DNA of 44,900 nucleotides from the IMG/VR virus record IMGVR_UViG_3300042691_033228, positions 1 to 44,900 of that record; one strand, 5' to 3'. Of this stretch, positions 1-44,900 are shown in pieces. A program made the translations under genes and the position numbers. How positions within the stretch are numbered: the stretch's first letter is position 1; every line of letters begins with the position of its first letter. Below the pieces are notes generated by a model. That model worked only from the letters and a program-made list of their open reading frames with translations. It was not told the origin of the DNA and ran no database searches. This DNA comes from a virus.

Positions 1-109
1 ACATTACCGTGTATGCCCATTCATTATAGTGATTTTGTTCGTGAATAACAACATTATCACCTTTATCATTCTTCAGATGTAGTTTTTTATATGATACGTG
101 TTTACCCAT
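1..109 (-). CDS. Partial unknown protein, N-terminus only
   Basis: The ATG is at 107-109 and the reading frame stays open to the left edge of the window, giving 36 residues that begin MGKHVSYKKLHLKN. The gene upstream stops one base before this start, so it belongs to the same minus-strand run. The fragment is rich in Lys, His and Asn. Nothing in it is recognisable, and the C-terminal part lies outside the window. Confidence 0.55.
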   Translation of the reverse strand, partial: MGKHVSYKKLHLKNDKGDNVVIHEQNHYNEWAYTVM

Positions 110-110
110 C

Positions 111-701
111 TTATTCTTCTTTCTTTACACATCTAACCGCGGCAAAATCACCTTTTTCTAAATAACCATCCCTCCACACTGATTGCTCAGTAAATTCTTT
201 ACCAACTAACCTATTTCTTATTTTATCTGATGACCACCAAAACCCTCCCGATAATTGTTGAACCGCTTTATATGGGACTGAATCCTTCATCATAATTGAA
301 TACCCATAAAACCCTCTTCTTTTGAAGAACATAAAGTTAATTTGTTCGGTTGTCAACGTCCCAATTAATGTGTCCCACTCACCGATTCTTGGTAATCTCC
401 AACCTGTAGGGCAAACTGACATTGCTGCTTCATAATTAAACAACCCAGAGTTCATTACTGGGTTTACAAATATACCAATACCATTCTGACCTTCCTGTGT
501 CTTTAAATCCATTAGGAATGCTCGTTCTTCATATATTTGAATGTCATCTACCATCCATATTGTTGGATAATCGGGATGACCCACACTAGCCCCTATAACC
601 CTATCATAGTCGTCATAATATGGTCTAAAAGTTCTATTACTCCATTGGGGAAATACTATATTTGAAACTAATATAACCCCTAATATTAAAATTAATTTCA
701 T
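111..701 (-). CDS. Secreted FISUMP-domain protein
   Basis: The 196-residue protein starts with a signal peptide (MKLILILGVILVSNIVFPQW) without a lipobox cysteine, so it should be exported. The core AAMSVCPTGWRLPRIGEW, followed by a GGFWWSS block and a C-terminal AAVRCVK, is the pattern of the FISUMP domain (Fibrobacter succinogenes major paralogous domain), common in secreted Bacteroidota and Fibrobacteres proteins. The two cysteines in CPTGW and RCVK probably form a disulfide. Function in this family is not established; surface binding is a guess. In a phage it could be a virion adhesin or a protein that changes the host surface. It lies one base upstream of the partial gene at the left edge. 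Confidence 0.75.
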   Translation of the reverse strand: MKLILILGVILVSNIVFPQWSNRTFRPYYDDYDRVIGASVGHPDYPTIWMVDDIQIYEERAFLMDLKTQEGQNGIGIFVNPVMNSGLFNYEAAMSVCPTGWRLPRIGEWDTLIGTLTTEQINFMFFKRRGFYGYSIMMKDSVPYKAVQQLSGGFWWSSDKIRNRLVGKEFTEQSVWRDGYLEKGDFAAVRCVKKEE

Positions 702-707
702 AATGAA

Positions 708-1388
708 TTATATTACAATTTTTTTCTTTTGTTTTATTGATAGGTATTTTTGGTACGTATTATTATAGGAATATTCTTTTCCAGTGATTGTTTTATAACC
801 TAGTTTATTTAGTTCTTCTGCAATTTGTTTGAATGTCCAATTCTTTTTATCTCTTTTATTTTTGATTAGTTTAATTACATCTTTAGATTCGAATAACCCA
901 CCTTTATGTCTATTAATAATTTGTGGGTATCTTCTTACATTATTTTTTGTATTGATTTTATATATTGAATCTACTGAAGTAAGATGTGTTGGTGATATAA
1001 GAATTGGTTCTGTTTTATTGGTGATCATTTTTGCAGTGTTTCCTTTAATGAATTGTGTTATTATTTCATTATTTCTTTTATTCATAATGAATGTGTTCAA
1101 TGATTCATTTTGAATTGATTTGAATGAATCTGATAGTTTTCGTTGTGGTAGATTATATTTTTTAATAATATCTTTATATTCTATATTATTATCAATATCG
1201 TTTAGGATATTTTGGTGAATTGTTTTTTTGTTGGATCTAATTTTTTCCCATATTGATATATCATTCCTTTTAACTATCTGGTAGACTCTTTGTTTTGTTA
1301 TATTGAATTTGGTTGCAATACTCATTAAAGTCCAATTGTCAACAATTAGATTTATTATTTCCTTTTCCCTTTCTATATTTCTTTTCAT
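708..1388 (-). CDS. Helix-turn-helix DNA-binding protein
   Basis: This 226-residue, Lys/Asn/Ile-rich protein has two predicted DNA-binding segments. Near residues 10-40 is a helix-turn-helix resembling sigma-70 region 4 (ATKFNITKQRVYQIVKRN). Near residues 180-215 is a recombinase-type helix pair (QIAEELNKLGYKTITGKEYS) of the kind seen at the end of serine recombinases and beside homing-endonuclease modules. No catalytic domain is visible between them. A transcription regulator or a targeting protein linked to a mobile endonuclease are both possible. It sits 6 bp upstream of the FISUMP gene. Confidence 0.6.
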   Translation of the reverse strand: MKRNIEREKEIINLIVDNWTLMSIATKFNITKQRVYQIVKRNDISIWEKIRSNKKTIHQNILNDIDNNIEYKDIIKKYNLPQRKLSDSFKSIQNESLNTFIMNKRNNEIITQFIKGNTAKMITNKTEPILISPTHLTSVDSIYKINTKNNVRRYPQIINRHKGGLFESKDVIKLIKNKRDKKNWTFKQIAEELNKLGYKTITGKEYSYNNTYQKYLSIKQKKKIVI

Positions 1389-1401
1389 AATTCCCTAAAT
1401 T

Positions 1402-1764
1402 TTAATATAATGTGCTGATATATTCATTGATACCGTAATCAATGAGGATTGGATTCAGGTTTTCATCTTGCCCCCAATTCTTAACGTTATACAAATCGCA
1501 GTTAATAACATTAAGTTCGAGTATGTTTCTTTTGGTCCAATTCACATAACCATTTGGAATCCTATTTAACGGTGAGTAACGTTTCATACAAACAATACCG
1601 AACCGTTCCCATCGTAGTTCACCTAACATATTTAGATGATTATACTTATCCCACAATGTCTTTTCATTCTTACCTTGTAAGTAACCTCTTCTACTTAAAG
1701 GTATTTTAATAACAATATCCTTTAAGATGAACACCAATCTGGTTGATGATTTAATCTTCAACAT
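1402..1764 (-). CDS. Kinase-fold-like small protein
   Basis: The 120-residue protein has the outline of a reduced protein-kinase-like fold: an early VFILKDIVIKIP strand pair with a lysine, then GIVCMKRY as a possible hinge, then DLYNVKNWG and PILIDYG near the C-terminus, where the last could be a DFG-like aspartate. It is much shorter than a true kinase and no HRD motif is obvious, so catalytic activity is uncertain. I start at the ATG at 1764, because the longer frame to 1794 would need TTG and would overlap the upstream gene by more than 40 bp. Confidence 0.45.
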   Translation of the reverse strand: MLKIKSSTRLVFILKDIVIKIPLSRRGYLQGKNEKTLWDKYNHLNMLGELRWERFGIVCMKRYSPLNRIPNGYVNWTKRNILELNVINCDLYNVKNWGQDENLNPILIDYGINEYISTLY

Positions 1765-1930
1765 CTTCAATACTAGATATGATTGTTCTTTCAATTGGGT
1801 AACTAGCCACTAAAGTCTTATCATCATAGAATAGATAAGAACCGTGATTACCGTGTGACATTTGTGTCGCAAATACCGAAACATCCCAATGAGTGTGACC
1901 TGCAAGTACTATTAAATTATATTTCTTCAT
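1751..1930 (-). CDS. Small unknown protein
   Basis: The frame is 59 residues starting at the ATG at 1930, one base after the stop of the upstream gene; a longer in-frame extension would overlap that gene and is rejected. The sequence contains LAGHTHWDVSVFA and GNHGSYLFYDD. The GHTH and GNHG pieces recall calcineurin-like metallophosphatases, but the protein is far too short for that fold and could at most be a remnant. It overlaps the following gene by 14 bp. Confidence 0.5.
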   Translation of the reverse strand: MKKYNLIVLAGHTHWDVSVFATQMSHGNHGSYLFYDDKTLVASYPIERTIISSIEDVED

Positions 1931-1931
1931 A

Positions 1932-2237
1932 TTATTTATAAAACCATTTATCTTCTTCATCGTAATAATATGATTTTGAATCAAACTTATCAAGATTCAA
2001 TATCTCACAATACACCTCGTGTTCTTTACAAATTTCTTCACACAGGAATGTATCAGGACCATCAATATCATCACCTTCTAAATCAAAGATTATTTTAAAT
2101 TCTTCCTCTTCCTCATCAAAGTCATTTTTAACCTCAGCATCAGGATAATCCACATTAAATCTCTCAGCGATTTTAACGGATAATTCTTTTCCGTAACTTG
2201 GGGCATCACTAAACCCGTAAAATATTACACTAACCAT
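1932..2237 (-). CDS. Acidic unknown protein
   Basis: 101 residues from the ATG at 2237. A GTG at 2246 would extend it by three residues into the upstream stop codon and is less likely. It begins with a hydrophobic strand (MVSVIFYGFSD), has a strongly acidic centre (DFDEEEEEF), and ends in Tyr- and Asp-rich sequence. Two cysteines at CEEICKEH and one more at YCEI are present but form no known metal motif. Function unknown; it belongs to a run of small genes with 1-8 bp spacing. Confidence 0.6.
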   Translation of the reverse strand: MVSVIFYGFSDAPSYGKELSVKIAERFNVDYPDAEVKNDFDEEEEEFKIIFDLEGDDIDGPDTFLCEEICKEHEVYCEILNLDKFDSKSYYYDEEDKWFYK

Positions 2238-2245
2238 CTTATTCA

Positions 2246-2443
2246 CTATAATATAATTTTATTTCGTTTACTTATATCGTTAAATTCTATAATACTTCTT
2301 CTCCTTATGTCTCTATATTGAGATAACATAAACTTACTAATTTTATCCGAACCATCATTATGTAGTTCGATCATCTTTTGGGATGATGATATTTCATCCA
2401 AACAATCCAGTAGTCGATACTTTAAATAATTAAACTTTTCCAT
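2246..2443 (-). CDS. Small unknown protein
   Basis: 65 residues starting at the ATG at 2443 (MEKFNYLKYRLLDC), one base after the stop of the upstream gene. The frame can be extended further upstream but then overlaps that gene by more than 130 bp, so the short form is preferred. It looks mostly helical and is basic at the C-terminus. Not recognised. Confidence 0.5.
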   Translation of the reverse strand: MEKFNYLKYRLLDCLDEISSSQKMIELHNDGSDKISKFMLSQYRDIRRRSIIEFNDISKRNKIIL

Positions 2444-2444
2444 A

Positions 2445-2834
2445 TTACTCTTCTTCATCATTATTATTCCAAAATTCTTGACTTCCGCAAACTGCACAGT
2501 AATCTCCAGGTTGTGCTTCAACTTCCGCCATCCGTTTTGCTTGTTCACACAGTTCGTATATCTCACCAGGAATTCCATACTTGGTTTCTAGTTTAACAAT
2601 TTCCATCTCTAACCATTCAATCGCAGTTTGTGTTGCCATATTTAAATTAACATTTATATTTTCACTTTGAGACTTAATACACTCTTCTTTCTTTATGATG
2701 TTATAAAGAAGTAGTTCTAATATATCATCTTCATTCATATTCCTCATCAATTGAGGAAGTTCTTTATTTGTTAATAAGAAATCAACTAATAGATTCGATT
2801 TTTCATATTTGTCGTCTCGATCATATTTCATCAT
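2445..2834 (-). CDS. Unknown protein with TAIEWLE motif
   Basis: 129 residues. Start codons ATG ATG at 2834 and 2831 overlap the upstream stop (ATGATGA), so either is possible. The middle carries TAIEWLEMEIVKLETKYG followed by EQAKRMAEVE. From memory this TAxEWLxxxL...EQAKxME pattern recurs in short phage and Bacteroidota hypothetical proteins. Near the C-terminus a CAVCGS pair of cysteines is present but no partner pair is seen. Function unknown. Confidence 0.65.
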   Translation of the reverse strand: MMKYDRDDKYEKSNLLVDFLLTNKELPQLMRNMNEDDILELLLYNIIKKEECIKSQSENINVNLNMATQTAIEWLEMEIVKLETKYGIPGEIYELCEQAKRMAEVEAQPGDYCAVCGSQEFWNNNDEEE

Positions 2835-3022
2835 ATCTCTTTTAAAAGGTCTTTAACTTCTTCGAACGCAGGATATTTTTCACCAAATGATATTCTAAGA
2901 CTTTTAACAACCCGTATAATATCCTCAGTAGTTTTAATTTTATCAAAATCAAATTCGTATCTCGGTTCAGGTTTTGATACGAAATTTACATCGTATAAAT
3001 TTTCTATGTTATCTTCTCCCAT
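2831..3022 (-). CDS. Small unknown acidic protein
   Basis: 63 residues (MGEDNIENLYDVNFV...), acidic in the first half and helical with Lys/Glu in the second. It overlaps the next gene by 1-4 bp and lies downstream of the HNH endonuclease gene with about 108 bp between them. No family recognised. Confidence 0.55.
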   Translation of the reverse strand: MGEDNIENLYDVNFVSKPEPRYEFDFDKIKTTEDIIRVVKSLRISFGEKYPAFEEVKDLLKEI

Positions 3023-3130
3023 AATAATAAATGTTTTTACATTCTACCAAAAATAGTCCATTCTCTACATTTTTGACATTCATTCTCAATGAACACCATG
3101 TACACCCAAATTCTTTTTAACGTTTTCACC

Positions 3131-3844
3131 CTATATTGTTTTTTTCCTGTTACCTCCTCTAATTTTACCGTCTTGTCTATATCTCTCTTTTCTACTATCA
3201 GAGTCAACTTTCCAAGAATATCCACCAGCAGTCATACGTTTACCACTATCTACTTTACATATATTACCTGTAGTGGTATTGTTTTCTTTTGCTGCCTCAC
3301 TAATAGAATCGTAAGTTTTTAATATTTTACCAAAAAGATCCAATTTATGAACTTTTACAATTCTATCTTTATTGACATTAATAATAGTTTTTTCTTTATT
3401 TAATATGTCATACCTATGAATTTGGTTATATGTGTTATCACACCATTCTAAATTAGATAGAGTATTATCATATGTAATACCATTAATATGATTAATCTGA
3501 GGTAAGTTATTTGGGTTTGGTAAAAATGATTTTGCAACTTCTCTATGTACTAGTATTGAAAATTTTTTTACCTTAGACGTGCTATCAAAATCATTATTAT
3601 AACTCAAATGTATAGTCACATATTTTTTTTTATTTAATGTACCTAACATTATAGACTCATCTATTTTTATCAATGTTTGTTTATATGGTTTACCAGTTTT
3701 TTTACTAACCCTATTAGAGATAGTATACCCCTCTAATCTTTTTACCCTACCCATATTCGAAACCTGAAAAATTGTTTCGTGATCAACCATAGGTTTCCAA
3801 ACTTCACCTTCTAAGTTATTTAAGTCTTTATTTCTGTGAACCAT
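3131..3844 (-). CDS. HNH homing endonuclease (NUMOD4-HNH-NUMOD1)
   Basis: A free-standing homing endonuclease of 237 residues. Residues about 12-50 form a NUMOD4 domain (GEVWKPMVDHETIFQVSNMG), which starts many such enzymes. Residues about 99-145 form the HNH core, with VHREVAKSF, then INHINGITYDNTLSNLEWC and a downstream NQIH histidine. Residues about 165-215 resemble NUMOD1, a DNA-binding repeat (SISEAAKENNTTTGNICK). It would cut a related DNA site lacking the gene and copy itself there. A Bacteroidota-type promoter lies just upstream. About 108 bp after the stop hold no convincing gene and may contain a damaged remnant of the insertion site. Confidence 0.9.
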   Translation of the reverse strand: MVHRNKDLNNLEGEVWKPMVDHETIFQVSNMGRVKRLEGYTISNRVSKKTGKPYKQTLIKIDESIMLGTLNKKKYVTIHLSYNNDFDSTSKVKKFSILVHREVAKSFLPNPNNLPQINHINGITYDNTLSNLEWCDNTYNQIHRYDILNKEKTIINVNKDRIVKVHKLDLFGKILKTYDSISEAAKENNTTTGNICKVDSGKRMTAGGYSWKVDSDSRKERYRQDGKIRGGNRKKTI

Positions 3845-3864
3845 AAAAAAATAAGTTAGTGAGA

Positions 3865-3894
3865 CAAATATACCATTTTTATTTTATAAATCAA
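3865..3894 (-). promoter_or_regulatory. Bacteroidota-type promoter for the HNH gene
   Basis: Reading the minus strand, the -7 element TATATTTG (3865-3872) fits TAnnTTTG and lies about 20 bp before the ATG at 3844. A TTG at 3892-3894 sits 19 bp further upstream in the -33 position, preceded by A rather than T, so the match is good but not perfect. Confidence 0.5.
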
Positions 3895-3935
3895 TACATA
3901 TTATAAAAATAAATTCAAACATTAGTCATATAATT

Positions 3936-4325
3936 TTAATGTGGGTAATATCTAAAATAATAAGTCACTTTACCCATAGGAAAATGATCTTCTATTTCTG
4001 CGAAAACATAGAATCTTATTTTATATAAATCTTCACCTAAAACCCTATTTAATATTTTTCTTTTAAATGGTGCAGATTCAAATGCGCCATTTAGATAAGA
4101 CTCTCCAAAACCAGTGTGAATTACTTCATCCGTGTATGGGAGAGAATATCGATCAGATTTAACGGTAGATCTTACCTCAATATTATCAAATATTTCTATT
4201 AAACTCTTTTCAATTTTCTTTTCCAAATCAACCATTGCTTTCTCATATTCTTTATAATTGGTAGGATCCTTCATAAAGAAAAGTAAAGAGTTATTTGGGG
4301 ACGGGATTTTTCTTTTAATTACCAT
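3936..4325 (-). CDS. Unknown protein
   Basis: 129 residues from the ATG at 4325, which overlaps the upstream gene by 11 bp; an earlier start at 4340 would overlap more. The second half contains alternating aromatic strands (YKIRFYVFAEIEDHF, KVTYYFRYYPH) suggesting a beta-rich fold. Not recognised. About 90 bp of very AT-rich sequence with the HNH promoter separate it from the HNH gene. Confidence 0.6.
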   Translation of the reverse strand: MVIKRKIPSPNNSLLFFMKDPTNYKEYEKAMVDLEKKIEKSLIEIFDNIEVRSTVKSDRYSLPYTDEVIHTGFGESYLNGAFESAPFKRKILNRVLGEDLYKIRFYVFAEIEDHFPMGKVTYYFRYYPH

Positions 4326-4761
4326 ATTCAACAGTTTCAAATGATTTATTCGACATATACTTTAATTTTTTAATCCAATCTTTAGCCTCATCGTTTGTAT
4401 CAAAAGATTCATTAACACATAATTTATAACCTAAAGATACCTCAACGGTAGCCCTAATCCAAGCCTCTTTACCGTCATATGGGTACGGAGCATCTTTAAT
4501 CATATAACCAGATTCCATCACATATTCTTCTGTTACGTATTCGAAAAAATCTTCACCATAATAACTTGTACGTTCATAATAGAAACCTGCAGGCTCAAAT
4601 TTGTTCCCCGATCTAATCTTAAAAAATAATAAAAATCTTTTATACTTAGGGGTTATTTTTTCCTCTCTCCATTTATACCTATCGGTTTTGTATGAAGGTC
4701 TAAAACTAATCTTACCAATAAGATTTACATCAAAATCAACTGTTCTACCCATAATATTCAT
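4315..4761 (-). CDS. Unknown protein
   Basis: 148 residues. ATG codons at 4761 and 4752 are both possible; the second gives MGRTVDFDVN. It is rich in Tyr, Lys and Glu with many predicted beta strands (YKRFLLFFKI, GFYYERTSYYG) and ends with a helix containing DEAKDWIKKLK. Not recognised. Together with its two neighbours it forms a block of similar composition. Confidence 0.6.
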   Translation of the reverse strand: MNIMGRTVDFDVNLIGKISFRPSYKTDRYKWREEKITPKYKRFLLFFKIRSGNKFEPAGFYYERTSYYGEDFFEYVTEEYVMESGYMIKDAPYPYDGKEAWIRATVEVSLGYKLCVNESFDTNDEAKDWIKKLKYMSNKSFETVEYGN

Positions 4762-4773
4762 ATTTTGTTTTTA

Positions 4774-5073
4774 TTAATCCACAACACCATTACCATAATA
4801 TAAGTTAAAACTTTTTTTATTAAAATCATCAGACTTTAACCATTCCCTATATTTTAATTCCAAAATATGATCAACAAACCTGTAACTATAACCATTACAA
4901 TATCTAAGACTATTATTTAATTTATAGAATTGTTCGAATAAACCAATTTCAGTCTCGTCAGTTATTTCTTTATTGGATCTCATAATAGGACTCATATCTC
5001 TATAACGAAAACCACTTTCTGATACAACTGTTTCATCTTTAGGACTCCAATACTCTAATGTTGTTTTATACAT
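4774..5073 (-). CDS. Unknown protein
   Basis: 99 residues starting MYKTTLEYWSPKDETVV. Tyr- and Asn-rich, no transmembrane segment, no cysteine motif. It lies 12 bp from both neighbours in a uniform minus-strand run. Function unknown. Confidence 0.55.
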   Translation of the reverse strand: MYKTTLEYWSPKDETVVSESGFRYRDMSPIMRSNKEITDETEIGLFEQFYKLNNSLRYCNGYSYRFVDHILELKYREWLKSDDFNKKSFNLYYGNGVVD

Positions 5074-5084
5074 ATTATTACAAT

Positions 5085-5333
5085 TTAATCATCCAAATCT
5101 TCTAATTCATCAATTTTATTGTGAACATCTTCTATTCTAGAATGAACCAATTTTCTCATAGTATCCATTTGAGTTAGTAATGATGTTCTAAGATTATGAA
5201 ATTCTTCATCCTCTATTTCACTAAAGGAACTATAATGTTTAAAACAATACTCAAATCCTTCATTGTTCATTCTGTAATCGACATTATGCCAATTTTCTAA
5301 TTGTTCTTCTAGTTCATTTCTATTATTTCCCAT
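5085..5333 (-). CDS. Small helical unknown protein
   Basis: 82 residues from the ATG at 5333, four bases after the upstream stop. A longer frame to 5402 would overlap the upstream gene by 65 bp and is rejected. The C-terminal 40 residues (RKLVHSRIEDVHNKIDELED) have a heptad pattern of a short coiled coil. Function unknown. Confidence 0.55.
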   Translation of the reverse strand: MGNNRNELEEQLENWHNVDYRMNNEGFEYCFKHYSSFSEIEDEEFHNLRTSLLTQMDTMRKLVHSRIEDVHNKIDELEDLDD

Positions 5334-5337
5334 ATTT

Positions 5338-5601
5338 TTATTTTTTAGTTTCTTCAATAGTATATTGACCACAAATAATAACTGTTTTATGATCTTCATC
5401 AACCATACTAATACAAGAGTTATCTAATACCTTATATGATATTGCGTGATATTGATATTTATGTGAATCAATAATCAAATACTTACAGTGACTATATTTA
5501 TTTTCTTCACATTTTACAAATAACACTGAACTAACAATCAAACTTACCATAACAATGACACCAACTATTGTGTCATATTTACTCATATAACCACCATTCA
5601 T
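5338..5601 (-). CDS. Small membrane-anchored protein
   Basis: 87 residues with one N-terminal membrane segment (about 12-29, IVGVIVMVSLIVSSVLFV) followed by a hydrophilic part of about 55 residues with four cysteines. The start at 5601 overlaps the methyltransferase stop as ATGA; a second ATG at 5586 (MSKYDTIVG) is an alternative. Topology suggests an inner-membrane anchor with the C-terminus outside the cytoplasm, where the cysteines could form disulfides. Function unknown. Confidence 0.55.
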   Translation of the reverse strand: MNGGYMSKYDTIVGVIVMVSLIVSSVLFVKCEENKYSHCKYLIIDSHKYQYHAISYKVLDNSCISMVDEDHKTVIICGQYTIEETKK

Positions 5602-6371
5602 AATAATTCTTTTACCCTTTGTTCTGCAATATCACAATATTCTTTCGATATATCACTCCCAATATAGTTTCTACCTAAATTAATACTGACGATTGCGGTT
5701 GTACCACTACCGATAAAAGGATCATAAACTAAATCACCCTCATTACTCCAACTTATAATATGATCTTTAACCAATTGCATTGGGAACATTGCTGGATGAG
5801 GTAAAGATTTACCCATATTTTCTTGCCCTACGGTTTTCATTCTCCATATATTGTACCTCATCCCATATTTATCATTAGTTCTTTTGGTATTAACTTTTAA
5901 TGAACCATCCTTTTGTCTAGTTGTATTTTTACCAATAGAACCTCCCTGAGTAATGTTTAACCTATCTTTTATTGGGTTAAATGTTTTAGGACTACCTTTA
6001 CAGAATATAAACATGTACTCAAATATTTGGTGATATCTATTTATCGATGGATTTGAGAAGTTAGCCTTCTGGTATATCATAGTATCGTGTAGATTAAAAC
6101 CTATCTCTTTAAAGAATAAAGCCTGTCTAAATGATGTCCCACTTTCACTACCGTTTATGGTTGCGTCACCTACCACCCAAACAACCACACCACCATTTTT
6201 TGTGACTCTATACAATTCCTTTGCGACATCCTCAAACTTAAATGAATAACCATTATAAGTTCTTAGTTCATCGTATGGTGGTGAAGTTATAGTTAAGTCG
6301 ATATAATTGTCTTCCATTTTAGACATTGTTACCAAACAATCTTCGTTATATATTTTATTATTAATTTCCAT
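5598..6371 (-). CDS. DNA methyltransferase, N6/N4 type
   Basis: 257 residues of the N6_N4_Mtase family. Catalytic motif IV is TSPPYDEL (about residues 29-36) and the AdoMet-binding motif I, DPFIGSGTTA, lies near the C-terminus, the order of beta-class enzymes. SPPY is common in N4-cytosine enzymes but also occurs in N6-adenine ones, so the modified base cannot be settled by eye. No restriction endonuclease is nearby, so it is an orphan enzyme, likely used to protect phage DNA or alter its recognition. It is the second gene of an operon led by a host-type promoter at about 6618-6649. Confidence 0.9.
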   Translation of the reverse strand: MEINNKIYNEDCLVTMSKMEDNYIDLTITSPPYDELRTYNGYSFKFEDVAKELYRVTKNGGVVVWVVGDATINGSESGTSFRQALFFKEIGFNLHDTMIYQKANFSNPSINRYHQIFEYMFIFCKGSPKTFNPIKDRLNITQGGSIGKNTTRQKDGSLKVNTKRTNDKYGMRYNIWRMKTVGQENMGKSLPHPAMFPMQLVKDHIISWSNEGDLVYDPFIGSGTTAIVSINLGRNYIGSDISKEYCDIAEQRVKELL

Positions 6372-6377
6372 AATAAC

Positions 6378-6590
6378 TTAAATACTATTAATATCTTCTA
6401 AATAATCCCAAACTTTATTAGAGAATTCCTCATGTTCATCACCATCTTCATCATTAGATAAATCAACAATATAATTATCAATACAGTCATCAACAATTAG
6501 ATCTAATGTCTCACCAAGAGTTTGTTCATCATTTTTTAATTCTTTATACTTTTTTAGTATATACTTTTTTTGCGATTGAGTTAATTCCAT
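6378..6590 (-). CDS. Small acidic unknown protein
   Basis: 70 residues, first gene after a strong host-type promoter and 6 bp upstream of the methyltransferase gene. Helical basic N-terminus (SQKKYILKKYKELKND) and acidic remainder (VDDCIDNYIVDLSNDEDGDEHEE). Such small acidic early proteins often bind host enzymes or mimic DNA, but nothing specific supports a role here. Confidence 0.55.
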   Translation of the reverse strand: MELTQSQKKYILKKYKELKNDEQTLGETLDLIVDDCIDNYIVDLSNDEDGDEHEEFSNKVWDYLEDINSI

Positions 6591-6617
6591 ATCTTATTTT
6601 TTTAAAGTTATTAGAAA

Positions 6618-6649
6618 CAAATTTAAATATAATTTACATAATAAACAAA
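6618..6649 (-). promoter_or_regulatory. Bacteroidota-type promoter for methyltransferase operon
   Basis: On the minus strand TTTG (6646-6649), a 20-bp spacer and TAAATTTG (6618-6625) match the Bacteroidota -33/-7 consensus exactly. The first ATG follows at 6590. The -33 box abuts the terminator of the upstream DoxX gene, so this starts a new transcription unit. Confidence 0.75.
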
Positions 6650-6650
6650 A

Positions 6651-6677
6651 AAACCCCCACTTTTTTTGTGGAGGTTT
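6651..6677 (-). terminator. Intrinsic terminator after DoxX gene
   Basis: The arms AAACCCCCAC and GTGGAGGTTT flank a 7-bp loop, with one C/A mismatch. Read on the minus strand, the hairpin is followed by a run of T, and it begins 5 bp beyond the DoxX stop codon. Confidence 0.8.
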
Positions 6678-6681
6678 AAAA

Positions 6682-7026
6682 TTATTTTCTTAGGAAATAT
6701 GCTACCCAAGAAAATACACCTAAGAGTATTGGTATCATTACACCCGCACCACCCATATAAGATAGATGGATGACTGCTGCTGCAGACATTAGGGATGTGA
6801 TACCAATCGCACCAATAATAGTTGTTTTAGGGTAAACCAATAAACAAACTGATAATACTTCAAGTAACCCAACCAAACCTAAATAAGGTAATAAGTTAGT
6901 AGAAGTAAAATTCTTTACCATTTCTTCTGTTCCAAATACTTTAGGTATTCCAGACATCAATAGCATAAATGAAACTAGTGCAGTCACCAACCACCCTAAG
7001 TTTTTTAATGTAAATATATTTCTCAT
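6682..7026 (-). CDS. DoxX-like membrane protein
   Basis: 114 residues with four predicted membrane helices. The sequence FMLLMSGIPKVFGTEEMV, followed by LLPYLGLVGLLEVLSV and PKTTIIGAIGITSLMSAAAVIHL, fits the DoxX/DoxX_2 family of small four-helix membrane proteins seen in many Bacteroidota. Their molecular function is poorly defined; some relate to quinone or redox processes. The gene is a single-gene unit with its own terminator and looks like a host-derived gene carried by the phage. Confidence 0.8.
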   Translation of the reverse strand: MRNIFTLKNLGWLVTALVSFMLLMSGIPKVFGTEEMVKNFTSTNLLPYLGLVGLLEVLSVCLLVYPKTTIIGAIGITSLMSAAAVIHLSYMGGAGVMIPILLGVFSWVAYFLRK

Positions 7027-7079
7027 AAATCAATGTTAGTGATTTATATCTGAAATGTCAAATAAAATTTTAGTAATTA

Positions 7080-8036
7080 TTAAGTAGGTAATTTTTCACC
7101 ATTTAGGTGAGTTTTTTCATTTTCAATTCTAATCTTAATCTTAGGAGTATAATCATCAGGAAGTTTATTTTCTATACCGACAAACTCACCCATTTCATTA
7201 TCTAATCTCACAACAATTTCTTTCTTCCCAAGATTTAACATAATCTGCCCAACTGTAGACATATTATACATATTTTCTGTTCTATACGGATTTAAAAATG
7301 GATCATCCTTATATTTTTCTTTCAACCTATCGATAACGTCCATATCAGTTTTAGCGTCTTTTAAATGTTCTTTAGCCAATTCCATTCTGGATACAGATGA
7401 TTCTCTTTTTTCACCTTTGGTATACCCCGCACCTTTTTGATATATACCATGATTTGTTCTTACAACTAACTTTGAATCCTTTTTTAATTTTTTTATGATA
7501 GGTGCATGTTTCCTTGTCATTTCAACAACATATATGTTATTATTATCAGAAACAATTGTTTCCCCTTTTAACCCAACATCTTTTTTATCTTCACCAATAT
7601 ATGATACTATAGATCTAATGACTTCTGGAATAGTTTTATAAGTTAACGCCTTTCTTATTTTTCCACCATCCGCAGCAAATTTTTTCTTTGCTGGTTTATC
7701 TTTTTCTTTACCCCCAGTTTTTCTTTCTTTCTCAACACCCTTACCTTCTTTTTCGTCCTCAACAACCAATAAACTCGAATTAACTATTCCGATACCATAT
7801 TCGTTCATACCCTCACTCCAATCAGTGTCAACATCTCTCCAATAAGCAACCTCAACATCATCAATTAGTTCGTGAACCAATTCCATGTTTGCCTTATAAC
7901 CTCTATCTCTATTTTTTGCGAGTACAATAGTATCTTCTAATTTAACTCCTGCAATAGTACATTCATTAATAGAATTTTTAGGGGTTACACCCATTATATT
8001 CTGTATCCTATTTATTTCTTCGTTAATATTTTTCAT
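7080..8036 (-). CDS. Ntn-hydrolase-like protein with prohead tag
   Basis: 318 residues. The core from Cys26 resembles N-terminal-nucleophile hydrolases of the penicillin V acylase / bile salt hydrolase / peptidase C45 type: CTIAGV, then VLAKNRDRGY with Arg43 and Asp44 at the spacing of the catalytic Arg and Asp, then EGMNEYGIGIVNSSLLV. Such enzymes use a Cys exposed by removal of the preceding peptide and cleave amide or peptide bonds. The 25-residue leader starts MKNINEEINRIQ and ends SINE directly before Cys26, matching the [I/L]xE site of T4-type prohead proteases. A Lys/Glu-rich linker near residues 93-120 splits the domain. The substrate is unknown. The start is 2 bp before the end of the window's next upstream intergenic, with the metallopeptidase gene immediately upstream. 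Confidence 0.65.
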   Translation of the reverse strand: MKNINEEINRIQNIMGVTPKNSINECTIAGVKLEDTIVLAKNRDRGYKANMELVHELIDDVEVAYWRDVDTDWSEGMNEYGIGIVNSSLLVVEDEKEGKGVEKERKTGGKEKDKPAKKKFAADGGKIRKALTYKTIPEVIRSIVSYIGEDKKDVGLKGETIVSDNNNIYVVEMTRKHAPIIKKLKKDSKLVVRTNHGIYQKGAGYTKGEKRESSVSRMELAKEHLKDAKTDMDVIDRLKEKYKDDPFLNPYRTENMYNMSTVGQIMLNLGKKEIVVRLDNEMGEFVGIENKLPDDYTPKIKIRIENEKTHLNGEKLPT

Positions 8037-8037
8037 T

Positions 8038-9468
8038 TTATGTTACAGGTACTTTAGAAATTACGTCATCACTATTTATTGTAGTATCTCTTTCACTTTT
8101 CGCTAAGGAATCAAGTTCCTCAATAAATTTACTTAACTTAGGTGTAAAGTTATTTTGTGCCCAACAAACTATTAACTCTTCAAAATTAGTGGTATAAGAT
8201 AAATCTTTATCATTAGGGTTATCTAAATATTTTTTTAAATATTTGGTGAAAATAGAAATACCCATGTCTCCACCTTCTTTTATTTCACCTTTTTCAGATA
8301 AATATGCCCTAAAATTATGTAAGTTAGATAATTTTTCATTCTGATCACACCAATATGTGCTTACCCATCTTGGATCTGAAGCCCAATTAGTTAGTTTAAT
8401 ATAATCTACATTATTTTTTATCAATTCATTTTTACTATCTAAAGGTATTTGTTTTTTACCCAACTCCATTTTTGTACTACCTTTTTTATTGGCGTAATGA
8501 TCGGTTGCTAGTGGATACGCTTTCTTTATCTCTTTTACATCATTTAATTCTAAATTATTTAATATATGTTGTATTTCGTGTACAAAACTATAGTAAGCCT
8601 TTTCATAACTATATTTATCACAATATCTATCCCTATTAACACTTATTGGGTTTGATGATTCCATGTTATAATTTACTCCACTGACAAACTTCCACCCTTT
8701 TATATTTTTTAATGTATATTTATAATGTTTTACTAAAATATCTATATCATAAACATCGGGCCCATCTCCACCAGAAAAAAAGTTAATTACATTATCTACA
8801 ATTTTACTAAACTCATCTCTTTTATCCACATATTGATTTTTATTCATTATTCTATCTTTAAACTCATCTGTGGATAAATAATTTTCCCAGTATTTTACTG
8901 CCTTTTTGAAACTTTTATCTAGATTATTTCTACAAGCAACTTCCGATTCTGGTAATGTTTTAAATTCCATATCAAATAAAGTTTGTTGATCAATTTTACA
9001 ATATTTAATATAAACTTTACATTTTTTAACTATTAAATCTGCAACAGACTTTAACATTTTAGGACCATATCCTGAAGTTTGTCCAACATCCCAACCATCC
9101 TTTTTCATTTTAGTCCATAACTCGTCAACAGTATTTATATCTATTTTATTACCATATGCCCAAATACCTAACGCCTTTGCAGTTATATCACCAAAATCCC
9201 AATCTTTATCTATCTTATAACCTATTTCGATAAGAAAGTCTTGAACTTCACCAGCACCTTCATATGGATTAGGAACTCTATCATCTTTAAGGTAAGAACC
9301 ATCAGCAATTTTATTATAATACCAACATCTTTTACCCTCTATCGACTCAGTAATTAATTTTTTTTCTACAACACTTTCTCGAATAACTCTTTTTATGATA
9401 TTTTTAAGTCGATTGATGTTACCTACCTCTTCTTTTAATATGAAATTAATTTTTTTTCTATTATTCAT
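8038..9468 (-). CDS. Tagged HExxH metallopeptidase, PG-binding-like domain
   Basis: 476 residues from the ATG at 9468, one base after the upstream stop. The N-terminus has three [I/L]xE sites (LKE 11-13, IRE 29-31, ITE 39-41), consistent with stepwise removal of a head-targeting leader. Residues about 72-105 (GEVQDFLIEIGYKIDKDWDF followed by GDITAKALGIW) resemble a peptidoglycan-binding domain. A zinc site SFVHEIQHILNN (HEIQH at 297-301) marks a zincin-type peptidase; the third ligand is not certain. Likely roles are cell-wall or protein cleavage at entry or lysis. It sits in a tagged gene block that ends at a holin-like gene. Confidence 0.65.
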   Translation of the reverse strand: MNNRKKINFILKEEVGNINRLKNIIKRVIRESVVEKKLITESIEGKRCWYYNKIADGSYLKDDRVPNPYEGAGEVQDFLIEIGYKIDKDWDFGDITAKALGIWAYGNKIDINTVDELWTKMKKDGWDVGQTSGYGPKMLKSVADLIVKKCKVYIKYCKIDQQTLFDMEFKTLPESEVACRNNLDKSFKKAVKYWENYLSTDEFKDRIMNKNQYVDKRDEFSKIVDNVINFFSGGDGPDVYDIDILVKHYKYTLKNIKGWKFVSGVNYNMESSNPISVNRDRYCDKYSYEKAYYSFVHEIQHILNNLELNDVKEIKKAYPLATDHYANKKGSTKMELGKKQIPLDSKNELIKNNVDYIKLTNWASDPRWVSTYWCDQNEKLSNLHNFRAYLSEKGEIKEGGDMGISIFTKYLKKYLDNPNDKDLSYTTNFEELIVCWAQNNFTPKLSKFIEELDSLAKSERDTTINSDDVISKVPVT

Positions 9469-9469
9469 C

Positions 9470-9763
9470 TTATTTACAAATTGTGCTTTGTATGGCTGAC
9501 CACCAAGTATCTGATTCATCTACTTCAGAATCACCTGTCATACCATATTCATCTAATTCTTTTCTTATTTCTATAGTTGCCTCTTTCCACATCCGTAACG
9601 GTTTTTTTATCTCATCCCACATTTCAGGATTTTCTTTTATTGTCCCTATGTGATTTTCTAACAATTTAATACCTTCTTCGTAAGTGTCAACACTCATAAT
9701 ATTACAAATATCCTTCTTTTTGGAAGTTTCCTCTTTTAATATTTTTTTTATGAGATATTTCAT
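9470..9763 (-). CDS. Small tagged unknown protein
   Basis: 97 residues starting MKYLIKKILKEETSKKKD, a leader with LKE at 9-11 almost identical to two other genes here (9772 and 36965). The rest is helical and acidic with the pair WDEIKKPLRMWKEA and ends in WWSAIQSTICK. I infer a head-packaged small protein. No family recognised. Confidence 0.6.
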   Translation of the reverse strand: MKYLIKKILKEETSKKKDICNIMSVDTYEEGIKLLENHIGTIKENPEMWDEIKKPLRMWKEATIEIRKELDEYGMTGDSEVDESDTWWSAIQSTICK

Positions 9764-9771
9764 ATGAATAA

Positions 9772-10302
9772 TTATTTTTTATTTATGATATCATTAAGTT
9801 TATCTTTAGATACTTTAATGATTTCTACATGACTTATTGGCCTTAATTGACTCATTTGTTTGGCAGTAGATACTGAATACCTTGATTCGTTTTCAAACCA
9901 CTGACCATCTTTATTAACAAATATTGGATACCAACCATAAGAATAAACTACATACGCTCCATTTTGGTAGTCAGCATGTGTATTACTACCCTTAAATGGT
10001 ATTTTTGCCGTCACTAACTCTCTACCACTACGATTACTAGTCGATACCTTTTTTTTGGTGACATCGGTTCTTACTAGTTCATCATATTCGTCTTTGTAAA
10101 AGTTATCTTTAAATAATTGGTATAATTCAAAAGCCTCTAAACCTGAAAAACCAAAATTTTTATTAATAAATTTAATTACACTAGTATATGAAGTTTTCAT
10201 ATCATAACCTTCATCTTTTAAAGTCTTAATGATATATTTCTCTAATTTTTCTTTTCTATCACCGACTTCCTCTTTTAATATTCTCCTAATAGTATTTTTC
10301 AT
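9772..10302 (-). CDS. Tagged unknown protein with shared helical domain
   Basis: 176 residues. The leader MKNTIRRILKEEVGDRK carries LKE at 9-11. Residues about 20-75 fit a helical pattern found in five other proteins of this window (KFINKNFGFSGLEAFELYQL then LFKDNFYKDEYDEL). The C-terminal half is beta-rich (AYVVYSYGWYPIFVNKDGQW) and unknown. It is the first tagged gene of its block and follows a bidirectional terminator. Likely a virion-packaged protein. Confidence 0.6.
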   Translation of the reverse strand: MKNTIRRILKEEVGDRKEKLEKYIIKTLKDEGYDMKTSYTSVIKFINKNFGFSGLEAFELYQLFKDNFYKDEYDELVRTDVTKKKVSTSNRSGRELVTAKIPFKGSNTHADYQNGAYVVYSYGWYPIFVNKDGQWFENESRYSVSTAKQMSQLRPISHVEIIKVSKDKLNDIINKK

Positions 10303-10340
10303 ATATATAAATATATTAATTATTCAAAATAAACGCATAA

Positions 10341-10367
10341 AAAAATCCATAACTCGTATGGATTTTT
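10341..10367. terminator. Bidirectional hairpin terminator
   Basis: AAAAATCCAT (10341-10350) and ATGGATTTTT (10358-10367) form a perfect 10-bp stem with a 7-base loop. A-runs and T-runs on both sides allow termination in either direction. It lies between the holin-like gene and the tagged block. Confidence 0.75.
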
Positions 10368-10386
10368 ATTAATACCTAATATTAAA

Positions 10387-10557
10387 TTAAGATTTTTTAA
10401 TTTTGTCAATAAATGACCAAACAAAACCAATTGCCGTCATCAATCCACCAGTAATCTCAGCAACTAATGCCTCATCAAAATATCCTAACATAACTACTGC
10501 ACCACCAGCTGCAGTAAGTAAATGTCTAATTAACCCTAAAATTTGTTCTTTACTCAT
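10387..10557 (-). CDS. Holin-like small membrane protein
   Basis: 56 residues, too short for most gene callers. The sequence MSKEQILGLIRHLLTAAGG is followed by a hydrophobic helix with VVMLGYFDEALVAEITGG and a second helix GLMTAIGFVWSFIDKIKKS. Two membrane segments around an acidic turn and a basic tail fit a small phage holin family that I recall from large marine phages. A holin would form the inner-membrane hole for lysis. The tagged metallopeptidase and Ntn-hydrolase lie downstream. An ATATTTATA motif lies 31 bp before the start. Confidence 0.7.
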   Translation of the reverse strand: MSKEQILGLIRHLLTAAGGAVVMLGYFDEALVAEITGGLMTAIGFVWSFIDKIKKS

Positions 10558-10588
10558 TTTCAGTTTTTTTAGTTATTTGTTATTATAA

Positions 10589-10597
10589 TATAAATAT
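10589..10597 (-). promoter_or_regulatory. ATATTTATA motif before holin-like gene
   Basis: On the minus strand ATATTTATA is followed by TTATAATAACAA and the ATG 31 bp further on. The same arrangement occurs before several other genes here and may be a phage-specific late promoter. Confidence 0.4.
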
Positions 10598-10604
10598 ATT
10601 GATT

Positions 10605-10844
10605 TTACAAATCGTCTAAACACCATATAGGTGTCTTTTCTCCAACATAACTACCTTTAACATTGAAATCAAAGTATTCCACCGCATCTTCTTCAGACAT
10701 ATCCCTACAAAGTATTTCTATACACTTAGAAACCGAATAAATCAATCTCATACTAAACTCATCAATACCTATTATCGCTTCATCAAAACCATCTGCCTTT
10801 AAGATTTCATCTTCAGGAAACCATTCTACTATTTTATCTAACAT
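10605..10844 (-). CDS. Conserved phage protein of unknown function
   Basis: 79 residues. The pattern FDEAIIGIDEFSMRLIYSV, then SEEDAVEYFDFNVKGSYVG and EKTPIWCLDDL is one I recall in many large phages, always as a short stand-alone protein without assigned function. It follows the sigma-factor gene by 5 bp, so the two are co-transcribed. Confidence 0.75.
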   Translation of the reverse strand: MLDKIVEWFPEDEILKADGFDEAIIGIDEFSMRLIYSVSKCIEILCRDMSEEDAVEYFDFNVKGSYVGEKTPIWCLDDL

Positions 10845-10849
10845 ATTAT

Positions 10850-11377
10850 TTATATTTCGTATACTTTATTTTTTAAAATTTTGATTAATTTTTGTTTCGC
10901 TCTATGAAGGTAAGCTTTAGAAGTGCCTTCATTAATTTGTAACCTTCTACCAATCTCTTTGTGTGTTAAATCATCATAATAATACATGTTTACCACAGTT
11001 TTATAATAATCAGGTATTTTTTCGATTGCCAACTTAATGTCTTTTAGTTTTTCTTCACTATGATCATACTCCTCTTCAATAACGATATCAATATTTTCAC
11101 AATTAATGTAATATGTTTTATTTTTTCTTAAAAAATCGATTGACATATTTTTGAATATTCTATATATCCATCCATCAAAGTTACCTTTCATATCATATCT
11201 ACCAATACAATGATAAAGTTTTACAAACCCATTTTGTACGATGTCCTCAACATCCATATCATCTTTAACATATTTTTTTACAGTCCTATGAGCTAATTTA
11301 TGGTAAGATAAATATAATTCTGTTTGACACACCTTATTACCCCTCAAACAACCCTCAATTACTTCACTCAATTCCAT
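10850..11377 (-). CDS. ECF-type sigma factor
   Basis: 175 residues. Region 2 is at about residues 10-80 (YVKDDMDVEDIVQNGFVKLY, then FDGWIYRIFKNMSIDFLRK) and region 4 at about 115-170 (KIPDYYKTVVNMYYYDDLTH followed by KEIGRRLQINEGTSKAYLHR). This is the two-domain layout of extracytoplasmic-function sigma factors, which guide host RNA polymerase to new promoters. I chose the ATG at 11377 because the host-type promoter at 11396-11426 would place the transcript start just before it, and a start at 11398 would lie upstream of the transcript. The phage may use it to read its own ATATTTATA-type promoters (inference). Confidence 0.85.
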   Translation of the reverse strand: MELSEVIEGCLRGNKVCQTELYLSYHKLAHRTVKKYVKDDMDVEDIVQNGFVKLYHCIGRYDMKGNFDGWIYRIFKNMSIDFLRKNKTYYINCENIDIVIEEEYDHSEEKLKDIKLAIEKIPDYYKTVVNMYYYDDLTHKEIGRRLQINEGTSKAYLHRAKQKLIKILKNKVYEI

Positions 11378-11395
11378 AAAAAATGATTTAGATAT

Positions 11396-11426
11396 CAAAG
11401 ATAACTAAATAAAAGAACTAAACAAA
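11396..11426 (-). promoter_or_regulatory. Bacteroidota-type promoter for sigma factor
   Basis: TTTG (11423-11426), a 19-bp spacer and TATCTTTG (11396-11403) on the minus strand match the Bacteroidota consensus and decide the start codon of the sigma gene (11377 rather than 11398). Confidence 0.7.
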
Positions 11427-11475
11427 TATTTTTGATAAAAAATTTTTATAATGTTGATTTCATATAACAAATACA

Positions 11476-12936
11476 CTAAAATCTTTTTACAATTGATCCA
11501 TCAGAATAATGAAAAAATTTTATCCCTGGTGAATCAATAGAAACATCTTGCCCTAAAGTATTTGTTATCTTAACTAATTCAGGTATAGATTTACGATTAT
11601 CAATCGATATTATATTAAAATTTTTAAATTTACCGTCATAGTCAGTTTGACTTAAATAATAATATGAAATATCGTTAAAATACCCCCTTTCCAAATATTT
11701 GTAATGGTGTGTAAACGATGAGGTACCAACACCATCAACTTTTACGACTTCTTTCCAATTAATTGGGTAATATGTTTTATAAATTGTGAAGTATTGATTA
11801 TTATTTTCAGTAGCGGTCGCCCATTCAAGTAAATTACCTTCTTCAGTTTGTTTACCTTTAAAATAAAGTAACTCTATAGGTAATGGGACTGGAAGGTCTT
11901 CTATTTTTAATCTTAAACTAGGGACATAATACCAAGTACCATCAGCGGCTGGTGGAGATGATGGATTAGGATTTTGAGAATCACTGTCAAAGTAAATAAC
12001 TCTATTGATTGGTGATGTAGAATAACTTAAAAAGTCTGCACTTGTTGAATGATAGTCATACCCATATTCATAAACGCCAATTACTAAATTATCAACATTG
12101 TTATAATAAAATGGGGTATTAAACGTAATAGTGTACCACCCTGCAGTATTACTTAACGCATAATTACCTGTATAGACTAAAGTCATATTGTTAGAAGTTA
12201 CCCAATCATTAGTCCCACTAAATGATGTTTTTGATGTAAGTCCTAGATAAATTTTAACAGGTTCAGTAAATACCTCATAACCATCGTATTCAAAACTTAA
12301 AGATGTTATATTTCCTTCTCTGTTTATTTCGGATCTATAATATATTTGTTCTGAATAATTATAACGATATCCACAATCTATTGGAATATCAATATTTTGT
12401 GTATTTCCGTCAACAATAACATCAACAATACCACCAGTCATTGCAGTACAGTTAGTACACATTAAAACTTGTCCAAATGATGTCCCAGTCCCAGAAGTTG
12501 TACCCGATACATTCATCGTACCACTACCACTTAATGCGGAACCTGTATTTGCAGTAAAATTTCCACTTATAGTTAAACTACCATTTATAGTAACATTCGT
12601 AGAATTATTAGAATTAGTAAGACTACTAACCTGTAATATACCACCTGATTCCACTATTACTATCGAACCGTTTTGAAAATCCACCGCACTTGCAATTAAC
12701 TTACCTCTAACGGTTAATGTAACTCCATTTTTTACTGTTAAATTACCTGTAAGTGTTACTGTATTACCAACGGCAATTATGGTATTATTATTTAACTGAC
12801 TCGAAGCCAGAACAGGGGCGGAACCACCAACCCACGTTGAACCGACAGTCCAACTACCTGTAGTTGAGGATGTATATGTTTGCCCATAAGTGAATATAGA
12901 CAAACATGTCATCATTAAAAATAGTATTGTTTTCAT
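11476..12936 (-). CDS. Secreted protein with type IX-like C-terminal domain
   Basis: 486 residues. It has a signal peptide (MKTILFLMMTCLSIFTYGQ), then a repetitive Ser/Thr/Gly/Asn-rich beta region with SWTVGSTWVGG and several NGVTLTV / NGSITI-type turns typical of beta-helix or adhesin repeats. The segment PLPIELLYFKGKQTEEGNLL followed by EWATATENNNQYFTI and LSQTDYDGKF is characteristic of Bacteroidota secreted proteins. The end (KITNTLGQDVSI, GIKFFHYSDGS, IVKRF) resembles a short type A sorting domain of the type IX secretion system. It could thus be exported to the infected cell surface or be a virion protein acquired from a host. An ATATTTATA motif precedes it. Confidence 0.7.
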   Translation of the reverse strand: MKTILFLMMTCLSIFTYGQTYTSSTTGSWTVGSTWVGGSAPVLASSQLNNNTIIAVGNTVTLTGNLTVKNGVTLTVRGKLIASAVDFQNGSIVIVESGGILQVSSLTNSNNSTNVTINGSLTISGNFTANTGSALSGSGTMNVSGTTSGTGTSFGQVLMCTNCTAMTGGIVDVIVDGNTQNIDIPIDCGYRYNYSEQIYYRSEINREGNITSLSFEYDGYEVFTEPVKIYLGLTSKTSFSGTNDWVTSNNMTLVYTGNYALSNTAGWYTITFNTPFYYNNVDNLVIGVYEYGYDYHSTSADFLSYSTSPINRVIYFDSDSQNPNPSSPPAADGTWYYVPSLRLKIEDLPVPLPIELLYFKGKQTEEGNLLEWATATENNNQYFTIYKTYYPINWKEVVKVDGVGTSSFTHHYKYLERGYFNDISYYYLSQTDYDGKFKNFNIISIDNRKSIPELVKITNTLGQDVSIDSPGIKFFHYSDGSIVKRF

Positions 12937-12962
12937 AACTTAAAAAAAATGATAATTCACTA

Positions 12963-12971
12963 TATAAATAT
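12963..12971 (-). promoter_or_regulatory. ATATTTATA motif before secreted-protein gene
   Basis: The minus-strand motif ATATTTATA is followed by TAGTGAATTATC and lies about 26 bp before the ATG at 12936. The 117-bp gap around it holds no gene. Confidence 0.4.
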
Positions 12972-13053
12972 AAGTCATTACTTATTTATTATCAATAATT
13001 TCTTATTTAATTGTGTAAAACCATATCCTCATTTAGCGTTATACCTTAATACG

Positions 13054-13449
13054 TTAATAACCGTAATTACGTTTAACTTTTTCGGAGATAGGAATGGAGT
13101 CACCATTCTCATCGATCCTAACAAATTTTATGTTTGTACTCAAAACAACATTCTGCGTTCCTGAATAAACATTATGAGATCTCGCTTCTAAATGTAATGT
13201 TAATGAAGTCTCACCAATATCTAAAACTTTCCCATATATCTTTATTAACTGACCTTCTTTTGCTGGTTTTTTAAAAACACATTCGTCTATTTTTACTGTC
13301 ACCATTCTAGGTGTGTCCGATACTTCCATAGCGTATGCTGCACCAGCAGCATCTAACCACGCTAATAATTTACCCCCAAATAAATTACCATGAAAACCTA
13401 AATCCGATTTTTTTATAGGGTGTGTCGATATTAAATTAAACTCATCCAT
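13054..13449 (-). CDS. Acyl-CoA thioesterase, hotdog fold
   Basis: 131 residues of the YciA/BFIT-like hotdog thioesterase family. Seen are HPIKKSDLGFHGNLFGGKLL followed by AWLDAAGAAYAME (the hotdog helix with its catalytic-region Asp), then the strands TVKIDECVFKKPAKEGQLI and LTLHLEARS. These enzymes hydrolyse acyl-CoA to free acid and CoA. In a phage this would be an auxiliary metabolic gene altering lipid or CoA pools. The start overlaps the thymidine kinase stop by 8 bp, so the two are translated from one message. Confidence 0.85.
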   Translation of the reverse strand: MDEFNLISTHPIKKSDLGFHGNLFGGKLLAWLDAAGAAYAMEVSDTPRMVTVKIDECVFKKPAKEGQLIKIYGKVLDIGETSLTLHLEARSHNVYSGTQNVVLSTNIKFVRIDENGDSIPISEKVKRNYGY

Positions 13450-14020
13450 TTGTTTCTTTCTTCATCTTTTTATAATACTTCCTACCAACAGGTTCGTAGG
13501 AATCATTACCACCTATCATAACTTTATTACCATCAAAAACAGGGACACCATTATTAGTCCTCATATTCATAGATGATTTATCATCGTAACGACAAACAGT
13601 TCTTAATTCTTCAATTTCATCGGCTAAAGTCATAAGGTAAATAGAACCCTCAAAAGGTTCTCCTTTAAAATCGGATCTCAATCCATAGGTTATCACATCA
13701 CAATTTAATTCATCTACTATATCAGTAAGTTGCCATACCTGACTTTTAGTTAAGAATTGGGATTCATCAATAAAAACACAGTCACACCCAAAAGAATTTT
13801 CACTAACAAACTGAAATAGGTTAGTGGACTCATCAAAACAATATGCGTCTCTACTAATACCTATCCTAGACGCAATTTTATTTTTACCATACCTATCGTC
13901 TAAACAAGAAGTAAATAATATTACATTTCTTTCTCTTTCTTCGTAATTATATGCAGTTTTTAATAAATCTAATGATTTTCCTGCACCCATCGTTGAGTAT
14001 CTAAAATATAACTTTGCCAT
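13442..14020 (-). CDS. tdk: Thymidine kinase
   Basis: 192 residues of the type II thymidine kinase family. A P-loop (YSTMGAGKSLDLL) starts the protein, followed by a Walker B-like VFIDESQFL and the lasso region DVITYGLRSDFKGEPF. It phosphorylates thymidine to dTMP with ATP for phage DNA synthesis. The four zinc-binding cysteines of the usual C-terminal domain are reduced here (only a RTVCRYD cysteine is seen), so structural zinc may be absent. The thioesterase gene follows with overlap. Confidence 0.9.
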   Translation of the reverse strand: MAKLYFRYSTMGAGKSLDLLKTAYNYEERERNVILFTSCLDDRYGKNKIASRIGISRDAYCFDESTNLFQFVSENSFGCDCVFIDESQFLTKSQVWQLTDIVDELNCDVITYGLRSDFKGEPFEGSIYLMTLADEIEELRTVCRYDDKSSMNMRTNNGVPVFDGNKVMIGGNDSYEPVGRKYYKKMKKETNG

Positions 14021-14036
14021 AATTTTTTTTTACAAT

Positions 14037-14045
14037 TATAAATAT
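14037..14045 (-). promoter_or_regulatory. ATATTTATA motif before thymidine kinase
   Basis: The minus-strand ATATTTATA lies 16 bp before the ATG at 14020 in the divergent gap between tdk and the plus-strand gene at 14074. On the plus strand the same region reads AATATTTATT, so one element may serve both. Confidence 0.35.
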
Positions 14046-14073
14046 TTATTTTTATAAAATAAAGTGATGAAAT

Positions 14074-14499
14074 ATGAAATATAAATTAAATAAAAAAGAA
14101 ATCAGTAGACTTTTATCTGATTACGAATATATGGGTTTTGATGAAGAATATGCAAAAGATGACTTAATAGATTTAGTTTCATATCTTAATAATTTAAATT
14201 CACCATTAACTTTATATAGGATAATTTGTTCAGATAGTAAGGAAGAGATAAATTTATCTAAGGTTGGGTCACATTACTCACTTAATAAGAAAAATTTAGT
14301 ATTCAGTCACTACAGAAGGGGTAGTGTTGCTGGAGACTGTAGAGGGGAAAAAGTATTTCTTTTAACGGTATCTGCAGATAAATCATTGATAAATGTGATG
14401 GAAACACTATCTAACAATATTTTATACCCACACGAAGAAGAAATAACTTTAAAAAAATTTGGTTATGGTGTTAGTGTAATTAATATTGAACAATTATAA
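14074..14499 (+). CDS. ADP-ribosyltransferase-like protein
   Basis: 141 residues on the strand opposite to its neighbours. Three pieces fit the R-S-E signature of arginine-type mono-ADP-ribosyltransferases (T4 Alt/ModA, VIP2): LTLYRI with Arg49, GSHYSLN with Ser66/Ser69, and HEEEITL with a Glu-x-Glu at 121-123. Spacing is compact but feasible. Phages use such enzymes to modify host RNA polymerase or other proteins early. The fold assignment rests on motifs seen by eye and needs confirmation. Its end overlaps the convergent DUF2452 gene by 6 bp. Confidence 0.5.
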   Translation: MKYKLNKKEISRLLSDYEYMGFDEEYAKDDLIDLVSYLNNLNSPLTLYRIICSDSKEEINLSKVGSHYSLNKKNLVFSHYRRGSVAGDCRGEKVFLLTVSADKSLINVMETLSNNILYPHEEEITLKKFGYGVSVINIEQL

Positions 14500-14883
14500 T
14501 TTTTCCCACACACCGTTATTTAACAAAAGATAACTACCTAAATATTTCTGTTTCCACTCATTAGGTTTAATAATACTTAAAAACAATATTCCGTTTTGAT
14601 TTTCGTATAAATGGTATGACTCTCCAACTATGGGTTGAAAGTTGTATTGTGATTCATACACTAACTTACTATTTTGGTAGTCGTTAACTAAAGATTCGTA
14701 TTCTCGCTTCAATTCATTCAATCTACTGTTAAAATACTTGTCTGCCTTTAAACTTTCACTCTTATCAACAACTATAGGATCAAATTTTTGTGACCCTATA
14801 GTTGTTGGATAAGATTTAGTATTTGCATCAAAAGTATTTGTATCTACATTATAGACTACATTGTCAGGATACTTTTTTGTCAT
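14494..14883 (-). CDS. DUF2452 protein
   Basis: 129 residues. The pattern KYPDNVVYNVDTNTFDANTK, then SYPTTIGSQKFDP, NFQPIVGESYHLYE and NGILFLSIIKPNEWKQKYLG matches what I recall of the DUF2452 family, found in Bacteroidota, some eukaryotes and large phages. Function is unknown. Start overlaps the IMPDH-like stop as ATGA, so it is coupled to purine metabolism here. Confidence 0.75.
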   Translation of the reverse strand: MTKKYPDNVVYNVDTNTFDANTKSYPTTIGSQKFDPIVVDKSESLKADKYFNSRLNELKREYESLVNDYQNSKLVYESQYNFQPIVGESYHLYENQNGILFLSIIKPNEWKQKYLGSYLLLNNGVWEKL

Positions 14884-15968
14884 AATAAATGTGCTTTTGA
14901 TTCTGCCATACCCGAATTAGTTATTTCAACAAAAGTTGCATTATCATTAAATTCAGAAATAGTTTTACATCCACTATAAGATAATGCGGATCTAACTCCA
15001 TCGTTTAAACTTTCTACTATATAACTAACACCACCTTTAAATGGTATCAATGTTGATTCACCCTCAATATTTTTTTGAGCCTGCCCATGACTAGATTTAG
15101 TCTCCAAACTTGCAGAACCTCTATACTTTTTATATAGTGATCCATTATTTCTCTCAACGATATTTCCTGGAGATTCTTTTGTCCCTGCCAATAATGAACC
15201 TAACATTACACAAGACGCACCAATACCTAAAGCCTTAGCAATATCACCACTATTTCTTATTCCACCGTCTGCCATAACAGGTATCCCTTTAGACCCATTT
15301 ACACAATCCATTATTGATGTTATGTTAGGTACACCGTGACCAGTTTTAATTCTTGTTGTGCATAAACTACCACCACCAATACCAACTCTTAGTCCATCTG
15401 CACCCCACTCAATTAAGTCTAATGCAGATTCTTCGGTTGATATGTTTCCAGCAATTATGTCCACAAAATCAGGTAAAGTTTTTTTAAGTTCAGAAATCAT
15501 GTTTTTGACATTGTAATGGTGCCCATGAGCAACATCTATTAGAATTATATTTGCACCAGACACAACAAGTTTTTTTGATCTCGATATATCGGATTCCATA
15601 ACACCTACTGCTGCCATAACAGGAATGTCTTTAATTTCAGTATGCCAATCATCATACATAACACCCCATTCTTCATACGTGTTATTATATTTAAAGTGTG
15701 CTCTAACCTTTCTTACTTCTTCACATTGTTCCTCTATTGACATAAATCTATGGATACAACCCACACCACCCAATTCTGCCATCTTAATTGCCATTTCAGA
15801 TTCACAAACTGTGTCCATACAGGATGCAACGTAAGGTGTTAAAATTCCATATCTCCTAGTAACATTAGTATTTAAACTAATATTTGATCTACTACTAATA
15901 TCAGAATATTTTGGAACTAATAACACATCGTCATAAGTTAAACTACTTTTAATAATTTTATCCCTCAT
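14880..15968 (-). CDS. IMP dehydrogenase / GMP reductase family enzyme
   Basis: 362 residues of the IMPDH/GMPR TIM-barrel family, starting at the ATG at 15968 (MRDKIIKSSLTYDDVLLVPK). Seen are VASCMDTV, GGVGCIHRF, the catalytic loop RVGIGGGSLCTTRIKTGHG with Cys203, ADGGIRNSGDIAKALGIGA and the flap YRGSASLET. There is no CBS pair between strands, so it is the short form. The C-terminal half (IPFKGGVSYIVESLNDGVRS followed by ALSYSGCKTISEF) is IMPDH-like. It would shift IMP to XMP or GMP to IMP to tune purine pools; which reaction is not clear from sequence alone. Confidence 0.85.
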   Translation of the reverse strand: MRDKIIKSSLTYDDVLLVPKYSDISSRSNISLNTNVTRRYGILTPYVASCMDTVCESEMAIKMAELGGVGCIHRFMSIEEQCEEVRKVRAHFKYNNTYEEWGVMYDDWHTEIKDIPVMAAVGVMESDISRSKKLVVSGANIILIDVAHGHHYNVKNMISELKKTLPDFVDIIAGNISTEESALDLIEWGADGLRVGIGGGSLCTTRIKTGHGVPNITSIMDCVNGSKGIPVMADGGIRNSGDIAKALGIGASCVMLGSLLAGTKESPGNIVERNNGSLYKKYRGSASLETKSSHGQAQKNIEGESTLIPFKGGVSYIVESLNDGVRSALSYSGCKTISEFNDNATFVEITNSGMAESKAHLL

Positions 15969-15975
15969 CTTATTT

Positions 15976-16119
15976 TTATTTTTTTGGTTCAATATTATTT
16001 TTTTCTTTTACTTCTTCTGACAAAACATGGAATAGTAGTCCTGGTAAACACAAAACTAACGGACCTAACAAAAGTAATGCAGATATAATCCTCAATACCC
16101 AATACAATAATTTACTCAT
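15976..16119 (-). CDS. Small membrane protein
   Basis: 47 residues, below the size most callers accept. One hydrophobic helix (LLYWVLRIISALLLLGPLVL, continuing CLPGLLFHV) followed by a charged tail EEVKEKNNIEPKK. The ATG at 16119 overlaps the preceding stop (ATGAGTAA) and the gene ends 7 bp before the IMPDH-like start. The tight fit in the operon supports it as real. Confidence 0.6.
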   Translation of the reverse strand: MSKLLYWVLRIISALLLLGPLVLCLPGLLFHVLSEEVKEKNNIEPKK

Positions 16120-16288
16120 ACTTTTTATTTATCATTCTTATTAACTCATTATACCCTAAAAGATCCTCAAATTTTTTAAAATATAAGTTGACATATACGT
16201 ACGCAGATTTTAAATGTTCTTGAGTGACACAACTTTTAATGAGTAAGACACATTTCTGTTTAGCCTTAATCTGTTCAAGAAGTTCCAT
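16112..16288 (-). CDS. Small unknown protein
   Basis: 58 residues (MELLEQIKAKQKCVLLIKSC...). It overlaps the upstream gene by 14 bp and the downstream membrane-protein gene by 8 bp, a pattern typical of this genome. Helical, basic, two cysteines. Not recognised. Confidence 0.55.
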   Translation of the reverse strand: MELLEQIKAKQKCVLLIKSCVTQEHLKSAYVYVNLYFKKFEDLLGYNELIRMINKKYE

Positions 16289-16577
16289 TTTTAATAGATT
16301 TTAATAAATTTATTATTTTATCACACATCTCATATTCTTCGACAGATTCATAATATTCTAAACATTTTTTTAAACTAACTACCCAATCCTCTTTTCTTAA
16401 CTCAGTTGTTAATACAACATCATCTATAGTATTTATTAGTCTAAAAATTAATATCGAATCCAATTCTTCCTCCAAAGACTTTTTAACACCCTCCACAATT
16501 AATGAACATATTAACCACTTATTTTCTATAAGAAATTTTTTTTGATCCCCTTCACTACTAAAATAAAAATCTTTCAT
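16275..16577 (-). CDS. Unknown protein
   Basis: 100 residues. C-terminal part (SLKKCLEYYESVEEYEMCDK, then IINLLKSI) forms a helical pair similar to short phage proteins in which a YExC..I..LL motif recurs. It overlaps the upstream gene by 4 bp (ATGA). Function unknown. Confidence 0.6.
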   Translation of the reverse strand: MKDFYFSSEGDQKKFLIENKWLICSLIVEGVKKSLEEELDSILIFRLINTIDDVVLTTELRKEDWVVSLKKCLEYYESVEEYEMCDKIINLLKSIKNGTS

Positions 16578-16858
16578 AATTCTAATACTGCTTTCTTATA
16601 ATTATCATACATTTTAGATACGTATAATTTAGATATAGATTCACTAGAATCGGTATCTATACCCAAAGAAGTTAAATCACTGAAAATAGTTCTAATTAAA
16701 GTATTTCTATCAAACTGAGTAGTCACATCAAATAAAGTATTAGTCAAAGTTTTTTTAATCTTTGATGGTAGTCCATTTTTGTCATAGACTGGTTCATAAC
16801 TACTTCCTAAAAATTTAGATAATTTTTCTAAAAGATTTTGTTCGTTTAAAAGTACCAT
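16574..16858 (-). CDS. Unknown protein, first gene of a host-promoter operon
   Basis: 94 residues, helical, without motifs I can assign. It is the first gene after the promoter at 16875-16906 and leads the run 16858 to 14494, which includes the IMPDH-like gene. Function unknown. Confidence 0.6.
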   Translation of the reverse strand: MVLLNEQNLLEKLSKFLGSSYEPVYDKNGLPSKIKKTLTNTLFDVTTQFDRNTLIRTIFSDLTSLGIDTDSSESISKLYVSKMYDNYKKAVLEL

Positions 16859-16874
16859 AAGACATATATTTCAA

Positions 16875-16906
16875 CAAATATATATATTATGATCGATTAA
16901 TCCAAA
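16875..16906 (-). promoter_or_regulatory. Bacteroidota-type promoter
   Basis: TTTG (16903-16906), a 20-bp spacer and TATATTTG (16875-16882) on the minus strand match the consensus. The -33 box lies inside the last codons of the upstream gene. It drives the IMPDH-like operon. Confidence 0.7.
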
Positions 16907-17313
16907 TTTATTTCATTAATTAATTTATGTAACCTATGATCATTAATACCTAACCTTTCTTTACAATCCAACAACTCATTGGCGTTTATCTCATAATTCT
17001 GATAATATTTTTCGTATTCAACCAATAGATTATTTAAAGACTCTACAAAATCATAAAATAGTGTCCTATCTCTGGTGTTGTTCAAAATAACTAACGCAGC
17101 TTCCTTATCACCCCTATGTATTTTTTCTATTAATAAATGTGAACTACTTTTAATTATACTAACCTTTAGTTGATCCAATATATTGTCAATAGAGTCTCTC
17201 TGAGTTTTTACTTCATTAACTTTTTGTTGAATTGTATTCAAATAGTTTTCATCTATAGTATTATCCTTACTAAGATGTTTTACCAATGCTTTTATTAAAT
17301 TTGTATTTTCCAT
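16897..17313 (-). CDS. Coiled-coil unknown protein
   Basis: 138 residues, almost entirely helical with heptad stretches (IQQKVNEVKTQRDSIDNILD and LLVEYEKYYQNYEINANELL). Asn/Lys/Glu-rich, no cysteine motif. It lies divergent to the plus-strand gene at 17412 across a 98-bp gap. Function unknown. Confidence 0.6.
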   Translation of the reverse strand: MENTNLIKALVKHLSKDNTIDENYLNTIQQKVNEVKTQRDSIDNILDQLKVSIIKSSSHLLIEKIHRGDKEAALVILNNTRDRTLFYDFVESLNNLLVEYEKYYQNYEINANELLDCKERLGINDHRLHKLINEINLD

Positions 17314-17354
17314 AGTCTAATTTTAATGATAATATTTAAAAAAATCAATACGGA

Positions 17355-17385
17355 TTTGTTTGAATCGTTATTTTTATTATATTTG
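17355..17385 (+). promoter_or_regulatory. Bacteroidota-type promoter
   Basis: TTTG (17355-17358), a 19-bp spacer and TATATTTG (17378-17385) match the consensus exactly and lie 26 bp before the ATG at 17412. Confidence 0.75.
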
Positions 17386-17411
17386 TATCTATTTATTATC
17401 AAATTGTTGAT

Positions 17412-17621
17412 ATGGAAGAAAATGAAATTAACGAATTGATTTTAAAATTAAAGACTTTGTTAGATGATAAATACTCTGATGAGTTTTTTAAATTTTACCT
17501 TTGTAAAATGCCTGATGGGAGATGGGAATCTTTAGTGAGTACCAAACAACACGATGGAACAAGGGGAGGATCTTACTACAGAATAAAAGATGGTAAGATA
17601 GAAGAAGAAATTTTAAACTAA
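17412..17621 (+). CDS. Small unknown protein
   Basis: 69 residues. Acidic helical start (EENEINELILKLKTLLDD) then a compact beta part with PDGRWESLVSTKQHDGTRGG and YYRIKDGKIEEE. First gene of a two-gene plus-strand operon behind a strong host-type promoter, so expected to be expressed early. Not recognised. Confidence 0.65.
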   Translation: MEENEINELILKLKTLLDDKYSDEFFKFYLCKMPDGRWESLVSTKQHDGTRGGSYYRIKDGKIEEEILN

Positions 17622-17626
17622 AAGTT

Positions 17627-18139
17627 ATGAATATATTTGTTTTAGATTATGACACCAAAACATGCGCACAGATGCACTGTGACAAACATTGTGTGAAAAT
17701 GATTTTAGAAACCGCACAACTATTATGTGGTGTCCACCATATGACTAATAACCCTACAAGTACCCTACAAGTACCCTACAAGTTATCACATAGAAATCAT
17801 CCTTGTTCTATATGGGCTAGAGAATGTTTGGAGAATTATGTATGGTTATGTGATTTAGGTATCGAACTATGTAGAGAATATACACATAGATATGGTAAAA
17901 GACATAAATCACAAGACATAATAGAATGGTGTATGATTAACCTACCTAACTTAAATGAAAATGGTGATATCACACCATTTCGTTTGGCAATGCCTGATGA
18001 ATGTAAGATTGATGGTGAATCAGTAAAATCTTATAGAAAATATTATAATCTATATAAAAAGGATTTTGCTAAATGGACTAATAGAAGTATTCCTAATTGG
18101 TTTATTGATTCAAATGAGTCATTAACACACCCCCAATAG
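17627..18139 (+). CDS. Conserved phage protein, pyrimidine-dimer-glycosylase-like
   Basis: 170 residues. The pattern MNIFVLDYDTKTCAQMHCDK, HCVKMILETAQLL, HRNHPCSIWARECLENYVWL and CREYTHRYGKRHK is a widespread phage family that I recall being annotated as pyrimidine dimer DNA glycosylase-like (Pyr_excise). Whether it repairs UV damage is not proven. Three 11-bp direct repeats at 17750-17782 encode the stretch NPTSTLQVPYK, each copy read in a different frame, and make the loop before HRNHPC longer. The end overlaps the convergent GAF-like gene by 38 bp. Confidence 0.7.
   Translation: MNIFVLDYDTKTCAQMHCDKHCVKMILETAQLLCGVHHMTNNPTSTLQVPYKLSHRNHPCSIWARECLENYVWLCDLGIELCREYTHRYGKRHKSQDIIEWCMINLPNLNENGDITPFRLAMPDECKIDGESVKSYRKYYNLYKKDFAKWTNRSIPNWFIDSNESLTHPQ
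17750..17782 (+). repeat. Three tandem 11-bp repeats inside a gene
   Basis: The unit TACCCTACAAG is present three times in a row, the first with A instead of T. As 11 is not a multiple of three, the copies are read in three frames, and only all three together (33 bp) keep the gene in frame. Confidence 0.9.
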
Positions 18140-18701
18140 ATGAACTAATCATTAATAAATGTTTAATATCTTCTTCAGTTAATTTTACTTTTTCTTTGGT
18201 GTAGTCTAAGCCCATTGTACCTATAAATTTACCGTCAATAGTTTTAAGTGCGAATAAGTATCCTGATTTACAACCACTACTTTCTGCAACATCTTTTAAA
18301 CCAAAAGTTGCAACAGTTTCATCTTTATAATCAGGTATCGAAATGTGATCATTATGGAATAACTCATTTATTGATCTAGAAAATAAATTTACTGGTATAT
18401 TCTTAAAACTATTTTGTATAGAGTGTATACCTAAACCTACTACTTCATATATAATAGAAAATTTTGCAATTGATTTACCTGTTGGGTAAAAATGACCACC
18501 ATTGTGGAACTGAGTTATCCAAACTCTGTCTGCACCTAATTTTTCCCTTAACTCTTCTATTTTACTATATATTAATTCACTAACTTTTAGTGTTTCCGCA
18601 ACCATATCTGGTTTTTTTCTCTTTTCTATCCAATTTTTAACAAGTAACAATGTAATTGGGCTTATAACACCAGTTATGAAGGCAATTGCTATTTCCACCA
18701 T
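18102..18701 (-). CDS. Membrane-anchored GAF-like protein
   Basis: 199 residues. N-terminal membrane helix (VEIAIAFITGVISPITLLLV), a short helical linker with SELIYSKIEELREKLGADRV, then a GAF-like domain: VWITQFHNGGHFYPTGK, SGCKSGYLFALK and FIGTMGLDYTKEKVKLTEED. GAF domains sense small molecules or mediate dimers, but no catalytic output domain follows. The shape suggests an inner-membrane sensor or anchor. A strong terminator of the neighbouring gene lies upstream. Confidence 0.6.
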   Translation of the reverse strand: MVEIAIAFITGVISPITLLLVKNWIEKRKKPDMVAETLKVSELIYSKIEELREKLGADRVWITQFHNGGHFYPTGKSIAKFSIIYEVVGLGIHSIQNSFKNIPVNLFSRSINELFHNDHISIPDYKDETVATFGLKDVAESSGCKSGYLFALKTIDGKFIGTMGLDYTKEKVKLTEEDIKHLLMISSSIGGVLMTHLNQ

Positions 18702-18762
18702 CCTAAATCATTTATATAATAAATATAATACACAAATAAAAAAGTATAATAATAGGCAAAAA

Positions 18763-18788
18763 AAAATGGGAGACTAATCTCCCATTTT
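18763..18788 (-). terminator. Intrinsic terminator after DUF932 gene
   Basis: AAAATGGGAGA and TCTCCCATTTT form an 11-bp perfect stem with a 4-base loop. On the minus strand a run of nine T follows. It ends transcription of the DUF932 gene 20 bp after its stop. Confidence 0.9.
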
Positions 18789-18807
18789 ATACTTAATATA
18801 TATTATT

Positions 18808-19602
18808 TCAGAGAATTAATTCTGATGCCGTCCATAACATTTTATTAACTTCTAAATTCTGTTCAATAGAACGAATTGAACGACTTCTAGATCTCCTAAC
18901 ACTACCGTTGTCTTTTGGTGTCACAATTAGAGTACCACCTTGTAACATATTTTCCTGTACTCTATTGAAAACACTCCATAAATCGTTACCAGAATCTTCT
19001 TGTCTACGAATAGATAACATTTGGTTAAGGTCTACCATTTTGTCCTCACCCCAACGACTATCAGCAACCATCTTAGCGAAATCATACTGTTGTGTTTGAC
19101 TAAGTTCTTTAGTCATCATTCTTTGAACCTGACCAACAACTTGCGGTATTTTCTCAGTAGACATATTAATAACACTAAGAATATCTTCTTTTTGGAATCC
19201 TTTGTGCATCACTCTGAACTGATCAAATGTCTTATCTGCAATAACTAATCCATTAGAACAAACCAATCTGAAAAGTCCTACGTGAAATTTAAATGAAGAA
19301 GAACCATCGTGAGAGTTAGTCAAAAGAATTTCAGGATGTGTGTCACCTATTTCTCTCGCAATGTGAATGTTATTTTCATTTCTGAAACGTAACATATGCT
19401 TCTTAAATGGACTTTTATCCTCTTTACCTTTTCTACTTCCTGACTGCATTGCCTTTGTTGGTAACCACCCTTGTTCCCCTAAAATATCAATCACTTCGGT
19501 AGTAGGAATGAAGCGATAAACATGTGACAAATGATTTGATGGAGCTTGTGTTAAAGCTGATGGACAAATCGAACCAATTTGATTTAAAGTTAAATAATTC
19601 AT
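18808..19602 (-). CDS. DUF932 phage/plasmid protein
   Basis: 264 residues. Features of DUF932 proteins are visible: an N-terminal SHVYRFIPTTEVIDILGEQG W segment, HMLRFRN, ILLTNSHDGSSSFKFHVGLF and RLVCSNGLVIAD followed by a helical C-terminal part. The family occurs on phages, plasmids and integrative elements and has no proven role. It has its own host-type promoter and terminator, so it is a single-gene early unit. A basic Ser/Arg run (SVRRSRSRSIRS) near the C-terminus could contact nucleic acid. Confidence 0.8.
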   Translation of the reverse strand: MNYLTLNQIGSICPSALTQAPSNHLSHVYRFIPTTEVIDILGEQGWLPTKAMQSGSRKGKEDKSPFKKHMLRFRNENNIHIAREIGDTHPEILLTNSHDGSSSFKFHVGLFRLVCSNGLVIADKTFDQFRVMHKGFQKEDILSVINMSTEKIPQVVGQVQRMMTKELSQTQQYDFAKMVADSRWGEDKMVDLNQMLSIRRQEDSGNDLWSVFNRVQENMLQGGTLIVTPKDNGSVRRSRSRSIRSIEQNLEVNKMLWTASELIL

Positions 19603-19622
19603 AGTTTTAAAATTTATATATT

Positions 19623-19654
19623 CAAATTTAAGGATTTTTTTTTAATCTGCCAAA
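19623..19654 (-). promoter_or_regulatory. Bacteroidota-type promoter for DUF932 gene
   Basis: TTTG (19651-19654), a 20-bp spacer containing nine A, and TAAATTTG (19623-19630) on the minus strand. The block from the TTTG to the ATG is a near copy of the one before the next upstream gene (20029-20079). Confidence 0.8.
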
Positions 19655-20028
19655 ATTTTATTTAATTTATTTACTCTATTAGTGTAAGTTTTTTGATAAA
19701 ACTTATCAAACGACTCTTTTGTATAGACAAAACTAACAGGTCCACCCATATATTTATATGCAGTCCCCCAATTCATTCCATTATCTACCATATCTATAAC
19801 ACATATACTAACAGAATATACACTAATACCACTAATATAGACATTAATTCCTGTTTCAGGTGAATACAAATGTCTTTCATAATCTTTACCTTTAGGGGAT
19901 TCTACAAACCCTCTTTTTTGAAATTCTGACTTTACGTATTCAAATAACTCTGTTTGAAAGTCGTTTTTAAGTGATTTCACTTCCGACTTTAATTCTACCA
20001 TACGATCAATTTTTTCTAAAATTTCCAT
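19642..20028 (-). CDS. Unknown protein
   Basis: 128 residues from the ATG at 20028, chosen because a host-type promoter lies just upstream and a longer frame to 20082 would start before the transcript. Helical N-terminus (EILEKIDRMVELKSEVKSLK) then beta-rich centre (GINVYISGISVYSVSICVID). No family recognised. Its own promoter implies early, separate control. Confidence 0.65.
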   Translation of the reverse strand: MEILEKIDRMVELKSEVKSLKNDFQTELFEYVKSEFQKRGFVESPKGKDYERHLYSPETGINVYISGISVYSVSICVIDMVDNGMNWGTAYKYMGGPVSFVYTKESFDKFYQKTYTNRVNKLNKILAD

Positions 20029-20048
20029 AGTATTTGATTTTATATATA

Positions 20049-20079
20049 CAAATTTAAGCGTTTTTTTTAATCTGCCAAA
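20049..20079 (-). promoter_or_regulatory. Bacteroidota-type promoter, duplicate of 19623-19654
   Basis: TTTG (20076-20079), a 19-bp spacer with eight A, and TAAATTTG (20049-20056) on the minus strand. The sequence from GGCAGATT through TAAATTTG to the ATG closely repeats the unit before the DUF932 gene. Confidence 0.8.
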
Positions 20080-20124
20080 CACATTAACCTTTTTTTTTAA
20101 TATTTATTTTATATTATTAATTTT

Positions 20125-21936
20125 ATGAGAAAATTAAACAGAGTAGAGATAAGAATTCTTACATATTTAGATCAACATTTGGATGATGTTCAAAATAGAA
20201 ATGAAGCGTTTAGAATATTAAAAAATGATTTAGGGTTAGATTCCAAAGAGGCCGCACACCTATATAGTGTTTGGTATTATAGTAAAGGGGATAAAGATTA
20301 TAGTGAAGTAGAATATGATGAAAATAATTCACTACTTTCTTTCATAAAAGAAATGAGTTCTCTTAGTAGTGATTCAGAAAGAGATTCATATATAGATATG
20401 TTGTATGATGATGAAAGAGATAAATTAGAAAGATTTTATGGTAGTTGGTTTAATATCGAATGTGGTGGTTGGAGAAGTTCGAAACCTTGTATTAGTTGGA
20501 CTAGTGATGGGGTAACATTAGAATTGGATTACGATGAATGGTCCCAATATTTTTCAGGATTATACGATAATGACACTTGGATATACGATAGATCAATGAG
20601 TGATTATGGTTACCCAGAGGAAATGGATAATGAAGAATTTAATTACGCCTACACCAACGATGAAACTATCGAACTATTAAAAGATTTGGCAATAATAAGT
20701 GGTAAAAGTCATTGGCCAGGTAAAGATAATAATCCCGAAACTGGTGAAATATCAGATTTTTTAGAAGAAATATTACCTACTGACAAATTCGAAGATATAG
20801 TAAATGACTATTTAAGTGAAGTTGGTTATGCTTTAGATAGGTCTAGAAGATATGCGGTTAGAGAAACTTATTCCAATGAAATAAAATACGATACTAATAG
20901 TGCCAGTTGTAATTCAGGAAGTCATTGTATTGAAATACCTTACGCTGATTTAATTGATATTGTTGTGGAAAAAGATTTAATTAACTTATCAGATTTAAAA
21001 GATGCCGAAATACAACCATATATTGATTTAGAAAATGTATTTTACGATACATGGGTTGAGGGTGATCAAGTAGACGGTATTATTGCAGAACTTAATAGAA
21101 CATTAAAAAGAACCATAGAAGAAATTGTCGATTCTGAAGATATTAATCTCGAAGAATTAATAAGGGAGAGAGAAAATTTTAATCAATATGTTAAAAAATT
21201 AGGTTTTGAAGTTGTCAGTAGTAAAACTAATAAAGGTGACTGGTATCAAAGTAAAGATGATAAAATCCATTTCTACACTAAAGACGTTGACTTTAAAACA
21301 AATAAAATTAAATTCACTTACGATGGAAAACCACATTTAGTCCCTATAGAAAATTTAAGTGATTGGGTTCAAGGAAGTGTCTTAGACTTAAACGAAAGTG
21401 TTAGATATAAAAGAATTAAATTGTTAAAAGAAGTTAGAAATAAGATAAACAAAATATCTATATTTGATTTCGATGGGACACTTATGTCTACACCACATCC
21501 AGAAGAAGGTAAAGTAATATGGGAAAGTAAAACAGGTGAAAAATACCCACATATAGGGTGGTGGAGTAAGCCAGAATCTTTAGATACAGAAATATTCGAT
21601 ATTAAGGCTATATCACCAACGGTTAAAGCTTACGAAAAAGAAAGAAAAAATCCGAATACGTTAGTAATTATGCTGACAGGTAGGTTACCACAACAACACG
21701 ATCAAGTAGAGGGGTTACTATCTTCAAATCAGATTTATTTTGATGAGTATCATTATAAAGGTAATGGGGATACTTTAGGTAGTAAGATAAATACTATAGA
21801 AACTCTACTTAACAAATACCCAAATGTGGATTATATTGAAATGTGGGAGGATAGAATACCTCACGCAGTAGAATTTAGAGAGTGGGGTGAAGAAAACGGT
21901 ATACCGATTAAAGTTAATTTAGTGTTAAAGAAATAA
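20125..21936 (+). CDS. Large protein with C-terminal HAD domain
   Basis: 603 residues. The N-terminal 60 residues (RILTYLDQHLDDVQNRNEAF, then LKNDLGLDSKEAAHLYSVWY) fit the helical pattern shared by several tagged proteins in this window. A long acidic middle region is unknown. The last about 160 residues are a HAD-type phosphatase: ISIFDFDGTLMS (nucleophile motif), VIMLTGRLP (motif II) and WEDRIPHAVEF (late motif). This form resembles the HAD domains linked to RNA repair (Swiss-army-knife type). Two [I/L]xE sites, LNE and LKE near residues 422 and 434, sit just before the HAD domain, so it could be released by the head protease. No such site occurs at its N-terminus. Confidence 0.7.
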   Translation: MRKLNRVEIRILTYLDQHLDDVQNRNEAFRILKNDLGLDSKEAAHLYSVWYYSKGDKDYSEVEYDENNSLLSFIKEMSSLSSDSERDSYIDMLYDDERDKLERFYGSWFNIECGGWRSSKPCISWTSDGVTLELDYDEWSQYFSGLYDNDTWIYDRSMSDYGYPEEMDNEEFNYAYTNDETIELLKDLAIISGKSHWPGKDNNPETGEISDFLEEILPTDKFEDIVNDYLSEVGYALDRSRRYAVRETYSNEIKYDTNSASCNSGSHCIEIPYADLIDIVVEKDLINLSDLKDAEIQPYIDLENVFYDTWVEGDQVDGIIAELNRTLKRTIEEIVDSEDINLEELIRERENFNQYVKKLGFEVVSSKTNKGDWYQSKDDKIHFYTKDVDFKTNKIKFTYDGKPHLVPIENLSDWVQGSVLDLNESVRYKRIKLLKEVRNKINKISIFDFDGTLMSTPHPEEGKVIWESKTGEKYPHIGWWSKPESLDTEIFDIKAISPTVKAYEKERKNPNTLVIMLTGRLPQQHDQVEGLLSSNQIYFDEYHYKGNGDTLGSKINTIETLLNKYPNVDYIEMWEDRIPHAVEFREWGEENGIPIKVNLVLKK

Positions 21937-22257
21937 CTATTCGTATTTTTTTGGTGAGGGTAAATCTTTTAAATCATTATAATTGTCATAAAGATAATCC
22001 ATAATCATATCTTCGTTACGATAATACATATTCCATTTATCGTAACTAAAAAAATCTGGTATTAATTCTTCATCATCATTGTAGTCTAAACTATCTTGCC
22101 CTTCATTTATGTAATGATCGTAACACCAATTATAATAATCACTGTCAACCAATTCTCTACGGTAATCAACACCATCACCGTCCACTTTAAAAATTAATGT
22201 AAGTATATTATCTGAATCACAAATAATATCAAAAATCTCTTGTATTGTATAATTCAT
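21937..22257 (-). CDS. Acidic unknown protein
   Basis: 106 residues, rich in Asp, Tyr and Asn (YYNWCYDHYINEGQDSLDYN). It ends one base from the stop of the convergent HAD gene. Not recognised. Upstream sequence ATATTTATT resembles the candidate late motif but lies within the tight gene spacing. Confidence 0.55.
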   Translation of the reverse strand: MNYTIQEIFDIICDSDNILTLIFKVDGDGVDYRRELVDSDYYNWCYDHYINEGQDSLDYNDDEELIPDFFSYDKWNMYYRNEDMIMDYLYDNYNDLKDLPSPKKYE

Positions 22258-22280
22258 ATTCCATTTTGAAAATAAATATG

Positions 22281-22628
22281 TTAAAATTTAACAATACGTA
22301 ATTTTATTTTAAATTTTTTACAAAGATCTATCATATGTTTAGTACCCTTACTCTGTCCATCCCAAAAAATAATGGCAGCATCTGCTACTTTAGCCATCTC
22401 CTCATTTCTCATATATCCTGCCCGTTTACCATATAAATCCCACATCGCAGGATATTCTTCTAATTTATGGAAGTTTTGGTGAGCGTAGTCCTCACCTAAT
22501 GAATCAGCACCTTTAGCCTTTCCAGATATAATAGTTATATCTTTTTGATTTTGTAGGAAATAGTCTAATTTATCTGTTAGTAATTTATAATCATTAAATG
22601 TCCTACTACCCGCAACTATAATTTTCAT
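22281..22628 (-). CDS. DUF2493 / SLOG-family protein
   Basis: 115 residues. Typical sites of DUF2493 (YspA/YpsA-like) proteins are IVAGSRTFNDYKLL, IISGKAKGADSLGEDYA, WDLYGKRAGYMRNEEMA and IIFWDGQSKGTKHMID. The SLOG Rossmann fold binds nucleotides or related ligands, and members are frequent on phages without a proven reaction. Start overlaps the DUF3310 stop as ATGA. Confidence 0.85.
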   Translation of the reverse strand: MKIIVAGSRTFNDYKLLTDKLDYFLQNQKDITIISGKAKGADSLGEDYAHQNFHKLEEYPAMWDLYGKRAGYMRNEEMAKVADAAIIFWDGQSKGTKHMIDLCKKFKIKLRIVKF

Positions 22629-22849
22629 TGATCGTTTCTACTTTCTAATTCAATTAACTTATCTAAATATTGTTTCGCCTTTTTAAGATCCTCAATACCA
22701 TTTTTATGTTTCCATCTAGTAACATATTTAACAATATTTCCTTCAAAAAAATCTAAATTGTGTGAATGGGCATAATCCCACATTTCGATACCCTTATTGT
22801 AGTGTAATGGGTGTACAACTCTTTCGTTTGTGTTAATAGGTTTATCCAT
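22625..22849 (-). CDS. DUF3310 protein
   Basis: 74 residues. HPLHYNKGIEMWDYAHSHN and FFEGNIVKYVTRWKHKNGIE followed by DLKKAKQYLDKL match DUF3310 (SaV-like), a short phage protein often found near nucleotide metabolism genes. Role unknown. Confidence 0.85.
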   Translation of the reverse strand: MDKPINTNERVVHPLHYNKGIEMWDYAHSHNLDFFEGNIVKYVTRWKHKNGIEDLKKAKQYLDKLIELESRNDQ

Positions 22850-22899
22850 ATATTTTTATTTCAATAATATGGATTTTTTATTTAATTGTCAATATGGTA

Positions 22900-24018
22900 T
22901 TAAAATATTGTGTTAAAACCTGATATAATCATATAACTTTGATTATTTATATTTTTTGTTTTTAAATGATCCGATTCCATAGCATTTGATATCATTTCTT
23001 TAATCATACCCATTTCATCAAATTCAATAATATTTTCATCTATTGCCTCTTCTATTGTTAATTCTGACATGTTAATGTATTCATAAGGATTATTTGTATA
23101 ATCTTCATATATTTCTTCATGCCTATAATGGGTATATATATTAATGATGTCTTCTTTTGATGGGACTTTTTCTTTTAAATCTTCTAACTCACCCTCTAAA
23201 CTTGAGATGTTCATTAATAAATTATTATATTCATCACTTAATTCACTTATTTTAGTCTCTATGTTATCTAAATATTTGGTGTATTCATCGGAATCATCTT
23301 CATCATCTATTTGTTGTAGTATAATCATTCTTTCAGATTCCAACCTGTCTATTTTTTTAATTATTGAATTTTTATTTCTATTGTTAATTTTTATTTCAAC
23401 TTCGTAGTCCACTACCATTTCTTTATTATATTCAATATCTTCAATAATATCCCCACCAATATATTCTAACATTTCATCTGGTGACATATTAGTTATCTCT
23501 TCTTTAATTATTTCAGTGATATTGTAATCCAATATTTCCTCATTTAATTTCATATATTTTTCTAACATCCAAATACTATAACTACCAAATTCAGTTTCAA
23601 ACATTTTTTCTCTAATACTTCTAACTAAATCATTATAAGTCCCAACCTCATATAAATTATTATCAGGTATATAGTTATATATTTCTAAATCATAGATATT
23701 TCCCCTAAAAACAAATAATTCTGGATTAACATTTAATGATTCTGCAATCGCCCTAACTTCATTACTATAATCATTTTCTGATGGTACTACCCAATTAATA
23801 GATTCATCATACATTCCATCATCCTCAATTGAATTATTTTTATATAACTTTATGACTCTACTAATCACATCTTTATCATCAATATGTAATTCTCTATTTA
23901 AAGTTTTATATATATCTGTTGAATTTTTAGATATAGAATTTTTATGTAGATAATTAAGTAATTTTAAATCTACTCTATTGACATCAATATTTTCTTTTAT
24001 TAGTCTATGTATCTTCAT
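22900..24018 (-). CDS. Tagged protein with shared helical domain and coiled coil
   Basis: 372 residues. Leader MKIHRLIKENIDV contains IKE at 7-9. Residues about 15-65 (LLNYLHKNSISKNSTDIYKT, then LNRELHIDDKDVISRVIKLY) are the helical domain shared with 28878, 35129, 9772 and 20125. The centre (WVVPSENDYSNEVRAIAESL and beyond) is also similar to the 28878 protein, showing the two are paralogs. A coiled coil follows at about 220-285 (KKIDRLESERMIILQQIDDE). I infer a head-packaged protein. No enzymatic motif seen. Confidence 0.65.
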   Translation of the reverse strand: MKIHRLIKENIDVNRVDLKLLNYLHKNSISKNSTDIYKTLNRELHIDDKDVISRVIKLYKNNSIEDDGMYDESINWVVPSENDYSNEVRAIAESLNVNPELFVFRGNIYDLEIYNYIPDNNLYEVGTYNDLVRSIREKMFETEFGSYSIWMLEKYMKLNEEILDYNITEIIKEEITNMSPDEMLEYIGGDIIEDIEYNKEMVVDYEVEIKINNRNKNSIIKKIDRLESERMIILQQIDDEDDSDEYTKYLDNIETKISELSDEYNNLLMNISSLEGELEDLKEKVPSKEDIINIYTHYRHEEIYEDYTNNPYEYINMSELTIEEAIDENIIEFDEMGMIKEMISNAMESDHLKTKNINNQSYMIISGFNTIF

Positions 24019-24026
24019 TAGTTAAC

Positions 24027-24917
24027 TTATTTAAACATTCCCATTGTACCAAATTTTGTAACATAATTGTCATAACTTTCTATCTCAGTAATTTCATTTT
24101 CCTCAAATGGTAAATCGTCTGAATGAACTTCTTCATATACATCACCATAAGATTTATTTAATACCATATATATTATATCACTATTATTTTCAAAAAAATC
24201 TACTATATTATCATCCGAAAAATGATCTGATATAGATTTTTTAAAATCACCTACACTAAGTAAAGTATACTGAATTTCTTCCAAAATATAATATTGTTCT
24301 CTATCGTACCATTCACCACTACCATCACAATATGAACAAGATACTACCCCATCACCATCACAATCGTTACATGTTTCAGTTCCAGAACCACCACAGTCTT
24401 CACATTCTATTTCTTCCTCTTCATTATCACCTATTTCTATATTTTCTACCCCACTACCATCACAATAACTACATTCTAAACTACCATCACCATCACAATT
24501 GTTACAGGTTTCTACCCCACTACCATCACAATCGTCACATCTTAATGTTACATCCCTAATATCTTCTTTAATTTCATCAGCACAAGTTATATACGTTAAA
24601 GTATATTCCTCACCCGTAGATAGTTTATCCGTTAAAAAATTATCAACGTTTAAATTTATAATATATAAAAAAATTAAATCATTAACTTGTTTATCTTCTA
24701 AATGTAAATCATCATAAAAAAATTTTTTCAATACTTTAAAAGATTTAGTTTGTATCAGTGATTGTTCCAAATAACAATCTTCACAATTTACTCTAGATAA
24801 AAAATAATTTTTTATTTCAGGAAAATTACTAGAAAACAAATTTAAACATTTTCTATAAAAAACATTATCTAAACTAGAATGATTAATATCTTCATTTATT
24901 AAACTTATCAACTTCAT
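24027..24917 (-). CDS. Tagged protein with six DnaJ-type zinc motifs
   Basis: 296 residues. Leader MKLISLINEDINHSS holds INE at 7-9. A helical segment with FFYDDLHLEDKQVNDLIFLY fits the shared domain. From residue 127 to 201 there are six CxxCxGxG motifs at 127, 138, 149 and 172, 183, 194: two triplets spaced 11 residues apart inside each triplet and split by an acidic linker. DnaJ has four such motifs with different spacing. No J-domain (HPD) is present. Zinc binding is near certain; the protein could act as a chaperone-like holdase or bind a partner. The tag suggests packaging in the head. It precedes the cupin-like gene at 24919 in the operon. Confidence 0.75.
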   Translation of the reverse strand: MKLISLINEDINHSSLDNVFYRKCLNLFSSNFPEIKNYFLSRVNCEDCYLEQSLIQTKSFKVLKKFFYDDLHLEDKQVNDLIFLYIINLNVDNFLTDKLSTGEEYTLTYITCADEIKEDIRDVTLRCDDCDGSGVETCNNCDGDGSLECSYCDGSGVENIEIGDNEEEEIECEDCGGSGTETCNDCDGDGVVSCSYCDGSGEWYDREQYYILEEIQYTLLSVGDFKKSISDHFSDDNIVDFFENNSDIIYMVLNKSYGDVYEEVHSDDLPFEENEITEIESYDNYVTKFGTMGMFK

Positions 24918-24918
24918 T

Positions 24919-25179
24919 TTACAATTTTTTTACTTTTACGATCAAATCCCCACTACCTTTTATTACCCTATGGTAAATCCCTTTAGGTATTAATGTTCTT
25001 TCAGTTAATGGTGTTGGTAATTCATTATCTATCTGTATCATCCAATCAGTATAACCAACACTCTCAACTATTCTATCTTCCTTATCTCTGTGCCATACCA
25101 ATTCAGTATTTTCTACACTTTCAGAAAATTTTCTAATATGATAACCATCTACAATATTTTCGTCAAAAGGGAAATTCAC
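24919..25179 (-). CDS. Cupin-like small protein
   Basis: 86 residues. The pattern ELVWHRDKEDRIVES, TDWMIQIDNELPTPLT, LIPKGIYHRVIKGSGDLIVK resembles small beta-barrel (cupin-like) proteins in T4-like marine phages. His in WHRD and YHRV could bind a metal. No tag at the N-terminus. It is sandwiched between two tagged genes with 1-bp gaps, so it is co-made with them. Confidence 0.65.
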   Translation of the reverse strand: MNFPFDENIVDGYHIRKFSESVENTELVWHRDKEDRIVESVGYTDWMIQIDNELPTPLTERTLIPKGIYHRVIKGSGDLIVKVKKL

Positions 25180-25180
25180 A

Positions 25181-26491
25181 CTATTTCTTTTTACCTTTTA
25201 ATTTATTCATAAAGAAATCAAATACTTGATCAATATTAACTTTTGCTTCAGTTATATGATCATCTGCCCAATCATGACCATTGTTTAAAATGTCATTTAC
25301 TTTATTAGGATCAAATTCTTTAATCATAATATCTAATTGTCTTCTCATTTGAGTTAGGTTACTAAAAAACATATAATTTTCACCTCTTGATTCTTCATTT
25401 AAAGTTTCTCTAACTATCCTATAAAGATCTTTTTCAGTTAATTTTACTCTTTTCATATTTCTATTTTCGTTTACTAAATCATGTTTCGATTTATTATGTA
25501 CAAATTCATGTTCCTTATCGGTAGCACCAAATTTAACTTTACTTAAATCAATTGACTTTAACCAAGATGGTAATTCCACATAATCTATTGCCTTACAATT
25601 ATTATTACCCTTTTCATCATTTGTTAAATACCAATAAATCCAAGTCCATTGTTGTTTAGTGAATTCTTTACCATTATTATTGGTAATTTTATACATATTA
25701 CTACTTTTGTCAAAGGATATTGATGCTTGAAATTTAGTTAACCCTATATCTGGTAAATCAACTTTTAACCCCAAATTACCGTTTCTACTTAATATTTTAC
25801 AAATTAAAACATCTTTACCACCTATTTTTATATTCTCAGAACCGTAATAAGATGGCGCTCTACCACTTCTATTTGATTCTGTTTGTTTAAACACATCAAA
25901 TGCATTAAACTCAGGTATTTCTTTTTCTTTTTGTTTAACATTTAACTTTAAAGTAAATGCTGCCTGTTGTCCTGGTATTGGGTATAAATTAACGTCTCTT
26001 TTCTCATCAATTACACCTCCAGTATCCATTATTCTAGCGTATACATTTGAGGTAGCACCTTGAGATGGGAATGCTTTAAGTATCGCATCTTTCAACGCAT
26101 TACCCCTACTAGTCGCATAACCTAAATTCTTATCTCTATTTTTTTCACCAGACAATTCTTTATCTGATTTACCAACTTTTTCTATTTTAAAAGGGTCACT
26201 AGCATTAGTATTTTTAAAATCTGCATTCATTGGACCGTTTAGGTAATTACTTGCCCCACCATAAACATTAACCAACATAACGCCAGTAACTTCTAATCCT
26301 TTCTTATCTAAATCAGTTTTAATTTTTTGTATCGCATTATTTATCGCAACTTCACTCTTAGTTACATCAAAAGTAATAAATCCTTTTACATAATGTTCAT
26401 TAGGTTTGTCTTCCGCTGGTATCGAATTTATTATCGGTTTAGAAAAATCTAAAGCCTCACCTATTAAAAATCTCCTAAATATTTTATCCAT
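25181..26491 (-). CDS. Tagged protein with a second internal tag
   Basis: 436 residues. The leader MDKIFRRFLIGEALDF has IGE at 10-12 followed by Ala, a close match to a prohead cleavage site. The main body (about 30-330) is beta-rich and unknown. At residue 346 a Met opens a second tag-like stretch, MKRVKLTEKDLYRIVRETL, with LTE (351-353) and LNE (364-366). After it, MFFSNLTQMRRQLDIMIKEF and NNGHDWADDHITEAKVNIDQ match a helical protein that I recall as stand-alone in marine phages. So the gene looks like a fusion of two tagged proteins, cut apart by the head protease, or has an internal start at 25456. Confidence 0.65.
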   Translation of the reverse strand: MDKIFRRFLIGEALDFSKPIINSIPAEDKPNEHYVKGFITFDVTKSEVAINNAIQKIKTDLDKKGLEVTGVMLVNVYGGASNYLNGPMNADFKNTNASDPFKIEKVGKSDKELSGEKNRDKNLGYATSRGNALKDAILKAFPSQGATSNVYARIMDTGGVIDEKRDVNLYPIPGQQAAFTLKLNVKQKEKEIPEFNAFDVFKQTESNRSGRAPSYYGSENIKIGGKDVLICKILSRNGNLGLKVDLPDIGLTKFQASISFDKSSNMYKITNNNGKEFTKQQWTWIYWYLTNDEKGNNNCKAIDYVELPSWLKSIDLSKVKFGATDKEHEFVHNKSKHDLVNENRNMKRVKLTEKDLYRIVRETLNEESRGENYMFFSNLTQMRRQLDIMIKEFDPNKVNDILNNGHDWADDHITEAKVNIDQVFDFFMNKLKGKKK

Positions 26492-26495
26492 AATA

Positions 26496-27281
26496 TTATA
26501 CTCCTTGTTTTATTGAAGCCTCCTGAGAACTAGATGCAGTTTGTGGTACACAATCACCCATACTATCATCTGACATTATAGTCATAAGTCCTCCTATGAA
26601 ATCAGTCATTATTGAATTTGCCAACCCACCTGTTTTCTCACCAAACTTTTCTCTTATACCATCAGATATAATTGTTAACATTTGAGCACTTATAAATCCA
26701 CCACCTACTGCTTTTAAAATAGTTTTTGCTATCGATTTTAAGAAACCTTTTTGTTGTCCGTATCTACGATACAACATTTCAATAGCATCATCAATCGTAA
26801 AATTATTTGATTCTTCCTTAGTTAATAAATTATTAGTAATTAATTCATTTTTCATATCCTCATGAATTCTTTGGAATAAATCATATACCTGTTTTTTAAC
26901 AGGATCCATTCTTTCTTTAGCCAACGTACCAGGTTTTCTACCTTTTCTACAATCTTCAGCATTTAAATCCTCTAACTTACCATAAAGTGAACCTAAAGGT
27001 TCTACTATCGCTTGTAGTTGGGTTTTATAATTAGATAAATTTGCCGATTTCATTTTTGTAGTAAACTCTTCTAACGACTTTTCAACATCACCTGAATTAA
27101 CTTCACCAGATTGTTTCTGATTGTTATTTGCAGTATTTGTTTTACCCTGTGAAGGATTCGTTGTCTTATTTTTACCAAATCTAGATAAAATAGTTTTTGC
27201 CTTATCTAAAAAATTTTCGGTAACTAAGGATTGATTATTTATCAATCTTCTAAATTGTCTTTCAGTAATTATAATTTTCAT
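26496..27281 (-). CDS. Tagged protein with hydrophobic centre
   Basis: 261 residues from the ATG at 27281; a longer frame to 27314 would overlap the upstream gene. The leader MKIIITERQFRRLINNQSLV includes ITE at 5-7 and TE again at residue about 21. An Asn/Thr/Gln-rich linker follows, then helices and a hydrophobic glycine-rich stretch (KAVGGGFISAQMLTIISDGI). Unknown function; hydrophobic part could interact with membranes on entry (inference). Confidence 0.6.
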   Translation of the reverse strand: MKIIITERQFRRLINNQSLVTENFLDKAKTILSRFGKNKTTNPSQGKTNTANNNQKQSGEVNSGDVEKSLEEFTTKMKSANLSNYKTQLQAIVEPLGSLYGKLEDLNAEDCRKGRKPGTLAKERMDPVKKQVYDLFQRIHEDMKNELITNNLLTKEESNNFTIDDAIEMLYRRYGQQKGFLKSIAKTILKAVGGGFISAQMLTIISDGIREKFGEKTGGLANSIMTDFIGGLMTIMSDDSMGDCVPQTASSSQEASIKQGV

Positions 27282-27294
27282 AATATTGTTTTTT

Positions 27295-28872
27295 TTACCA
27301 CCAAGTGCCACCACCTGATAATCCTAATTGTTTTGCATATCTAGGTAATCTACAACTCCAGTAACCTGCACTACATTTATCATTTTTTTGTGGGCAATTA
27401 TGTCTATCAGAGAATGCCTTTCTCGCTTTAGGGTCTCTTAACTTAACTGCCAACGCTCCACCACCTGATTTTGCACCAAATGATATCTTTCTAACGTTCC
27501 CATTACACATAACATAAACGTAGAATTTTTTTGATCCACCTCTTTTAGGTTTACTAAGTTCTACTTTTTTACCCCTATATTCTGCCTCATTTAAATCGTA
27601 ATATTCATTTGGTATGTCTAACCAAACTAATTTACCTTCATATATACCTTGTTTACCAATGTCAGTTTTAATTATTTCTAAATCATTATATGATAAATCT
27701 ACTTTACCTTTTTCATATAAATCTCTAACTTCATTGATTAGATTAAAAAATGATTCACTACCATATCTATAAACAGTCTCAGTTAAAGGAATTTGATTAT
27801 CTACATGATATTTTAAACCTTCACTAATGATAGTTCTACTTTCAGTTAATAACATTCTATCGTAGTTTAGTGATTCATTCTTTTTAGATTTATACCCTTT
27901 TATTTTAATTGGACTCGGAGATTGACCTTTACCTGATTTACCATCAGTTTTTTCTCTTTCTCTTTTACGTCTACAAGCCGAATCCTTTGCAGATTGACTC
28001 ATATTTGCAGCAACACTCTTTGCCCTACAAACAGGGTAACCACCTTTATCAGAATCACCTCTACCACATTCAGGATGTCCTCCACCCTCTTTTTTTCTAC
28101 ATATATTAACCCAAGGTCCTTGTGGTTGTTTACTACCTTTACCTTTTTTCTTAGTACCAAACCATACCGCCAAATCCTCATGTATTTTTATATCATGAAA
28201 CGAATCTAAATCTTGTGCCATTTCTGGTGACCAAGATTCATTGGCTTTACCAGAACAGTAACTACCACTACATCTTTTATTACCATCTAAACCAGCAATT
28301 TCACCTTTACATACCTGAACTGCATGTCCATTAGCGTATGCTGACGGATAAACATCGTACTTAGATTTTGCAGAACTTATACCTCTAGCACATAGTTTAT
28401 TTTTCTTTTTCTTCCTACCTTCAGTTAAGTTTTCTGCATCTTCTTCATTTTCTTCTTCTTTATGGCTTGATGGCATGATAGAAATATCATATTTATTTAA
28501 TATCTTTTCTAACGCAATTGGTATTGCCATAGACACCGCACCCATACTCATAACCGCAACTATTTTTGCAATATCTTTAGACTGGGATTTTAAGAATTTT
28601 ATATCTCTTTCAGAAACTTCTTTCTTTGAAAGTAGATTACCTAAAATTTTTACTGCCTCTACAGTCTCCAATTTTTCTCTTTTTGCAATACTAACAAAAT
28701 TTTTCCATGAGTTATACATATCCTCTTTTTTATTTTTAAAAAAAGTTTTTACCTTTTCACCAAGCTCATTAACCATTTTAGGTTCTTCTTCTGAAAATAA
28801 CCCTGTCGATTTACCATCAAACCTCATTTCATTAAACAATCTTTTATATTGTTCTTTATTTAATATCCCCAT
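27295..28872 (-). CDS. Polyprotein-like tagged protein
   Basis: 525 residues with separate modules and [I/L]xE sites between them. 1-148: helical with a hydrophobic segment at about 102-123. LTE at 149-151. 152-330: two Cys-rich modules (CARGISSAKSKYDVYPSAYA and WVNICRKKEGGGHPECGRGD), recurrent in marine phage proteins. LTE 342-344, ISE 349-351, LTE 363-365, INE 379-381, LNE 427-429 followed by Ala. 430-525: KKFYVYVMCNGNVRKISFGA and RHNC plus AGYWSCR, a domain I recall at the end of phage structural or internal head proteins. The start MGILNKEQYKRLFNEM is a variant of the tag. It may be cut into several head proteins. Confidence 0.65.
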   Translation of the reverse strand: MGILNKEQYKRLFNEMRFDGKSTGLFSEEEPKMVNELGEKVKTFFKNKKEDMYNSWKNFVSIAKREKLETVEAVKILGNLLSKKEVSERDIKFLKSQSKDIAKIVAVMSMGAVSMAIPIALEKILNKYDISIMPSSHKEEENEEDAENLTEGRKKKKNKLCARGISSAKSKYDVYPSAYANGHAVQVCKGEIAGLDGNKRCSGSYCSGKANESWSPEMAQDLDSFHDIKIHEDLAVWFGTKKKGKGSKQPQGPWVNICRKKEGGGHPECGRGDSDKGGYPVCRAKSVAANMSQSAKDSACRRKREREKTDGKSGKGQSPSPIKIKGYKSKKNESLNYDRMLLTESRTIISEGLKYHVDNQIPLTETVYRYGSESFFNLINEVRDLYEKGKVDLSYNDLEIIKTDIGKQGIYEGKLVWLDIPNEYYDLNEAEYRGKKVELSKPKRGGSKKFYVYVMCNGNVRKISFGAKSGGGALAVKLRDPKARKAFSDRHNCPQKNDKCSAGYWSCRLPRYAKQLGLSGGGTWW

Positions 28873-28877
28873 TTTAT

Positions 28878-29963
28878 TTATTCCATTTGATATATGTAAT
28901 ATGTTTTGCCATCATAATCTTGATCTCTTTCATAACCGTCATAATATGATAGTGTATTACCCCTATCTTCATTTTCTGCCAAATAAGTTATTAACCCCGA
29001 TTTATCAAAACTATAAAAAGAATCTATTGCTTGAGACATAGTATACCCCATATTATGTATAAAATAGTCTAACCCCTCGTTTTCAATTTCCTCCTTTTTA
29101 TCTTCCGTATATTTATCCAATAATTCCTCTTTAGCATCATCTAATAAAGAATCTAATCGACTTTGTTCATTTTCTAATTGTCTTTCTAAATCTTCTAAAT
29201 CAGAATTCAGTTCTCGTATTTTAATACTAATAGAGTCGATATCTGAATCGTTTTCCCCCTCTTCATTATCATCTTCTAAAACACTCATTTCATTATCTAA
29301 ATCAGATATTTCATCTGTAATTTCTTCTATCCTTGCCTCAATTGATTCTATTTCATCTGTAATTTCATCTTTATCGTATCCCGATTCACTTAAAATATCA
29401 TCATCATCCAAATTATCTATCATAATTTGCGCTTCTTGAGTAGCCAATTCATCCAATACGTAATAATCTAGTTCAATAAAGTCCTCTAGATCCCAAGAAT
29501 TTAAGTTTTCTATACCATTATCATCTATCCAACCATCATAATATTCTTCCATCGCCCTATTTGACTTATAATCATCCCCAACCGCGTATACTGAATCATC
29601 TTCTAAATCTTTATATACATTCAACCCATAATGGGAATATGGTTCTTCTATAATGAGTGATGGTGGTAAATTTAACGATATTGATAATGCGATGTGTTCA
29701 TTATCATAATTGGAGTAATCATCTATATTTTCTAATTCAGAATCACTCAAGTCGGCATAATTACCATCTTCCCTAAAACTGTTTATAAATAAATGAGTTA
29801 ATTCACTTTTTAATTTTGTGTCAGAAATGTTTAAGTCTTTAGTTAAGAATGCCCATATTTCTGAAACATCATCAGTTTCACCCAAACTAATTGTCATTGC
29901 CCTTAGAACCCTTTTATGTATTGGTTGAATTGTATTTTCTAATATAAGTTTACTTAATTTCAT
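28878..29963 (-). CDS. Tagged protein with shared helical domain and coiled coil
   Basis: 361 residues, paralog of the 22900 protein. Leader MKLSKLILENTIQPIHKR includes ILE at 7-9. The helical domain (AMTISLGETDDVSEIWAFLT, then KDLNISDTKLKSELTHLFIN) follows, then a region with HIALSISLNLPPSLIIEEPY aligned to the paralog. A long acidic coiled coil covers about 200-275 (IESIEARIEEITDEISDLDN). No active site seen. First gene of the large tagged block that runs to 22900. Confidence 0.65.
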   Translation of the reverse strand: MKLSKLILENTIQPIHKRVLRAMTISLGETDDVSEIWAFLTKDLNISDTKLKSELTHLFINSFREDGNYADLSDSELENIDDYSNYDNEHIALSISLNLPPSLIIEEPYSHYGLNVYKDLEDDSVYAVGDDYKSNRAMEEYYDGWIDDNGIENLNSWDLEDFIELDYYVLDELATQEAQIMIDNLDDDDILSESGYDKDEITDEIESIEARIEEITDEISDLDNEMSVLEDDNEEGENDSDIDSISIKIRELNSDLEDLERQLENEQSRLDSLLDDAKEELLDKYTEDKKEEIENEGLDYFIHNMGYTMSQAIDSFYSFDKSGLITYLAENEDRGNTLSYYDGYERDQDYDGKTYYIYQME

Positions 29964-30038
29964 ATTTATTAATATTTACATTTATATTAATAAATATTAC
30001 TTTTATTAATAAAATAAACAATATTAAAAATTTTAATT

Positions 30039-30227
30039 ATGTTAATTATAAATGTTAAGAATGGAGGTATTGAAAGATCCCTTAAAGAACTTAAAAATAA
30101 ATTTATGAAAACCAATATGGGTAAAGAATGTTTATTAAGAAAAGAATTTATAAAAAAATCAATCAAAAAAAGATCTGATTTACAAAAAGCAATATACACT
30201 CAAAATAAAAAAAGAAATAACGATTAA
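30039..30227 (+). CDS. rpsU: Ribosomal protein bS21
   Basis: 62 residues. MLIINVKNGGIERSLKELKN then KFMKTNMGKECLLRKEFIKK and SIKKRSDLQKAIY match bacterial bS21 over its whole length, including the basic C-terminal helix. bS21 sits in the 30S platform near the mRNA exit and the anti-Shine-Dalgarno region; in Flavobacteriia ribosomes it helps hide that region. A phage copy could replace the host protein and change which messages are translated. The frame is followed directly by the ferritin gene (stop TAA then ATG), so both form an operon. No Shine-Dalgarno is visible. Confidence 0.9.
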   Translation: MLIINVKNGGIERSLKELKNKFMKTNMGKECLLRKEFIKKSIKKRSDLQKAIYTQNKKRNND

Positions 30228-30722
30228 ATGGAAGAAAAAGTTTTAAGTTTATTAAATGAACAAATATGGTTAGAGAATAGGGCATCCTATTATTACTTAA
30301 ACCTATCTATTTTATGTGACTCAAAAGGATTTAAAGGTATGTCTAAATTTTTTAGGGAACAATCTAATGAAGAAAGAAGACATATGTTGACTATATGTGA
30401 TTACATTTTAGAGTGTGATGAGACACCAATTATACCATCGAATACATTTTTAGATTTAGATGAACTAAGTTTTGACAATATTTTAAAAATTTTTGAGGAT
30501 AGCCTTTTTAATGAAAAAGAAATCACTAATTCATTTTATAATATTTTAAATGTTTGTAATGGACTAAATGATTATAGAACTGAAAACTTTATCCATTCAT
30601 TCATTATAGAACAAAGGGAAGAAGAATCTAAATTCAAATCTTTAGTAGACGAATTAAAAATTATAGGTAGTAACACTACGAGTGGGTTAGGGTTATATGT
30701 TTTTGATAAGAACATATCTTAA
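30228..30722 (+). CDS. Ferritin
   Basis: 164 residues with the four-helix ferritin layout of bacterial non-haem ferritin. Ligands at the diiron site: Glu16 (WLENRASYYYLNLS), Glu49 and His52 (SNEERRHM, the ExxH pair), a Glu in LFNEKEITNSF and the C-terminal EQREEE. Its length is normal for Ftn. It would oxidise Fe(II) and store iron in a 24-subunit shell. Iron storage by a phage may protect against Fenton damage or secure iron for virion proteins; this is a guess. It shares an operon with bS21 and converges with the small gene at 30719 (4-bp overlap). Confidence 0.85.
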   Translation: MEEKVLSLLNEQIWLENRASYYYLNLSILCDSKGFKGMSKFFREQSNEERRHMLTICDYILECDETPIIPSNTFLDLDELSFDNILKIFEDSLFNEKEITNSFYNILNVCNGLNDYRTENFIHSFIIEQREEESKFKSLVDELKIIGSNTTSGLGLYVFDKNIS

Positions 30723-30907
30723 ATTATTTTTACATAAACATAAAGATAATCCAAAGACTCTACAAATTTTATGTCACCACTTAACCCCTTTTTTTTTGCC
30801 TTAAATTTATAACCATCATAAATTTTATCAAAATTACATTGTAATTCTTCAGATTTTATTTTACCTAAATAAAATAACGCCTTATCATTTTGTTCGATAT
30901 TTTCCAT
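30719..30907 (-). CDS. Small unknown protein with hairpin over its start
   Basis: 62 residues (MENIEQNDKALFYLGKIKSE...), Lys/Asp/Tyr-rich, no family recognised. The start codon lies within the outer arm of a long inverted repeat (30904-30950), so translation or transcription is probably controlled by it. It converges with ferritin. Confidence 0.5.
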   Translation of the reverse strand: MENIEQNDKALFYLGKIKSEELQCNFDKIYDGYKFKAKKKGLSGDIKFVESLDYLYVYVKII

Positions 30908-30950
30908 TTCGCACCCATTTCCATATAAATATATGGGATGGGTGAAATGG
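30904..30950. other. Long inverted repeat covering a start codon
   Basis: Left arm pieces CCATTT, CACCCAT and CCATATA pair with TATATGG, ATGGGTG and AAATGG on the right, giving about 20 paired bases with only small bulges around an AT loop. There is no following T-run for the minus-strand transcript, so it is not an ordinary terminator. The centre contains the ATATTTATA motif. It could be an operator or an mRNA hairpin that blocks the start codon at 30905-30907. Confidence 0.75.
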
Positions 30951-30973
30951 TTTGTAATTTATGTCGTAATTTA

Positions 30974-32965
30974 TTATAAAATATTATTGTCGTTTGTTTC
31001 ATCATGCATCTGTATTATTCTACCTAAACCACCTAAAGTAATATTCCTAAACCTATCATAATCAACGTTATTTGCTAGACGAGGGAGATCATCTTCATCC
31101 TCAACCACTGGTAAGTCAACAATATATTCGTTACGTACTGCAACAGGTTCTAAACCAAATGAACTACTATTACCTTTAGTGTCTTCATCTTTTAATGTAA
31201 TTAAAAATCCCCTATTTAGTAGTTCAATATCCGAAAATGATCTTAATTTCTTTTCATAATTCTGAATAAATAATATATGATTTAACCTATTGACTAATAT
31301 ATTACCAATACTTTTATGGTACTCACTCGTCTCTTTATTACAATAAGAAAGTATCTGAACCATTTTATATGTCATTTCATTTTCTGATAACTGAATTTCT
31401 AATGCAGACATATTATTAGGGGTAATCAAAACAAATATTTTTGTTTTACCTGTTTTAATTTTACTTTTATAATTTTGACCAGGATTATTAATACAATTTT
31501 TAAGTTTATTTCCCGCCCATCTTAAATCTAATACACTAGTTAATTCTTTAATTTTTATATCGTAAGGTAGATTTAAATCACCGTATTCTGTTGGTTTGGT
31601 GATGTCTTCACCGTATTTTTTCTTCTCCTTAGTTAATTCACTCAACATATTATCATATGTTGGTTTAAAAAGAATATTACGAGTTAATAAAGATTTTTGT
31701 AATAATGGAGATATCCATTCACCGTCAGAATTAAATAACTTATTTATATCTTTAACTAATGTATACGTTTCTTGAACATTCATATTAAATTTATATGAAA
31801 CAAATAATATCCATCTTTCTGAATCAACATACTTTTCAATATAATCAATATGTGATTTATCAAAATCACAATTATGAAATCCTTTATTGATTAGACAAAG
31901 CATTTTACAGAAATAACCATTTTTCAAAATTATCTCAGCCTTAGATTTTTGTTTCTTACCTATACTACCAGAAATTAATTTATACGCTGACATAAAAGTA
32001 AGTGGGTTAAATGACAACCCCTCCAATATTGAGAATATTTCAACGTTAGATACAGAATATTTTTTAGGTGTTAGTGTCCAAATAACATCATTAAATTTTG
32101 CCCATCTACTTAATATTTCTTGCGGTACACTGTAATTAGGTATTAACCAATTAACCTTTTCATTGGAATCTAAATCGTTATTTTTAGGATCATTTCTTAA
32201 TTTCCATAAATCCCTTTTGTGATCAAAATATTTAGAAATTGTGAAATATTCTTTAATATTAGTTCGATATTTCAGATACATTTCTTTATATTTTGAACCA
32301 AAATATATACCAAAACTCCTTACAGTCATTTTGTTAATGTTTTCTAGAATTAGTGGTTGACTCAATAATTCCATACACTTCTCAATATCACAGTAACAAT
32401 CCAACTCATCCATTTTTTTAAATAATCTGATTGCAGTATGTGAAGGAGTATAAATTGCGGTAACTTCTAGTTGTTTATTATATAAGAAGTTTTTAAACTC
32501 TTCAGTATAGATAAGTTTATTCGTACTTAAATCAATACCTACCTGACAACAATTAAAATCAAAACCACTTAACACATAAGTGTAGTCTGTTTTAGGTGTA
32601 TCTGTATTAAATGTCTTTTTAATATAGATAGTATTTAAGAAACCCTCTCTTTCCACCCTATCAATACTATAAGTTGTATATGAGTCATATGCCATCTTAG
32701 TGATCATATAACCATCACCCTCAATATTTAATGAATTAGATCTTATAGGTGTGAAAGATCTTGAGTTGTACTCATTAGTTTCAATAAAAATATCTAAATC
32801 ATTTACTGGGTAATCACCACCCCAAACCATTTTTAAAATAGTATTAGCGACTGCACCTCCAGCCAAAAATCCTGCGTTAGGTATGTAATCATATTTACTT
32901 AATTCGGTAAGTATTTCACTCACTAACGATTCTTTCTCTAAAACATTATTTGTCATCTCTATCAT
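30974..32965 (-). CDS. Nucleotidyltransferase plus PcfJ-like protein
   Basis: 663 residues. The first 150 form a polymerase-beta-type nucleotidyltransferase core: LAGGAVANTILKMVWGG with GG at 36-37, then DLDIFIE (Asp56, Asp58) and a third Asp near 136 in GFDFNCCQVGID. A long helical middle is unknown. Around 470-560 is a PcfJ-like segment (DLRWAGNKLKNCINNPGQNY, KTKIFVLITPNNMSALEIQL). The combination suggests transfer of nucleotides to RNA or protein, but substrates are unknown. ATG codons at 32965 and 32956 are both possible; it overlaps the upstream membrane-protein gene. Confidence 0.65.
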   Translation of the reverse strand: MIEMTNNVLEKESLVSEILTELSKYDYIPNAGFLAGGAVANTILKMVWGGDYPVNDLDIFIETNEYNSRSFTPIRSNSLNIEGDGYMITKMAYDSYTTYSIDRVEREGFLNTIYIKKTFNTDTPKTDYTYVLSGFDFNCCQVGIDLSTNKLIYTEEFKNFLYNKQLEVTAIYTPSHTAIRLFKKMDELDCYCDIEKCMELLSQPLILENINKMTVRSFGIYFGSKYKEMYLKYRTNIKEYFTISKYFDHKRDLWKLRNDPKNNDLDSNEKVNWLIPNYSVPQEILSRWAKFNDVIWTLTPKKYSVSNVEIFSILEGLSFNPLTFMSAYKLISGSIGKKQKSKAEIILKNGYFCKMLCLINKGFHNCDFDKSHIDYIEKYVDSERWILFVSYKFNMNVQETYTLVKDINKLFNSDGEWISPLLQKSLLTRNILFKPTYDNMLSELTKEKKKYGEDITKPTEYGDLNLPYDIKIKELTSVLDLRWAGNKLKNCINNPGQNYKSKIKTGKTKIFVLITPNNMSALEIQLSENEMTYKMVQILSYCNKETSEYHKSIGNILVNRLNHILFIQNYEKKLRSFSDIELLNRGFLITLKDEDTKGNSSSFGLEPVAVRNEYIVDLPVVEDEDDLPRLANNVDYDRFRNITLGGLGRIIQMHDETNDNNIL

Positions 32966-33137
32966 TTTTATAGTTTTTATACAAAAAATAAGAAGGTATT
33001 GTTATACCCAAAAATAAAATAATATATAATATTACTGGAAATATAATTATAATTGTTATGAATGAAAAAAAACATATCACCGCAATTAAACTATAATGCT
33101 TCATTTTACTTCTATCAATATCATCAAAATCAAACAT
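32946..33137 (-). CDS. Small two-helix membrane protein
   Basis: 63 residues with two adjacent membrane helices (HYSLIAVICFFSFITIIIIF and VILYIILFLGITIPSYFLY) framed by charged ends. It overlaps the nucleotidyltransferase gene by 20 bp and lies 1 bp after the peptidase gene. Function unknown. Confidence 0.55.
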   Translation of the reverse strand: MFDFDDIDRSKMKHYSLIAVICFFSFITIIIIFPVILYIILFLGITIPSYFLYKNYKNDRDDK

Positions 33138-33138
33138 A

Positions 33139-34128
33139 CTATATAATATCTTCTAAATAACTTTTAACTTCTTTAACCATTTCATTTTTACTAGCACCAA
33201 CTTTAATCATATCAGATAATAAATCAACAATTTCGTATGAAATGTGTTCAATATATAAACTTTCATTTATATCAACATCGTCTTCATCGTTATCGTCATC
33301 CATAAATGGTGAATAACTATATTGATTAGTTTCAGTGATTAATTTTTTATTGTGGGTATACTTAACAGTACCTAAGTGGTTAATTAATTTTTCACCCGCT
33401 ATTAAAGATGACTCAACTTCTTTAACTACCACATACTCAAAATCGGTATGTTGTCTATAGTATCCACAACCTAAATTAAGACAATTAAAATCATACTTAG
33501 TTGATAATTGATTTACGTCTGTAAATGGATCTCTACTAAAATTTGTGTAACCAGATTCTTTTAAATTATTTTTTATAATTCCTTTAAAATCTTCATCAAA
33601 TAATTTAACCCCCCAACAAACTTCAGTTATCCAGTTACTAGATGGTGCATCGAATTGGATTGCATATCCAACATTTGAGAAAAAGTTGTCATCAGATTGT
33701 TTAGAACCTAACATACCTATTTCTTCCTCAACAAAAAACGCACCTTTTAATTTGTCGAATTTTTTGAATAATTCTAAACAAACATAAACACCACATTTGT
33801 CATCACCACCAATACCTGTTTGTTTATCTGTTTCAGGATGATATGCAGTTAACACACCTAAATTATCTTCTTTGATGGATAGTCTAACTTTGTTTTGAAT
33901 TAAGTTGTTATGTGTTCTATGTACAGTGTCCATATGAGAAACCACACATGGGTAATATTCTTCCGTAGAATCTAACATACCTTTACAAAGATAAAGATTA
34001 CCCTTTTTATCACTATAATGTTCTATACCGTGTTTCTCTGCGAATTCAATGATGAAGTCTCTAACCATACTTTCATCTCCCGAAATTGAAGGTAATGATA
34101 ATACCTCCTTTAAAAAATCTAAATTCAT
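33139..34128 (-). CDS. M20-type zinc peptidase
   Basis: 329 residues of the M20/M28-like aminopeptidase clan (similar to tripeptidase T). Metal ligands and catalytic residues can be placed: VVSHMDTVH (HxD), GIGGDDKCG (bridging Asp), FFVEEEIG (catalytic Glu and ligand Glu), QFDAPSS (Asp) and a late RQHTDFE (His). It would release amino acids from short peptides in the cytoplasm. An acidic stretch with FMDDDNDEDDVD sits before the last helix. It has its own host-type promoter, suggesting early recycling of host peptides. Confidence 0.8.
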   Translation of the reverse strand: MNLDFLKEVLSLPSISGDESMVRDFIIEFAEKHGIEHYSDKKGNLYLCKGMLDSTEEYYPCVVSHMDTVHRTHNNLIQNKVRLSIKEDNLGVLTAYHPETDKQTGIGGDDKCGVYVCLELFKKFDKLKGAFFVEEEIGMLGSKQSDDNFFSNVGYAIQFDAPSSNWITEVCWGVKLFDEDFKGIIKNNLKESGYTNFSRDPFTDVNQLSTKYDFNCLNLGCGYYRQHTDFEYVVVKEVESSLIAGEKLINHLGTVKYTHNKKLITETNQYSYSPFMDDDNDEDDVDINESLYIEHISYEIVDLLSDMIKVGASKNEMVKEVKSYLEDII

Positions 34129-34143
34129 ATCTTATATTTTATA

Positions 34144-34175
34144 CAAATTTAGTAAATAGTTTTAGAAAAAACAAA
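34144..34175 (-). promoter_or_regulatory. Bacteroidota-type promoter for peptidase gene
   Basis: TTTG (34172-34175), a 20-bp spacer and TAAATTTG (34144-34151) on the minus strand match the consensus, 15 bp before the ATG at 34128. Confidence 0.75.
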
Positions 34176-34213
34176 TTTTTGGGGTTATCATTTACAAATA
34201 TTATTTTTTAACG

Positions 34214-34222
34214 ATATTTATA
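34214..34222 (+). promoter_or_regulatory. ATATTTATA motif before MGCGC gene
   Basis: ATATTTATA followed by TATATAATAACAA on the plus strand, 32 bp before the ATG at 34255. The AATAACAA tail is shared with the copies before 36021 and 10557. Confidence 0.4.
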
Positions 34223-34254
34223 TATATAATAACAATTATCAAAAAATTACGAAT

Positions 34255-34353
34255 ATGGGTTGTGGTTGTAAAAACAAAAAGCCAGTTGCTAAACCAGTTA
34301 ATGAATCTAGTACTACACAAAGTACTACTCAAACAAATAACGGTGGCAACTAA
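34255..34353 (+). CDS. Tiny Cys-motif protein MGCGC
   Basis: 32 residues: MGCGCKNKKPVAKPVNESST followed by a Thr/Gln/Asn tail ending NGGN. The start MGCxC with a low-complexity Thr/Gln tail recalls small proteins I remember from large Bacteroidota phages. Preceded by an ATATTTATA motif at proper distance and ending right at the stop of the convergent tagged gene. Likely expressed; function unknown. Confidence 0.55.
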   Translation: MGCGCKNKKPVAKPVNESSTTQSTTQTNNGGN

Positions 34354-34782
34354 TTAAGTTAGTTGGTTTGCGGGTCCTCTAGCTGGTTCAACCGACCAAG
34401 GTGAATTGTCTATTGGATTCGCAACACCTCTAGTTACATCTTTAAGTGGCCAAACACTAGCAGTTCCTCCAGCAGGTGCGTCTCCACCCTCTTCCTCATC
34501 CAATATTTCTTCATCAAACTGATTTGTGTAATCATCTACACCTATACCGTATTCAGTTACTACTAAACCATATCCACCTTCTTTATCGTAATACCCTAAA
34601 TAAATTCCTTTATCGTCATAAACTACTGTTTCGTAAGAATTACTATCAAAGTTAAGTCTTTTAGGTTCATTATTAACCCATTTAAGAATTTTTTTATACC
34701 ATCTTTTAGGATCTTTGATTGTTTCACCAAACTCCCTAATTAATATTTTTTTATATTGACTCTCTGTAATTATAATTTTCAT
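34354..34782 (-). CDS. Tagged protein with RGxANxI C-terminal repeats
   Basis: 142 residues from the ATG at 34782. Leader MKIIITESQYKKILIREFGE has ITE at 5-7. The middle is mixed (DDKGIYLGYYDKEGGYGLVV). The C-terminus has two similar units, TRGVANPIDNSPW and ARGPANQLT, after a Gly/Ala-rich linker; this pattern I recall in phage structural proteins. Probably packaged in the virion. Start overlaps the upstream stop by one base pair set (ATGA). Confidence 0.6.
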   Translation of the reverse strand: MKIIITESQYKKILIREFGETIKDPKRWYKKILKWVNNEPKRLNFDSNSYETVVYDDKGIYLGYYDKEGGYGLVVTEYGIGVDDYTNQFDEEILDEEEGGDAPAGGTASVWPLKDVTRGVANPIDNSPWSVEPARGPANQLT

Positions 34783-35132
34783 CACCAATTCCTTTCTCTA
34801 TTGTTAATAACATTTAATAGTTTAACTTTTATATTTTCTTTTCCAGTTGTTTCTATTATTTGTTTTTCTAAATCCCAAAAAAAACTACCTACATCGGCAG
34901 TATCAAAAATAGTATCGATATAAATAATCAACCCAATTTCGTTATCAAATGCAGTTGCAACATTAACACTTTCTATAATATCTAAAGTTTCGCAATCGAC
35001 ATCTTCATCAGAATAATCCCAATTTTCATCTTCTGTAGAATTTCCACAAATATTCATTAAATTACTCAATGAGATATCTACTATTTTTTGATAAACAGTT
35101 AATAATTGACTTTCTGTTATTAAAACTTTCAT
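34782..35132 (-). CDS. Tagged acidic protein
   Basis: 116 residues. Leader MKVLITESQLLTVYQKIV has ITE at 5-7. The rest is acidic and beta-rich (AFDNEIGLIIYIDTIFDTAD). It overlaps the 35129 gene by four bases. Probably a virion-packaged protein. Not otherwise recognised. Confidence 0.6.
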   Translation of the reverse strand: MKVLITESQLLTVYQKIVDISLSNLMNICGNSTEDENWDYSDEDVDCETLDIIESVNVATAFDNEIGLIIYIDTIFDTADVGSFFWDLEKQIIETTGKENIKVKLLNVINNRERNW

Positions 35133-35710
35133 TTTTTTAATGTAATATATTGGTTTATTTCTTCTGATGTCCAGTCGTTACTAAAGTCCCTTAAAATATC
35201 TTGTGCCATATCTATTACAAGTTCCGTATCATCAACATCCCAATCTAAATCAGGATCACGATTATACCTCGTATTAGGTAAATTTATCCCATTAAAATTA
35301 TCATCTACAATCTTTGACACTGCGTTACTCAATGCCTCTTCGGCTGAACCAGCTTTTACTGTTATCTCATAATCAAGAAAAGTCCTACAATAAACTGTAG
35401 TAGGTAAACCAATACTAATTACGTAATTACCTTGAAATTCTAATGGTTTACCCAAAAACGATTCGTATTCGTTATCTGATAAATTTTTAAATGTTTTTTC
35501 GTAATTGTAAACTATTGTAGTCGCATCCACATCACTTAAACCCCAATCATTTTTTAATTCTTTAATTGTTTTATCGGTATTAGTATAAAATTTATTTAAA
35601 GATCTCATAATCTTTAATATTTTTGGTGTGATGGTACTACCTACAGACAGTTGTTCACTATCTTCTTTAAATAGTTTTTTATACTGCGTTTCAGTTAGTT
35701 TAATTTTCAT
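35129..35710 (-). CDS. Tagged protein with shared helical domain
   Basis: 193 residues. Leader MKIKLTETQYKKLFKED has LTE at 5-7. Residues about 30-80 (IMRSLNKFYTNTDKTIKELK, then NDWGLSDVDATTIVYNYEKT) fit the helical domain shared with 22900, 28878, 9772 and 20125. C-terminal half contains GSAEEALSNAVSKIVDD and is unknown. Likely packaged. Confidence 0.6.
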   Translation of the reverse strand: MKIKLTETQYKKLFKEDSEQLSVGSTITPKILKIMRSLNKFYTNTDKTIKELKNDWGLSDVDATTIVYNYEKTFKNLSDNEYESFLGKPLEFQGNYVISIGLPTTVYCRTFLDYEITVKAGSAEEALSNAVSKIVDDNFNGINLPNTRYNRDPDLDWDVDDTELVIDMAQDILRDFSNDWTSEEINQYITLKK

Positions 35711-36021
35711 TAGTTTTCTGTTTCTTCTTTTTTATTTTTGTGTCTTAAAGAACCAATAGTCTCAACTACATTTAGAAATTTACCGCCAAAAGTATAACCC
35801 GCAAATAATACCATTGCGTACTCTAAAGCATCTATAATAATTTGAAATCTATCTAGATCAAGTGTACTATGTTTAGTAACACCTTTAAACATTAAAACAC
35901 CTAATGTTATATAATACGCAATAATTGCCCACAACAAATATATTCTACTTTGAGAATAAACTCCCTTTTCTGTAAGCATATCTTTAAAAATTTTCATAAT
36001 AAGTTTAATTTTTTTACCCAT
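35710..36021 (-). CDS. Two-helix membrane protein, holin-like
   Basis: 103 residues with two membrane segments (IYLLWAIIAYYITLGVLMF and LEYAMVLFAGYTFGGKFLNV) and a charged tail. The layout resembles phage holins or holin-associated proteins. Two ATG are possible: 36021 and 35997; the second gives MKIFKDMLTEKGVYSQ, which again has an LTE near the start, though membrane proteins are unlikely head cargo. A candidate ATATTTATA promoter lies 26 bp before 36021. Confidence 0.55.
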   Translation of the reverse strand: MGKKIKLIMKIFKDMLTEKGVYSQSRIYLLWAIIAYYITLGVLMFKGVTKHSTLDLDRFQIIIDALEYAMVLFAGYTFGGKFLNVVETIGSLRHKNKKEETEN

Positions 36022-36047
36022 ATATAAAACATTAACTTTGTTATTAA

Positions 36048-36056
36048 TATAAATAT
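36048..36056 (-). promoter_or_regulatory. ATATTTATA motif before membrane/tagged operon
   Basis: ATATTTATA followed by TTAATAACAA on the minus strand, 26 bp before the ATG at 36021. It would drive the tagged block 36021-34354. Confidence 0.45.
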
Positions 36057-36069
36057 CTTTAAAAATAAA

Positions 36070-36091
36070 AAACCCAACTAATGTTGGGTTT
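36070..36091 (-). terminator. Intrinsic terminator after thioredoxin gene
   Basis: AAACCCAAC and GTTGGGTTT form a 9-bp perfect stem with a 4-base loop, followed by T-rich sequence on the minus strand. It begins 4 bp beyond the thioredoxin stop. Confidence 0.85.
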
Positions 36092-36095
36092 AATA

Positions 36096-36386
36096 CTATA
36101 AAATCTCTTTTATTTTGGTTGTTAAGACGGATTCACTTAGAATTCCACTATTCCTCCACACCTGTTTACCTTCTTTGACTACTACCAAAGTAGGGATACT
36201 TCTTATTTGAAATTGTGCCGCAACGTTCCTATTTTCATCAATATTGATTTTGACTACTTCTACATCATCGTTATTTTTTTTAAAATTTTCGATGATAGGG
36301 TTCATCATTCTACATGGTCCACACCACTCTGCCCAAAAATCTATTAGTACAGGTTTTTCCGATTGTAATAAAGTTTCTAATTCCAT
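36096..36386 (-). CDS. Thioredoxin
   Basis: 96 residues of the thioredoxin family with the active site AEWCGPCRMM (Cys22, Cys25) and the cis-proline loop RSIPTLVVV. No signal peptide, so cytoplasmic. Phage thioredoxins can reduce ribonucleotide reductase or other proteins. A single-gene unit with its own terminator and an ATATTTATA motif 27 bp upstream. Confidence 0.9.
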   Translation of the reverse strand: MELETLLQSEKPVLIDFWAEWCGPCRMMNPIIENFKKNNDDVEVVKINIDENRNVAAQFQIRSIPTLVVVKEGKQVWRNSGILSESVLTTKIKEIL

Positions 36387-36413
36387 TTTTTTATTTTTTC
36401 AATTATTATTTAT

Positions 36414-36422
36414 TATAAATAT
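36414..36422 (-). promoter_or_regulatory. ATATTTATA motif before thioredoxin gene
   Basis: ATATTTATA followed by ATAAATAATAATTG on the minus strand, about 27 bp before the ATG at 36386. It overlaps the T-run of the terminator that ends the FKBP gene. Confidence 0.4.
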
Positions 36423-36426
36423 AAAA

Positions 36427-36443
36427 GGGGGAATAAATCCCCC
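36427..36443 (-). terminator. Intrinsic terminator after FKBP gene
   Basis: GGGGGA and TCCCCC form a short GC-rich stem with a 5-base loop; a TTTT tract follows on the minus strand. It lies 22 bp after the FKBP stop. Confidence 0.7.
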
Positions 36444-36464
36444 CGTCTGAAACACTATTTTTAT

Positions 36465-36887
36465 TTATTTTACCTCTAACACCTCTACGTCAAAGAATAA
36501 CTTTTTACCAGCCATAGGATGATTGGCATCCAGTTTAACCCCTTCTTCGGTGATTTCGGTTACAACAACATTTATTGTACCTCTGTCACTTTCTGACATT
36601 AAGTAGTCACCAACTTGAACACTTTCAGGTACTCTATCTGAAGGAACTACTGTTACCAAACCTTCCATATACTCACCGTAACCGTCTACTGGTTCGATTT
36701 CAATAGTTTTCTTTTCTCCCTGATTCATACCCAATAAACCTTTTTCAAAACCTAAAATTAGTGATCCTTGACCTAAAACAATGTTTAAAGGTTCTCTACC
36801 TTCTTCTAAAGAAGTGTCAAATACTGTACCGTCCTCAAATCTTCCTGTGTAGTGGACAACTACACCCTTACCATTTTCTACTATCAT
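36465..36887 (-). CDS. FKBP-type prolyl isomerase, SlyD-like
   Basis: 140 residues. VVVHYTGRFEDGTVFDTSLE, LGQGSLILGFEKGLLGMNQG and DANHPMAGKKLFFDVEVLEV are the FKBP sites; the insert between about 70 and 125 corresponds to the flap domain of SlyD. It speeds proline isomerisation and acts as a chaperone in the cytoplasm. The metal-binding His-rich tail of SlyD is missing. Together with thioredoxin next door it suggests a protein-folding module for phage products. Confidence 0.85.
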   Translation of the reverse strand: MIVENGKGVVVHYTGRFEDGTVFDTSLEEGREPLNIVLGQGSLILGFEKGLLGMNQGEKKTIEIEPVDGYGEYMEGLVTVVPSDRVPESVQVGDYLMSESDRGTINVVVTEITEEGVKLDANHPMAGKKLFFDVEVLEVK

Positions 36888-36934
36888 CGTTTAATATTTT
36901 ATCTAATATTATTAATTTTTTATGATGAAGTAAA

Positions 36935-36943
36935 GTATTTATA
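36935..36943 (+). promoter_or_regulatory. GTATTTATA motif before glucosaminidase gene
   Basis: GTATTTATA, one base from ATATTTATA, 21 bp before the ATG at 36965 in the divergent gap with the FKBP gene. Confidence 0.3.
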
Positions 36944-36964
36944 GAAAAAAATGATGTTAGTTGT

Positions 36965-37735
36965 ATGAGAAAATTAATAAAACAAATATTGAAAGAGGAA
37001 TTATATAAAAATTTAATTACAGAAGGTAAAGGAGATTTTATTGCTAAAACCAAAGATTTAGCACTTAAAAATATGGATACATATAAAATACCTGCCAGTA
37101 TTACTATGGCTCAGGCCGCACTAGAGAGTGGATGGGGTAGAAGTTTATTACCTTCTAAATATAATAATTATTTTGGCGTTAAATGTCACAATGCCTCAAA
37201 TTGTGTATCATTAAAAGATGCGGATGGTAATTTGGCAGAATGGAGGTCTTACGATAGTATTGCCGATTCGTTTGATGATCACGGTAAATTCTTAACTAGT
37301 AATCAAAGATATAGTGAATTATTTAGTTTACCTATCACAGATTACCAATCTTGGGCAGAAGGTTTACAAAGATTAAATTATGCGGGAAATTCTACAACAT
37401 ATGCAGATAAACTAATAAGAACAATTGAGGCTAACGACTTCAATTTATTAGATATGTCAAAAACAAAACAAAAACCTAAAACCCCAAATGTTGTAGGTAA
37501 AAAAGTTTATCCTAAAAAATCTAATGGGTATGTTAACGTAAGAGAAGGGGCTTATGTAGATTCAGGGTTTTTCGACAATTTAATGACTAGGATAGAATAT
37601 CCATCATTAGTGGGTGTAGTTGAAGGTAAAAAATTAGACGATAAATCAAATATGTGGTACTACGTTAGATTAGAAAAACATGTTGATGATTATAGATATG
37701 GTTGGGTTAGGTCAGATGTGGTAGATTTGAAATAA
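36965..37735 (+). CDS. Tagged glucosaminidase (GH73) with SH3-like tail
   Basis: 256 residues. Leader MRKLIKQILKEELYKNLITE holds LKE at 9-11 and ITE at 18-20, so cleavage would release a mature start GKGDF. The GH73-type glucosaminidase domain is at about 24-165, with catalytic Glu54 in TMAQAALESGWGRS and YNNYFGVKC downstream. Residues about 178-255 are SH3b-like (YVNVREGAYVDSGFFDNL). It cuts N-acetylglucosaminyl bonds in peptidoglycan. The prohead-type leader suggests a virion enzyme used at entry rather than the endolysin. It is on the strand opposite to its neighbours. Confidence 0.8.
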   Translation: MRKLIKQILKEELYKNLITEGKGDFIAKTKDLALKNMDTYKIPASITMAQAALESGWGRSLLPSKYNNYFGVKCHNASNCVSLKDADGNLAEWRSYDSIADSFDDHGKFLTSNQRYSELFSLPITDYQSWAEGLQRLNYAGNSTTYADKLIRTIEANDFNLLDMSKTKQKPKTPNVVGKKVYPKKSNGYVNVREGAYVDSGFFDNLMTRIEYPSLVGVVEGKKLDDKSNMWYYVRLEKHVDDYRYGWVRSDVVDLK

Positions 37736-38143
37736 TTATAACTTTATTTCAAATCTATCCCTCATTAATTTAATTTTATCTTCAGGAACATTATGTACGT
37801 TTGTTCCCCCATGTCTATTTTCTACAATGATAGTAAAAACCATATAACCATATTTTTCTGCTAATTCAAAATAAGGTTTCATTTCCCATTCTTGTGTGAA
37901 TGTATTTGATACAACTATCCTATCTATGTTTACTTGCTCCCCATCCGTTTTCATCCACGCCTCTGTTTGAGTTTGACAATAATTGTGAGCATTATGTAAT
38001 TTCGAAGCATCGAATTTATATTCCCCATTAGAATCAATAAAATATTGATCCGATTCTATCTGAATACCCCCTAATGTTTTGGCGATTGTACTTTTACCTG
38101 AACCAGGTATCCCTCTTACAATATATAAAATTTTATCTTTCAT
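37736..38143 (-). CDS. P-loop kinase, polynucleotide-kinase-like
   Basis: 135 residues of the AAA_33 type. Walker A GIPGSGKSTIAK near residues 11-22, Walker B-like VVSNTF and a lid with RHGGTNVHNVPEDKI. The length equals the kinase domain alone, similar to N4BP2-like and T4 Pnk N-terminal domains. It likely phosphorylates RNA or DNA 5' ends or a nucleotide. With RNA ligase nearby it may belong to an RNA repair set. It ends adjacent to the convergent glucosaminidase stop. Confidence 0.75.
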   Translation of the reverse strand: MKDKILYIVRGIPGSGKSTIAKTLGGIQIESDQYFIDSNGEYKFDASKLHNAHNYCQTQTEAWMKTDGEQVNIDRIVVSNTFTQEWEMKPYFELAEKYGYMVFTIIVENRHGGTNVHNVPEDKIKLMRDRFEIKL

Positions 38144-38331
38144 TTTTTAAAATATATGTGTTCTATTATGATTAGAATTAATAGGCATGTTAACGGTATC
38201 CATAGTGGAGAGGTAATCCACCACCAACTCCAATCGATATTATTAGTTAATTTTAATACCATAAAAATAAGAAAAAGTATTGTACCTAATCCTATTCCAT
38301 TATTCGAATTTTTATTATTTATATTTTTCAT
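38140..38331 (-). CDS. Small two-helix membrane protein
   Basis: 63 residues with membrane helices GIGLGTILFLIFMVLKL and SPLWIPLTCLLILIIIEHIY around a DWSWWWI turn. Similar short proteins with a WSWWW turn are common in large phages from memory. It overlaps both neighbours by 4 bp. Function unknown. Confidence 0.6.
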   Translation of the reverse strand: MKNINNKNSNNGIGLGTILFLIFMVLKLTNNIDWSWWWITSPLWIPLTCLLILIIIEHIYFKK

Positions 38332-38984
38332 ATTCTTTTTTCGTGATGATCTTTCGGTAAAGTTAATTTTTTAATTGGTTGATTTTTAACGATAGATATT
38401 ACCTCATCTAAAGTTATAGGATATAGTTTATTACCGTCCACCCCAACGTCCAATGACTTTCCATCACCTAACCTTAAATTAGGTGGTAAATGAACATGTC
38501 CATGTAAATGAACTACACCATCATTCATACTGTCCCACGATGCGATTGGGTAATGCATACATACAAAAGAATATTTATCCATCATACCCTTACCCAAATT
38601 TGATTGTCGGCGAATATCTAAAAACAAATAGTCGTTAGTTGAAGAGAATATGTCTTGTATATTATCTTTATTTCTACGAATATGGTGATCGTGATTACCA
38701 TAAGTTAAATGAACGTTCTTACATACTATTCTGTTACGAAATTCCTCAATCTTTTCAAACCCACCAAAACTCCAGTCACCTAAATGAATTAACACATCAT
38801 TTTCACCAACAACTTCATTAATGTTGTTAACTAATGTATCATTCATATGGTTAAGTGAATTGAACTTACGAGTTAAATTCTCCGCACCTTCCCAACTAGT
38901 TGTTGAAGAACAAATATTAGAGTGATTGTAGTGGGTATCACTCGTAAAAAATAATCGTTGTCCTTTATCTAATACTATTTTCAT
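38328..38984 (-). CDS. Calcineurin-like metallophosphatase
   Basis: 218 residues. Metal-site motifs in order: FFTSDTHYNHSNI, LIHLGDWSFGG, YGNHDHHI, CMHYPIASW and HLHGHVHLP. The family cleaves phosphoester bonds in nucleotides, nucleic acids or proteins; substrate here is unknown. It is the first gene behind a strong host-type promoter and is followed by the membrane protein and P-loop kinase in one operon. Confidence 0.9.
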   Translation of the reverse strand: MKIVLDKGQRLFFTSDTHYNHSNICSSTTSWEGAENLTRKFNSLNHMNDTLVNNINEVVGENDVLIHLGDWSFGGFEKIEEFRNRIVCKNVHLTYGNHDHHIRRNKDNIQDIFSSTNDYLFLDIRRQSNLGKGMMDKYSFVCMHYPIASWDSMNDGVVHLHGHVHLPPNLRLGDGKSLDVGVDGNKLYPITLDEVISIVKNQPIKKLTLPKDHHEKRI

Positions 38985-38988
38985 AACA

Positions 38989-39019
38989 CAAAATTACAAT
39001 TTTTTTTTATTATCCCAAA
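38989..39019 (-). promoter_or_regulatory. Bacteroidota-type promoter for metallophosphatase operon
   Basis: TTTG (39016-39019), a 19-bp spacer and TAATTTTG (38989-38996) on the minus strand. The -33 box lies in the last codons of the upstream gene. ATG at 38984. Confidence 0.7.
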
Positions 39020-39657
39020 CTATTAGGTAAATATAATAGTGTTGGGTTCTTTTTTTGGATGTCTATATCAGGATATTTCTCTTTAAATTTTTTAACATCA
39101 AATTTTTTAGTGATTAGATGGTGTCCATTTTTTGTAGGTATTACTGATTCTAATTTTGGACCAACTAAGTATCCATTAGGGACACCAGCCACATCAAAAT
39201 TAACTTTAGTATATGGTTCACATTCATATTCGATGAAATATATCATTATCGGACTTGGTGTATGACTACCATCAATATCTATAATCCATCTCTTTTCATG
39301 TGTTTTAATTTGTCCCACAACAGAATCAAATAAACCTTGTTGTTTATCTACACCATCCCTAATACGTTCCGCTAGTGTGGATAACATATTAAGAGATACA
39401 TCCTTATGATTTTGTTTCTGAACATGAATATATGCCCTCGCCTTAAACATTTCACAAAGTTGTTTAATTTCATCATATCTCTTTTCAATATGTTCAATAG
39501 ACTCTATACAATAAGTTTTGATTGTCCTTACCGATTGATGGTTATCTCTTTCACCTTCAGGTTGATCCTTTTTACGTTTAAAAACATATAACATATAAAA
39601 GTCACCTTTATCTGTAAAATTTAATAACGGTTTTATTAGTTCTAAATTGTCTATCAT
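39010..39657 (-). CDS. Conserved unknown protein beside RNA ligase
   Basis: 215 residues. Sites include MLYVFKRKKDQPEGERDNHQ, FKARAYIHVQKQN, RWIIDIDGSHT and IPTKNGHHLITKKFD. The WIIDIDG (hhDhD) and TKNGHHLI (xGxHh) pair recalls the catalytic motifs of archaeo-eukaryotic-type primases, but the match is short and the assignment weak. It overlaps the RNA ligase gene by 4 bp, so it probably works on RNA or DNA ends with it. Confidence 0.55.
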   Translation of the reverse strand: MIDNLELIKPLLNFTDKGDFYMLYVFKRKKDQPEGERDNHQSVRTIKTYCIESIEHIEKRYDEIKQLCEMFKARAYIHVQKQNHKDVSLNMLSTLAERIRDGVDKQQGLFDSVVGQIKTHEKRWIIDIDGSHTPSPIMIYFIEYECEPYTKVNFDVAGVPNGYLVGPKLESVIPTKNGHHLITKKFDVKKFKEKYPDIDIQKKNPTLLYLPNSLG

Positions 39658-40706
39658 AATTTTCTAAATTTTGGTTTTAGTGCACTCCATATAATTTTAT
39701 CGTAATCTTTACCATCCCACATTGCAAACATAATTGCTTTTACGATAGGTTCTTTATCTTTAATAAATTCTGCAAACTCTTTTTTAGTAGGTTCAGGATC
39801 CTTATCCCCATATTTACCATACCTAAAATAATCATAAGTTTTACCTAGTTGATTATAATATTGATACCATTGGTAACTTAACTCACTGACATATAATTTA
39901 ATTTTATTATAAAATTCATCAGGTACGTCTTTAATTAAATCTTCTATATTACCACCAGTAGATAAAACTTCCCATATCGCAGTAGTTGATGCGTTAGTCA
40001 TTATTTTGTGTAATCGTAAGTATTCAACACCTTTCACTTTTATTCTATCACCATTAGAGAAAAGTACCACAAACCCCTCAGCATCATCTCTAACCATTCC
40101 TTTTAACACAGAGTAATCTGTTATCCCATCGTATTGTTTAACTACCTTTAAACCTAAATTATTAACTAAGTTTTGTATTCTTATATCAGATTCACCATGT
40201 AAACTAACTTCGTAACCGTCTTTAGTGTTTACCACACCAAGTAATACTACGTCTTCATAATCATATGAGCAAACTATTCTGTTGTCTGAGTATATAATTT
40301 CAAATAAGTAAGTGAAATCTTTGTGTAATTTATTGTAATCATATTTTGTTAACATTTCCATACCTTTCACCGCCTGATCAGAAGTGAATGAACCACGAGT
40401 CGCCATTACCCACTCACCATTATAGTTGAATAATATACCCAAAGAACCATCCATTTTTTCATATACTTTGAAGTTATTAGTCGGAGTGTGTTTACCTTCT
40501 TCGACATTAAAGAATTTTCTGAATGGTCTTGCGACTATATTACCATCTTCATCAGTTACCAAACCTCTACACATCAAAGTCACATCATCCCATAAGTTTT
40601 CATACTGAACTTTTTCAGTATAGTTCCATATAGTTAATGGTAAAGTTGGATGTACTTGTTTATACAATAACCCATCGTTGTAATATTTTTCTAATGTCTC
40701 TTTCAT
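39654..40706 (-). CDS. RNA ligase, T4 Rnl1-like
   Basis: 350 residues from the ATG at 40706. The adenylation motif KVYEKMDGSLGILF puts the active lysine at residue 84 (KxDG). Other sites: TLMCRGLVTD before it, FEIIYSD, DAEGFVVLF and DRIKVKGVEY (motifs III-V). It joins RNA ends with ATP; T4 Rnl1 repairs tRNAs cut by host anticodon nucleases. CCA enzyme, tRNA genes and a P-loop kinase nearby fit a tRNA repair role. Confidence 0.9.
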   Translation of the reverse strand: MKETLEKYYNDGLLYKQVHPTLPLTIWNYTEKVQYENLWDDVTLMCRGLVTDEDGNIVARPFRKFFNVEEGKHTPTNNFKVYEKMDGSLGILFNYNGEWVMATRGSFTSDQAVKGMEMLTKYDYNKLHKDFTYLFEIIYSDNRIVCSYDYEDVVLLGVVNTKDGYEVSLHGESDIRIQNLVNNLGLKVVKQYDGITDYSVLKGMVRDDAEGFVVLFSNGDRIKVKGVEYLRLHKIMTNASTTAIWEVLSTGGNIEDLIKDVPDEFYNKIKLYVSELSYQWYQYYNQLGKTYDYFRYGKYGDKDPEPTKKEFAEFIKDKEPIVKAIMFAMWDGKDYDKIIWSALKPKFRKL

Positions 40707-40710
40707 ATAA

Positions 40711-40718
40711 CAAATATA
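40711..40718 (-). promoter_or_regulatory. Possible -7 promoter element for RNA ligase
   Basis: TATATTTG on the minus strand, 5 bp before the ATG at 40706, fits TAnnTTTG, but no TTTG is found at the -33 distance and the leader would be very short. Confidence 0.3.
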
Positions 40719-40736
40719 GTCTTTTTTATTTAATAA

Positions 40737-40760
40737 AAAAACCCACAAATGCGGGTTTTT
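40737..40760 (-). terminator. Intrinsic terminator after HTH-metallophosphatase gene
   Basis: AAAAACCC and GGGTTTTT form an 8-bp stem with an 8-base loop, extendable by one C-G pair past a mismatch. The T-run follows on the minus strand, 22 bp after the stop at 40782. Confidence 0.8.
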
Positions 40761-40781
40761 AAAAATATATGTTGGTTGATT

Positions 40782-42380
40782 TTATTTTAAAGTAGTAAAA
40801 TCTATATTATTATTTTTATCCCTACTAAAAATTATATGTTGTGCCCTACCATCATTATGAATGATAACATGTGACTGTAACCACCCACTAGGTCCATTAT
40901 TATAACCAACCCTTAACTTAGTACTGGTACCTACTGCTAATGCCCCATCTTTACGTCCAGGTGAATGATAATGTCCCACAACAATTTTAGTATTCAATTT
41001 ACGAAACTGAGGTAAAGATCCTCTACTACCATTCGAACCAACATCACCATGTTGCCCTAATTCCCAATTCTTAACTTTATAAGAATCGTTTCTACCTAGT
41101 GTAATATATTTAGGATATTTTTCGTTGATGATGTCTGGTATAACTCCTTTAACATCGCTAGGGTTATTACCGTATTGTTTTAAAAGTCTAGAACTTAAAT
41201 CCATATAAAGTGGTGCATTTTTAAATGTAGGTTGTTTCTTCCAATCTTCATTCTTCAACCACCTATCAACAAAGTCATCATGATTTGAACGAACAATAAC
41301 AACATTTTCATATTTGGTGAAACGATTTAATTGTTCCATCATTTCATCTATTTCCTTACCCAAATCATTAGACCCATTCATTTCTTTACCATACTGCACA
41401 AACGGATCTTTTATTTGATGATGACTTATAGAATCTCCGTCAAATACATCATGTAATATAACGTGTTTAGGGGTTAGACCGTCCATCAAGTCAAAAGTAG
41501 AATCTAATACATCTTCATCGTGATGTCCATAGTGAACATCACCTAAAATTATTGCCGACACAGATGAATTTTTACTGATAACACCTTTTTCTACTCTATA
41601 ATATAAATCAGAAAAACTACCACTTTTATCATCTGCAGTCACTTGTCTAACAAAGAATGTATCTTCATCTTTAATTTCAACAATAACAAAACCAAAAGTA
41701 TGGTGAAATTCACCTTTCTTACCTGATTTAGAATCAGTATAATTCTTTTTAGTTATAGCCCCAGTAGTTAACATCATTTTAGGTTTTTGTTTAACTAAAA
41801 CGGGAATTGTTTCTAAATGCACTTTTGGTGATCCAAATATGCAAGAATTAATCCCACTTAAACCTTGTAAACCTGTCATAGGATCAACTGCAGTAGGTTG
41901 TATCTTAACATCGGATAGAATAGATACATATTTATGTATATCATGTCTATTCGCATCTAAATACTTAACTACCTTATCATCCCAAAATTCATTATTTTCT
42001 TGATTGTTAGTCCATACTGACGTTGGGTTCTTATATCTACCAGCAATAACATGTATGTCTGCATCCAAATGTTCCGCATACGCCTCCATATTAGTTAGAA
42101 GTCCATTATGGACAGGTGTGTTATTTTGAGCCCAAGTAATTAAAAATATTTTTTTATCTTTATCATACTTTTTTAATTTAGCCGCCTCAAATTGTTCTGA
42201 TTCCTTATCAACCTTTTCTTTAAAATTAAATTTTTCTGAACACCATTTCCTAACAGTTCTTTCTGATCTATTAAAAAAGTTAGTTAGAATAGACATTCTC
42301 TCATCCCACTTTAAATTTTTATCAGTGTAGATTGAATAGGCATACTCTTTGTCTTTTTCTGTTACATCTTTAAACTTCAT
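40782..42380 (-). CDS. HTH plus calcineurin-like phosphatase, T5 A1-like
   Basis: 532 residues. A helix-turn-helix at about 20-50 (ILTNFFNRSERTVRKWCSEK) is followed by a mixed domain with KIFLITWAQNNTPVHNGLL. From about 275 the metallophosphatase motifs appear: IILGDVHYGHHDE, HDVFDGDSISHH, VIVRSNHDDFVDR, LGQHGDVGSNG and VVGHYHSPG. The combination and length are like the A1 protein of phage T5, which takes part in DNA transfer and host DNA breakdown. That parallel is from memory and should be checked. The gene has its own terminator. Confidence 0.75.
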   Translation of the reverse strand: MKFKDVTEKDKEYAYSIYTDKNLKWDERMSILTNFFNRSERTVRKWCSEKFNFKEKVDKESEQFEAAKLKKYDKDKKIFLITWAQNNTPVHNGLLTNMEAYAEHLDADIHVIAGRYKNPTSVWTNNQENNEFWDDKVVKYLDANRHDIHKYVSILSDVKIQPTAVDPMTGLQGLSGINSCIFGSPKVHLETIPVLVKQKPKMMLTTGAITKKNYTDSKSGKKGEFHHTFGFVIVEIKDEDTFFVRQVTADDKSGSFSDLYYRVEKGVISKNSSVSAIILGDVHYGHHDEDVLDSTFDLMDGLTPKHVILHDVFDGDSISHHQIKDPFVQYGKEMNGSNDLGKEIDEMMEQLNRFTKYENVVIVRSNHDDFVDRWLKNEDWKKQPTFKNAPLYMDLSSRLLKQYGNNPSDVKGVIPDIINEKYPKYITLGRNDSYKVKNWELGQHGDVGSNGSRGSLPQFRKLNTKIVVGHYHSPGRKDGALAVGTSTKLRVGYNNGPSGWLQSHVIIHNDGRAQHIIFSRDKNNNIDFTTLK

Positions 42381-42432
42381 ATATTACTATTTTTTTTTAA
42401 GTATAATTATAATTTTGATTAAAATCAATAGA

Positions 42433-43170
42433 TTATAATTCGTTAGTAGGTTTCAACCACATTCCTTTTGAGAATACCAAATCTAAAAATCCTGGTATGT
42501 AAGATTCTTCAACGGTATGAAGTAATCTTAAAGATAGTGGAGTATTGTGTTTCATCATCTTAAAGATTTCTTCTCTCATTCTTTCAACTGAAACAGTTGT
42601 TTGCAATTTCTCTAATATTTCTGGTTGAGCCATCGCATCCCATATTTTAAAGTCAATATGAAATCCTTTTGTTACTGAAAATCTTAGCGCCCTCAAAATT
42701 CTTAACGGATCGTCCATCATTGTTATATCTGGGTTTACTGGAGTTCTAAGAATACCGTCCTCAAGATCTTTAAGTCCACCAAATAAATCAATTAGGTTAC
42801 CGTATTCGTCTTCAGCCATTGCATTCAACGTAAAGTCTCTTCTAACCAAATCGTCTTCTAATGTACCTAATTCGAGAATTGGTTTTCTTGTTCCTGATGA
42901 GTAACCAACTTCCTTTCTAGCCATTACGAAGTCGGCTACTAAACCTTCATTTGGGTGATTTTTAGGAAATTTGGCTCTAATTGTAAACATCTCAGGTGTG
43001 GATAGAAATATAGTAAACTCGTTATGAGTTAACCAATCAGACATAATCTGAAATCCTTCTTCTACAGTCCTATCTATATTATCTAGAACAAACGTATAAT
43101 CTATATCCTTAGAATCAACTCCTAATATACTATCTCTTACACAACCCCCTACTTTATATATCTTAGGCAT
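42433..43170 (-). CDS. cca: CCA-adding enzyme / tRNA nucleotidyltransferase
   Basis: 245 residues, class II nucleotidyltransferase. Sites: YKVGGCVRDSILG, DSKDIDYTFV (catalytic Asp pair), RRDFTLNAMAED (template-forming motif), DPLRILRALRFSV. It is shorter than usual host enzymes (about 400), ending after the head and neck parts, so the tail domain is missing. It adds CCA to tRNA 3' ends. The tRNA genes next to it lack encoded CCA, so the enzyme is needed. It follows the small gene at 43173 with a 2-bp gap. Confidence 0.85.
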   Translation of the reverse strand: MPKIYKVGGCVRDSILGVDSKDIDYTFVLDNIDRTVEEGFQIMSDWLTHNEFTIFLSTPEMFTIRAKFPKNHPNEGLVADFVMARKEVGYSSGTRKPILELGTLEDDLVRRDFTLNAMAEDEYGNLIDLFGGLKDLEDGILRTPVNPDITMMDDPLRILRALRFSVTKGFHIDFKIWDAMAQPEILEKLQTTVSVERMREEIFKMMKHNTPLSLRLLHTVEESYIPGFLDLVFSKGMWLKPTNEL

Positions 43171-43172
43171 AA

Positions 43173-43403
43173 TTACTCTGCTAATAAACCAACTCTTTCA
43201 ATAAGATTCCAAACTCTTTCTTTGTATAAATCAACTGTTTCATTACCAATTTCAGATATACCTCTATCAGTCATTTCTGATAAATACTCTAAAAGTTCTC
43301 TACTAAAACTATCAATTTGTTCAATAGTGAATTCTTCTTTTTTAACACCTGCTTTTAAGATTTGGTACTTTACCACAACCATTCTTCCCAATTTTATTCC
43401 CAT
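43173..43403 (-). CDS. Small unknown protein
   Basis: 76 residues, with ATG at 43403 or 43382 (MVVVKYQILKAGVKKEEF). Helical in the second half (IDSFSRELLEYLSEM). Not recognised. It is the first coding gene after the structured element 43491-43624 and is probably translated with the CCA enzyme. Confidence 0.55.
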   Translation of the reverse strand: MGIKLGRMVVVKYQILKAGVKKEEFTIEQIDSFSRELLEYLSEMTDRGISEIGNETVDLYKERVWNLIERVGLLAE

Positions 43404-43490
43404 AATAATTTAATTTATTTATACGAAAATAAATAAAATATTTTAAAGTACCAAATTTTTAGATAATTTATACTGGTTATAAATAAGGAT

Positions 43491-43624
43491 GATAGTGATG
43501 AGGTACCCGTCTCGCCTCATTCTTAACGGCTTCTTCTGAGTTTTATCAGTGCACTGGCCGAGGGTGATGAATCCCTAATCCACTATGGATTGTCGACATC
43601 CGTTGAGTGGGGGAAACCACTATC
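43491..43624 (-). ncRNA. Candidate structured RNA between tRNA and cca operon
   Basis: About 134 bp without a gene but with dense pairing. GATAGTG (43491-43497) pairs with CACTATC (43618-43624) as an outer stem. Inside are ATGAGG/CCTCAT (43498-43503 with 43515-43520), TAACGG/CCGTTG (43524-43529 with 43600-43605), CTGA/TCAG, AGGG/CCCT (43561-43564 with 43573-43576) and AATCCA/TGGATT (43577-43582 with 43586-43591). An alternative AGTGG/CCACT stem competes with the outer one. It could be a leader element for the 43403 operon, a processing signal or a free RNA. Strand is inferred from the genes around it. Confidence 0.55.
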
Positions 43625-43640
43625 AATATTTTAATATATG

Positions 43641-43714
43641 TGGTCCTTGTTGGAATCGAACCAACCACCTACTGATTATGAGTCAGTTGCTCTAACCGAA
43701 TGAGCTAAAGGACC
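43641..43714 (-). tRNA. tRNA with CAU anticodon (Met or Ile2)
   Basis: A full cloverleaf on the minus strand: acceptor GGTCCTT/AAGGACC, D-arm with GCTCATTCGGTTAGAGC, anticodon arm ACTGA-CTCATAA-TCAGT giving CAU, T-arm with TTCGATT. Discriminator A. CCA is not encoded. The acceptor and TTAGCTCA start resemble tRNA-Ile2 (CAU, needing lysidine) as well as elongator Met; sequence alone does not decide. Confidence 0.9.
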
Positions 43715-43758
43715 AAAACGGATAAATTTATGTGGGTTAACTGAATGTATCGAATTGG

Positions 43759-44016
43759 TTAGTCACCACATTCATTATTAACTTTCTGAGGATAAAAATA
43801 CTTTTTAATCTCAAATCTAGCATTCCGTATATTTGTAACTAAACCAAATTTATTAACCCCATTTAATTCCTCCTCTAAATGAGCTGCCGCCATATCTAAA
43901 TGATCCAAACACCCACTAATGTGCCCATCGTACCTTATATTCAAATCGCGTTTTAATCGTCTTTTTAAATCTCCTTTCCAAAGACCTTCATTAATTTTTA
44001 ATCTGTGTTTATTCAT
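43759..44016 (-). CDS. Basic unknown protein
   Basis: 85 residues, first half strongly basic (LKINEGLWKGDLKRRLKRDL). Contains CLDHLDMAAAHLEEELNG helix. May bind nucleic acid. Located between tRNA genes. Not recognised. Confidence 0.5.
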   Translation of the reverse strand: MNKHRLKINEGLWKGDLKRRLKRDLNIRYDGHISGCLDHLDMAAAHLEEELNGVNKFGLVTNIRNARFEIKKYFYPQKVNNECGD

Positions 44017-44030
44017 AACTTTACAAATTT

Positions 44031-44252
44031 TTAACTATAATATACAGATCTTTTTTTTATCTGTCTTATTTGATATTTAACACTTGATTTTAACTTACCA
44101 CTTGTCGATCTTCTCCTCACCTTTTGAGTTTTACGAAACATCTTATCACTTTCACGTATTCGTTCTAACCTCCTCTTATCTTCAAAAGTCATTCCCACAT
44201 AACAAGAATCCACCAAAACAACCAACATCAACAACAACAAAATTTTTACCAC
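44031..44252 (-). CDS. Possible small lipoprotein
   Basis: 73 residues. A hydrophobic start (KILLLLMLVVLVDSC) could be a lipoprotein signal with Cys17 in LVDSCYVG, followed by a very basic tail (RRLERIRESDKMFRKTQKVR). The start would be GTG at 44252, as no in-frame ATG precedes the signal. Moderate support only. Confidence 0.45.
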   Translation of the reverse strand: MVKILLLLMLVVLVDSCYVGMTFEDKRRLERIRESDKMFRKTQKVRRRSTSGKLKSSVKYQIRQIKKRSVYYS

Positions 44253-44265
44253 CTCTCAACATTTT

Positions 44266-44445
44266 TTATTTGAAGTATAAATAGATTATAATCATACTAA
44301 CTAAAATTATTCCACCTCTCAACATAAACAATGTATTACTCATCTTTCCCTCTACCAAATTAAAAGATTTAGTGATTGTCAACCCAATCAACCAACACAA
44401 CAAAAAGAAAAGTCCCACTTTCCCAATAACATACAAATATTCCAT
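44266..44445 (-). CDS. Small membrane protein
   Basis: 59 residues from the ATG at 44445 with two membrane helices (VIGKVGLFFLLCWLIGLTI and LRGGIILVSMIIIYLYF). A longer frame upstream runs into the tRNA-like gene and is rejected. Function unknown. Confidence 0.5.
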   Translation of the reverse strand: MEYLYVIGKVGLFFLLCWLIGLTITKSFNLVEGKMSNTLFMLRGGIILVSMIIIYLYFK

Positions 44446-44467
44446 ATTAATAAAAATAATAATTTTA

Positions 44468-44546
44468 GTGGATAAGGTAGGATTCGAACCCACATTCAAC
44501 AACCTTTTTACAGGACTCGGCACCTTGCCTCATTACGTCCTTACCC
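44468..44546 (-). tRNA. Aberrant tRNA-like sequence
   Basis: Acceptor GGGTAAG/CTTATCC (one G-T pair) and a good T-arm with TTCGAAT are present on the minus strand, discriminator A. The D and anticodon arms do not fold normally: AGGAC/GTCCT and GGC/GCC pair instead. A CTGTAAA string would be a tRNA-Tyr (GUA) anticodon loop, but the flanking bases do not form a 5-bp stem. Likely a degenerate tRNA or an unusual tRNA-like RNA. CCA not encoded. Confidence 0.5.
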
Positions 44547-44553
44547 ACTTTAG

Positions 44554-44625
44554 CACTCCCACGGAGAATCGAACTCCGATTTTCAGGATGAAAACCTGAT
44601 GTCCTAACCGTTAGACGATAGGAGC
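44554..44625 (-). tRNA. tRNA-Glu (UUC)
   Basis: Cloverleaf on the minus strand: acceptor GCTCCTA/TGGGAGT with G-T end pair, D-arm with CGTCTAACGGTTAGGACA, anticodon arm TCAGG-TTTTCAT-CCTGA (UUC), T-arm CGGAG-TTCGATT-CTCCG. Discriminator G, no encoded CCA. Confidence 0.9.
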
Positions 44626-44630
44626 AAATT

Positions 44631-44693
44631 GTGATACCTTTGGGTTGGTATCACTTTTACGTGAAAGGGGTGATCAATCCCACTAATATCACG
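44631..44693 (-). ncRNA. Second structured element sharing a hairpin with 43491-43624
   Basis: GTGATACC/GGTATCAC (44631-44638 with 44647-44654) is a perfect 8-bp stem, and CGTGA/TCACG (44660-44664 with 44689-44693) encloses GGG-TGATCAAT-CCC (44668-44681), which differs by one base from GGGTGATGAATCCC at 43562-43575. It lies upstream of tRNA-Glu on the minus strand. The remaining 44694-44841 stretch has no gene that I trust. Confidence 0.4.
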
Positions 44694-44841
44694 GGTGTAA
44701 GTTTATATCATCAAACTATCTCCACAAAACGTCAGTTTTTAATGACTAAAACTAAAAAAACATGTTTGACACCTTGTATCCACCCTTTTAAGTGCGCGAT
44801 ACGTCCTCTCTCAAACCGAACTCTACTGCATACACTCCCTG

Positions 44842-44900
44842 CGGTCTATGAGAGAATCGAACTCTCGGCACATCCGTGACAGGGATGTATGTTAGCCACT
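44842..44900 (-). tRNA. tRNA-Asp (GUC), partial
   Basis: The 3' part of a tRNA on the minus strand, cut by the right edge of the window. Anticodon arm CATCC-CTGTCAC-GGATG gives GUC; T-arm GAGAG-TTCGATT-CTCTC; acceptor 3' strand ATAGACC, discriminator G. No encoded CCA. Confidence 0.85.

Follow-up and report, generated by a model that had tools for sequence, protein, structure and literature searches.

An open reading frame on the minus strand of the window, by which we mean the whole 44.9-kb stretch of viral DNA that was analyzed, encodes a 318-aa cysteine Ntn hydrolase belonging to the IAT/C45/choloylglycine-hydrolase type. A sequence-only reading had placed this frame at 7080-8036, which is correct, and had noted Ser-Ile-Asn-Glu at residues 22-25 followed by Cys26; translation indeed gives S-I-N-E-C at residues 22-26. 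The features of the gene are given below, with an arrow here and elsewhere marking a cut or boundary.

7080..8036, minus (read from 8036 to 7080): pro-Ntn hydrolase coding sequence, 318 aa, from the ORF translation.
7962..8036, minus: leader, residues 1-25 (MKNINEEINRIQNIMGVTPKNSINE), of the same module type as the MNLQENIxRIKQMMG leaders that related phages carry on unrelated proteins.
7962..7970, minus: I-N-E (P3-P1), the predicted motif for the prohead protease, which would cut behind Glu25; based on P1/P3 conservation and the T4 gp21 motif.
7959..7961, minus: Cys26, predicted to be the N-terminal nucleophile once the enzyme is mature; invariant, and placed on IAT Cys103 by two of the three MAFFT modes.
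7083..7961, minus: mature Ntn-hydrolase domain, residues 26-318; top Foldseek match in the PDB is IAT 2x1c, E 3.8e-10.
7905..7913, minus: Asn42-Arg43-Asp44, with Asn42 and Asp44 on IAT Asn119 and Asp121.
7449..7457, minus: Thr194-Asn195-His196, with Asn195 on IAT Asn246.
7386..7388, minus: Arg217, on IAT Arg268.

In the AlphaFold2 model of the 318-aa protein (pLDDT 83.6, pTM 0.84), the leader forms a helix at residues 4-14, followed by disorder at 16-22. A Foldseek search against the PDB ranked the precursor and mature forms of IAT first (E 3.8e-10), followed by CV2077, the B. theta choloylglycine hydrolase, NAAA, acid ceramidase, penicillin V acylase (PVA), and proteasome subunits; the fold matches to bile-salt hydrolase, PVA, NAAA, and acid ceramidase had E values of 5e-6 to 8e-4. 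The structure prediction, a check that could have gone against the sequence-only reading, thus returned an Ntn fold. Bile-salt hydrolase itself was rejected as a function, the similarity being at the level of the fold only, with no pointer to a bile-acid substrate.

The catalytic residues of IAT are Cys103, Asn119, Asp121, Asn246, and Arg268 (PMC13044924). These pair with C26, N42, D44, N195, and R217 of the phage protein, all five of which are invariant among its relatives, in agreement with the earlier proposal that Cys26 is the Ntn nucleophile. The Arg43-Asp44 pair and the NSS motif that had been cited in favor of that proposal are both present, but the pair that aligns with the catalytic residues of IAT is N42/D44, and R43 lies opposite a Trp. 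Identity to IAT is about 19% in the alignment, in which the IAT query sequence agrees with PDB chain 2x1d. Asn195 and Arg217 were matched in all three MAFFT modes and the Cys, Asn, and Asp in two, the other mode misplacing the N-terminal part, and an hhalign comparison of A1 with IAT covered the TNH region alone, at low probability. Given this weak hhalign result and the one misplaced mode, it is the fold search that bears the main weight.

Family profiles place the protein near the edge of what is described. Pfam AAT (PF03417) gave a partial match of 23.7 bits at full length and 24.0 bits for the mature form, with a gathering cut-off of 23.2. The NCBIfam model C45_proenzyme matches 44 of 45 relatives of the window protein below E 1; the window protein scores 40.7 bits (E 1.8e-10), short of the curated cut-off of 85 bits, and is therefore a relative of that subfamily rather than a member. 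Neither phmmer nor a profile search of PDB sequences gave an Ntn match, the top matches being unrelated, and the 318-aa protein had no match in PHROGs.

The residue preceding the Cys follows a strict rule. Among 151 distinct relatives it is Glu in 144 and the start Met in the other 7, a pattern that implies, as far as the sequences can tell, a nucleophile at the mature N-terminus. T4 gp21 cleaves after L/I-X-E (PMC9026906), and in the 87 non-redundant leaders P1 is Glu in every case, compared with 0-24% Glu at P2-P15, while P3 is Leu or Ile in 95%, compared with 0-43% at other positions, and P2 varies freely; such a motif is beyond chance. The shortest leaders have 4 residues, and others are whole domains fused upstream (L049 has 334 aa there and L058 has 97); even in these fused forms the junction is still L/I-x-E↓C. 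On a tree of 94 representatives, the class of leader must have changed 23 times, and a minimum of three switches between Glu-Cys and Met-Cys is required.

Must a phage protease be involved at all? Related cysteine Ntn enzymes usually self-cleave, and PurF propeptides end in Glu-Glu ahead of the Cys, other species having a similar Met-Cys alternative. The main rival explanation, because PurF propeptides come off autocatalytically (PMC7056826), is that the leader is self-cleaved by the Ntn enzyme, as in PurF and in IAT, which cuts itself at Gly102-Cys103 (PMC2692852); the Glu would then serve that reaction, with the phage protease uninvolved. Self-cleavage requires no targeting, and so would suit the 38 of 151 relatives in which the leader is just 4-5 aa (M-[LI]-x-E or one residue longer), a length that does not suffice for targeting of the T4 type and that speaks against it in those relatives. 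However, Leu/Ile at P3 with a free P2 is the gp21 rule and runs contrary to self-cleavage, and the L/I-x-E boundary also lies ahead of the capsid body and of non-Ntn cargo, both of which are without Ntn chemistry. The PurF propeptide is not known to have Leu or Ile at P3. We therefore regard self-cleavage as unlikely, and favor a cut by the prohead protease.

The distribution of the family and the gene content of its carriers are consistent with a prohead protease. Up to 449 relatives were found in viral contigs in one scan, two cultured phages, Chryseobacterium phages MA9V-1 and MA9V-2, have the gene, and a conserved-stretch scan of 84,980 prokaryote species genomes found none; none was found in plasmids. 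For the window phage, we infer a host from its relatives alone. The gene for the S77 protease is absent from the window, itself a genome fragment, and is present in 12/14 and 8/14 large enzyme-carrying records, the rest of which may be fragments. These large carriers have a head module of the T4 type. In one of them (G001), a terminase-like gene is followed by portal-like, S77 protease, scaffold-like, and major capsid genes, of which the terminase, portal, and scaffold were identified by eye; the G001 capsid protein matches the phrog major head protein at 9.6e-67, and a relative of that protein in G002 matches T4 gp23 at 9e-27.

Major capsid proteins from 11 records carry L/I-x-E directly ahead of the capsid body (for instance LINE↓A, LVSE↓A, LLDE↓A, LISE↓A, LLKE↓G, and LLNE↓S), at a cut site that is predicted, since it was placed from motif and position. 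In T4 gp23, cleavage falls in a comparable position class. The prohead-protease site that the sequence-only reading had proposed ahead of Cys26 is thus supported, with the motif conserved family-wide and recurring in the major capsid protein, and with S77 in most large carrier records. The S77 protease of MA9V-2 (L097:16979-20602) is annotated as 1207 aa, versus frames of 199-268 aa in most other carriers.

Leaders of this kind are found on many other proteins. In G001, 35 of 342 non-Ntn genes match the leader regex in their first 30 residues, versus 3.0 expected (shuffles gave a mean of 4.3 and a maximum of 12), and in the window the count is 8 of 71, versus 1.6 expected. The excess recurs in G005, G010, G016, and G018, and MA9V-2 has no excess of regex leaders. 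The leader type of the window, M-x-x-x-E-x-I-x-RI-x-x-MMG, occurs on 22 distinct ORFs, mostly unrelated to the enzyme, and usually precedes L/I/V-x-E. Leader types vary between genomes, and when leader similarity was compared across 33 loci, the own-locus excess was modest (p 0.007). Leader-tagged genes in the window include the following.

8038..9519, minus: leader-tagged cargo candidate adjoining the enzyme gene; it has an HExxH motif (VHEIQHIL) and matches no family.
9470..9763, minus: leader-tagged small protein (MKYLIKKILKEE), from the leader regex.
9772..10302, minus: leader-tagged protein (MKNTIRRILKEE), from the leader regex.
36965..37735, plus: leader-tagged glucosaminidase (MRKLIKQILKEELYKNLITE↓G), Pfam PF01832, E 1.6e-33.

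The product of 8038..9519 keeps its LITE↓SIEGKRCWYY boundary in the L104 relative despite a different leader, and it is possible that it is a second packaged hydrolase. Since the glucosaminidase has a leader, a cell-wall enzyme may also be head cargo. In a non-Ntn family marked by DLxxWFG, P1 is Glu in 17/17 genuine members (19 regex matches, two of them outside the family), with varied leaders, one of only 4 residues (MIHE↓D). The DLxxWFG domain starts directly after L/I/M-x-E in the window (27295-28872, minus) and in L049, L055, and L380, with L049 having it as a fusion with the Ntn hydrolase. This family serves as a control outside Ntn chemistry.

A few further observations concern leader-like starts. 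At 25181-26491 (minus), a leader-like stretch (MKRVKLTEKDLYRIVRETLNEE) is internal to the reading frame, as would be seen if another leader-tagged protein had been fused downstream. The ORF at 24027-24917 (minus) has repeated CxxCxGxG-like (DnaJ-type) zinc motifs after a short MKLISLINE leader. The G005 record (L400-L413) has many genome-wide paralogues starting MEKExLKRIFEFLEEKEG.

One can envision that the leader has some other purpose, such as another compartment or partner, and is removed by a different Glu-specific protease; that leader types differ by genome, and that MA9V-2 has no excess of the leader type, would fit with this. Nevertheless, the motif is that of the capsid protein in the same genomes, and both the leader lengths and the boundary are like those of T4 head cargo. 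We consider such an explanation very improbable.

Not all relatives have a leader. The Met-Cys starters (L078, L205, L206, L213, L218, L241, and L321), which are the 7 non-redundant relatives remaining beyond the 87 with a leader, have at least three origins, and some are in genomes that retain S77 and leader-tagged proteins. Activation is therefore not always coupled to the head, and the Met-Cys versions are probably cytoplasmic. These leaderless forms might be taken to mean that the family as a whole acts in the cytoplasm of infected cells, with the leader and the Glu as relics and packaging unimportant. Relics would decay, yet P1 and P3 have stayed fixed across about 23 leader-class changes, and we find this explanation scarcely credible.

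We therefore think it likely that the window protein is a head-packaged proenzyme, activated by a gp21-type (S77) prohead-protease cut at E25↓C26. In T4, the internal proteins have a capsid targeting sequence (CTS) of 10-19 aa that targets the prohead core, the propeptide of Alt is 7 aa, head cargo is ejected, and a CTS-fused enzyme is processed and active within heads (PMC9026906). We imagine that the 25-residue leader, one of several interchangeable modules, probably directs the proenzyme to the prohead core in a manner like that of the CTS. During head maturation, the S77 protease would cleave S-I-N-E↓C, taking off the leader and freeing the nucleophile. The mature enzyme would be functional only with Cys26 at its N-terminus, and its activation would be expected only inside the virion. 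Because the leader ends exactly at the protease site, head assembly probably both packs and activates the enzyme. The active enzyme would remain in the head with the DNA and be ejected into the cell. Our best guess for its activity in the newly infected cell is hydrolysis or transfer of an acyl-amide group; the gene neighborhood has no conserved partner among carriers, and thus gives no clue to the substrate.

More generally, and with somewhat less assurance, we favor the idea that capsid maturation serves as an activation switch, such that the virion delivers a pre-activated hydrolase while the producing cell is spared, and that such a switch is widespread among large phages of the T4-like kind, of which at least some infect Bacteroidota. 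Prohead proteases remodel heads and free packaged proteins; if our proposal is correct, the cut itself would give a cargo enzyme its catalytic residue, tying virus assembly to enzyme activation. It would also explain how a phage holds a host-modifying enzyme silent until delivery. In the open-licence literature, we found no report of a phage head containing an Ntn hydrolase; protease-cut leaders on head cargo and Ntn hydrolases are each known, and their joining, with capsid maturation as the means of activation, is a prediction that we did not find there. The sequence rule of leader, L/I-x-E, and domain provides a way of finding head cargo in large, mostly uncharacterized phages from sequence.

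How does this compare with known systems? The likeness to IAT (AAT, C45) lies in the Ntn fold, where it is the top structural match, and in the same five catalytic residues. IAT, however, has a 102-residue alpha subunit and cleaves itself between Gly and Cys, whereas the phage enzyme has a short interchangeable leader ending in L/I-x-E; moreover, the phage family is without a cellular relative in the conserved-stretch scan. Bile-salt hydrolase, PVA, NAAA, and acid ceramidase are also cysteine Ntn hydrolases, but they are cellular and become active through loss of the Met or by cleaving themselves. PurF resembles the phage enzyme in its short propeptide before an N-terminal Cys and differs in being self-cleaving and in its unrelated substrate domain. 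With the T4 internal proteins and Alt, the likeness is of another kind, a short N-terminal leader ending in L/I-x-E that is common to unrelated proteins, together with a gp21-type protease, here found in related genomes. The cut in T4 frees cargo; in the phage enzyme, if it is packaged as we suppose, the cut would also create the catalytic residue.

Follow-up and report, generated by a model that had tools for sequence, protein, structure and literature searches.

A phage-encoded ribosomal protein bS21 without the host Shine-Dalgarno sequence, paired with a ferritin gene

What does a phage gain by carrying its own gene for ribosomal protein bS21, and could such a protein change the start sites that host ribosomes choose? 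The question is raised by a 44.9-kb virus record of 29% G+C (hereafter the window, meaning the whole stretch of DNA analysed). The presence of bS21 in Bacteroidetes phages, the comparison at Tyr54 and the idea of ribosome takeover were published in 2022 (Chen et al., PMC9723584). An earlier note on the window proposed a start-site switch acting through the anti-Shine-Dalgarno sequence (ASD), and overlooked both the ferritin partner of bS21 and the loss of the autoregulatory Shine-Dalgarno sequence (SD).

The bS21 gene and its ferritin partner

The window bS21 gene (Table 1) is confirmed as complete. Its product matches PF01165 (Ribosomal_S21) over profile positions 2-52 of 55, with an E-value of 3.1e-8 and a score of 33.7 bits (cut-off 27), and the earlier identification of a full-length phage bS21 thus holds. 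Relative to the host protein there is a one-residue deletion at E10, and the protein is otherwise full length. Among solved structures its best relatives are 7jil chain z, which is F. johnsoniae bS21 (E 3.9e-9), and another bS21, 9i5v. The gene is more than a chance occurrence: many viral contigs hold a relative of 50-73% identity at this position, and pairwise dN/dS values in the bS21 clade are 0.06-0.48 (NG86; a rough estimate for so short a gene). No bacterial copy turned up when genome contigs were scanned with the phage protein. An internal GGAGGT within the coding sequence (about 30063) was dismissed, as it is not conserved.

In the window, the TAA of bS21 is followed directly (0 bases between) by the ATG of a ferritin gene. 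Its product qualifies as a bacterial non-heme ferritin with di-iron ligands and is predicted to bind iron: in the alignment, the FtnA di-iron ligand columns (E/E/H/E/Q/E) are conserved in the window ferritin and in all aligned phage copies. The phage protein thus shares with FtnA the family PF00210 and the di-iron residues, but is phage-encoded, with a start that abuts or overlaps the bS21 stop.

This pairing is a genomic fact. Scanning viral contigs with the ferritin alone retrieved 16 loci, all of which (16/16) have bS21 directly upstream; at these junctions the two genes overlap or are separated by 0 or +1 base. The reverse scan, with an alignment of the clade's bS21, retrieved 80 loci with 38 distinct proteins, nine with ferritin and 29 without; ferritin-paired loci make up 18 of the 80. 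When individual contigs were checked, ferritin was found on 4/4 of the ferritin clade and on 0/5 of the others. Because the bS21 stop and the ferritin start abut or overlap, the ferritin is probably co-made with bS21 by translational coupling, and its candidate roles are iron storage and DNA protection. In the open-access literature that was searched we found neither a phage bS21-ferritin pair nor a report of a missing SD in phage bS21 genes, and the main text of PMC9723584 does not mention ferritin; we therefore treat the novelty of both as provisional.

Nearly all neighbours in the window are on the minus strand, with bS21 and ferritin on the plus strand. Several flanking genes are conserved in bS21-ferritin phages (Table 1), and an M42-like peptidase gene is a further conserved flanking gene of these loci. 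The bS21 leader carries A at -3, -12 and -13 and gave no sign of RNA structure (z +0.76). Inverted TAAATATTA elements at 29978(-) and 29991(+), within 29970-30001 of the window, are kept in the closest relatives and are a candidate divergent promoter or operator of the bS21-ferritin pair.

Table 1. Coordinates of features in the window.
Feature	Position	Strand	Remarks
[ILF]xE leader genes, part 1	9470-9763, 9772-10302, 22900-24018, 24027-24917, 26496-27281, 27295-28872, 28878-29963		
Divergent 361-aa gene	28878..29963	-	conserved neighbour in bS21-ferritin phages, 29-62% identity
AT-rich 75-bp leader / divergent intergenic region	29964..30038	+	SD absent, +1.6 kcal/mol
bS21 gene	30039..30227	+	ATG to TAA, 62 aa, MLIINVKNGGIERSLKELKNKFMKTNMGKECLLRKEFIKKSIKKRSDLQKAIYTQNKKRNND
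Bacterial non-heme ferritin	30228..30722	+	164 aa; PF00210 E 7.7e-33; PDB ferritins match
62-aa gene, convergent with ferritin	30719..30907	-	conserved neighbour, 42-84%
PcfJ-like 663-aa gene	30974..32965	-	conserved neighbour, 40-78%
[ILF]xE leader genes, part 2	33139-34128, 34354-34782, 34782-35132, 35129-35710, 36965-37735, 43759-44016		
Protein with poly-A polymerase/CCA-transferase head domain	42433-43170	-	
CAT tRNA	43640-43714	-	elongator Met or Ile2 type

SD pairing, the ASD-occluding residue and a possible escape from feedback

In Flavobacteriales, the host bS21 gene (rpsU) is targeted by bS21-lacking ribosomes through an extended SD, which is the basis of its autoregulation, and in F. 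johnsoniae rpsU is derepressed 3-4 fold by the Y54A change or when the C-terminus is lost (PMC9976891). This autoregulation is a clear bacterial case of specialised ribosomes. To compare leaders, we computed the pairing energy of the 24 bases before each start with the 16S tail AUCACCUCCUUUCU. All 80 Flavobacteriales-type host rpsU loci (58 distinct leader and protein pairs, 23 distinct leaders) lie between -17.6 and -23.3 kcal/mol, whereas phage bS21 genes (64 pairs, 51 distinct leaders) range from -5.1 to +2.7 kcal/mol, with 0/51 at or below -8. The window leader, at +1.6 kcal/mol, is far from the extended SD, which we define as pairing stronger than -13. Strong pairing with an alternative, UCUCA-core anti-SD is absent from the phage bS21 leaders too.

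The protein itself has kept the feature on which host feedback depends. Tyr53 of the window bS21 corresponds to Tyr54 of F. johnsoniae, the ASD-occluding residue in stacking contact with the 16S tail, and position 54 is aromatic in 61/61 distinct phage bS21 proteins. F. johnsoniae rpsU (PMC9976891) and the phage gene thus encode the same protein with the same occluding residue, but only the host gene has the extended SD. The earlier note was right that the host type makes ASD occlusion relevant, the window protein being a Bacteroidia-type bS21, and the comparison of ASD contacts that it suggested returns the retained Tyr54 equivalent. Its start-site switch is not supported by that comparison: since no phage bS21 has lost the occluding residue, SD-based switching is not indicated.

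The identity of the gene, the absent SD, the retained ASD-occluding residue and the conserved ferritin pair on the opposite strand are read directly from the sequence. Beside them we set a mechanism that we favour tentatively, without calling it probable, in which the phage bS21 replaces the host copy, hides the ASD, keeps rpsU repressed and itself escapes the feedback. While a large T4-like phage infects the cell, its working Bacteroidia-type bS21 would replace the host copy in 30S subunits, in the platform pocket with bS18 and bS6. With the ASD still hidden by the phage protein, the resulting ribosomes would count as bS21-replete and host rpsU would stay repressed. The SD-less phage gene, read as an ordinary message, would go on being translated, so that host bS21 would be diluted out by a copy beyond host regulation.

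That a viral bS21 can enter ribosomes is known from pelagiphage HTVC008M, whose protein is found in E. coli 70S ribosomes (PMC6375957). The two phages have in common that they encode bS21, but HTVC008M has a proteobacterial host with another ribosome platform, and the window protein is known from sequence. Against the proposed escape, the absence of the SD may be the mere default of an AT-rich genome in which all genes are SD-less. In a wider sample of the phylum, moreover, 62 of the leaders of 75 host proteins with Tyr/His54 are at or below -13 but 12 are weaker than -8, and some orders are reported to lack the extended SD of rpsU (PMC9976891). Such hosts would offer no rpsU feedback to evade, which limits the escape argument to hosts with the SD. 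The wider generalisation, that the host SD is stripped from phage bS21 genes as a rule and that one clade translationally couples the takeover to iron storage, is in our judgement doubtful. The authors of PMC9976891 raised the possibility that rpsU autoregulation acts as a counter-defence to phages that carry bS21; the split between strong host leaders and SD-less phage leaders makes this directly testable with reporters.

Start regions and the N-terminal half of bS21

A favoured SD class among phage genes, as the earlier note envisaged, was not detected in the window: across 61 window genes the pairing of the SD region has a median of -1.3, identical to that of a mock region further upstream (-1.3). 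The starts are instead A-rich, with A at 70% at -12 and 59% at -3, and A-rich also at -11. Such an A-rich pattern tunes initiation in F. johnsoniae (PMC6847099), and as the window starts are likewise A-rich and SD-less, phage messages would look host-like to the ribosome. SD-less, A-rich starts of the window phage genes were also absent from the papers searched.

These starts bear on the specialised-ribosome model of PMC9723584, in line with the earlier note, in which phage bS21 would make 30S subunits prefer phage messages, here through its changed N-terminal half. Differences from the host protein are indeed concentrated in this mRNA-side half (mainly P5N, loss of E10, R18E, Y19L, R21N, D24M, G27N and T28M), and the tail-contact half is conserved, with K40, S42, R46, K51, A52, Y54 and Q56 all host-like. 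Other phage bS21 proteins diverge at positions 21, 23, 25 and 28, in a helix placed where mRNA would bind (PMC9723584). However, no distinguishing feature for such ribosomes to recognise was seen in the window starts, which lack an SD and, like those of F. johnsoniae, are rich in A at -12, -11 and -3, and position 23 of the window bS21 is a host-like Phe. We consider a preference of this kind unlikely.

The same residues can be read more simply, with phage bS21 only sustaining 30S assembly and initiation after host shut-off and having no selective or regulatory effect. The conserved tail-contact half and the purifying selection fit plain supply, as does the finding that bS21 is essential in F. 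johnsoniae (PMC9976891). Supply leaves unexplained why bS21 is carried far more commonly than other ribosomal proteins, and also the clade-specific N-terminal changes. We rate it unlikely as well, a shade below selective initiation.

Genomic settings, descent and accompanying genes

In a tree on only 64 columns, the bS21 proteins of phages fall into a single clade with Flavobacteriaceae beside it (support 97/88). Within the same 64 columns, the window bS21 groups with bS21 from the published context (99/94), which makes them orthologous phage bS21, and the ferritin-linked bS21 proteins form a clade (98/92) nested in the phage clade. It would seem from this that the gene changed place or was acquired anew among phages, rather than coming from hosts along with ferritin. 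The kinship of bS21 points to a host in the Flavobacteriales, a tentative assignment based also on the A-rich starts and on one Flavobacterium-phage homologue.

Outside the phage clade lie a huge-phage copy (L185), a host-like copy (L100) and a doubtful one (L120). L100 (IMGVR_UViG_3300002520_000085) was rejected as a phage locus and left out of the phage counts: its bS21 is 77% identical to that of F. johnsoniae, its protein and leader are nearly identical to those of bacterial L189/L190, and it is probably bacterial DNA inside the viral collection. L120 was left out of these counts for its doubtful start.

The window phage resembles those of PMC9723584 in its orthologous bS21, the aromatic residue 54, a bS21 gene on the strand opposite its neighbours and, by bS21 kinship, Bacteroidetes hosts; T4-like Gp23 is common to contigs of both types. 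The settings differ. Published bS21 genes sit among terminase, capsid and portal genes beside a hypothetical gene, whereas those of the window type are paired with ferritin and lie in an accessory region remote from the capsid gene. In agreement with the published context, a gene of about 238 aa overlaps bS21 tail to tail at most ferritin-less loci, and Gp23 (the T4-like capsid protein) is 3-6 kb from bS21 on four published-type contigs (L287, L281, L107 and L118). On contigs of the ferritin clade the distance is 88 kb (L139), 120 kb (L145), 171 kb (L148) and 190 kb (L237); if the molecules are circular, the shorter route would be about 27 kb in L148 and about 64 kb in L237. The contig behind L237 is 254 kb long. 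No terminase or Gp23 match was found in the window, and its bS21 was thus not placed within a few genes of terminase or capsid, as in the published group. The ferritin pair shows that phage bS21 can be carried apart from the late structural genes, so that, judged by position, its published link to late expression does not hold generally. Each of nine contigs checked carries one bS21. A third context was seen in L274 and L283 (IMGVR_UViG_3300021963_000037 and 3300027246_000005), in which a same-strand 86-aa gene lies about 75 bases downstream.

One residue follows the ferritin. Cys31 of the window bS21 corresponds to position 32, which is Cys in 9/9 ferritin-linked proteins versus 1/29 others and mostly Leu in the host and other phages. 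Together with the constancy of the pairing, this invites the idea that ferritin and bS21 work outside the ribosome as an iron- or redox-linked unit through an invariant Cys32. Yet the ferritin-linked proteins are a single clade, in which the Cys may be inherited by shared descent rather than selected, and L251:2001-2177 (IMGVR_UViG_3300032288_002796) encodes a bS21 with the ferritin-clade Cys (KEC) but has no downstream ferritin. We regard an extraribosomal unit as very improbable. L251 may reflect a stage that precedes the gain of ferritin, or one that follows its loss.

The window holds further translation-related genes, namely a CAT tRNA and a CCA-transferase-type protein (Table 1). The tRNA was rejected as an initiator, since by eye its anticodon stem lacks the three G-C pairs. 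Other phage-carried genes encode a thioesterase, thymidine kinase, IMP dehydrogenase, thioredoxin and FKBP (13054-15992(-), 36096-36887(-)). Finally, the N-terminus of 13 of the 63 window proteins is a short basic and hydrophobic stretch ending in [ILF]xE (for example MKIIITESQYKK and MKNTIRRILKEE), where shuffled proteins gave an expectation of 2.0 and a maximum of 7 in 500, for a pattern picked after viewing the proteins. These N-termini resemble the capsid-targeting leaders of T4-type phages, which the prohead protease cleaves; if they are such leaders, many of these unknown genes would encode proteins packed in the head.
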